From positions 1 through 34,522 of the forward strand of contig CAIPPE010000017.1 of the NCBI GenBank assembly GCA_903866825.1: a stretch of 34,522 bases of DNA, given 5' to 3'. The notes below the pieces were generated by a model. The model saw nothing but the letters and a program-made list of their open reading frames with translations. It made no database searches and was not told the DNA's origin. The position numbers were made by a program, and so were the translations under genes. Positions 1 through 34,522 of the stretch are shown in pieces; position 1 is the first letter of the stretch; the number at the start of each line of letters is the position of its first letter. The stretch comes from an uncultured Methylococcaceae bacterium. GTDB lineage: Bacteria; Pseudomonadota; Gammaproteobacteria; Methylococcales; Methylomonadaceae.

Positions 1-61
1 AACCTGCCAGGTCGGTGATAATCAGACGGCTCGTTGCTCGGATTTCTAGTGTTGTGTTGTT

Positions 62-730
62 TTGTTTTTTTTGTCATTAACTCATGATACAGGACTGAGC
101 AACGGGTGCTTGATTTTGTCCCGGCTTAAATTGGAAGCCAAGTATCGCAATCGAAAAGTCATTAACCAGTTTACCAATATTAGCCAGATGGCCACGCTGA
201 CCCCGGCGGAAATCGAGACTGACAAAAGCCTCATCACTCAGGCAGGCAGGGTATTATCGGTTGGCAGCCAGACGTATGCCCGAGCCAAGAATCTGACTAA
301 GACCAACACGTTGGAACACCATGCCGCCTGGCACGAACTGATCGAACGCGCTTTACGTCAGCAATTACAGAAAGAGAAAGCCCTGATGGAATCCGGATTG
401 GGCTGGCTAGCCAGTATCGGCAGCACCGCGCCGTTTATCGGCTTGTTCGGCACGGTCTGGGGCATAATGCATGCGCTTAAGGTCATCAGTGCCCAAGGCA
501 ACGCCAGCCTGGATGTGGTGGCCGGCCCAATCGGCGAAGCGTTGATCGCTACGGCGTTAGGTATTGCCGTGGCGATTCCTGCTGTAATTGCCTACAACTT
601 TTTTCTGCGTCAAAACCGCACGTCAATCGCCAACCTTGAACATTTTGCCACCGACTATTTGCGCAGCTGCATTGAAAACGACTTAACTGAAACCACGGAG
701 AATAACCATGTCCATACAACTGCCAAATGA
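62..730 (+). CDS. exbB: ExbB/TolQ/MotA-family proton channel subunit, N-terminus truncated
   Basis: This is the proton-channel subunit of an ExbB-ExbD type inner-membrane energiser, which uses the proton motive force to power TonB-like transport. Membrane segments 2 (about residues 112-138) and 3 (about 155-182, with the small-residue pattern GEALIATALGIAVAIPA) match the family. Family members have three membrane segments; the first, near the N-terminus, is not visible here. The only in-frame start is a TTG after a TAG at 47-49, and it is followed by SLTHDTGLSNGCLILSRLK, which is not a membrane helix. The 5' end may therefore be damaged, or the true start may lie in another frame through a frameshift. 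The stop overlaps the start of exbD, as is usual for this operon. The family assignment is firm; intactness is doubtful. Confidence 0.8.
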   Translation: MFFLSLTHDTGLSNGCLILSRLKLEAKYRNRKVINQFTNISQMATLTPAEIETDKSLITQAGRVLSVGSQTYARAKNLTKTNTLEHHAAWHELIERALRQQLQKEKALMESGLGWLASIGSTAPFIGLFGTVWGIMHALKVISAQGNASLDVVAGPIGEALIATALGIAVAIPAVIAYNFFLRQNRTSIANLEHFATDYLRSCIENDLTETTENNHVHTTAK

Positions 731-1118
731 TGATGAAAGCGGGGAAATGAGCGAAATCAATGTCACGCCCTTAGTAGATGTGATGTTGGTGTTACTAGTG
801 GTATTTATCGTCACTACACCGCTATTGACTCAAGTCGTGCGCGTCAAGCTACCCAAGACCGAGCAAACCGAGCCAGCGCCGGACAAACACATTGCCATCC
901 TCAGTATCAACGCTCTTGGCGAGCCGCAACTCGATGATAAACCGGTGCCGTTAGCCTCCCTGGAAACCGAACTCAAGGCACTACAGGAACGAGATCCTGA
1001 AATCAGCATTCAACTGCAGGCGGATAAAGCAGCCGTATTTGAATCGGTCGCCAAGGTGATGGCGAGTGCTCAGCGCTCTGGGGTGGGTAAGTTGTCGTTT
1101 GTGACCATGCAGCAGTAG
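708..1118 (+). CDS. exbD: Biopolymer transport protein ExbD
   Basis: ExbD partners ExbB in the inner membrane and has a periplasmic domain that couples proton flow to a TonB-type protein. The 136-residue length is typical. A short cytoplasmic N-terminus (EINVTPLVDVMLVLLVVF, residues 16-33) leads into one membrane helix at about 22-42 that contains the conserved proton-path aspartate, Asp24 in PLVDVML. The remainder is a hydrophilic periplasmic domain. The ATG lies inside the 3' end of the exbB gene (23-base overlap), so the two are translationally coupled. No TonB gene follows; the next gene is unrelated. Confidence 0.93.
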   Translation: MSIQLPNDDESGEMSEINVTPLVDVMLVLLVVFIVTTPLLTQVVRVKLPKTEQTEPAPDKHIAILSINALGEPQLDDKPVPLASLETELKALQERDPEISIQLQADKAAVFESVAKVMASAQRSGVGKLSFVTMQQ

Positions 1119-1155
1119 AGTTTAATTCAAAAGTATTGACAGTACAGGTTTGAAA

Positions 1156-1461
1156 GTGAATAAGTCGGAAATGATTGAAGTGTTGGTCAACAAACGGCCA
1201 AATTTACAGGTTAAACAAGTCCAAAGAGCAGTTAATATCATCGTCGAACAGCTAACCCATACTCTTGCTAGCGGCGAGCGAATAGAAATTAGGGGTTTTG
1301 GCAGTTTTGCCGTGAAACAGCGTGATGCACATACCGGTAGAAATCCTAAAACTGGCCAAGCAGTACTCATCAATGAAAAGCAGGTTATTCGTTTTAAGCC
1401 AGGGCAGGAATTACGGCTTTTGGTGAATACAGTGCGTAAGCAATGTAAAAACCCAGGCTGA
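1156..1461 (+). CDS. IHF-beta/HU-family nucleoid DNA-binding protein
   Basis: This is a small dimeric DNA-bending protein of the HU/IHF family, about 101 residues. The order of signatures matches IHF beta: NKSEMIEVL at the start, IEIRGFGSF in the middle, then the DNA-arm sequence GRNPKTG and FKPGQELR near the end. I chose the GTG at 1156 because it gives an N-terminus that aligns with IHF beta (MTKSELIE) and has AGG seven bases upstream; a TTG at 1150 is possible but has no ribosome site. It lies between exbD and an element carrying an integrase. IHF assists tyrosine integrases, so it could belong to that element, but this is inference. It could also be an ordinary accessory HU paralogue. Confidence 0.88.
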   Translation: MNKSEMIEVLVNKRPNLQVKQVQRAVNIIVEQLTHTLASGERIEIRGFGSFAVKQRDAHTGRNPKTGQAVLINEKQVIRFKPGQELRLLVNTVRKQCKNPG

Positions 1462-1479
1462 ATAATTGCCTTCATATGG

Positions 1480-1509
1480 AATGGCCTGAAAAGTCTGTTT
1501 CAGGCCATT
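1480..1509. repeat. 12-bp perfect inverted repeat after the IHF-like gene
   Basis: Arms AATGGCCTGAAA and TTTCAGGCCATT are perfect complements around the loop AGTCTG, 19 bases after the stop of the IHF-like gene. There is no T-run on either side, so it is not a standard intrinsic terminator. It could be a transcript-stabilising or processing hairpin, or a protein-binding palindrome. Confidence 0.6.
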
Positions 1510-1527
1510 AAAGAAAATAATGCCCAA

Positions 1528-1707
1528 ATGGTTTCAGACTATAAGAGATTTTTATCAATTTTAGTCTTGCTCTGCTTAAAACAGAGTCTGTTAAATGTCA
1601 TTATCCGTTATTGGGTTGCCCAGTTTTCCGGATATGGCCTAACGCCAGATAAATCCAAATTGATTCGTGAGGTTTCACGAGCAGAATTAGTACCTAAATC
1701 AGATTAA
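1528..1707 (+). CDS. Possible small ORF, 59 residues, unknown
   Basis: An ATG at 1528 opens 59 codons ending in TAA at 1705. The reading frame is open from directly after the stop of the IHF-like gene (81 codons, same frame). The predicted product has a hydrophobic stretch (FLSILVLLCL, residues 8-17) and a charged C-terminus (LIREVSRAELVPKSD). A T-rich terminator-like hairpin follows 19 bases later, which fits a real transcript end. There is no clear ribosome site. I do not recognise the protein; it may be a gene remnant or chance. Confidence 0.3.
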   Translation: MVSDYKRFLSILVLLCLKQSLLNVIIRYWVAQFSGYGLTPDKSKLIREVSRAELVPKSD

Positions 1708-1726
1708 TTCCTGATAGAAATCTCTC

Positions 1727-1762
1727 AATACCATCAAATAATACTGTTTTTGGTATTTTTTT
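1727..1762 (+). terminator. Weak Rho-independent terminator
   Basis: Arms AATACCA and TGGTATT surround a 17-base loop and are followed directly by a run of T. The stem is short and AT-rich, so strength is doubtful. It sits between the small ORF and the FlhD-like gene. Confidence 0.45.
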
Positions 1763-1893
1763 AAAATTTGCACCCCGCGCCAAACAAGGCTTCTCGCGAA
1801 TTGTGCCCTAAAACAGTCACTTTTCGTCCGGGACATTTCTTAACCTTGCCCATAGCATAGTACCCACTATCGTCATTAAGCGAAGAGGAGATT

Positions 1894-2175
1894 ATGTCAA
1901 CACTGGAACAAGACCTTGCTCAACTGAATTTTGAGTATCTGATGCTGGCCCGCGAATGCGCTCGAAGCAATCCATTGGAGGCTGCTTGGCGATTCGGGGT
2001 GGACAGAAAACAGATAGAAGAAATTGCTGAATTTTCCCTGGAAAAAATCAGAGAGATTTCTGCCGTTACTAGAACGGTAATCAGACTGGTTCCAATGAAA
2101 ACGCCCAATGATATTTCATTAGCTTCTCATGGGGCCTTGCTCATCCAGTCTAATGCTGACAAGGAGAGTATTTAA
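1894..2175 (+). CDS. FlhD-like transcriptional activator subunit (first pair)
   Basis: This 93-residue protein is similar to FlhD, the non-zinc subunit of the FlhD4C2 activator. The core pattern (LNFEYLMLARECARSNPLEAAWRFG, in two parts of residues 11-35) is the FlhD helical region. FlhD homologues fall into flagellar regulators and element-borne activators (SetD of SXT-type elements, AcaD of IncA/C plasmids). No flagellar gene is nearby and an integrase is encoded downstream, which favours the second group. A strong ribosome site, GAAGAGGAG, precedes the ATG. Its stop codon directly abuts the start of the FlhC-like gene (TAAATG), as in flhDC operons. I see no obvious sigma-70 promoter; a short inverted repeat ATAGT-ACCC-ACTAT lies just upstream. 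Confidence 0.8.
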   Translation: MSTLEQDLAQLNFEYLMLARECARSNPLEAAWRFGVDRKQIEEIAEFSLEKIREISAVTRTVIRLVPMKTPNDISLASHGALLIQSNADKESI

Positions 2176-2769
2176 ATGTGCATACTCTTGTTTAAGCTTA
2201 AATCCGGTTTTAGTTACGAATTAGTCTTGGCTGAAAAACTGTTTTCGTTGGGAGCTCGGACGCCCTTGGTAGTTAGTCTCTGTCATCTTAGCAAAAAAAC
2301 TGCTATCCGACTTTATAAAGCGACTCAACAAAGATCTCCCAAGCAGGGCATGCTGCCCTATGATCAGACTTGGATTATTCGATCCTCGGTTAACAATCTC
2401 CATGCCTCCATATTCCTCGGCATCTTTCAGGATTTAACCAATTTGCAAACCGATGATGATCACGATGCACGGCTGTTCATCACTGCGTATGAATTGTATT
2501 GCCAAGTGGTTGCCAACAACCCACGACCCAGCAAGCTGGAAAAAAGTGTCACCCAATTTATCTTGTTAGATATTAATCGTGCCTGGGAGTTGAATCATCA
2601 ATTCAATTCAAACTTACTCAATTTGGTGATTTGCAAAAAATGCCAAGCACGCTTTCTTCGACTGAACACTCTGAAAGATCCATTTGAGCAATGTCCGATT
2701 TGCGAGGTATGGGCAGATCGAATTGGGCGTCGTCGTTGGTCTTCAGCTAAAGCCAAGCAAATCGCTTAG
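2176..2769 (+). CDS. FlhC-like zinc transcriptional activator subunit (first pair)
   Basis: This is the FlhC-like partner, 197 residues, close to the family length. Four cysteines, C153, C156, C173 and C176, have the same spacing (two, sixteen, two residues between) as the FlhC zinc site. The flanking CKKCQARFLRL and CPICEVWADR also resemble FlhC. It is predicted to bind DNA as a hetero-oligomer with the upstream FlhD-like protein. The ATG touches the stop of that gene, so translation is coupled. The element-borne relatives SetC and AcaC activate conjugation and excision genes; the targets here are unknown. Confidence 0.82.
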   Translation: MCILLFKLKSGFSYELVLAEKLFSLGARTPLVVSLCHLSKKTAIRLYKATQQRSPKQGMLPYDQTWIIRSSVNNLHASIFLGIFQDLTNLQTDDDHDARLFITAYELYCQVVANNPRPSKLEKSVTQFILLDINRAWELNHQFNSNLLNLVICKKCQARFLRLNTLKDPFEQCPICEVWADRIGRRRWSSAKAKQIA

Positions 2770-2834
2770 TCACTCGTATGGAGTTAATCATAGCTCGGTT
2801 ATGGACGATTTAATGGCCGCCTAGGAGAAAGCGA

Positions 2835-3428
2835 GTGTTTATTGTTGTCAAAACTATCACCAATTCAAAAATCCCTCAACCATGTCATGGCAAAAAGCTG
2901 ACAAAATTAGTCCGCGAATGTCTTGCCGAAAACTTGCCATTGAGCATAGATTTTGAGGGTATAAATACCATTACACCAGGCTTTTCTCGGGAGTTATTTT
3001 TACCGTTGGTATTGGAGTTTGGGGCTGATTTTCTGAAAAGCCAATTACATTTGGTCAATCTAAGTCCAGATGTTCGGGAGCATATAAACGACTCCTTTAT
3101 TAATCTGGATGACTATTTTGATCAGCTTTCCAAGCAGAGTAATAAATTTTGCGATGAAGAAATTTACCAACTAAATCTGTTTTGGCTGGTAAAAGCCCGA
3201 GAAATGGCTAGGGATAATGCGATCAATGCTCAATTGATGATGGGCATTGCAGAAGAAGAAATGCGATTAGCGCTTAGTAAATTGACCATTGAGGATATTC
3301 ACCGTATTGCAAGATGCGGTTGGTTATGTTTTTCGCCACGTTTTTCAAGCGATTTCCTCTTGGATATTGCCAATCGACAATTTAATGTCGGTGAAATTCT
3401 TTTGGCCTTCAGCGGTTCTTTGTGTTGA
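2835..3428 (+). CDS. STAS-like (DUF4325-type) domain fused to an FlhD-like domain
   Basis: A two-domain regulator of 197 residues. Residues about 15-95 resemble the STAS-like DUF4325 domain: LPLSIDFEGINTITPGFSRE, then LFLPLVLEFG and later DVREHINDSF. Residues about 108-165 resemble FlhD (YQLNLFWLVKAREMARDNAI), including an element shared with the first FlhD-like protein (QLN..WL..ARE.AR.N). The start is GTG with AGGAGA twelve bases upstream of it. Eight bases after its stop comes the second FlhC-like gene. The fused domain may tune the activator through protein contacts or a ligand; this is inference. Fusions of these two domains are not something I know to be characterised. Confidence 0.72.
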   Translation: MFIVVKTITNSKIPQPCHGKKLTKLVRECLAENLPLSIDFEGINTITPGFSRELFLPLVLEFGADFLKSQLHLVNLSPDVREHINDSFINLDDYFDQLSKQSNKFCDEEIYQLNLFWLVKAREMARDNAINAQLMMGIAEEEMRLALSKLTIEDIHRIARCGWLCFSPRFSSDFLLDIANRQFNVGEILLAFSGSLC

Positions 3429-3435
3429 GGTAGAA

Positions 3436-3921
3436 ATGATCGACATCACAACATTTGAAAAGCACGCGCTGGCATTTGAATTACTCAAGCGTCACGCCCT
3501 AATAGCCATCATCCATGAGGTAACCGGAATCCCCATGAAAGTGCTTCGTCCCACCTACAAGAAAATGCATGGTCGTTCGTCAAAGGGTGGCAGGCCGAAA
3601 GAATCAACCAAAGGTCTTACCAGAACGATTAAGGGATACCAGGAGGCAACGCTGTTTGCAGTTTATTTTAAATCTGCAAACACCAAAACTGACGAAGAGC
3701 TTGTTTATAAAGTTATCATGGCATTTGATATTTTTACGAGCCATTCACAGGACAGTCAACTTGATTTTTCAGGTGCGTGGGTAATTGCAAAAGAAGTGCA
3801 AAAAAGGATTGTAAGCCTGATTAAATGCCCTTGTGGCGCTGCAGTATTAATTAACGCTACTGAAGAATTGAATGACCGATGCTTAGTTTGTAAATTGCCT
3901 CACTTGGGAAGTCCTGTATGA
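3436..3921 (+). CDS. FlhC-like transcriptional activator subunit (second pair)
   Basis: A 161-residue FlhC-like protein. The N-terminal part (KRHALIAIIHEVTGIP, then KKMHGRSSKGGRPKES) matches the FlhC region that carries the TG(L/I)P and HGRS motifs. The zinc site is present but altered: C131 and C133 are one residue apart instead of two, followed by C149 and C152. I chose ATG 3436, with GAGG six bases upstream, because the longer reading frame from 3289 overlaps the STAS-FlhD gene by 140 bases and adds unrelated sequence. It overlaps the next gene by four bases (ATGA), so the second FlhD, FlhC and DUF4224-like genes form one operon. Confidence 0.75.
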   Translation: MIDITTFEKHALAFELLKRHALIAIIHEVTGIPMKVLRPTYKKMHGRSSKGGRPKESTKGLTRTIKGYQEATLFAVYFKSANTKTDEELVYKVIMAFDIFTSHSQDSQLDFSGAWVIAKEVQKRIVSLIKCPCGAAVLINATEELNDRCLVCKLPHLGSPV

Positions 3922-4145
3922 GTCAACTGCTTTCCCAAATAGAACTTGCAGAGTTAACCGGTTCTAAGTCGGTAAATAAACAAAAAACGGTTTTGAGCGG
4001 ACATGGCATAGGCTTCATCGTTCGGTATGATGGAAAAATCAGTACGACCTGGGATGCAGTCCATTCCGTATTGCGCCCGGCAAAGATCGAGAGCGAACCA
4101 GAAGGCCCAAACCTGGATTTTTTGAGACCAAGCAAATCGGATTGA
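3918..4145 (+). CDS. DUF4224-type small phage/integrative-element protein
   Basis: A 75-residue protein whose N-terminal half (LLSQIELAELTGSKSVNKQ, then LSGHGIGFIVRYDGKI) matches the DUF4224 pattern of small phage and genomic-island proteins. These are usually encoded beside a tyrosine integrase and are suspected to be excisionase-like or DNA-binding. That role is a guess. The start overlaps the FlhC-like stop by four bases, so it is expressed with the regulators. The integrase gene follows 205 bases later on the same strand. Confidence 0.65.
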   Translation: MSQLLSQIELAELTGSKSVNKQKTVLSGHGIGFIVRYDGKISTTWDAVHSVLRPAKIESEPEGPNLDFLRPSKSD

Positions 4146-4295
4146 GTTGGAAGTCTAGCTTTATAGGTCCATAAGTAACATAATTAGCATGCAATTCGGC
4201 AAGGGAGCCAGAGTAAACATAGGGAGGATGGGCCTACCGCAATTTGATTGCATAAGAATTACTTTTCAACGATTTAAAAGCTCCTAGTCGACACT

Positions 4296-4309
4296 AAGGC
4301 GTATGCCTT
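4296..4309. repeat. Short palindrome upstream of integrase
   Basis: AAGGC-GTAT-GCCTT, perfect 5-bp arms, about 40 bases before the integrase ATG, in the 205-bp leader between the DUF4224-like gene and the integrase. It may be an operator or the stem of a leader hairpin. Nothing else is recognisable in this leader. Confidence 0.35.
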
Positions 4310-4350
4310 GATTTGCCTAACTTTTAACCAGAATCGAGATAGTAAATCCT

Positions 4351-5310
4351 ATGTCACGAAAACTCCCGCCACGCGTTTACCAAAAGCACGGCGCATTTTA
4401 TTTCGTCACCAATCCTGACCGAAAATGGATTCGGCTTGGGCAAACAGAAAGTGAAATGTACCGGGCGTTAGCAAAACTGAAATCAACCGATGTTCATCTG
4501 GGGGAAATGAGCGAATATTTTGAACGCTACGAGAAAGAGATCATTCCGACCAAAGCACCTAGGACTCAGACAGATAATCTTGCTGAAATAAAAAACCTTA
4601 GACAAGCATTTGGAAAGATGCGACCCGAACATATAAAGCCAAAGCATATCTATGCTTATATGGATGCCAGAGGCGCTACTGCAAAAACCAGAGCAAACCG
4701 AGAAAAATCCTTGCTGAGTTCGGTGTTTAGTTCTTTAATTCGCTGGGGTGTTGTCGAGGACAACCCCTGTAAAAATGTTAAGAACTTTCAAGAAAAGGCC
4801 AGGGATCGTTATGTTGAAGATTGGGAGTATGAAGCGGTATTATCACTTGCATCCCCCGTGCTCGTTGCTGCCATGGAAATTGCTTCGACCACTGGAATGC
4901 GTCAGGGCGATATTTTAAATCTGAAATATGCAGACTTAACAGAAAATGGTGTGCCTGTTACTCAAAATAAAACAGGTAAAAAACAAATTTTCGAATGGAC
5001 TCCTGCCCTAAAAGCCGCAATTGAATCTGCAAAGCATCATCCAAGGCATGCTGATAGCATCGTTTATATTATTGCCAACGAACGGGGGCAACAATATACC
5101 AGCGAAGGTTTTAAATGTAATTGGCAAAGACTGATGAATAAAGCACTTGAAACGGGGGCAATTAAAGAGCGATTTACCTTCCATGATCTGAGAGCAAAAG
5201 CAGGTTCAGATGCCGAAGAAAATGCTCAAAAACTTTTGGGCCATGCGAGTGCAACGACTACCAGAAGGGTCTATGAAAGAAAACCTAGTAAGGTAAAACC
5301 GATACGCTAA
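4351..5310 (+). CDS. int: Tyrosine site-specific recombinase (phage-type integrase)
   Basis: This integrase would recombine an element into and out of the chromosome by strand exchange through a catalytic tyrosine. It has 319 residues. The N-terminal part (about 1-50) is a small arm-binding domain, about 51-140 is the core-binding domain, and the C-terminal catalytic domain holds the complete set: R184 (GMRQGDIL), K207 or K210, H278 and R281 (HDLRAKA), H298 (LLGHAS) and Y308 (RRVYER). Its C-terminal end lies about 70 bases from the 3' end of tRNA-His, the usual arrangement when the tRNA is the attachment site. The gene appears intact. Confidence 0.93.
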   Translation: MSRKLPPRVYQKHGAFYFVTNPDRKWIRLGQTESEMYRALAKLKSTDVHLGEMSEYFERYEKEIIPTKAPRTQTDNLAEIKNLRQAFGKMRPEHIKPKHIYAYMDARGATAKTRANREKSLLSSVFSSLIRWGVVEDNPCKNVKNFQEKARDRYVEDWEYEAVLSLASPVLVAAMEIASTTGMRQGDILNLKYADLTENGVPVTQNKTGKKQIFEWTPALKAAIESAKHHPRHADSIVYIIANERGQQYTSEGFKCNWQRLMNKALETGAIKERFTFHDLRAKAGSDAEENAQKLLGHASATTTRRVYERKPSKVKPIR

Positions 5311-5319
5311 CTTGAAAAA

Positions 5320-5347
5320 AGTTAGACAGTTACGAAATAGTTAGACA
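5320..5347. repeat. Direct 9-bp repeats between integrase and tRNA-His (possible arm sites)
   Basis: AGTTAGACA occurs at 5320-5328 and 5339-5347, nineteen bases apart, just after the integrase stop and next to the putative attachment site. Tyrosine integrases bind short direct repeats (arm-type sites) flanking their core site, so these are candidates. There are only two copies, and the match is from reading alone. Confidence 0.4.
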
Positions 5348-5383
5348 AAGCTAATTATTTTTTATTGTAAGTTATTGATTTGG

Positions 5384-5460
5384 TGGGGTGAACGATGGGG
5401 CTCGAACCCACGACAACCGGAATCACAATCCGGGACTCTACCGACTGAGCTACGCTCACC
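5384..5460 (-). tRNA. tRNA-His (GTG), possible attachment site
   Basis: 77 bases with encoded CCA. The anticodon GTG lies in a stem-loop closed by CCGGA/TTCCGG, and the T-loop GGTTCGAGCC is present. The extra 5' G pairs with C73, the hallmark of tRNA-His. Downstream of the encoded CCA a second CCA follows (5381-5383). The integrase gene ends close to its 3' end, so the 3' half is the likely attB/attR. Confidence 0.96.
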
Positions 5461-5481
5461 ATAATATAGAACTCTTTTGAT

Positions 5482-5558
5482 TGGCGCGCTTGGCAGGACT
5501 CGAACCTGCGACCCCCGGCTTAGAAGGCCGGTGCTCTATCCGGTTGAGCTACAAGCGC
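5482..5558 (-). tRNA. tRNA-Arg (TCT)
   Basis: 77 bases with encoded CCA. The acceptor stem GCGCTTG/CAAGCGC is perfect. The anticodon loop CTTCTAA is closed by CCGGC/GCCGG, giving anticodon TCT. It lies between tRNA-His and tRNA-Pro on the same strand, probably in one transcript. Confidence 0.96.
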
Positions 5559-5563
5559 TAAAC

Positions 5564-5640
5564 TGGTCGGGGTGGAGGGATTCGAACCCCCGACATCCTG
5601 CTCCCAAAGCAGGCGCGCTACCAAACTGCGCTACACCCCG
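5564..5640 (-). tRNA. tRNA-Pro (TGG)
   Basis: 77 bases with encoded CCA. The acceptor stem CGGGGTG pairs with CACCCCG, and the anticodon loop TTTGGGA is closed by CCTGC/GCAGG, giving anticodon TGG. It is first in the three-tRNA cluster. Confidence 0.96.
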
Positions 5641-5747
5641 ATTTCTCTTTTAGCGTGGCTAGTTAATTAAAACCACCCTTGAAGAGCTGACTATTTTAAC
5701 GACTCATCCACTAAACGTCAACCGTTTTCTTAAAAAATTTAAATCCT

Positions 5748-6377
5748 TTACAATTTTCCTTTAACTAATTGATAAACATCTTCCACATCAGCATCAACAT
5801 CTTTAAGAATTTCGTCTAATTCTGTTAACTTGGCCTCAGCATACACCCGGTCTTTAAGACTACTGGTATTGATATACACATTAAGTGCAGCACTTTTTAG
5901 ACCGCTATAAGCAGCCATCACAGCTGCACCGGCATCACTAACCACCGCTAAACTACCCATTTCTGCGGCATAACGACTTAATTCCACAGCTTTTGCACAG
6001 GATCGAGCGCATTCCAAGGGTATCTCAGTCGCTGCCTTTAAAACGGCCTGTATAGCCTCTGTTCGGGCGGTTTTTTCAGCATCTGTTTCTTTTGGCAAAC
6101 CGTATGCACTCATTAAATCATTGAAGATATGAATATCTGCTTTAACCAGAATCAATAACTTTTCACGCAGTGCTTCAGCTTGTTCTAACAAAGCATGCAT
6201 TTCATTTTCAACTTCGGCGTATTTAGGTTTACCAATAGTCAAATTACAAACCATACTAATCAACGCTGCAGATTGTGCCCCCATTAAAGCCGATACACTG
6301 CCCCCACCCGGGGTTGCTGATTTACTCGCTAATTCATCAAGAAAGATTTGAATAGATTTATCTTTAATTTCACTCAT
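5748..6377 (-). CDS. fchA: Methenyl-tetrahydrofolate cyclohydrolase, FTCD/FchA family
   Basis: Probably interconverts 5,10-methenyl- and 10-formyl-tetrahydrofolate in the cytoplasm, a step in one-carbon assimilation. The 209 residues are the length of stand-alone FchA and of the cyclodeaminase domain of FTCD. The signature ATPGGGSVSALMGAQSAAL begins at about residue 21. The mostly helical remainder, including ECARSCAKAVELSRYAAEMG, also fits. It lies 48 bases downstream of cysS on the same strand and is likely cotranscribed. In methylotrophs this enzyme supplies the serine-cycle branch. A cyclodeaminase function cannot be excluded from sequence alone, but there is no formiminotransferase domain. 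Confidence 0.88.
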   Translation of the reverse strand: MSEIKDKSIQIFLDELASKSATPGGGSVSALMGAQSAALISMVCNLTIGKPKYAEVENEMHALLEQAEALREKLLILVKADIHIFNDLMSAYGLPKETDAEKTARTEAIQAVLKAATEIPLECARSCAKAVELSRYAAEMGSLAVVSDAGAAVMAAYSGLKSAALNVYINTSSLKDRVYAEAKLTELDEILKDVDADVEDVYQLVKGKL

Positions 6378-6425
6378 CAGGTTATATTTTTTAGTTAGTC
6401 ATTGGATCAAAGGCCGTCTTAAAAA

Positions 6426-7868
6426 CTACTCGCGTCGCCAAGTGGTTTGCCCACTTGGACTATCTTCTAAAATAACGCCCTGCCCTTTTAAATCATCACG
6501 AATTTTATCTGCCAGCACCCAGTTCTTGGTTTTTTTCGCATCTAATCGGGTTTGTATGCTTTGTTCGATTGTTTCATTAGTTAACGCTTCATCTTCTAGC
6601 ACACTACTCTTTAAAAAGTCTTCTGGATCCTCTTGTAATATTCCAAGCAAACTGGCTAATTTCTTCAAGGTAAATGCAAAAACTTTCGTGCTTTCATGAT
6701 CAGTTTCTTTAGCTTTATTTAACTCTCTAGCCAAATCAAACAATACAGACAGAGCAACTGGGGTATTGAAATCGTCATCCATGGCTTTTTCAAAGTCAAG
6801 CTTGTAACATCTTGCTTCCCCCTGTCTAAATCTATCTTCAACAATAGCATCCAACGAATTTAGATCAATATCTATAAGTTCTGCAACATTCACGCCTCGC
6901 AAAGCGTTATAAAGCCTTTTTAATGCCGTCCCTGCCTCATTCAACTGCTCATCTGAATAATTTAGAGGACTCCGATAATGACTGGAAAGAATAAAAAACC
7001 GAATAATTTCTGGCTTGTATTGTTTAAGCACTTCTCGTACGGTAAAGAAATTACCTAATGATTTAGACATTTTTTCTTCGTTAATACGCACAAAGCCGTT
7101 ATGCATCCAAAGATTAACAAAAGTCTCCCCCGTTGCGCCTTCAGACTGCGCAATTTCATTTTCATGATGTGGAAACTGCAAGTCCATCCCACCGCCATGA
7201 ATATCAAAATGATTACCCAGGCAGCAGGTAGACATAGCCGAACATTCAATATGCCAACCCGGACGCCCTAATCCCCAAGGCGATTGCCAAGACGGTTCGT
7301 CCGGCTTAGCCATCTTCCACAACACGAAATCTAAAGGATTACGCTTTGCCAAATCAACATCGACCCGTTCGCCGGCCTGTAAATCATCTAAATTCTTACC
7401 GGATAACTGCCCATAATTTTTAAACTTAGAAACCGCATAAAACACATCTCCATTACCGCCAACATAAGCGAGGCTATTTTTAATTAACACCTCGATCATC
7501 CGTACAATATCGGCGATTGATTGAGTCGCTTTTGGCTCAATATCTGGCGGCAAAACACCTAAAGCCAGCTCATCTTGATGCATTGCCTCAATAAAGCGTT
7601 CAGTCAACCGATTAAAATCTTCTCCATTTTCGTTAGCACGCTGGATAATTTTGTCATCAATATCCGTGATATTTCTCACATAGGTTAAATCGTAATCCAG
7701 ATGTCGAAAATATCGGGCCACTGTATCGAACACCACCATCACGCGTGCATGTCCGACATGACAATAGTCATACACAGTCATTCCGCAAACATACATCCCC
7801 ACTTTGCCTTCAACGCGCGGTTTGAATTCTTCTTTTTTTCGGGTCAGGGTGTTGTATATTTTTAGCAT
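6426..7868 (-). CDS. cysS: Cysteinyl-tRNA synthetase
   Basis: Attaches cysteine to tRNA-Cys. The 480-residue length is typical. The HIGH-type motif is HVGH at 37-40 and the KMSKS loop is at 266-270. Zinc ligands C28, C209, H234 and E238 are all present. The C-terminal domain ([20 protein letters not shown]) is the anticodon-side helical region. It is divergent from the cyclophilin gene, with 118 bases between them, and heads an operon with fchA. Confidence 0.98.
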
Positions 7869-7986
7869 AAATTTCTAAAATAAGATTAATCGGCAACAAA
7901 ACGTTACAATTTACCAAGCGTATACTTCTCTTTCAAGATAAAAACACCTAAAATTTACGATTTATGCAGTTATAAAGGATCTGACA

Positions 7987-8571
7987 ATGCGCAAACTCAT
8001 CGTTTTTATGATGTTAATATTAACCACAACACTCTCTTTTGCAACGGAAAAAACCATGTCAACAGCTCAACCAAAAGTTAAATTAATCACTACCCTCGGT
8101 GAGATTACTATTCAGTTAAATACTGAAAAAGCACCGGTCTCATCAGCAAATTTTTTAGCCTATGTTAAAGCTGGCTTTTATGATGGCACTATTTTTCACA
8201 GGGTCATTCCTGGTTTTATGGCTCAAGGTGGTGGATTCGATACCAGTTTTAAACAAAAAGCCACTCAAGCACCTATCATAAATGAAGCAGATAACGGTTT
8301 AACCAACACACGTGGTACTTTAGCCATGGCACGTACCAATGACCCTAATTCTGCAACTGCACAATTTTTTATCAATTACAAAGATAATACTTTTTTAAAT
8401 CATACAGGCAAAAACCCCAGCGGTTGGGGTTATGCAGTATTTGGCGAAGTCATAGAAGGTATGGAAGTAGTGGATGCGATGGCTAAAGAACCAACAGGGA
8501 ACCATGGCGGACATCAGGACGTACCCAAGAAAAACATCATTATCGATAAAGCCGAAATCATAAACCCTTAA
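7987..8571 (+). CDS. Peptidyl-prolyl cis-trans isomerase, cyclophilin type, with signal peptide
   Basis: Cyclophilins catalyse proline isomerisation during protein folding. Here a signal peptide (residues 1-19, hydrophobic core [12 protein letters not shown], cut after SFA) sends it to the periplasm, like PpiA. The fold signatures are [33 protein letters not shown] and [15 protein letters not shown] sits eight bases before the ATG. A second ATG at codon 24 would give a cytoplasmic PpiB-like form; the first start has the better ribosome site. A terminator-like hairpin follows. Confidence 0.93.
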
Positions 8572-8586
8572 AACAACAATAATAAA

Positions 8587-8624
8587 AAAAGTAGTGAGCT
8601 GATAAAACCATCCTTACTACTTTT
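8587..8624 (+). terminator. Terminator-like hairpin after the cyclophilin gene
   Basis: The arms AAAAGTAGTGAG and CTTACTACTTTT pair over 12 positions with one G-U, around a 14-base loop. The 3' arm ends in four T. It lies 15 bases after the stop, and lpxH begins 38 bases further on. Confidence 0.55.
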
Positions 8625-8662
8625 ATCATTATTTAAGCTCTTTACCGCGATAGCTCATACCC

Positions 8663-9388
8663 TTGAAGCAAGATATCCTATTTATTTCAGATCTTCATAT
8701 CGGATTTGATAAACCTGAAATCACTCAACGATTTCTGTTCTTCCTTACCAATAGAGCGCCTAAAGCGGCAGCTGTATATATTTTAGGTGATCTTTTTGAT
8801 GTCTGGGTTGGTGATGACGACAAGACACCCCCAAATAACAAAATCCGTAAACACCTAAAACAGCTTACTTCTTCAGGTACTTTAGTTTTTTTACAACCGG
8901 GTAATAGGGACTTCCTGTTGGGAAAACAATTTTGCCTGGATACGGGGGTGACCCTTTTAGGAGACTATGCTGTCATTGATTTGCACGGAACACCGACATT
9001 ACTGACCCATGGTGATTTACTATGCACTGATGACCTGGCTTATCAGGCTTTTCGGAGTAAGTCTCACACACAGGAATGGCAGCAAAATGTATTATCCAAG
9101 CCGTTAATATTAAGACTGCTGGTTGCTCGCTGGTATCGCATACGAAGTTTTTTTCATAAACGAAAAAAATCAAATGACATCATGGATGTTAACCAGAATA
9201 CCGTCCAGGAGCTGATGTTAAATCACGATTGTTTTCGTTTGATTCATGGTCACACACATCGACCGAATGTGCATCATTTTGAACTTAACGACCAACCCGC
9301 CCAACGATTTGTACTCGCTGCCTGGAGCAAAAATGCGGGAGAGGTGTTATGCTGGAACGAAAAAGGCTATAAAAGAGAGCTTATCTAA
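8663..9388 (+). CDS. lpxH: UDP-2,3-diacylglucosamine pyrophosphatase LpxH
   Basis: Hydrolyses UDP-2,3-diacylglucosamine to lipid X, the fourth step of lipid A synthesis, at the inner membrane face. 241 residues, as in E. coli. Metal-binding residues are present in order: D10 and H12 (SDLHIG), D43 (GDLFDVW), N81 (GNRDF), H116 (HGD), H195 and H197 (HGHTHRP). The start is TTG; no ATG is in frame near the N-terminus, and this start matches family proteins, which begin a few residues before the SDLHIG motif. The ribosome site is weak. Confidence 0.95.
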   Translation: MKQDILFISDLHIGFDKPEITQRFLFFLTNRAPKAAAVYILGDLFDVWVGDDDKTPPNNKIRKHLKQLTSSGTLVFLQPGNRDFLLGKQFCLDTGVTLLGDYAVIDLHGTPTLLTHGDLLCTDDLAYQAFRSKSHTQEWQQNVLSKPLILRLLVARWYRIRSFFHKRKKSNDIMDVNQNTVQELMLNHDCFRLIHGHTHRPNVHHFELNDQPAQRFVLAAWSKNAGEVLCWNEKGYKRELI

Positions 9389-9558
9389 AATAATGTTGAG
9401 CCTCTAAAACAGCTAAAGTATTAGATTATTAGGCAATTCTATCTGATGCTATTTACATTAACATTATTAAAATTTGACATTTGTTGCAAAATCATTAAAT
9501 CTAATGGCTTGGCTCGAATTGATTGTTATGTTTATTGGACGTCAAAACTAGCCAAAAA

Positions 9559-9570
9559 ACTAATATTAGT
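9559..9570. promoter_or_regulatory. 12-bp perfect palindrome upstream of xoxF
   Basis: ACTAATATTAGT is its own reverse complement and lies 57 bases before the xoxF ATG. A TTGACA at 9474-9479 could be a -35 box, but no good -10 box follows at the usual spacing. The palindrome could be an operator; xoxF genes are regulated by lanthanides and calcium in known methanotrophs. Confidence 0.35.
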
Positions 9571-9587
9571 CTAAAAAATCATAATCA

Positions 9588-9612
9588 GTATTTTGTCTAA
9601 TTAACAAAATAC
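9588..9612 (+). promoter_or_regulatory. 5' leader hairpin next to the xoxF ribosome site
   Basis: Perfect 9-bp arms GTATTTTGT and ACAAAATAC enclose the loop CTAATTA. The hairpin ends one base before the ribosome site AGGAGA (9614-9619), which serves the ATG at 9628. A hairpin directly 5' of the ribosome site can protect a highly expressed mRNA or act as an operator. Confidence 0.5.
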
Positions 9613-9627
9613 CAGGAGAAATAATAT

Positions 9628-11553
9628 ATGAAGAAGCCTTTAAAAAGTTGGCTGCTTGCTACCAGTGTTGCTGCATTATTAGCTGCACCAGCAATTTCAA
9701 CTGCCAACAGTGGTGTTGACACTCTGACCAAAGATCCAGCTAACTGGGCAACTTGGGGTGGCGATTACGCCGGTACACGTTACAGCAAGCTTGATGAAAT
9801 TAACGTAAACAACGTTAAAAATCTTCAACCTGCATGGACTTTTTCGACAGGCGTTTTACGTGGTCATGAAGGCGGCCCATTAGTTGTTGATGGTGTCATT
9901 TACATTCACACACCATTCCCAAACACTGTATACGCTCTTGATCAAAAAACTCAATCAGTCATCTGGGAATTTACTCCAACTCAAGATGCTGACGTAACCA
10001 TCCCTGTGATGTGTTGCGATACTGTTAACCGTGGTTTAGCTTACGGTGACGGCAAAATTTTCTTACAACAATCTAACACTGTTTTAACTGCATTAGATGC
10101 AAAAACAGGTAAAAGAGTCTGGAGCGTTCAAAACGGTGATCCTAAATTAGGTATGACCAATACAAACGCACCTTTAGTTGTTAAAGACACTGTATTAACC
10201 GGTATTTCTGGTGGTGAATTTGGTGTGCGTGGCTTCTTGGCTGCTTATGACATCAACACTGGTAAATTACGTTGGAAAGGTTATAGCATTGGACCCGATA
10301 AAGACACCTTAATCGATCCAAGCAAAACAACAACCTGGGAAAATGGTAAAGTGACTCCAGTCGGCGCAAACTCAAGTATCAAAACTTGGGAAGGCGACCA
10401 ATGGAAAATCGGTGGTGGTACAACTTGGGGCTGGACAAGCTACGATCCTAAATTAAATCTGGTTTATTACGGATCAGGCAACCCATCTACTTGGAACCCT
10501 GTACAACGTCCTGGTGACAACAAATGGTCTATGTCTTTATGGGCACGTGACGCTGACACTGGTGCAGTTAAATGGGTTTACCAAATGACTCCACACGATG
10601 AGTGGGATTATGACGGTATCAACGAAACTGTTTTAGTTGACCAAGAAGTTAAAGGCAAATTGCACAAAACTATCGTGCATTTCGACCGTAACGGTTTTGG
10701 CTATACTTTAGATCGTGAAACAGGTGAATTGTTAGTTGCTGAAAAATTCGACAAATCAGTTAACTGGGCTACTCACGTTGACTTAAACACAGGTCGTCCA
10801 CAAGTTGTTTCTAAATACTCTACCGAACAAAATGGTGAAGACGTTAGAACTGACGGCGTTTGTCCTGCTGCATTAGGAAGTAAAAACCAACAACCGGTTT
10901 CTTACTCTCCACAAACCGGCTTATTCTACATTTCTGGTAACCACTTATGTATGAACTACGAACCATTCGAAGTTTCATACACTGCAGGTCAACCTTATGT
11001 CGGCGCGACTTTAGACATGTTACCAGCAGGCGCTGACGTAATTACTGGCAAACCTGATGGCACCACTAACTTAGGTCAGTTTACTGCGTTTGATGCAAAA
11101 ACAGGTAAAATTGCCTGGTCTAACAAAGAACCTTTCTCTGTATGGTCAGGTTCAGTTGCAACTGCAGGTGGCGTCGTATTCTACGGTACTTTAGAAGGTT
11201 ACTTAAAAGCAGTTGATGCTAAGACTGGTAAAGAATTATACAAATTCAAAACCCCATCAGGCATTATCGGTAACGTAAATACCTGGACTTACAACGGCAA
11301 ACAATATGTTGGCGTTCTTTCAGGTATCGGCGGTTGGGCTGGTATTGGTATCGCGACTGACTTCGGTAAACAGCTAGAAGAAGCTCAAGCTAAAGCAGCA
11401 GCAGAAACTGATCCAGTTAAAAAAGCTGAGTTAGAAAAAATTGCTTTGAAAATTTCACAAGAAGGTTTAGGTGCTAACGGTGCTTACGCAAGCTTGAGTA
11501 ACTTCACTAAGCAAGGTGGTGCATTTACTGTATTCGCATTACCTAACAACTAA
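9628..11553 (+). CDS. xoxF: Lanthanide-dependent PQQ methanol dehydrogenase XoxF
   Basis: Periplasmic quinoprotein that oxidises methanol to formaldehyde or formate and passes electrons to cytochrome c. 641 residues with a signal peptide (residues 1-26, cut near ISTA). The beta-propeller repeats show the tryptophan-docking pattern (DAKTGKxxW). Vicinal cysteines C129-C130, which stack on PQQ, are present. Metal and catalytic ligands are E197, N285 and D327, and D329 (DYDG) is the extra aspartate that marks lanthanide-dependent XoxF, since MxaF has alanine there. The C-terminal part has a charged helical insert (about 581-610). No xoxG or xoxJ is adjacent. A strong terminator follows, so it is probably a single-gene transcript. 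Confidence 0.96.
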
Positions 11554-11580
11554 TCTTTCTAAACTTTAGATTGATGGTTG

Positions 11581-11618
11581 AAAAAACCCTGGTTGATTAA
11601 TCAACCAGGGTTTTTTTT
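11581..11618 (+). terminator. Strong Rho-independent terminator of xoxF
   Basis: A perfect inverted repeat with arms ACCCTGGTTGA and TCAACCAGGGT, centred on TTAA, flanked by a run of A and followed by eight T. It lies 28 bases after the xoxF stop. Confidence 0.95.
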
Positions 11619-11661
11619 GGTCTAACTTTTATAATTTACCCATCCGGATTTGTGCCTAAAA

Positions 11662-12669
11662 ATGAAATCGTGGTCACTAGCCTTTTGCCTTATTTTCAAT
11701 TTTATACTATTACCCTTTGCGCTTGCAGAAGAACAGGAAAGCCCTGAAGAGCCAAAAGGCAATACCCGGCAAATAACTATCAAACTTGACAGTGATGTTC
11801 AAAAATCCTCCGGCATTGAGACCCAGACCCTCGAAGCCACCCGCCATAATTCAGAATTTACTGCGCATGGCAAGGTCATTAACCTGCAATCACTATTAGC
11901 TTTGCGAAATCGTTATTTGCTGGCTTTAACAGAACAAAGCAGTGCAAAGGCCCGTTTCAAACAATCAGAAGAAAGCCTCATGCGCCAAGAAGATTTATAT
12001 CTGCATGGCGCCAGTTCTAAACGCAGTTGGCAAGAACAACAAGCGTTATGGGAGGCTAATAAAGCTCAAGCCGAAGCATCTGATTTTCAGGGCAATGCCA
12101 TTATTGATGAAGCCCGTTTATTTTGGGGTAAAGAATTATCGGAATGGGCATTATCCAGCCACTCAAACAAGCTTAATCCTTTTTTGACTAACAAAAAAAA
12201 GTTGATCCAGATTACCTTACCCAGTAACAAACATTTACCGGAAAGTATTAAAAGCCTTTTTATTGAAGCCACAGGGGATAGGAGTAAAGCCTACAAAGCT
12301 GAATTTATCTCCCCCGCTACACAAACAGAGACAGTAGCGCAGGGTGAAAGCTATTATTTTCAGGTGGAAGGAAAAAACATTCTCACTGGAATGAATCTGA
12401 CTGCATGGATTCCAGAACAACTTGATCAAAAAAGTGGCGTTACAATTCCCAAATCTGCTCTACTCTGGCACCTGGATCAGTCCTTTGTATATATCCAGGT
12501 CAATGAAGATAATTTTATGCGTCGAACGATTGTAAACTATACCCCGGTTGCTGGCGGTTATTTTGTTCCAGATGCCATTAAACCTGGTGAGCAGATTGTT
12601 ACAAAAGGCGCCCAAATGTTACTGTCAGAGGAACTTAAAAACCAGATCCCGGCTGAAGACGATGATTAA
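11662..12669 (+). CDS. Periplasmic adaptor (membrane fusion) protein of an efflux system, orphan
   Basis: 335 residues from ATG 11662; a TTG at 11650 adds four residues that spoil the signal peptide. The signal peptide (AFCLIFNFILLPFALA) indicates periplasmic location. A coiled-coil hairpin at about 95-155 (YLLALTEQSSAKARFKQSEE, LWEANKAQAEASD) lies between beta regions, and the C-terminal part (VTIPKSALLWHLDQSFVYIQ) matches the beta-barrel/membrane-proximal part of RND adaptors. Such proteins normally come with an inner-membrane pump and an outer-membrane channel, but neither is encoded here. It ends tail-to-tail with the next gene, overlapping by four bases. It could serve a pump encoded elsewhere. 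Confidence 0.72.
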   Translation: MKSWSLAFCLIFNFILLPFALAEEQESPEEPKGNTRQITIKLDSDVQKSSGIETQTLEATRHNSEFTAHGKVINLQSLLALRNRYLLALTEQSSAKARFKQSEESLMRQEDLYLHGASSKRSWQEQQALWEANKAQAEASDFQGNAIIDEARLFWGKELSEWALSSHSNKLNPFLTNKKKLIQITLPSNKHLPESIKSLFIEATGDRSKAYKAEFISPATQTETVAQGESYYFQVEGKNILTGMNLTAWIPEQLDQKSGVTIPKSALLWHLDQSFVYIQVNEDNFMRRTIVNYTPVAGGYFVPDAIKPGEQIVTKGAQMLLSEELKNQIPAEDDD

Positions 12670-14279
12670 TTCATTAACATGCGCCCTAAAGGACTTCCTG
12701 TATCAACGCCAGTCCCCTCGGAATTTACAGTACCACACTGGACAACAAGCTGTGATAGTTGTTTATGCAGGGTTTTATGTTGCTGAGCAAGATTTTCCAA
12801 TAGACGACTAACGTCACCATCAATAATGCTAAAAGCGCCAGCCAAGCCTTTATTTAAGCCATTAAACGCGCTCTTTTTTAAGGAAGGTTGCATTTTCTTT
12901 AGTATAAAAAAAGGCATTAACCAACTTAAGGCAATCAGCAAACTACTATGAATAGCAAAGTCAACGCCTAAAAAATGATTATCCACAGTATTGCTGGCAT
13001 AAAAGCTCGTAAACACCTTGAATCCCACCCAGCTCATGGACATTAAAGGCAATACTATTTCGCAGACACGCAAACATTTTAAGCTCATCCGTTGTACAAC
13101 ATTACCCGGATTTGCAAGCGCCACCCGGGCAGCAAGTTCTGTTTGGGTTTGAATAATTTTTGGAACTTTTTCTCGTATTGAGGCGATTGCCTGCTTAAAC
13201 GGTAAGACGGGGATCCCCCGTTGATTTAATTCTATGATCAATTCATCGATGGTATCATCTAAGCGGGCTTGAGCCCACTCATCCCATAATGAATTCTTTG
13301 CATTTGATGAAGGGGTGATTAAATCGGCTGCATGATTAGCATAGTAATCTGCCATAGTTTTTAACGGCCAAACAAAGCCCTGTTGCAATGATTTTACAGT
13401 TTCCGACCACTTGCCTTGCCACAACCCTATAAACTGCTGAAAAACGATTTCATCGCCCAAATTTAAAGCCGCCGCCTGCAACCGGGTCTTTAATTCAGCT
13501 TTACGTAATTCCAAACTTCTTTGCTCCAATTGTTCAACCGTATGACCTGTCGCCAAAGACCGGATAGAGGCTTCCAGGGCGAAAAATTCATCTGTTAAAC
13601 ACTCTTCAGAGCAGGCTGTTTTAAAGATAACCGGTTCTTTAAAACCTACTTTTTGTAATTGTTGGTTAAAATCTTCAAATTGACCGGACTCTCCCCTATC
13701 CCACTGATTAAAAACAAACAACCAGGCATGTTTAGCCCCTTCTGCCAGCAAGAGGCGCCAGGCTTTTTCATCTTTGTAGCGCTCAGGACTCACCACATAG
13801 ATCAGTACATCGATATAGGGAAGCCATTGGAATACCAACTGCTTATTGCGCTGTTCGGTACTATCAAAATCAGGCATATCTATCCAGACGACCTGTTGAT
13901 TGTCCACATTATCGTGTTGCGAGACATTAATTTTGGCCAGTTGCTGCTCTGGCAAGTATTGCATGGCAATACATTCATGATGAAACAAGGTGACTTCTCT
14001 GGATGTAGGTCGAACCACACCGGCTTTGGCTATTGGCTTTCCGGCCAAACGATTTAATAAGGTACTTTTTCCAACACCTGTCCCCCCCATAAATGCAACA
14101 ATTAAGGGACGAGGTGCATTATGACCGGATAATCTGGCATCAGAAAACAAGGTATCCGGGGTGCGTGTTTCAGATTGACCTATTTGCTCAGCCGTTTCTG
14201 CGTTTATCCAACCCAGATCCTGAGCTTGTGTAGCCCAACACTTTGTTTTTTCTATTAAATCAGAGTAATCGTAAGCCAT
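12666..14279 (-). CDS. Membrane-associated P-loop GTPase (dynamin/YfjP-like), second of a pair
   Basis: 537 residues. The G1 loop is GGTGVGKS (65-72). The G3 region is DMPDFDS (134-140), a proline-containing variant that lacks the usual glycine, and G4 is NQWD (191-194) in place of NKxD. The middle is helical. Two hydrophobic segments at about 408-465 (ending LIALSWLMPFFIL) suggest membrane insertion, with a short cytoplasmic tail. The gene starts inside the 3' end of the first GTPase (20-base overlap), so the two are translationally coupled and probably act together. The architecture recalls bacterial dynamin-like or YfjP-type GTPases. The substrate process is unknown. Confidence 0.75.
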   Translation of the reverse strand: MAYDYSDLIEKTKCWATQAQDLGWINAETAEQIGQSETRTPDTLFSDARLSGHNAPRPLIVAFMGGTGVGKSTLLNRLAGKPIAKAGVVRPTSREVTLFHHECIAMQYLPEQQLAKINVSQHDNVDNQQVVWIDMPDFDSTEQRNKQLVFQWLPYIDVLIYVVSPERYKDEKAWRLLLAEGAKHAWLFVFNQWDRGESGQFEDFNQQLQKVGFKEPVIFKTACSEECLTDEFFALEASIRSLATGHTVEQLEQRSLELRKAELKTRLQAAALNLGDEIVFQQFIGLWQGKWSETVKSLQQGFVWPLKTMADYYANHAADLITPSSNAKNSLWDEWAQARLDDTIDELIIELNQRGIPVLPFKQAIASIREKVPKIIQTQTELAARVALANPGNVVQRMSLKCLRVCEIVLPLMSMSWVGFKVFTSFYASNTVDNHFLGVDFAIHSSLLIALSWLMPFFILKKMQPSLKKSAFNGLNKGLAGAFSIIDGDVSRLLENLAQQHKTLHKQLSQLVVQCGTVNSEGTGVDTGSPLGRMLMN

Positions 14280-15999
14280 GTCGCTTTTCTGTCAATTGTT
14301 GTTCAACTGTCTGCAGTTGGGTATAAGGAATATTGAAATGATGCAACGCTGATAATTGCTCAGGTAACTGCAAAAGTTTTTGAGCAATCCCATCGAGAAA
14401 TAAGGTCTGTTTAACCGTATTAAGCTGCTGTTGTTTTAACTCATATTCTACTTTATGCATATAACTGCCGATGGCACTTTCAGTCAGCAGAGAGGTTATT
14501 GTTAACATGGCCGGTGCAAAAATCAAATCATGTACACCGATCCCCCCCATATGCAAGGTCAGAGCAATTGCTGCAGCATCGGCTGTCACACGTGTTGCAC
14601 GTAAACCATTTAACACAATGGGCTGTTCCTGAAGCTTGTAATATAAACGCTGGGCTGTTTTCTCAACATCTTGCTGAAAGTCAACATGATACATTTTTGC
14701 AATCGAACTGAATTCCTTTAAAAAATCTGGCCGTTGACGACGCAATAAGCTGTTAACTTCTTTCCACCAGGCCCGTTGATTATCTTCCTCCGCTTTATCC
14801 ATTAAACGATCAGTTAACTGAATAAATAAATGCTCGGCGATTTGATTTAATAACACCAGCTCCTGGCTGCTATCCGCAATATGCTGCCTTTTTTTTCCAA
14901 GATTCATCATCTTTCGTATCGGCCAGGTGAGTACCTTACGCGCTCCCGTTAATACACCGGCCAAACCTGGAATTTCCAACAAGGTCAATAATTCTGCCAA
15001 GGCATGCTGAAAGGTTTCATAATGCCGTGGATGATTAAGATAATCCCGCTGATAATTTTCTAAAGCCTGCTGAATAGCGACATCCACCATGTCATGCCAG
15101 GCACTCGCCGCATGATGCTCAGCAATAACGGGTTCTAACCAACTCTGCCAATATTTCTTGACTAACTCCTGCTCATAACGGGGTTGTTTCTTGTAATTGA
15201 TTTTACTGGCCAGATCTCGGAGTAAGTTTTGCTTGGCTTCTGGCCAAACAGGTAAGCCGGTTTGGCGTTGATAATATAAGGGGACCACATCAGGAAAGTT
15301 ATCGCTTCTTGCCAACTGCCATTTTTCTTTCAAGGATTCAATCAATATCGCTTCAGACCCTTCGCTCAATTTATTCAAACAAATAATAGTCGGTTGATGA
15401 AGCGCTTCAAGCACAGACATCATCTCCCAGACAGATTGATCGGCGTATTTTTCTTTACTGACAACCAATATAACAATGTCCGCCAAGGCGATTGCTCTTA
15501 GTACACCTTCTTTATAAACCCCTGAATCAATAGAATCAAAATCAGGTGTATCCCAGAGGATACCTGAAGGTAAATAGCGAGAAGCTGAGCTGACTTCAGT
15601 TAATGAAAAACAATCATACCGTTCTCTGTTTAAGGCGAGTTGTTGAACCTGTTGAAAACGCCCAAAATAGCGTTGTAAGTCTTGACACTCAGTCGGCGTT
15701 ATTTCATTACAAAACCCTTGAGCATGAATAGTATGCCCAGCCAACGGACTAACGCCAGCCGCATGAGTGTTAAGTAATACATTAACCAGGGTACTTTTAC
15801 CTGCCTGAGTTGGGCCGATTATAGCCAGCTGCAACGGTTGCGCGGATGATCTGTTAATCAACTGGCCTTTACGCATAAAAGCTTCTGCTAACGTCAACTG
15901 TTCAATACGTTGTTGATAGCTCATTCTACCGACTTCGCTACCTAGTTGACTCAACATTATCTGGTAACGCTGATTTAATAATTGAATAAATTCCAGCAT
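14260..15999 (-). CDS. Membrane-associated P-loop GTPase (dynamin/YfjP-like), first of a pair
   Basis: 579 residues. G1 is GPTQAGKS (62-69), G3 is DTPDFDS (150-156) and G4 is NKLSE (209-213). The long helical region after the G domain ends in hydrophobic stretches (about 483-520, including IFAPAMLTITSLL), then a helical tail. The same D-x-P-D-F-D-S signature in its neighbour shows the two are diverged paralogues. It is first in the operon and is divergent from a lipoprotein gene. It has no recognised assigned role; membrane remodelling or stress are possibilities only. Confidence 0.75.
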   Translation of the reverse strand: MLEFIQLLNQRYQIMLSQLGSEVGRMSYQQRIEQLTLAEAFMRKGQLINRSSAQPLQLAIIGPTQAGKSTLVNVLLNTHAAGVSPLAGHTIHAQGFCNEITPTECQDLQRYFGRFQQVQQLALNRERYDCFSLTEVSSASRYLPSGILWDTPDFDSIDSGVYKEGVLRAIALADIVILVVSKEKYADQSVWEMMSVLEALHQPTIICLNKLSEGSEAILIESLKEKWQLARSDNFPDVVPLYYQRQTGLPVWPEAKQNLLRDLASKINYKKQPRYEQELVKKYWQSWLEPVIAEHHAASAWHDMVDVAIQQALENYQRDYLNHPRHYETFQHALAELLTLLEIPGLAGVLTGARKVLTWPIRKMMNLGKKRQHIADSSQELVLLNQIAEHLFIQLTDRLMDKAEEDNQRAWWKEVNSLLRRQRPDFLKEFSSIAKMYHVDFQQDVEKTAQRLYYKLQEQPIVLNGLRATRVTADAAAIALTLHMGGIGVHDLIFAPAMLTITSLLTESAIGSYMHKVEYELKQQQLNTVKQTLFLDGIAQKLLQLPEQLSALHHFNIPYTQLQTVEQQLTEKRHGLRLL

Positions 16000-16106
16000 A
16001 TAAACTTAGCTCAAGGTTATAATAACTGACCATTTTACTTCGTTTGGTAAATTGGCGTTATAAATACAATAATATTAACCCGTACCTAACTTCGAGGTTA
16101 TCTTAA

Positions 16107-16538
16107 ATGAAGAAATTATCTACCCTATTGCTTATTATCAGCTGTGCGACTTTAGTTGCCTGCGGTAAAGGACAAGAAATAAACGGACGCAGTACAACCA
16201 CTGCTTATCGATCAGTGAAAGCGCTTAAAAATCGATTACCTGCGGAAAACCGCATTGAATTCGAAGTCTCTTTCTGGACTATCAGGGATTCCAAAAAAGA
16301 TGATAAAGAATTCTTGAATATTGTTGATGGTAAAACACCTCAAGAGATTATTGCCTTAGGTAAAGAACTTTATCAAGAACGCAAAGCTGCCGGCTTTAAA
16401 GGGTATGAAGAATACACTAGCTGGGAAAGCATGATCACTAAATTCAGCCGGGAAAGAAATGATCAGGATAACCGTAAAGGTAAGTCCAAAGAAGCCATAG
16501 AACAAGATAAAGCAAACGATGTATTGTATAAGCTCTAA
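16107..16538 (+). CDS. Small lipoprotein, possibly DUF6694-type
   Basis: 143 residues. A lipoprotein signal peptide ends in the lipobox LVAC with the lipidated C19. The mature part is charged and helical (RSVKALKNRLPAENRIEFEV, then WTIRDSKK, then ELYQERKAAGFKGYEEY). The length and the pattern of an N-terminal pairing helix followed by SxWTxxDS recall DUF6694 lipoproteins, from memory. The ribosome site GAGG precedes the ATG. It is divergent from the GTPase operon. Function unknown. Confidence 0.7.
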   Translation: MKKLSTLLLIISCATLVACGKGQEINGRSTTTAYRSVKALKNRLPAENRIEFEVSFWTIRDSKKDDKEFLNIVDGKTPQEIIALGKELYQERKAAGFKGYEEYTSWESMITKFSRERNDQDNRKGKSKEAIEQDKANDVLYKL

Positions 16539-16558
16539 TGTTTAAGTGTTAAATTTTC

Positions 16559-17233
16559 TTATCGATGAGGCAAGGCCTTTTGTTCTACCAAAGTTGAAAA
16601 AAAGCGACTTGCCTCTTCTATGGTTTGTTCCATTGCAAAAATAAGTTGAGAAATATCCACACTCATTTCAATAAACTCATGTTGCAAAGCAGCGATAGCA
16701 TGTGAGTTAAGGTTATGCTTCAGGTACAAAACCTGGTCTTTAAATGCAGACAATACCGGATGAATTTTACTTTCTGCTCTTTGCATCGCCTTAATCAGCT
16801 TTGAATAGTTTTGCTTCGCCGCTTTTAATTGCTGCTTACTGTGATTCCGTAACGTCCGATTACTGTATTCATTTAACTCATTTTCCCACTCGATAAATAA
16901 GGCATCACTCACTTCCTGTATCGCTTTAATTTTATGACTCACCGCTTCAGATTTAGCACAACAAAACTGGTACTGCCTATTCAACAAATGATATTTTTGC
17001 TCCAGCGTAGAATTACTGACCGTCACCACACTTTTAAAACGTTTCAGGGTCTCTTCAAACTCTTCTTTAGTTTCTCGCAGACTAACACAGGCCTGACCTA
17101 CCTGATGAACCACGATTTCTCGCTTATGTTCACCAATGGACTCTCTGGTTTGAAAATAAATCTTTCTGAACTTCTTAAAAAAGAACTGACTGATTAAACT
17201 GAGTGAATTTGATACGGTATTGGACTTAGCCAT
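16559..17233 (-). CDS. Hypothetical coiled-coil protein
   Basis: 224 residues, almost wholly helical and charged, with long coiled-coil stretches (LRETKEEFEETLKRFKS, LKAAKQNYSKLIKAMQRAES). There is no signal peptide and no membrane segment. It converges on the lipoprotein gene with 20 bases between. I do not recognise it. The 171 bases between its start and pabB hold no gene that I can support. Confidence 0.55.
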   Translation of the reverse strand: MAKSNTVSNSLSLISQFFFKKFRKIYFQTRESIGEHKREIVVHQVGQACVSLRETKEEFEETLKRFKSVVTVSNSTLEQKYHLLNRQYQFCCAKSEAVSHKIKAIQEVSDALFIEWENELNEYSNRTLRNHSKQQLKAAKQNYSKLIKAMQRAESKIHPVLSAFKDQVLYLKHNLNSHAIAALQHEFIEMSVDISQLIFAMEQTIEEASRFFSTLVEQKALPHR

Positions 17234-17404
17234 TTATTTTTTCTATAGAGATACAATAATTTTTTATATACGCTTATTATAAAAGCTTTATGATTTGTAA
17301 CCAATGCCAAGTCCATGCACAATAGCCTATATCAAGTCAGAATATACTAGTCGCTATTACCAATACGCCTTTATCATTACTTAACCAGAGAATTAACCCT
17401 ATTA

Positions 17405-18793
17405 ATGTCGCTACAAAAACAACTTGCTTCTCTACCTTATTTTGCTGATAGCTCAGCACTTTTTTCATTAATTGCTGATCAGCCCTGGTCAGTTTTTCTG
17501 GATAGTGGCTTTCCTCATAGTAATCAAGGTCGATACGATATTTTTGCAACTGACCCTGTATGCACTTTAGTCACCCAAGGCGACACTACCCAGATCACTC
17601 GTAACAACGTTACGATAAGCTCTACTGCAGACCCGTTTGATCTGGTAAAAGCACAACTCTTACCGAAGCTTGATGGCTATGGCGATTTACCCTTTAATGG
17701 TGGCGCGATTGGTTATTTTTCTTATGATTTAGCCAGACGATTAGAAAATCTGCCTGTTATCGCCGAAGATGCAGAACAAATTGCTGATATGGCTATCGGC
17801 ATTTATAACTGGGCGGTGGTTGTTGATCATCAAGAACAAAAAAGCTTTTTAGTCGGATTAGATGAAGGTGATGAACAAAAATGGCAAGCGTTAATTAAGC
17901 AATTCAGTCAATTACCTGAACATCCTGAGTATGATGACTTTAAAGTGGTTAGCGACATCAAATCCAATATGGACATCAACGCCTATACCGATGCTTTCAA
18001 CCGAATCAAACGCTATTTAAAAGAAGGTGACTGTTATCAGGTTAATCTGGCACAACGCTTCGTCGCCCAATGTGTCGGCTCTCCCTGGGTGGCTTATAAC
18101 ACTTTACGCGAACTCAATGCTGCCCCTTTCAGCGCCTATCTTAACTTCCCTGAAGTACAAATCTTAAGTTCATCACCTGAACGCTTTTTAAAGCTGACGG
18201 ATGGCCATGTTGAAACGAAACCCATTAAAGGCACGCGCCCCAGAAAACAGGATGACGCTGAAGATCAGGCACAAATAACATCACTTGAAAACAGCTATAA
18301 AGATAAAGCTGAAAACTTGATGATTGTTGATTTACTGCGTAATGACATTAGTAAAACCTGTCAAAAAGGTTCGGTGAAAGTACCGATTATTTTCAATATA
18401 GAAAGCTATACAACCGTGCATCATTTAGTCAGTACCATTACAGGGATTTTAGCCGAAGATCAACATGCCCTGGACTTATTAAAAAGCTGCTTTCCTGGTG
18501 GATCAATTACCGGTGCTCCCAAAATTCGTTCGATGGAAATTATTGAAGAACTGGAACCTAATCGACGCGGTGTCTATTGTGGCGCGATTGGTTATATTGG
18601 TTTTAATGGCAATATGGATACTAATATCGCGATCCGAACACTGGTTCATTCAAATAACACCATTCGATTCTGGGCGGGTGGCGGCATTGTTTATGATTCC
18701 AAACTGGAAGAGGAATATCAGGAAAGCTTTGATAAAGCGAGCGCCATGCTCACCTTATTGGAGCAACTAACAGAGAAAGATGATAGTCATTAA
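17405..18793 (+). CDS. pabB: Aminodeoxychorismate synthase component I
   Basis: Converts chorismate and ammonia to 4-amino-4-deoxychorismate, the precursor of p-aminobenzoate for folate and, in methylotrophs, for tetrahydromethanopterin. 462 residues. The motif PIKGTRPR (273-280) carries the lysine (K275) that distinguishes PabB from anthranilate synthase TrpE, which has alanine. The conserved PGGSITGAPK (364-373) and the C-terminal AGGGIVYDSKLEEEYQE are present. The N-terminal domain resembles the TrpE/PabB regulatory fold. Its stop overlaps the next gene by 14 bases. Confidence 0.95.
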   Translation: MSLQKQLASLPYFADSSALFSLIADQPWSVFLDSGFPHSNQGRYDIFATDPVCTLVTQGDTTQITRNNVTISSTADPFDLVKAQLLPKLDGYGDLPFNGGAIGYFSYDLARRLENLPVIAEDAEQIADMAIGIYNWAVVVDHQEQKSFLVGLDEGDEQKWQALIKQFSQLPEHPEYDDFKVVSDIKSNMDINAYTDAFNRIKRYLKEGDCYQVNLAQRFVAQCVGSPWVAYNTLRELNAAPFSAYLNFPEVQILSSSPERFLKLTDGHVETKPIKGTRPRKQDDAEDQAQITSLENSYKDKAENLMIVDLLRNDISKTCQKGSVKVPIIFNIESYTTVHHLVSTITGILAEDQHALDLLKSCFPGGSITGAPKIRSMEIIEELEPNRRGVYCGAIGYIGFNGNMDTNIAIRTLVHSNNTIRFWAGGGIVYDSKLEEEYQESFDKASAMLTLLEQLTEKDDSH

Positions 18794-19334
18794 ACTGGGT
18801 GGCAGTCTCTCTCAGGCAGAGACCCTGGTTAGTTGTTTAGATCGACTGGAACAGCAGTATAAAGATAAACCTGTCGTGATAGTACCCGGCGGGGGTGCCT
18901 TTGCCGATCAGGTCAGACTCGCTCAAGGGCGTTGGCAGTTTGACGATACCACCGCTCACCGAATGGCTATTTTAGCCATGCAACAAATGGCCTTGTTAAT
19001 TCATGGCCTTAAAAGTCAGTTTACAATTGTTACCTCAACCCTAGATATTAAGCAGCGACTTAAAAAAGGTGAAGTACTCATCTGGTCACCGACTATTGAT
19101 GAACTTGATAAAGCCTCTATTCCTGCCTCCTGGGATATTACTTCTGATAGCCTGGCGGCCTGGTTAGCTAAAACTATTCAGGCTGAAGAACTGATTCTGG
19201 TTAAATCAGCACGCATTGATAACAATCTGACTCTTGAACAACTTGCAGAACAGCAAATTATTGATCAAGGGTTTTGTCAGGTAGTCTCAGCAGCGATTTT
19301 CAAAATAAACATTGTCAATCAACACGATTTTTAA
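18780..19334 (+). CDS. Amino-acid-kinase-fold protein, MfnE-like
   Basis: 184 residues with the amino acid kinase fold: MIVIKLGGSL at the N-terminus (phosphate-binding), IVPGGGAFAD near 34-43, and an aspartate-rich middle (SWDITSDSLAAWLA) that fits the substrate pocket. Small members in methylotrophs resemble archaeal MfnE, the kinase of methanofuran synthesis, and lie among C1-cofactor genes. The 14-base overlap with pabB places it in a cofactor operon and supports this role. It is shorter than carbamate or aspartate kinases. The identification as MfnE-like is inference. Confidence 0.68.
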   Translation: MIVIKLGGSLSQAETLVSCLDRLEQQYKDKPVVIVPGGGAFADQVRLAQGRWQFDDTTAHRMAILAMQQMALLIHGLKSQFTIVTSTLDIKQRLKKGEVLIWSPTIDELDKASIPASWDITSDSLAAWLAKTIQAEELILVKSARIDNNLTLEQLAEQQIIDQGFCQVVSAAIFKINIVNQHDF

Positions 19335-19408
19335 GTCCGGCAAGTTCTGATAAGTTACGTATAACCAATTAAGGTTAACTATTTAGAATGGTTGGTCTTT
19401 GCTAGTAA

Positions 19409-19737
19409 GAGAAAGAACGAGCTATCCCAGCTAAAGATTGTCGTATCTTGGGGAAAGAACGAGCTATCCAGTGAAAGATCGTCGTATTTTATGGAAAAAA
19501 TAACCTATCCAGCGAAAGGATATCGTATCCTGGGGAAAGAACAACCTATCCAGCAAAAGGATGTCGTATCCTGGAGAAAGAACAACCTATCCAGCGAAAG
19601 GCTGTCGTATTTTAGGGAAAGAACGAACTATCCAGCGAAAGGCTGTCGTATTTTAGGGAAAGAACGAACTATCCAGCGAAAGGTTGTCGTATTTTAGGGA
19701 AAGGATAATCTATCTAGCGAATGGTTAATGTATTTAG
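19409..19737. repeat. Eight-copy 41-bp tandem repeat
   Basis: The element TATCCAGCGAAAGG recurs at 19423, 19465, 19506, 19547, 19588, 19629, 19670 and 19711 (the last as TATCTAGCGAATGG), with a spacing of 41 bases, except 42 for the first interval. The rest of each unit reads about NTGTCGTATYYTRGGG then AAAGAACRACC. Units 5 to 7 are nearly identical; the outer ones are more diverged. One copy forms a TATCC/GGATA hairpin, but others have lost it. There are no spacers, so it is not a CRISPR array. An ORF read across it has no ribosome site. Confidence 0.92.
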
Positions 19738-19878
19738 ACATTACGACAATGTATTAAGCTGAACTCTAAAGTTTTGCCAATGATTGCAAAAAAGAGTGCT
19801 CGAATTTGTCCAATTAAAATAAATATTCGTCAATGAAGCCTATTAATGAAGCCGATTAAATAGACGCTACATTAAAGG

Positions 19879-19901
19879 TGCGACAAATTGTCGCATTTTT
19901 T
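19879..19901 (+). terminator. Rho-independent terminator
   Basis: TGCGACA-AAT-TGTCGCA (7-bp perfect stem, 3-base loop) followed by six T. It is the first good terminator after pabB and the kinase gene. Confidence 0.8.
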
Positions 19902-19959
19902 GTAGACAATCTTATTTTATTGATTTATCATTCACCCGCCTTAGATAGTGATTAAAACA

Positions 19960-20145
19960 TCAGTATTTCACTAAGTAAGGATAATGAGGAGGGACAACCA
20001 GTTAATACTGGAAAAATAATAAAAATAAATGCAACATCAATAAAAACAATAATAATAGCAACACAATTAAAACTGCGCTTTCGTTAGGCAGCCGTCTTTT
20101 TACAAAATACTAACAAGATGGAGCCCATGTAATGTGGGCTTTTTT
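19960..20145 (+). ncRNA. Possible small RNA
   Basis: The stretch ending in the terminator at 20122 holds no ORF. It contains GGATAATGAGGAGGGA (three GGA motifs, as bound by CsrA-type proteins), a hairpin CCAGT-TAAT-ACTGG at 19998-20011, and a long A-rich section with repeated AATAAAA/AACAATAATAAT-type triplets that resembles an Hfq distal-face site. The promoter is not identified, and the 5' end is arbitrary. Confidence 0.25.
20122..20145 (+). terminator. Rho-independent terminator
   Basis: AGCCCA and TGGGCT form a 6-bp stem around a 7-base loop, followed by a run of T. It ends the A-rich non-coding stretch. Confidence 0.75.
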
Positions 20146-20439
20146 ATGCGTGCAGGAAAATAACTTTATACTATAAGTTACTACTTCGCCATCTATGGCC
20201 AGTCGTGAATGTCACTTTATTGCACATGGTTATCATAGGTGGAGAACTGGTACTATCGACCCCTATGGATAGCTACCCATAGCGACCCACAAACAACATT
20301 CGCCTCACATTTCCGTAGGACAGCAAACTATGATAATGCTGACATTTATTGATAATGGTTTCTTATAAAACTGTTTTTTCTTGAAAGAGATACACATATT
20401 TTGCCAGTTATTATCATGGTAGAACTGCTTTTCATCTAT
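20146..20439. other. Gene-free stretch, nothing recognised
   Basis: No ORF, RNA gene or strong terminator. Two weak inverted repeats are present (TAACTT/AAGTTA at 20161-20180 and CTATGG/CCATAG at 20263-20282). With the repeat array and the possible small RNA, this belongs to about 1.1 kb of gene-free sequence after the kinase gene. Confidence 0.6.
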
Positions 20440-20745
20440 TCAAATTAATTCTGACGTGTTTCTAATTGTTTCCATCCACAAGATTCTGCTCAGTTCTGAG
20501 GCAATAGTGAGTGATAGCTTCACTGCATGTGAGCTTGGTTCATCGATCAACTCAATGAGTTGAGGGTAGCAGTCCATTAATTAAGTGATCACAATACTGA
20601 GTCCAAGTTCGGGATTGTGATAACAAGGCTTATCAAAGAAAAACATCCGGTTCGCTCTGATAAGTTCATAAGCCAATCCTAAAAAAGCAAATCGTTGGCA
20701 TTCTTCAGTTTTAGCAATGGGTAACAAGGCTTCTAGGTTCATCAT
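20440..20745 (-). pseudogene. Small hypothetical gene interrupted by an in-frame stop
   Basis: Reading down the minus strand from ATG 20745, 54 codons (MMNLEALLPIAKTEECQRFA, continuing FLGLAYELIRANRM) end in TAA at 20581-20583. The same frame then continues for 46 more codons (LMDCYPQLIELIDEPSSHAV and on, ending TSELI) to TGA at 20440. Both halves look protein-like, so a single gene with a nonsense mutation is likely. Two short ORFs, the second with its own ATG, are the alternative. I do not recognise the family. Confidence 0.35.
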
Positions 20746-20789
20746 GTATCTCTATTATTAGTAAGTGAATTAATGTATCGGCCTGGGGG

Positions 20790-21725
20790 TTATGCAGAAT
20801 AATGTCCCCAAATGAGCTCTTCTCGCTGATAGGAGGCAGAAACCCAGCGCGAGTTTTGAACATCAAACAAGGTCAGCCCAAATTCAAAACAATCTTCGTC
20901 GTCATCGTTATATTCATCGAGATTTAGAGATACGTAGGCACCGGTATCTATACAAAGATGTGATAACACTTGGCTGGGGGATGTGGCATAAGTATGTCCA
21001 CAGAAAGTGGTTGATAGCCCACGTCTTACTTTAGGACTATTCAAGCGTTTTAACATCAATGTCCGTCCCCACAGCAGTGACTGCTCAACTTCAGAAGGAA
21101 TGCTCTGTTCTTCATGCCAGCGATCGATATCGCTATCAAACCAAGCGACTTTTTCAAGAGATTCATAATTCGTACTGATTAGTTCAGCATGGATTACATG
21201 GAAACGGTTAGCTCCTTCACCCACACTATATATAAGTGGCATTTCCCTAATCAGGGCAAGACCGCGATCGAATTCGGCAGACATGCATTGTTGATCCGCT
21301 TGGTAATAGGCTCTTACCCAATTGCCACCATAATCTAAAAAGCCTATGCCATTCACATCCTCAAGCTGCTTTAATTTACCATTAATTAAATACGGTAAAA
21401 AGAACTCCATCATCATTGTTTCGTGGTTCCCACGTACTGCATAGAACCATGGTTCTTCAAGTAATTGCAGGCAGCGTAATGAATCTGGGCCACGATCTAT
21501 TAAATCACCCACTGAGAACAGTCGATCCCGGCTTTTATCGAATTGCACTGCCTCCAACAAAAGTTCTAACAGGCTAAAACAGCCATGAAGATCACCTACG
21601 ACATAGTCTTTACCTTGACTATTAGTGGGCAATTTTCGGATTGATGTATCGTTATTCATAATGTTATCTATGGGCTGATAGAGATGTTTACTGTGTGCAG
21701 CTATATTAAAAAACATTCGCGACAT
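20790..21725 (-). CDS. PPP-family metallophosphatase (PrpA/ApaH-like)
   Basis: 311 residues. The calcineurin/PPP signatures are complete: GDLHG (44-48, metal ligands D45 and H47), GDLIDRG (73-79, D74), GNHE (99-102, N100 and H101), H179 and the late GHT (about 251-253). These enzymes remove phosphate from proteins or split dinucleoside polyphosphates; the length and the VGDLHGCFSLLE pattern are closest to bacterial PrpA/lambda-type and ApaH-like members. The start has no clear ribosome site; an internal ATG at codon 23 is possible. The gene is divergent from the helicase, and its start region holds two copies of the island's operator repeat, one overlapping the start codon. Confidence 0.87.
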   Translation of the reverse strand: MSRMFFNIAAHSKHLYQPIDNIMNNDTSIRKLPTNSQGKDYVVGDLHGCFSLLELLLEAVQFDKSRDRLFSVGDLIDRGPDSLRCLQLLEEPWFYAVRGNHETMMMEFFLPYLINGKLKQLEDVNGIGFLDYGGNWVRAYYQADQQCMSAEFDRGLALIREMPLIYSVGEGANRFHVIHAELISTNYESLEKVAWFDSDIDRWHEEQSIPSEVEQSLLWGRTLMLKRLNSPKVRRGLSTTFCGHTYATSPSQVLSHLCIDTGAYVSLNLDEYNDDDEDCFEFGLTLFDVQNSRWVSASYQREELIWGHYSA

Positions 21726-21734
21726 AGTAGGTCG
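21720..21734. promoter_or_regulatory. Island operator, site 1 (imperfect)
   Basis: CGACA-TAGTA-GGTCG, one mismatch to CGACA-N5-TGTCG. It overlaps the start codon of the phosphatase gene, 49 bases centre to centre from site 2. Confidence 0.5.
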
Positions 21735-21768
21735 TTAATGATCATTTATAAGTTTATAAAATATAAGT

Positions 21769-21783
21769 CGACATGTTATGTCG
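21769..21783. promoter_or_regulatory. Island operator, site 2
   Basis: CGACA-TGTTA-TGTCG, perfect arms, in the 244-bp divergent region between the phosphatase and the helicase. Extended by AAGT on the left, it matches the reverse complement of site 5 at 17 of 19 positions (AAGTCGACATRTTRTGTCG). Confidence 0.72.
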
Positions 21784-21969
21784 CATGACTTGGTTATGAT
21801 AATGATATTAACAAGACCAAGAGGTGCAATGCTTTTATCTTCAAGATGATTAAATATTGGCTCTTACCCTTGTTGACAGTTATTTTGTTTTTATGCTATT
21901 AGCTTCAGACTATGCACTAATGGATTAAAGAGTACCGACCCCGTAAATTTTTAATATTTGGATAAATAT

Positions 21970-24900
21970 ATGAGCCTTAATACATACTTTGAAAAAAATG
22001 GATTTTTACCCAATCCAGCCCAATATAAAGCAGTGGATCGCGTTAATGGACCGCTAATGTTGGTTGCAGGGCCGGGTTCTGGTAAAACACGAGTACTACT
22101 ATGGCGCACTTTCAATTTAATTGTTTTTCACAACGTCCAGCCACGAGATATTTTTCTTAGCACCTTTACTGAAAAAGCGGCCAGACAGCTTAAAGATGGT
22201 CTGCTGACTTTACTTGGAAGTGTGCCGGACCGATATTTTGATACTTCAGAAATGTATGTGGGTACAGTGCATTCCTTGTGTAGACGGATTTTGACAGACA
22301 GACGGTTTAATCCATCGGGAACACCTGCACCAGAATTGATGGATAAAGTGGAGCAGTATTTTCATGTTTACAACAGTCAGTTCTGGTTAAAGCAAAGCAA
22401 AACTGATGAAGATGTAGTTAATGAATTAAAGCCGGCTGGATGGGGGCAATCCAAACGTCATCGTGCTACGACTGGACTCATTTCATTATTCAATAGATTA
22501 TCAGAAGAATGTATAGATTCTGCTGGTTTTACCAATAAAGAACCATTTCTAGGTGGTATGTATCAAGACTATCTCGATAGCCTAAATAAAGTAAACAAAA
22601 CCGATATGTCAATGCTCCAACAAAAAGCTTTAGACATTTTAAAAAACAACACAGATGAAAATGTCGCTTTTAAATATCTTTTGATTGACGAATACCAAGA
22701 CACTAATACTGTACAAGAGCATATATTCTTTAATTTAGCAGCTAAAACTAAGAATCTATGCGTAGTGGGCGATGATGACCAGGCTCTTTTCCGTTTCCGT
22801 GGAGCTACCGTTGAAAACTTGGTTCGGTTTCAAAAGAGATGTTCTCAAGAATTGGGCATAACACCTTGCAGAATTGACCTAAATATAAACTATCGCTCAT
22901 GTCCACAGATTGTGGAGTTTTATAATCAGTTCATTATTACCGATACAGCACTACAACCTTATCGAGTACCTAACAAAACAATTACCGCTAATAGAACATG
23001 CGATCATACTGCAGTTGTCGTTACGTCTTCAGATAACGACCTTGACCGTTGCGAGGAGATTGCTGTTTTAGTTAAAACATTACTGGATAGCAAAAAGGTT
23101 GCTGACCCTAACCAGATTGCTTTTCTTTATCCGTCGGTAAAAAGTCCATTAGCAAAATCCATGATTGATGCGCTTGCAAAGCAAGGCTTACCAGTCTATT
23201 CGCCCCGCTCTGGACTGTTTTTGGATTGTGAAGAAGCGAAACTAATTTTTGGATTAATGCTTCAAGTTTTAGGAAGACCTGATGAATATGAAGGAGGTGG
23301 TGCTTTTAAAAAATTCAATGACTGGCTTGATCAGTGCGAGTACGCCGCTCAAGAAATCACCTCTGCTGAAGACGATGAAGTCGTCAATGAATTAAAAAAA
23401 CTGATAGCGTCAAGAAGAAACGAGCTTAATAACTTAGGCAATAACCAAGCGACAGATTGGAACTTACTTGATCTTTTTTATCAATTTTGTTCAATAGAGC
23501 CTATCAGTACTTGGTTAACTGAAGCAGAACTAGGTGGTGATGAAGGTCCAATCTGTAATTTGAGTTTGATTAGCCAATATCTGTTCCGCTATCAACAAAT
23601 GAACAATCTTTCAGTGATCCAAGGCAGTGATTATGGTGTCAGTGGTAATTCACTCAGAAATAGTTTCTTTAATAGTTATCTTTATGGCTTATACCGCCTT
23701 GAAGAATCCGAATATGAAGATAGCGAAAATCCGTTTCCCAAAGGCAGAATTCCGTTCCTGACCATTCATCAAGCCAAAGGCTTAGAGTTTCCGGTTGTGG
23801 TGTTGGGAAGTATAATTCCATTCTCAAACCAAGTAACTCAGGTAGAAAAATTGGCAAGGTCAATGTTACCCATAGCCGTTGCGCAAAACCTCGAACCACT
23901 AACGCTAATTGGCGAGTTCGATGCCATGCGCATGTTCTATGTTGCTTTGTCTCGTGCAGAAAACCTGCTAATTATTTCCAACACCCATAAGAAAGACGCA
24001 AAAGATAAACGCCATCCTGGGATAAAATCTTTGTTGGATAACGGTATAAATGGAATAGCTATTTGTAAAATAAAGAAATTAAAATTGGCTAAGTTACCCA
24101 CTGCAAATAACACCCCAAAAACACTTCCCAAAATCTATTCTTACACAGCGGATTATCAATATTACTTGGCCTGTCCACGACAGTATATGTTGTTTAGAAA
24201 ATACGGCTTCGCGCCATCCCGTACCCGCACTATGGCTTTCGGTATTCTGGTGCATAAAACCATTGAAGATATTCATCGTGGGCTGATTACTGCAAGACAA
24301 ACTAATACATTGCATGCTTTTAAGAATGGGATGACAGCTTTCATCAAATATCGTTTTGACGAAAACTATCAGGTATTAAGTAAACAAAGTTCACATAAAT
24401 TGGCTCCACACACGCTTGTTGCTGCTCATGATCAAGTGGTTCATTATTGGAATAAATTAAGTGACTTAGCTCAAACCATTACCGATACTGAAGTACCGTT
24501 GACTCTGCCGAGTCAGACAACACCTAATGGAATCATCTATTCTTTACATGGCGTGGTTGATATGGCTAAGGAAGTGGATGGTAATCAATCACATTTGTAC
24601 GACATCAAGACTCATGATGCGTACTTGGTAAGAGACCATTCAAGCTATTATCAGGAACAACTCAATGTCTACGCTCATATTTGGCAGACATTACACGGCC
24701 AATCACTTTCTGGTACATCTATTATTGCCACTAGACCTCCCTCCAATACCAATGCACTTAACGCATGGAACCCAGTTGTTCCTCTACCATTCAATTCAGA
24801 GGCAGTAGCTGTAACAATGAATCATTTTGGACAAGTTGTTGATTGCATTGAAGAGCGTAAATTTCAGCCACGAGCTATCGCAGACTTGCCAGTTACCTCA

Positions 24901-26670
24901 GAAGACGAAAGAGGTTCCTTATTCGATGAAGTCTGTTCATATTGTGATGGACGCTTTTCGTGTAGTAGTTATGCTGGCTATTTGGAACTGAATCCCGATA
25001 AAAAACCAGTCGATAAGCCTATTACCGCACCTATTAATTCAGATTATTCAGAAGCTGCATTTGAAAAGTTGGGGCATCTTTATTTGGAGCCAGACAAAGA
25101 ACAGTATCTTTCTGATCAACATGTAGAAAGGTTTATTCAATATTTGTCGGATATGGTAAGTGATATTAATCAACCATTAAATCATTGCTACTTAGTAGAA
25201 CCAGTGAATCAGCATTTTTTCGATGATCAAATAGGAAAATGTGTTCATTATCATACTATTAAAGACGCTTTTGATGGCTATGCTTGGAAAAAACAAAATT
25301 ATGCAGATAACAAATCCATTTTAGAGGGTATCGCGCATAGCTTAAAAACCGCCACAACAGAAAATGATCTCTATCAAGCCTGCCTAGATTGTCTTGAATG
25401 GGGAGCCGGTGGCAAACAGTTTACGCTTTACACGGCAAATCGGGATTGGCTCTGGGTTAAAAAAAGTCAAACTCAGTTATCAACACTTTTTAATGATTCA
25501 CATGCTCAATTATCAAATCCACATCCAGACTTGAAAGGTTTTAAACATAAGCTTTATAGAATGAATTCTGGTTTTACCAAGATTTATGCACTTAAATATA
25601 ACAACTTTATTATTTACGATAGTCGTGTTGCGGCTGCATTAGGCTTGTTGGTTCGTCGTTATTGCCAAGATAATGGGCTAAATCAAGTCCCCGCTAATCT
25701 TGCTTTTCACTGGAGTGGTTCAAAAAAACGTAATCCAAGTATGGGTAGTCATCAATTTAGGAAACTGAATGATAATTCTAAAAAACATGCGGAATGGAAT
25801 ATAAAAGCAAATTGGGTTTTAAATGCGGTGGTGGCAGAAGTAGCAAGCACAGCAGAAAATAAAGAAATTCCATTTTGGGGAGTATCTAAAAATGAGAGCT
25901 TACGAGCCTTGGAGGCCGCCTTGTTTATGATTGGTTATTCAGTAGTACCACCATCTGCTTCGCCTACTACAATCAGCATTCCATTAACGCCTCCTGCTAA
26001 CTTACCAGACGTAGAAGATTATGATGAATCTCATGAATATACAAGTTTAAATACTCTGAGAGGGAATGGGGCGGCTATTTTATATACTGGTAATCTGGTA
26101 GACGGTTTAACTATTGAATGGGGAAAGACCAGATTTCAATTAGATGCAGATGATTTATCAAAACTATTAATAAGATTTACAGGTAAAAGTGATATACCAT
26201 TAGGCTCTAAAATGGATGGTCCAGGAAATGCACAATCATTAGGTTATTTTATAGATCAAGAAATAATTACTGGACGAAGATACGCGTCTGCAATTGCTCC
26301 AATACTTAAGGCAGAAGGTTTTATAGTTAATGTTAGGCACGGGCAAGGTTTCAAATTAGACTTTGCTTCTAGTGAATTTTTACAAGATTTATTTGAAAAC
26401 CATGATAAGCAAAATGACTCTGCTGAAGAAGTTCAAAATCACGACAATTCTTTAATTCAACATGTAACACAAGATACAGAATTGCCAGAAATAATTAGGG
26501 CAAATTCTGATATATTTAAAAGACGTGCGATGGAACTCTGTACCCAAGCAAATATGACTCAAAAGAAAGCAATTCAAGAGGCCGCAAGAGAACTAAACGT
26601 AAGTTTAAAGCCGTCACACACAAAGTATCCTGGCAGTTACTTTCATGCTTGGCGTCTCGAGGGCTTTTAA
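21970..26670 (+). CDS. UvrD-family helicase fused to an AddB/Cas4-like Fe-S nuclease, with a long C-terminal extension
   Basis: 1566 residues from ATG 21970; a TTG at 21958 would add four. Residues 1-680 form an SF1A helicase: Walker A GPGSGKT (34-40), Walker B DEYQD (240-244), GDDDQALFRFRG (267-278), TIHQAKGLEFPVVV (598-611) and YVALSRAE (657-664). Residues about 720-1000 form a RecB/AddB-type PD-(D/E)XK nuclease with H762, D864, D878-x-K880 and Q897xxxY901. C735 and C989, C992, C998 probably hold a 4Fe-4S cluster. Residues about 1090-1330 contain MNSGFTKIYALKYNNFIIY then DSRVAAALG, which recalls OGG-fold-like proteins (from memory). The last 250 residues are unknown. This is far longer than UvrD-nuclease proteins. 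It is predicted to unwind and cut DNA, in defence or repair. Confidence 0.9.
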   Translation: MSLNTYFEKNGFLPNPAQYKAVDRVNGPLMLVAGPGSGKTRVLLWRTFNLIVFHNVQPRDIFLSTFTEKAARQLKDGLLTLLGSVPDRYFDTSEMYVGTVHSLCRRILTDRRFNPSGTPAPELMDKVEQYFHVYNSQFWLKQSKTDEDVVNELKPAGWGQSKRHRATTGLISLFNRLSEECIDSAGFTNKEPFLGGMYQDYLDSLNKVNKTDMSMLQQKALDILKNNTDENVAFKYLLIDEYQDTNTVQEHIFFNLAAKTKNLCVVGDDDQALFRFRGATVENLVRFQKRCSQELGITPCRIDLNINYRSCPQIVEFYNQFIITDTALQPYRVPNKTITANRTCDHTAVVVTSSDNDLDRCEEIAVLVKTLLDSKKVADPNQIAFLYPSVKSPLAKSMIDALAKQGLPVYSPRSGLFLDCEEAKLIFGLMLQVLGRPDEYEGGGAFKKFNDWLDQCEYAAQEITSAEDDEVVNELKKLIASRRNELNNLGNNQATDWNLLDLFYQFCSIEPISTWLTEAELGGDEGPICNLSLISQYLFRYQQMNNLSVIQGSDYGVSGNSLRNSFFNSYLYGLYRLEESEYEDSENPFPKGRIPFLTIHQAKGLEFPVVVLGSIIPFSNQVTQVEKLARSMLPIAVAQNLEPLTLIGEFDAMRMFYVALSRAENLLIISNTHKKDAKDKRHPGIKSLLDNGINGIAICKIKKLKLAKLPTANNTPKTLPKIYSYTADYQYYLACPRQYMLFRKYGFAPSRTRTMAFGILVHKTIEDIHRGLITARQTNTLHAFKNGMTAFIKYRFDENYQVLSKQSSHKLAPHTLVAAHDQVVHYWNKLSDLAQTITDTEVPLTLPSQTTPNGIIYSLHGVVDMAKEVDGNQSHLYDIKTHDAYLVRDHSSYYQEQLNVYAHIWQTLHGQSLSGTSIIATRPPSNTNALNAWNPVVPLPFNSEAVAVTMNHFGQVVDCIEERKFQPRAIADLPVTSEDERGSLFDEVCSYCDGRFSCSSYAGYLELNPDKKPVDKPITAPINSDYSEAAFEKLGHLYLEPDKEQYLSDQHVERFIQYLSDMVSDINQPLNHCYLVEPVNQHFFDDQIGKCVHYHTIKDAFDGYAWKKQNYADNKSILEGIAHSLKTATTENDLYQACLDCLEWGAGGKQFTLYTANRDWLWVKKSQTQLSTLFNDSHAQLSNPHPDLKGFKHKLYRMNSGFTKIYALKYNNFIIYDSRVAAALGLLVRRYCQDNGLNQVPANLAFHWSGSKKRNPSMGSHQFRKLNDNSKKHAEWNIKANWVLNAVVAEVASTAENKEIPFWGVSKNESLRALEAALFMIGYSVVPPSASPTTISIPLTPPANLPDVEDYDESHEYTSLNTLRGNGAAILYTGNLVDGLTIEWGKTRFQLDADDLSKLLIRFTGKSDIPLGSKMDGPGNAQSLGYFIDQEIITGRRYASAIAPILKAEGFIVNVRHGQGFKLDFASSEFLQDLFENHDKQNDSAEEVQNHDNSLIQHVTQDTELPEIIRANSDIFKRRAMELCTQANMTQKKAIQEAARELNVSLKPSHTKYPGSYFHAWRLEGF

Positions 26671-26688
26671 TAGATTGATTATCAAACG

Positions 26689-26724
26689 ACCAACTCCTAA
26701 TGATTTGTTTATCCAAAAGTTGGT
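26689..26724. repeat. Inverted repeat in the leader of the unknown gene
   Basis: ACCAACT and AGTTGGT are perfect 7-bp arms 22 bases apart, in the 103-bp gap between the helicase and the next gene. It could be a weak transcript-end hairpin or an operator; there is no T-run. Confidence 0.3.
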
Positions 26725-26773
26725 AATAGTAATTCTGATGAAAAATTAGCAAATTGTGGAAAACTAAAAAACC

Positions 26774-27682
26774 ATGAAACTTAAAAACTTGTTGATAGGC
26801 AAAACAGAGCAGACTCAGCAATCTCTCAATGAGTTTTTTTCTGGAATTGATGAAGAAAAAATCCTATGGTATCCCAGTGCAGGAAAAGATTATCGGGATT
26901 TAATGGAGATCACTCCAGAAAGATTGGCCTTGCATGGTATTTCTGAGCAACCCAATATTGTATGTCATACAGATTACAATCAAAGTTGGACAGGATTAGA
27001 TAAAGATATGCTACCAATGATTATTCATCAGCATGCGCGTACTACAATTAAGATAATGGAAAAGATTCCATTGTCTTTTGCACCTAATATTAATATTCAT
27101 TTTCGGATAAGGGATACCCATGTAAGTAGTCGTGTTAACGAAGTTGGCGAAACGTCTATTTACTTATTAAAGCTAAAAATTATTTCTGATACGCTGGGTG
27201 AATTTGATGTTCAGATGTTTTATTTTATGTTTGAAAATTACAACTTTCTTGAAGAGCTTATTCTAAAAAACAAACTGGCAATTACTCATTTTGTAAAAGT
27301 CAGACAGGGCTGTGGTTTTGGCGGATGCAGGAAATGTATTTCCGTGTTTTACAGTCTTCTTGGAAATATCGGTGTTAAATATTTACTGGTTGATAGCGAG
27401 GTGCATTTTTGTCATGAAACACACGCCCGATTAACGAGTCAATTTTGCATCAAGCATAAAAATTATGAATTGATTTCCATTGGGATTCCTCTCAAGTGGA
27501 GTGGTTACGATGTGAGAGCGTTCAAAGTCGAGACGCGCCCAGGATATCTGGATAATGAGACTTTAAACATCAATTTAGCCCAAATAGCAGAAGGGTGGAG
27601 CCAAGAACCGTGGAAACCTCAACAGTTCTTTGCTAATTCACCACATCAAATTATTCCCCATAGTGCTTCGTCATGCCTATAG
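26774..27682 (+). CDS. Unknown Cys/His-rich protein with a WYPSAGKDYRDL motif
   Basis: 302 residues. I do not recognise a named family. The N-terminal motif ILWYPSAGKDYRDL (about 30-43) occurs in uncharacterised proteins with a Rossmann-like start. The middle holds a cysteine cluster (C180, C185, C188 in QGCGFGGCRKCIS) and then H211, C213 and H214, which could bind a metal. It follows the helicase on the same strand at 103 bases. Its 3' end overlaps the 3' end of the WYL gene on the other strand by 32 bases. Position suggests that it is a component of the same system. Confidence 0.7.
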   Translation: MKLKNLLIGKTEQTQQSLNEFFSGIDEEKILWYPSAGKDYRDLMEITPERLALHGISEQPNIVCHTDYNQSWTGLDKDMLPMIIHQHARTTIKIMEKIPLSFAPNINIHFRIRDTHVSSRVNEVGETSIYLLKLKIISDTLGEFDVQMFYFMFENYNFLEELILKNKLAITHFVKVRQGCGFGGCRKCISVFYSLLGNIGVKYLLVDSEVHFCHETHARLTSQFCIKHKNYELISIGIPLKWSGYDVRAFKVETRPGYLDNETLNINLAQIAEGWSQEPWKPQQFFANSPHQIIPHSASSCL

Positions 27683-28670
27683 CGATACCAGCTATTTTTT
27701 GGCGAAGCTCAATGGGTTCAAGTACTTCCACTTTATCGCCGAAGCCTAACAACCACCACGTCAATTGTTGCGTGTCAGCTAGAGTAGCCGTCACCAGAAC
27801 TCGACCTTTATCGTAAGGCTCTATAGTCTGATCAAGCGAGAGCCGAGTATCTTCTAAATGCTTGGCCGTTTCGGACATAAATGCAACCTTCAATTTAAGC
27901 ATTTTTCCTTGCCCAAAGCCGAGTTGCCCGCTATTGATAAATGCCTGTAAATCAAAGTTTTCTGGGCGTTGTGAAGGTGCCGCTAATGCCTCAGCAAAAT
28001 GAATCCGGTGCATGAGTCGTAAGCGGATCGTCGTAAGGTCGTTGACGGCGGCTGCGATTAAGTAGATGAGTCCGCCTCTGGACACCATGCCCAGTGGGTG
28101 TACGATTCTTTCTTCTGGCGTAACTTGCTCCCGATTTTGATAAAGAATTCGTAGTTGCAGGTTGTTTAATAAAGATTCCGAAACCACTTGCTGTACGGTA
28201 GCATCAATGACAGGGGGTAATAACGGTTGAGAGGAGGGTACTGATGCTATTTTGTCTGGCCATTCTTGTAAATGGCTTTTATTCAAGGATTGAAGCTCCC
28301 GTTCCGCTTGTTCAAAGAAAGGCTTTAGGTGCGCCAGAACTGAAACCGGCATTAAATCAGTCAGATGCTGTTTTACTAATTTAAAGGTTAAGGCTTCGGT
28401 CGCCGAGATTGAAGGTAAGCATAAGGCGCTTGCACTTTCTAGCCAGAACCAACCAGCTGGTTTAGCCCCATCATCATCTATCGGAAATACTTCCCCTAAC
28501 TTCTTCAGATCTCTTTCTATAGTTCGTCGGGAAGTTTTAAAACTCTCATTTTTTAGATAATCATGGAGGTCATTGATACTGATTCTTCGGGGATAGCGGG
28601 GCAGTTTTCTTAGCAGATGCCAATGTCGCAAGAGTGTATGTTTGGCATTTGGCTTTTTTTGGACGATCAT
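27651..28670 (-). CDS. WYL-domain transcriptional regulator (HTH-WYL-WCX)
   Basis: 339 residues. The N-terminal winged helix (about 14-60, RRISINDLHDYL then SRRTIERDLKKLGE) is the DeoR-like HTH typical of WYL regulators. The WYL domain spans about 150-235 (LRILYQNREQVTPEERIVHP, GMVSRGGLIYLIAAAVND), with IYL in place of WYL. The WCX-type C-terminal region ends near LLGFGDKVEVLEPIELRQKI. The same organisation in BrxR and CapW represses phage-defence operons and binds inverted repeats. An operator-like repeat lies 62 bases upstream, so autoregulation is likely. It is probably the regulator of the surrounding island. Confidence 0.88.
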   Translation of the reverse strand: MIVQKKPNAKHTLLRHWHLLRKLPRYPRRISINDLHDYLKNESFKTSRRTIERDLKKLGEVFPIDDDGAKPAGWFWLESASALCLPSISATEALTFKLVKQHLTDLMPVSVLAHLKPFFEQAERELQSLNKSHLQEWPDKIASVPSSQPLLPPVIDATVQQVVSESLLNNLQLRILYQNREQVTPEERIVHPLGMVSRGGLIYLIAAAVNDLTTIRLRLMHRIHFAEALAAPSQRPENFDLQAFINSGQLGFGQGKMLKLKVAFMSETAKHLEDTRLSLDQTIEPYDKGRVLVTATLADTQQLTWWLLGFGDKVEVLEPIELRQKIAGIAIGMTKHYGE

Positions 28671-28731
28671 CGTTCTGCAACCCTAAGAAGTTTTAGTGGA
28701 TGTTTATTATCTACTTTTACTGGATTGTATT

Positions 28732-28746
28732 CGACACATATTGTCT
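28732..28746. promoter_or_regulatory. Island operator, site 3 (imperfect)
   Basis: CGACA-CATAT-TGTCT, one mismatch to CGACA-N5-TGTCG, in the 161-bp divergent region between the WYL regulator and the small NG-rich protein gene. Confidence 0.58.
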
Positions 28747-28831
28747 GCTCACCCTATATCCTTTGCTAGTCGTTCAAAATAAGTTTAATTAATTAAACAG
28801 ACACCCATCTTTTTATATTCTGGAGCTCAAT

Positions 28832-29038
28832 ATGATTTTACAAAGTATTAAAACTCGAAACGGCACGACACTCGCTCATATTATGGATAAAGGGAATGGC
28901 GTTCAGTGTATACAAAACGTGAATGGTACTGTTTTAGGTTGGTATCGACCTTCAGCTACCGGTGGCAGAACGACCGATCGCAATGGAAATGTCATTGCTC
29001 AAGGTAATGCACTTGCATCGTTGGTGACTGATTTATAG
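28832..29038 (+). CDS. Small NG-rich protein, possibly a beta-flower-type domain
   Basis: 68 residues with spaced turn motifs: TRNGTTLAHIMDKGNGV, NVNGTVLGWY, and TTDRNGNVIAQGNALASLV. The regular N-G turns with alternating hydrophobics recall the small 4-fold beta-flower domain (from memory). A ribosome site GGAG precedes the ATG. It sits in a divergent arrangement with the WYL regulator across an operator-like repeat, and 23 bases before the HD hydrolase gene, so those two genes probably share a transcript. Function unknown. Confidence 0.6.
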   Translation: MILQSIKTRNGTTLAHIMDKGNGVQCIQNVNGTVLGWYRPSATGGRTTDRNGNVIAQGNALASLVTDL

Positions 29039-29061
29039 TAATTTTTTAAGGTCTATTACGC

Positions 29062-29610
29062 ATGAGTTTAAATATCTTTATCTCCACCTTTTTAGGTAAT
29101 AGCTTCTATCCTCAAAATCCTCGCGTTGAAGACATCGATATTGAAGATATTGCCCATGGTCTAGCTTATACCTGCCGGTTTAATGGGCAAACGACAGCAT
29201 TTTATTCGGTAGCTCAGCATTCTTTGATGGTCGCAGATTTGGTGGCTGATGAATTAAAGCTGGAAGCGCTAATGCACGATGCGGCTGAAGCATATTTGGG
29301 GGATGTCGTAAAACCTTTGAAAGCCTTATTGCCGGAATACAATGTCATCGAAGCACACGTGAGCAATATTATCGCGACAGCCTTTAATCTGGGTGATTGT
29401 GGTCACCCTGCTATTAAACGCGCTGATTTGATAGCGTTGGCTACAGAAAAGAGAGATCTTATGCCAAACTCCGTCGAACCCTGGGTTTACTTGGCCGGAA
29501 TTGAAGAGCTGCCTATACCGCTAAGCCCCATGTCACCTCAGGAGGCTAAGCTTGCGTTTATGAAGCGCTTCACTGAATTACAATCAAGCAGGGCAATCTT
29601 TAAATTTTGA
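29062..29610 (+). CDS. HD-domain phosphohydrolase (YfbR-like)
   Basis: 182 residues. The HD-superfamily metal residues are H53 (AQHSLMVAD), H72-D73 (MHDAAEAYLGDVVKP) and D122 (ADLIALATEKRD). The AYLGDVVKPLK segment and the length resemble YfbR-type nucleotidases and phage-associated HD hydrolases, which dephosphorylate 5'-deoxynucleotides. A role in nucleotide depletion or signal turnover fits an island with a phosphatase and a helicase-nuclease, but this is inference. It overlaps the toxin gene tail-to-tail by 11 bases. Confidence 0.86.
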   Translation: MSLNIFISTFLGNSFYPQNPRVEDIDIEDIAHGLAYTCRFNGQTTAFYSVAQHSLMVADLVADELKLEALMHDAAEAYLGDVVKPLKALLPEYNVIEAHVSNIIATAFNLGDCGHPAIKRADLIALATEKRDLMPNSVEPWVYLAGIEELPIPLSPMSPQEAKLAFMKRFTELQSSRAIFKF

Positions 29611-29986
29611 TAATGGTGTCGCTATAAACTGCAACTAATGAATCATGAGTCATTAAGCGCATGGGTTCTACCAGCGCTTGTGCCACTAATATTCGATCAA
29701 ATGGATCATGATGATGGAGTGGTAAATCTTCAACGGCAATAGCGTGTTCTGCCTCAATAGCAAGGAAGCGATAGCCTGCTTCGTTAAAATAACGCATCGC
29801 ATCTTGGCCAGAAATGGGCATATCTCCTTTACCAAGAGCATGTTTTATAGCAATTTCCCATATATTTGCAGCGCTGACCCATACATTGTTTCTTGGTGAA
29901 AGTATAAGTTCACGTGCTTTTTGTGATAACTTGGGATTATCTGTAATAGCCCAAAGTGCCACGTGAGTATCCAGTAACAGATTCAA
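29600..29986 (-). CDS. PIN-domain toxin (VapC-like)
   Basis: 128 residues. PIN-domain acidic residues D6 (LDTH), E44 (NIWEIAIK), D97 (DPFDRILVAQA) and D115 (THD) are present. PIN toxins cut RNA, in most studied cases tRNA or rRNA. It is encoded directly after the antitoxin with a four-base overlap. The subgroup with LLLDTHVALWAI and DPFDR is the one paired with Phd/YefM-type antitoxins, as here. It is intact by sequence. Confidence 0.9.
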   Translation of the reverse strand: MNLLLDTHVALWAITDNPKLSQKARELILSPRNNVWVSAANIWEIAIKHALGKGDMPISGQDAMRYFNEAGYRFLAIEAEHAIAVEDLPLHHHDPFDRILVAQALVEPMRLMTHDSLVAVYSDTIIKI

Positions 29987-30234
29987 GACTGAGCCTCGCC
30001 GACAAATAATTTAGCGACTTCATCATTATAGGTATCGATGTCATCAGGTACTTCAAAGAGTCCTTTTGCAATACCTATTCGATTGTTAGCGGACGTAACA
30101 TTAATAGGAACTAGTTTTGCCACAGGGCGACCATTTCTGGCTATAATAATTTCACGCTCTTTACCTTGTTCAATACTTTCGACTAGACGTGACAATGAAG
30201 ATTTAGCTTGTAACATATTAACGGTCGTTTGCAT
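29983..30234 (-). CDS. Phd/YefM-family antitoxin
   Basis: 83 residues with the Phd N-terminal DNA-binding pattern (NMLQAKSSLSRLVESIEQGK, then EIIIARNGRPVAKLVPI) and an acidic C-terminal tail that would bind the toxin. It binds its own promoter and neutralises the PIN toxin. Ribosome site AGGA eight bases before the ATG. The pair lies between the HD hydrolase and an unknown gene and is read against both. Confidence 0.9.
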   Translation of the reverse strand: MQTTVNMLQAKSSLSRLVESIEQGKEREIIIARNGRPVAKLVPINVTSANNRIGIAKGLFEVPDDIDTYNDEVAKLFVGEAQS

Positions 30235-30271
30235 GGTGATATCCTATAAAAAGTCTTAGTCTAGTCTGGCT

Positions 30272-30289
30272 AACTTGTTAAATCAAGTT
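30272..30289. promoter_or_regulatory. Inverted repeat upstream of the antitoxin gene
   Basis: AACTTG-TTAAAT-CAAGTT, perfect 6-bp arms, 38 bases upstream of the antitoxin ATG. It is a candidate operator for the antitoxin. The sequence AGTCTTAGTCTAGTCT between it and the gene is a short imperfect direct repeat. Confidence 0.4.
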
Positions 30290-30417
30290 GATAGTTGTAC
30301 AGGTGTATCAGCACGTAAACGCCTTGATGATCTTGGTTATAAAGCAAAATAATATCCTCAAACATTTTTTAACTAGAAGTATTCAAACAAATTAATTAAA
30401 TTATTAGGAAGAAAGTT

Positions 30418-31068
30418 ATGGCATTGCAAGACGAAATTAGACGAGTGATTAATGAACGATTACTTCCACTGAACTGGACTATACAGGACCTTATTGATAA
30501 TCAAAATTTACTTAGAAGAGCAAATGGGGAACCATACACACTTAACACTATTCAAACTTTGCCATACAATAGATCAGACAGTTTACCTGATCTCGATTTA
30601 GGTATTGGTAACCATGTTAATAATGGTCAGTCAGTTCTTTTTTACCGTGTAGATATAACGGCGGATGGACAATTAATATTTGCGCTACCTGAGCATGTAA
30701 ACCAAGAAGAACATTTGACCCATCTTGGTAACCTAACAAATATGTTACTCATTAAGAAAATTGAAGAGTGGAAGAAATATCCAAATGCACTAGGATCTGA
30801 ATCCCAAGTGGCAGTGTTGCTTGGCGAATTATCTTCTTTTCTTAATGAACCAATTCCAGATACAGTACTTTCAGCACTTAAAATATTATCACTGCGTGGC
30901 ACTATGCGTGATATTGCATCTGCTATTCAACGTGAACGTTTTAACCCAGATATTCCATCTTTTCATGATGTGGTTGATACCGCAGCTATTTCTTGTGGGC
31001 TATCTTGGACGGAAGCTCTAACAATTATAGTTACCTATCTTGAAGAGAAAAAGCGTGATCTGTCTTGA
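30418..31068 (+). CDS. Hypothetical protein
   Basis: 216 residues, good ribosome site (AGGAAGAAAG) and start. No signal peptide or membrane segment is apparent. The N-terminal half has mixed hydrophobic and charged sequence (VLFYRVDITADGQLIFALPE) and the C-terminal half is helical (LSALKILSLRGTMRDIASAI). I do not recognise a family. It lies between the toxin-antitoxin pair and the sirtuin gene and is on the sirtuin strand. Confidence 0.65.
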   Translation: MALQDEIRRVINERLLPLNWTIQDLIDNQNLLRRANGEPYTLNTIQTLPYNRSDSLPDLDLGIGNHVNNGQSVLFYRVDITADGQLIFALPEHVNQEEHLTHLGNLTNMLLIKKIEEWKKYPNALGSESQVAVLLGELSSFLNEPIPDTVLSALKILSLRGTMRDIASAIQRERFNPDIPSFHDVVDTAAISCGLSWTEALTIIVTYLEEKKRDLS

Positions 31069-31155
31069 CAGCTATACGCTTAACTTTGATTTGATTATGG
31101 ATAAATATGCAAACGATATGTAATTCGTAAAGCGTTATCAAAAATAAAGGTTTTT

Positions 31156-31908
31156 ATGAAATTCAATGAGACTGTGATTAAGCGTTTAAGACAGGCCGAA
31201 ACTATCGTATTTTTTACTGGGGCGGGTATTTCCCAAGAAAGCGGTATACCGACATTTAGGGACGGTGCGAAAAGCCTATGGAAAGATTTTGATCCTGATA
31301 TTTATGCCAGTGTCAATGGCTTTGATAATGATCCCTCAAAAGTTTGGCAATGGTATGCAGAACGCCGCCAACAAGTAAGAGTTCTGGAACCCAATCGTGC
31401 TCATTTTATTATTGCCGATTGGCAACATAAAGCCCCTCACGTGACGGTGATTACCCAGAATATTGATGGTTTTCATCAACGCGCAGGGAGTCAGAATGTT
31501 ATTGAGTTACATGGCAGTATTGCCAGAAACCAATGTCGCAAAAACGGGCATCGGTTTCCGCATGATTTTGATCATCCCACCCAGCAACCGCCTAATTGTC
31601 CTGAATGTAATAGTCTGTTAAGGCCGGATGTCGTGTGGTTTGGAGAAAACTTACCCGAAGAAGCCTATTCTCAGGCCGAGATGAAGAGTTTTAACTGTGA
31701 CGTCCTTGTCAGTATTGGTTGTTCGATGGAGGTTTTCCCCGCCGCAAGTCTACCTTACAATGCCGCTCGTTGTGGTGCTTATCTGATTCAAATAAACACC
31801 CAGGCAACGGATTTAGATACAGTGGCCGAATGTAATTTTCAGGGTAAAGCCAGTGAAGTTTTATCGGCATTATGGTGTGCGGTTTGGAATAGTGATGTTG
31901 AAGCTTAG
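31156..31908 (+). CDS. Sir2-family NAD-dependent deacylase (sirtuin)
   Basis: Uses NAD to remove acyl groups from lysines, or may hydrolyse NAD. 250 residues. GAGIS (22-26), TQNID (100-104) and catalytic H119 (ELHGS) are intact. Y67 and R70 (WYAERR) match the YxxR pair of desuccinylase-type (class III) sirtuins such as CobB. Zinc ligands are incomplete: C127 and the late pair C148 and C151 are present, but the second cysteine of the first pair is not at CxxC spacing. It converges on the AAA ATPase gene with 11 bases between. Sirtuins occur both in metabolism and in several anti-phage systems, so its role here is open. Confidence 0.9.
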   Translation: MKFNETVIKRLRQAETIVFFTGAGISQESGIPTFRDGAKSLWKDFDPDIYASVNGFDNDPSKVWQWYAERRQQVRVLEPNRAHFIIADWQHKAPHVTVITQNIDGFHQRAGSQNVIELHGSIARNQCRKNGHRFPHDFDHPTQQPPNCPECNSLLRPDVVWFGENLPEEAYSQAEMKSFNCDVLVSIGCSMEVFPAASLPYNAARCGAYLIQINTQATDLDTVAECNFQGKASEVLSALWCAVWNSDVEA

Positions 31909-31919
31909 AAAACGTGACG

Positions 31920-34097
31920 TTAAATAAACCCAATACTACCAAACTCTTCACCTTTAGCGATACATTCTTGTTCTAAGATACTCAACATAGTGTGTAGGGC
32001 TAAAGGTTCAACTTGATATCGAGCCTGCCTATTTAACACCGCAAAGTCACCGGGTGTTAACTGGGTGAGGCGTTCGATTTGATTTTTAAGTGTGTTTAGC
32101 TCAGCTATATCCTTTGGGAGTTGTGCGCCTAATCGCAGGCTTTCTTGTTGGAATAACCCCCAGCGTTGTTCTGCCTTAAGATAATCAAACTTCACTTTGA
32201 AATCGAATCGACGCAATGACGCAGCATCCATTCTCTCCATTAAGTTAGTGGTGCAGATAAAAATACCTTCAAATTGTTCCATTTGCGTGAGCATTTCGTT
32301 TACCTTAGACACTTCCCAGTTATGACGGGCATCGCAGCGATCACCTAGTAAACTGTCTGCTTCATCTAAAAGCAATATCGCACCTTCACGATTCGCTTCT
32401 CGAAATATATCAGCTATATTCTTCTCGGTTTCGCCAATATATTTATCCAGAATATCAGAGGCACGCTTAATTAATATCGGTAAGCCTAATTGCTCGGCAA
32501 GGTGTTTGGCGAATGCACTCTTCCCTGTGCCGGGAGCGCCATAAAAACAGAAAGTACCTTGTGGTTTATGGTTCAATCCAGCCAATAATGTTTTGAGCGG
32601 AATCGTGGTGTTAGTAAAAGATAAGTTATAACCGGTTACTGGCCGATGCCGACTGATCGACAGGGGGCGTTTGAATAAGTGAATATGACTGTTCAAAACC
32701 TGTTCCATAATAAGTTCAGTGCTCATTCCAATATCAGAATTATTCAGTTCAGCAATCTTGGCCGCTTTGTTGATCTGATTAAGCGGGATATCAGTGTGCT
32801 TTACTAATTGTTGACGCCAGGTATCACTGATTGATAATGCTTGGGTGGCTCTCGATATTTGTTTATGGCGCAAGGCCTCCGGCATTTTGTCTAGCTCAAG
32901 TGCATAGTCAAAGCTGCGTAAGCAATCATATTCGATTGATCTGGGTGTATCTATAATCCAGATGATGGGTAACGGGTTATTACAAAATTGTTGTTTCATT
33001 ACTCTTAGGTTGATGCCGCTGACTATTGCCTCCTCTTCAAATAGATCGGATGACCACTTTTTCGACAGCACGTCGTCTGCTGCATCCAGAACAATAAGAG
33101 CGGATTTGTTTTTTTTGTTTAGCCAATACTGGGTAAGTTGGCAAGCTGCGAAACGATCTTCGGGTTCAAGATGAGACTGGTTAGGATGATTATGTGCCAC
33201 TTCATAAAGTGGAACCCCAACGCATTTTGCCAATAAACGGGCTAGCTCCCATTTACTTTGATTCTGTTTGCCATAGATCACCACGTTGACGCCCGCTTGC
33301 CGACTTTCTAATGTAGCTTGCAGATAGGGTATAAGCACATCCAGATCATTTTGAAGCAGCGGAAAGTCATGGGCTTGTAACGAGCCAGGTTTCAGTTGTT
33401 TGAAAAAAATTCTACGGAGCGCTTCTAGTGAAGGTTGTTCATCAAATAGCGTAAACAGAATAGTGGGAGGAACGACCAAGCGAGAAACATCCAGGGTTTC
33501 ATTTACATTCAACCAGCCAATTTGACATAAGGGACTGGCCGAATCTAAGCATTTTTCTAATTCTTCAATCGGGCGGGTGGTCATGATCCGTAGATAATCC
33601 ACTATAAACGCTTCATGACTTAATTCACAGTAGCTAGAAATATAACCATTAAATTTTTTAATACCGGCCATCAACAGACTTAATACAAGTAGCTCCTGAT
33701 CACATTCAGAAAGTTCTAGTTCAGTTGCCAGCCATTGGACATTTTTAAAGAGAGGCGTATCAATTTGCATGCCCTGTGCTAACAACTCGTTTAATCGATC
33801 TTTAATATGTTTGTAAAGCGTCGTTGTGCTGCGAGGGGGCCGAAAGTCCTCTAAATATGGATCAATACTTCTAGACGATTTACGGGGTGTTAGTCCGGTT
33901 AACTCATTGAGATCCTGATGGAATAACTCTTCCATAGCGGTGGCAGGCAGCTTGTTTTTAAGACCTATAACCAGGCGTAACAGATAAATAGCTATTAATG
34001 GTTGGTAAGGGGCATGTTTTGAGACGAATTTATGTTGTATGCTGGGAGTTTTACATACAAAATCAGGCAGTTGCTTGGTTTGGGTGCTAATGGTCAT
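31920..34097 (-). CDS. Tandem AAA ATPase with degenerate first ATPase domain
   Basis: 725 residues from ATG 34097. This start has GAGGAG seven bases upstream; a TTG at 34112 overlaps that ribosome site. The C-terminal AAA domain is complete: GAPGTGKS (520-527), pore loop KYIGE (552-556), ILLLDEADS (574-582), sensor asparagine N618 (TTN) and arginine finger R629/R630 (LRRFDF). The first domain (about 260-410) has a broken P-loop, GKQNQSKWEL, and a Walker B-like ALIVLDAADD, so it probably does not hydrolyse ATP. About 250 N-terminal residues are helical with no known domain. It resembles CDC48-like protein remodellers. Two operator-like repeats lie upstream. Confidence 0.88.
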   Translation of the reverse strand: MTISTQTKQLPDFVCKTPSIQHKFVSKHAPYQPLIAIYLLRLVIGLKNKLPATAMEELFHQDLNELTGLTPRKSSRSIDPYLEDFRPPRSTTTLYKHIKDRLNELLAQGMQIDTPLFKNVQWLATELELSECDQELLVLSLLMAGIKKFNGYISSYCELSHEAFIVDYLRIMTTRPIEELEKCLDSASPLCQIGWLNVNETLDVSRLVVPPTILFTLFDEQPSLEALRRIFFKQLKPGSLQAHDFPLLQNDLDVLIPYLQATLESRQAGVNVVIYGKQNQSKWELARLLAKCVGVPLYEVAHNHPNQSHLEPEDRFAACQLTQYWLNKKNKSALIVLDAADDVLSKKWSSDLFEEEAIVSGINLRVMKQQFCNNPLPIIWIIDTPRSIEYDCLRSFDYALELDKMPEALRHKQISRATQALSISDTWRQQLVKHTDIPLNQINKAAKIAELNNSDIGMSTELIMEQVLNSHIHLFKRPLSISRHRPVTGYNLSFTNTTIPLKTLLAGLNHKPQGTFCFYGAPGTGKSAFAKHLAEQLGLPILIKRASDILDKYIGETEKNIADIFREANREGAILLLDEADSLLGDRCDARHNWEVSKVNEMLTQMEQFEGIFICTTNLMERMDAASLRRFDFKVKFDYLKAEQRWGLFQQESLRLGAQLPKDIAELNTLKNQIERLTQLTPGDFAVLNRQARYQVEPLALHTMLSILEQECIAKGEEFGSIGFI

Positions 34098-34147
34098 GGC
34101 TTTACTCCTCAATGAAAGACGATGAAGCCAATGATACAGACCAGTGT

Positions 34148-34162
34148 CGACAGATCGTGTCG
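34148..34162. promoter_or_regulatory. Island operator, site 4
   Basis: CGACA-GATCG-TGTCG, perfect arms, 51 bases upstream of the AAA ATPase start and 62 bases centre to centre from site 5. Confidence 0.7.
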
Positions 34163-34209
34163 TTTATTAACGCGGTTATTTGAAGCTTAACTTAATGTTA
34201 TTAATAAAA

Positions 34210-34224
34210 CGACACAATATGTCG
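34210..34224. promoter_or_regulatory. Island operator, site 5
   Basis: CGACA-CAATA-TGTCG, perfect arms, in the divergent region between the AAA ATPase and the partial gene at 34293. On the reverse strand the extended site matches site 2 (AAGTCGACATRTTRTGTCG). Confidence 0.72.
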
Positions 34225-34292
34225 ACTTGTTATGGATAATTAACCTCTCTAACTATTTTTAACGAAGTTTGTTGCTTAATGAGTGAATGACT

Positions 34293-34522
34293 ATGAGAAC
34301 ACCCAATTTTAAAACCTTGATTGCGGAAACCGATCAGAAAGGCTTTTATTCGTTAATTTGTGAAGCTTCATTCATGCATCCTAATCCAAGATATTATAAA
34401 TATTACTGGTGGATTTTTTGGCAAGGAAGTACGTGTGACGGCCTAAAGTTTCTAAGCAAAAAAAATCGATTATCAACAAAGACGGCATTTGATTTGATTG
34501 AAAAGTTGAAAAGGGATAGGCA
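34293..34522 (+). CDS. Partial gene, unknown, runs off the window
   Basis: An open frame from ATG 34293 to the window end, at least 76 residues, beginning MRTPNFKTLIAETDQKGFYS. It contains an aromatic-rich stretch (RYYKYYWWIFWQGS) and LSTKTAFDLIEKLKRDR, which resembles a substrate-binding rather than membrane region. Not recognised. It is divergent from the AAA ATPase across two operator-like repeats, so it is probably part of the same regulon. Confidence 0.6.
   Translation, partial: MRTPNFKTLIAETDQKGFYSLICEASFMHPNPRYYKYYWWIFWQGSTCDGLKFLSKKNRLSTKTAFDLIEKLKRDR

Follow-up and report, generated by a model that had tools for sequence, protein, structure and literature searches.

A DriD-like WYL regulator and candidate activator boxes in a putative defence island of a methane-eating bacterium

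In the literature covered here, WYL-domain regulators reported from defence loci are repressors (PMC10693628, PMC13373217), and the WYL activators described are DNA-damage regulators (PMC10693628). Among the latter, DriD of Caulobacter crescentus binds sites with the consensus ATACGAC(X)7GTCGTAT, which lie over the -35 position at a constant distance from the -10, and activates a divergent operon but not driD itself (PMC12340889). For the repressors BrxR and CapW, both BrxR sites have a 5-bp spacer and CapW sites overlap the -10. A response to ssDNA is reported for CapW and BrxR as well (PMC13373217), so an ssDNA trigger cannot separate an activator from a repressor reading.

We analysed a window of 34,522 nucleotides (contig CAIPPE010000017.1, uncultured Methylococcaceae bacterium). 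The host is a methane-eating bacterium, and the window holds a putative phage-defence island whose inverted repeat also occurs in relatives. We propose that these repeats, here called boxes, are probably the sites of a DriD-type WYL activator that switches on a modular, defence-type island.

Inverted repeats in divergent promoter regions

The first-pass annotation of this window had described the inverted repeat CGACA-N5-TGTCG as non-random, and counting bears this out: three exact copies (21769, 34148, 34210) were found, compared with a shuffle mean of 0.02 and a largest value of 1. One-mismatch copies lie at 21720, 28732 and 24178. All five positions listed in that annotation were thus recovered, and the copy at 24178, within the UvrD-like helicase coding sequence, completes a list that had been incomplete. 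With two mismatches allowed, the window holds 10 copies against a mean of 7.6, a count reached by 25 of 100 shuffles; this is not unusual, so only exact and near-exact copies are taken as evidence. The three repeat-bearing intergenic regions are divergent, as had been stated: phosphatase(-)/helicase(+), WYL(-)/68-aa ORF(+) and AAA(-)/131-aa ORF(+). The genes concerned are:

20790..21659, minus strand: metallophosphatase
21958..26670, plus strand: 1570-aa UvrD helicase that carries a PD-(D/E)XK nuclease domain; candidate for control by box 2
26774..27682, plus strand: DUF7663 protein
27651..28670, minus strand: WYL-WCX regulator, 339 aa, DriD-like; proposed activator and candidate binder of the boxes
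28832..29610, plus strand: 68-aa ORF and 182-aa dNMP-phosphatase-like ORF; candidate targets of box 3
31156..31908, plus strand: SIR2 family protein
31920..34097, minus strand: AAA ATPase, a frequent partner of the WYL gene
34287..34522, plus strand: 5' part of an ORF that runs off the contig (131 aa, going by the copy on contig C19); candidate target of box 5

The boxes are:

Box 1, 21720..21734, minus strand: CGACCTACTATGTCG, read toward the phosphatase; core CGAC-N7-GTCG exact, one mismatch to CGACA-N5-TGTCG; -10-like TAATAT at 21703-21708
Box 2, 21769..21783, plus strand: CGACATGTTATGTCG; -10-like TATGAT at 21795-21800, on the helicase-gene side
Box 3, 28732..28746, plus strand: CGACACATATTGTCT; weakest of the five, second half-site altered; TATCCT at 28757-28762 toward the 68-aa ORF
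Box 4, 34148..34162, minus strand: CGACACGATCTGTCG, AAA-facing; -10-like TATCAT at 34131-34136
Box 5, 34210..34224, plus strand: CGACACAATATGTCG; GATAAT at 34235-34240, on the 131-aa ORF side; second, near-identical copy on C19

The likely start of the metallophosphatase is ATG 21659, which leaves box 1 and its -10 upstream of the gene; the start of its 311-aa ORF version (21725) falls on box 1, and the spacing between start and box is similar in a related locus (L057). For the AAA ATPase, the sequence favours ATG at 34097 as the likely start rather than TTG at 34112. The -10 of box 2 lies ~170 bp upstream of the helicase start.

Many equal matches elsewhere in the genome had been named as evidence against a regulon. 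Such matches were not seen: exact copies of CGACA-N5-TGTCG number six across the 4.28-Mb draft genome, three of them in the window and three outside it (ORF names on C19 and C189 were given by eye, without family search):

C19:2212: inside a duplicate of window positions 34199-34522 (98.8% identity, 4 mismatches in 324)
C189:2576: inside a 325-aa ORF, ABC permease-like
C267:12456: between two ORFs

The idea of a LexA box was dropped, as to our knowledge the repeat matches no LexA consensus. We also considered RNA hairpins, such as terminators or attenuators, an explanation that we regard as highly improbable: a simple terminator scan picks up three of the five copies, but their stems have just five to six pairs, the copies lie upstream of genes on both strands beside -10-like hexamers, and the central bases are free to vary.

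Position of the box relative to the -10 hexamer

The core CGAC-N7-GTCG is exact in four of the five window boxes, with one change in box 3; the outer ATA...TAT of the DriD consensus is absent from their flanks. Using a mechanical rule, we found TAnnnT exactly 11 bp after the box on 21 of 52 gene-facing sides and at 10-12 bp on 31 (0 of 5000 permutations), with no TAnnnT at 10-12 bp on the other 21. An earlier, hand-picked list of 26 promoter sides gave 14 at offset 11 (0 of 2000 permutations). The best -35 match averaged 2.04 at boxes (n = 53, counting both strands of every box, gene-facing or not) versus 2.50 at random TAnnnT (n = 1264), a poor -35 that is due in part to the fixed letters of the box itself. 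In these promoters, predicted from sequence, the box covers the -35 at a fixed distance upstream of the -10. None of the 24 sigma-70-like matches in 20700-34522 overlaps a box.

This architecture bears on the alternative of a WYL protein that acts as a BrxR/CapW-like repressor, blocking promoters until a ligand releases it, which we consider unlikely. Repression is the role described for WYL regulators of defence loci (PMC10693628 and PMC13373217), the 5-bp spacer is common to both BrxR sites, CapW sites overlap the -10, and a box across the -35 would block polymerase too. However, the spacing from box to -10 is precise to one base, and a poor -35 with no sigma-70-like match on the boxes would leave little to repress. 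The arms are also 5 bp long against 10-11. BrxR/CapW operators are palindromes of 19-27 bp with arms of ~10 bp; here, complementary arm positions number 5 of 8 at the WYL-facing window site and 5 or 6 of 8 at boxes 2, 4 and 5, and a scan for 8-bp-arm palindromes upstream of 41 WYL genes found no shared longer repeat.

As a clean genome-wide detector, the composite box-N11-TAnnnT was rejected: 35 genomes gave 64 matches versus 52 for the control, only slightly above it. In the own genome, WYL/AAA loci account for four of the six composite matches, of which three are in the window and one is on C169. The remaining two, C19:4928 and C231:35523, are nearly one sequence, and C19:4928 is in no frame longer than 80 aa.

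Placement of the box among relatives

Across 35 genomes of the genus the repeat is no commoner than its control (79 versus 72 copies). Among 75 listed copies of these 79 sites, 10 have a WYL match no more than 3 kb away, compared with 0.2 expected, none of the 10 being from the own genome; this figure rests on 50 WYL matches, many of them partial, approximate gene positions and a hand-entered total of 111 Mb.

At the fetched loci, window included, 14 of 27 AAA-ATPase genes, 5 of 7 phosphatase genes and 2 of 43 WYL genes (4 of 43 with one mismatch allowed) have the exact core close to their start. AAA, WYL, phosphatase and SIR2 genes together have it in 21 of 83 cases, and other genes outside the window in 14 of 394 (P = 3.6e-9); four scrambled palindromes used as a control gave 0-1 of 83. 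The window's SIR2 gene has no box upstream, and some of its relatives do; a 72% relative of the DUF7663 protein (G017:C3) has a one-mismatch box upstream. The tables of gene starts, -10 spacing, WYL regions and AAA loci include related genomes, so their rows are not independent (L060 and L115 are one locus, present twice), and the first two include the window except where stated.

In 40 WYL regions, window excluded, CGACA-N5-TGTCG occurs in eight and CGACA at any other spacer in one; among palindromes with 5-bp arms and spacers of 2-9, the repeat ranks joint first with an AT-rich palindrome. Absence from orthologous loci would speak against the regulon, and the closest WYL relative (L037, 61%) has one exact and one one-mismatch copy. 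Upstream of the WYL gene itself, a copy with at most one mismatch lies within 350 bp in only 6 of 41 homologues, window counted. The first-pass annotation had proposed autoregulation; BrxR and CapW have palindromic operators at their own promoters. The data do not support this: only 2 of 43 WYL genes have the exact core, and in the window no site is weaker than the WYL-facing one, which has an altered half-site and lacks a -10 at the usual spacing on its WYL side. The rarity of the box at the regulator's own gene is a further point against a repressor.

On plasmids, nine hand-chosen loci (H61-H64, H68-H72) were fetched of 18 records with an AAA match; in six, AAA or WYL is preceded within 100 bp by an exact or one-mismatch copy, and no box was found in the other three. 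The Pantoea copy in this set adjoins a ribosome-binding-like site, a position more in keeping with a repressor.

The boxes could also belong to another regulator common to these islands, the WYL gene being merely a neighbour. Of 13 AAA-locus rows whose fetched stretch lacks a WYL homologue, three keep the box, so a paralogue or other factor could be the binder, and the same box is common to several WYL paralogues. In contrast, the exact core is more frequent in rows that do have a WYL homologue (11 of 16, two being one locus), and the box is the DriD core while the WYL protein is DriD-like; we think this explanation improbable, more so than a repressor. The counts support a regulatory element associated with WYL-family regulators, one that connects the phosphatase and AAA genes with others of the island as a candidate regulon. 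To that extent the WYL regulon proposed earlier is supported.

The WYL protein and its described relatives

In Pfam, the 339-aa protein matches WYL (3.7e-9) and WCX (1.5e-17), both above cut-off and in the DriD-type order; its N-terminal part, where DriD-type activators have a winged HTH with a three-helix bundle, gives HTH_11 at 0.026 only, and no WYL relative among solved structures matched the N-terminal HTH. A profile search of solved structures returned DriD (8tp8) at 1.3e-14, restricted to the WYL-WCX half, PafC at 2.5e-9 and BrxR of E. fergusonii (7qfz) at 0.0032, over the WYL domain only. Four other listed WYL chains match over the same stretch as DriD, down to 3e-15, and no further BrxR or CapW entry was recognised among the 11 sequences listed. 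By sequence comparison, DriD is the closest solved relative of the window protein. With DriD far ahead of BrxR, and with a repeat that has the core of a published activator site and covers the -35 at a fixed -10 distance, the BrxR/CapW-type repressor of the first-pass annotation appears less likely than an activator. A structure model from two sequences (window and L037) was unusable (pLDDT 52.8, pTM 0.37). One relative was confirmed when genome contigs were scanned with the WYL protein, and none in viral contigs scanned with a profile.

Under the activator reading, the boxes would be binding sites of DriD-type WYL transcription activators, and we infer that the WYL protein of 27651-28670, or a paralogue, binds in dimeric form over the -35 position, in promoters lacking a -35 hexamer, 10-11 bp upstream of the -10. 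The bound protein would hold RNA polymerase at the promoter, switching on the AAA ATPase, phosphatase, helicase-nuclease and neighbouring genes, presumably for defence. The probable trigger is ssDNA from phage replication or DNA damage, which would fill the WYL pocket.

A broader and more tentative possibility is that DriD-like WYL proteins and the AAA ATPase form a mobile module of proteobacterial islands and plasmids that senses ssDNA and turns on mosaic defence islands in their entirety. One promoter code, CGAC-N7-GTCG-N11-TAnnnT, might then be common to several islands of a genome, which would act in trans as one inducible immune regulon, a DNA-damage-type activator circuit running immunity. 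An activator code of the DriD type before defence-like genes would join the repressor (defence) and activator (DNA-damage) groups of WYL regulators, and the signature would offer a readable way to find immune genes that are induced rather than derepressed. Our literature search, with subscription papers mostly outside its scope, found no account of DriD-type boxes at defence islands or of the WYL-AAA pair.

Among known systems, SiwR of Mycobacterium smegmatis is likewise a WYL activator with an imperfect palindrome between the -35 and -10 of a neighbouring operon, but its palindrome has 19 bp and it controls dinB-like genes. Mycobacterial PafBC, an activator by sigma adaptation and the second-best profile match, also works at promoters without an ordinary -35. 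Unlike the single 339-aa protein and palindromic box found here, it works as a heterodimer or fused protein, its motif at -26 is not palindromic, and its promoter binding needs RNA polymerase present. BrxR and CapW, repressors of BREX and CBASS, share the WYL-WCX architecture in a defence-type island and a palindrome with a 5-bp centre at promoters; the loci studied here differ from them in their short 5-bp arms, in the box being mostly not at the regulator's own gene, in the poor -35, and in a sequence match that is weak (BrxR of E. fergusonii) or not recognised. DriD itself differs in its outer site bases, its targets (didA, bapE, recJ and dnaG versus the candidate AAA ATPase, phosphatase and helicase-nuclease genes), and its activation of transcription after DNA damage through ssDNA in the WYL domain, which here would be by analogy; several WYL paralogues per genome are present here. 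It shares with our locus the site core CGAC-N7-GTCG, the position over a poor -35 at a constant -10 distance, the divergent promoter with the regulator's own gene not a target, and the WYL and WCX domains, DriD being the closest solved sequence relative of the window protein.

Repeat copies in the island and its genome

The five copies of the inverted repeat CGACA-N5-TGTCG in the first-pass annotation are real: the repeat is exact at 21769, 34148 and 34210 and carries one mismatch at 21720 and 28732, with 0.02 exact copies expected in the window from shuffles. An extra one-mismatch copy within the helicase gene (24178-24192) was missing from that list. Copies of the repeat, or of its core CGAC-N7-GTCG, are called boxes hereafter. 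The five are numbered in order of position and lie around these genes:

20790..21659 (-), phosphatase
21958..26670 (+), helicase
27651..28670 (-), WYL regulator
31920..34097 (-), AAA ATPase
from 34287 (+), 131-aa ORF

The 4.28-Mb draft genome, to which the window contributes an entire contig (C17, 34,522 bases), contains six exact copies, of which the window accounts for three. One of the others, on contig C19 (locus L077, site 2212), falls within a second copy of window positions 34199-34522, which comprises the box and the start of the 131-aa gene and differs by 4 mismatches in 324 bases. Upstream of it the DNA is different, with ORFs that are transposase-like by eye; the copy may be an island duplicate or a strain variant carrying an insertion. 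The same genome has a second WYL and AAA locus on C169 (L070, 2031-6119), where a box CGACC-N5-TGTCG lies upstream of the AAA gene with TATACT 11 bp beyond. The two islands could share one regulator.

Elsewhere in the window, FlhD-like and FlhC-like genes occupy 1894-3428 together with a DUF4325-FlhD fusion that comes after them; an integrase (4351-5310) and three tRNA genes (5384-5640) lie downstream. Two neighbouring large minus-strand proteins (12666-15999) carry GTPase domains of the MMR_HSR1/dynamin type.

Association with WYL and AAA genes

A scan of genome contigs confirmed one named relative of the window WYL protein, from an uncultured Methylococcaceae. The gene of the closest WYL relative (61%, L037) is divergent to an AAA gene, and the region between them holds two repeat copies, of which one is exact and the other has a mismatch. 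We counted all palindromes with 5-bp arms and spacers of 2-9 within 2.5 kb of 40 WYL homologues in related genomes, window excluded. CGACA with spacer 5 shared first place with one AT-rich palindrome (8 of the 40 regions), and CGACA at any other spacer occurred in 1. The exact motif was not enriched genus-wide (79 versus 72 for the reversed control, 35 genomes); of the 75 genus copies listed, 10 had a WYL match no more than 3 kb away against 0.2 expected, none of the ten from the window's own genome.

An AAA ATPase of roughly 730 aa was accompanied by a WYL homologue in 16 of 29 rows of fetched stretches, related genomes included, amid a varying assortment of SIR2, phosphatase, helicase and nuclease genes. 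A core was counted as near a start if it lay from 150 bp upstream to 60 bp downstream of it.

Core CGAC-N7-GTCG near ORF starts (fetched loci, window included)
AAA genes: 14 of 27
Phosphatases: 5 of 7
SIR2: 2 of 10
131-aa ORF homologues: 2 of 5
WYL genes: 2 of 43
Other genes: 14 of 413

Without the window, the core marked 21 of 83 AAA, WYL, phosphatase and SIR2 genes versus 14 of 394 others (P 3.6e-9), and four scrambled control palindromes marked 0-1 of the 83. The idea that the repeat defines a regulon is strengthened by comparative evidence.

Two loci whose AAA genes are among the closest to that of the window (51-52%; L109 on G017:C3 and L111 on G030:C11) are without a WYL homologue in the fetched stretch, and their boxes are one base off in the core. 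A decayed-looking island (L057, G034:C100) has kept its boxes; in it, short SIR2-, phosphatase- and UvrD-like ORFs sit alongside AAA, phosphatase and WYL genes of full length. The first Walker A motif of the window AAA protein is degenerate (GKQNQSKW; GPPGTGKT in the L037 relative), and its second domain has GAPGTGKS.

On plasmids, 6 of 9 fetched loci (Rhodoferax, Sphaerotilus, Diaphorobacter, Pantoea, Thiodictyon and Pseudomonas luteola) had an exact or one-mismatch copy no more than 100 bp upstream of AAA or WYL, and the Methylomonas, Azospirillum and Leisingera loci had none there; the element therefore accompanies the module outside methanotrophs too. The Sphaerotilus locus adjoins BREX-2 genes.

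Promoter geometry

Promoter sides were picked by rule (52 in all), each read toward its gene, and compared with circular-shift permutations. TAnnnT started exactly 11 bp past the box in 21 sides, a count matched by none of 5000 permutations; the mean across offsets was 1.7, with 7 sides at offset 10 and 3 at offset 12.

Hexamers resembling -10 elements beside window boxes
Offset 11: TAATAT (phosphatase), TATGAT (helicase), TATCAT (AAA)
Offset 10, one with a looser first letter: GATAAT (131-aa ORF), TATCCT (68-aa ORF)

Given this spacing, the box centre coincides with the -35 position. The best -35 match at boxes scored below random TAnnnT places (2.04 versus 2.50), a deficit partly explained by the fixed letters of the box, and none of 24 sigma-70-like matches in 20700-34522 overlapped a box. 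The sequence suggests ATG 21659 and ATG 34097 as the true starts of the phosphatase and AAA genes, which would place the boxes upstream of both. Toward the WYL gene, no -10-like hexamer was found at offset 10 or 11 from box 3, and the autoregulation proposed for this gene is doubtful.

Mechanism and comparison with known WYL regulators

The first-pass annotation had read the WYL protein as a repressor on the model of BrxR and CapW; activation of the type described for DriD, a WYL activator of Caulobacter crescentus, is the most likely mechanism instead. This particular WYL protein would bind the boxes and activate from them, probably with ssDNA as the trigger. The island may be antiviral, a label we apply because of its gene content and of what lies nearby, for example BREX-2 on one plasmid; on the window genes, PADLOC yielded nothing beyond generic helicase, AAA and WYL matches and weak SIR2 hits. 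The protein at 29062-29610 is near a phage deoxyribonucleoside 5'-monophosphate phosphatase family (phrog_318, 2.4e-71), with a weak YfbR likeness in Pfam.

Among solved structures, the WYL family profile matched DriD (8tp8, identified in an excerpt of PMC11804915; 1.3e-14), PafC (2.5e-9), PafBC (1.4e-8) and BrxR of E. fergusonii (7qfz, identified in an excerpt of PMC9122601; 0.0032); none of the 11 matches listed could be recognised as CapW. In the source excerpts on BrxR and CapW, the binding sites are palindromes of greater length, located at the promoter that serves the operon of the regulator itself. For DriD, excerpts of PMC12340889 give the site as ATACGAC(X)7GTCGTAT, the inner core of which is the window repeat. 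They describe promoters with poor hexamers, in which the sites overlap the -35 and keep a constant distance to the -10, and name ssDNA in the WYL domain as the signal. The shared driD promoter is there said to drive the divergent operon, not driD; box 3 behaves likewise, its -10 pointing away from the WYL gene.
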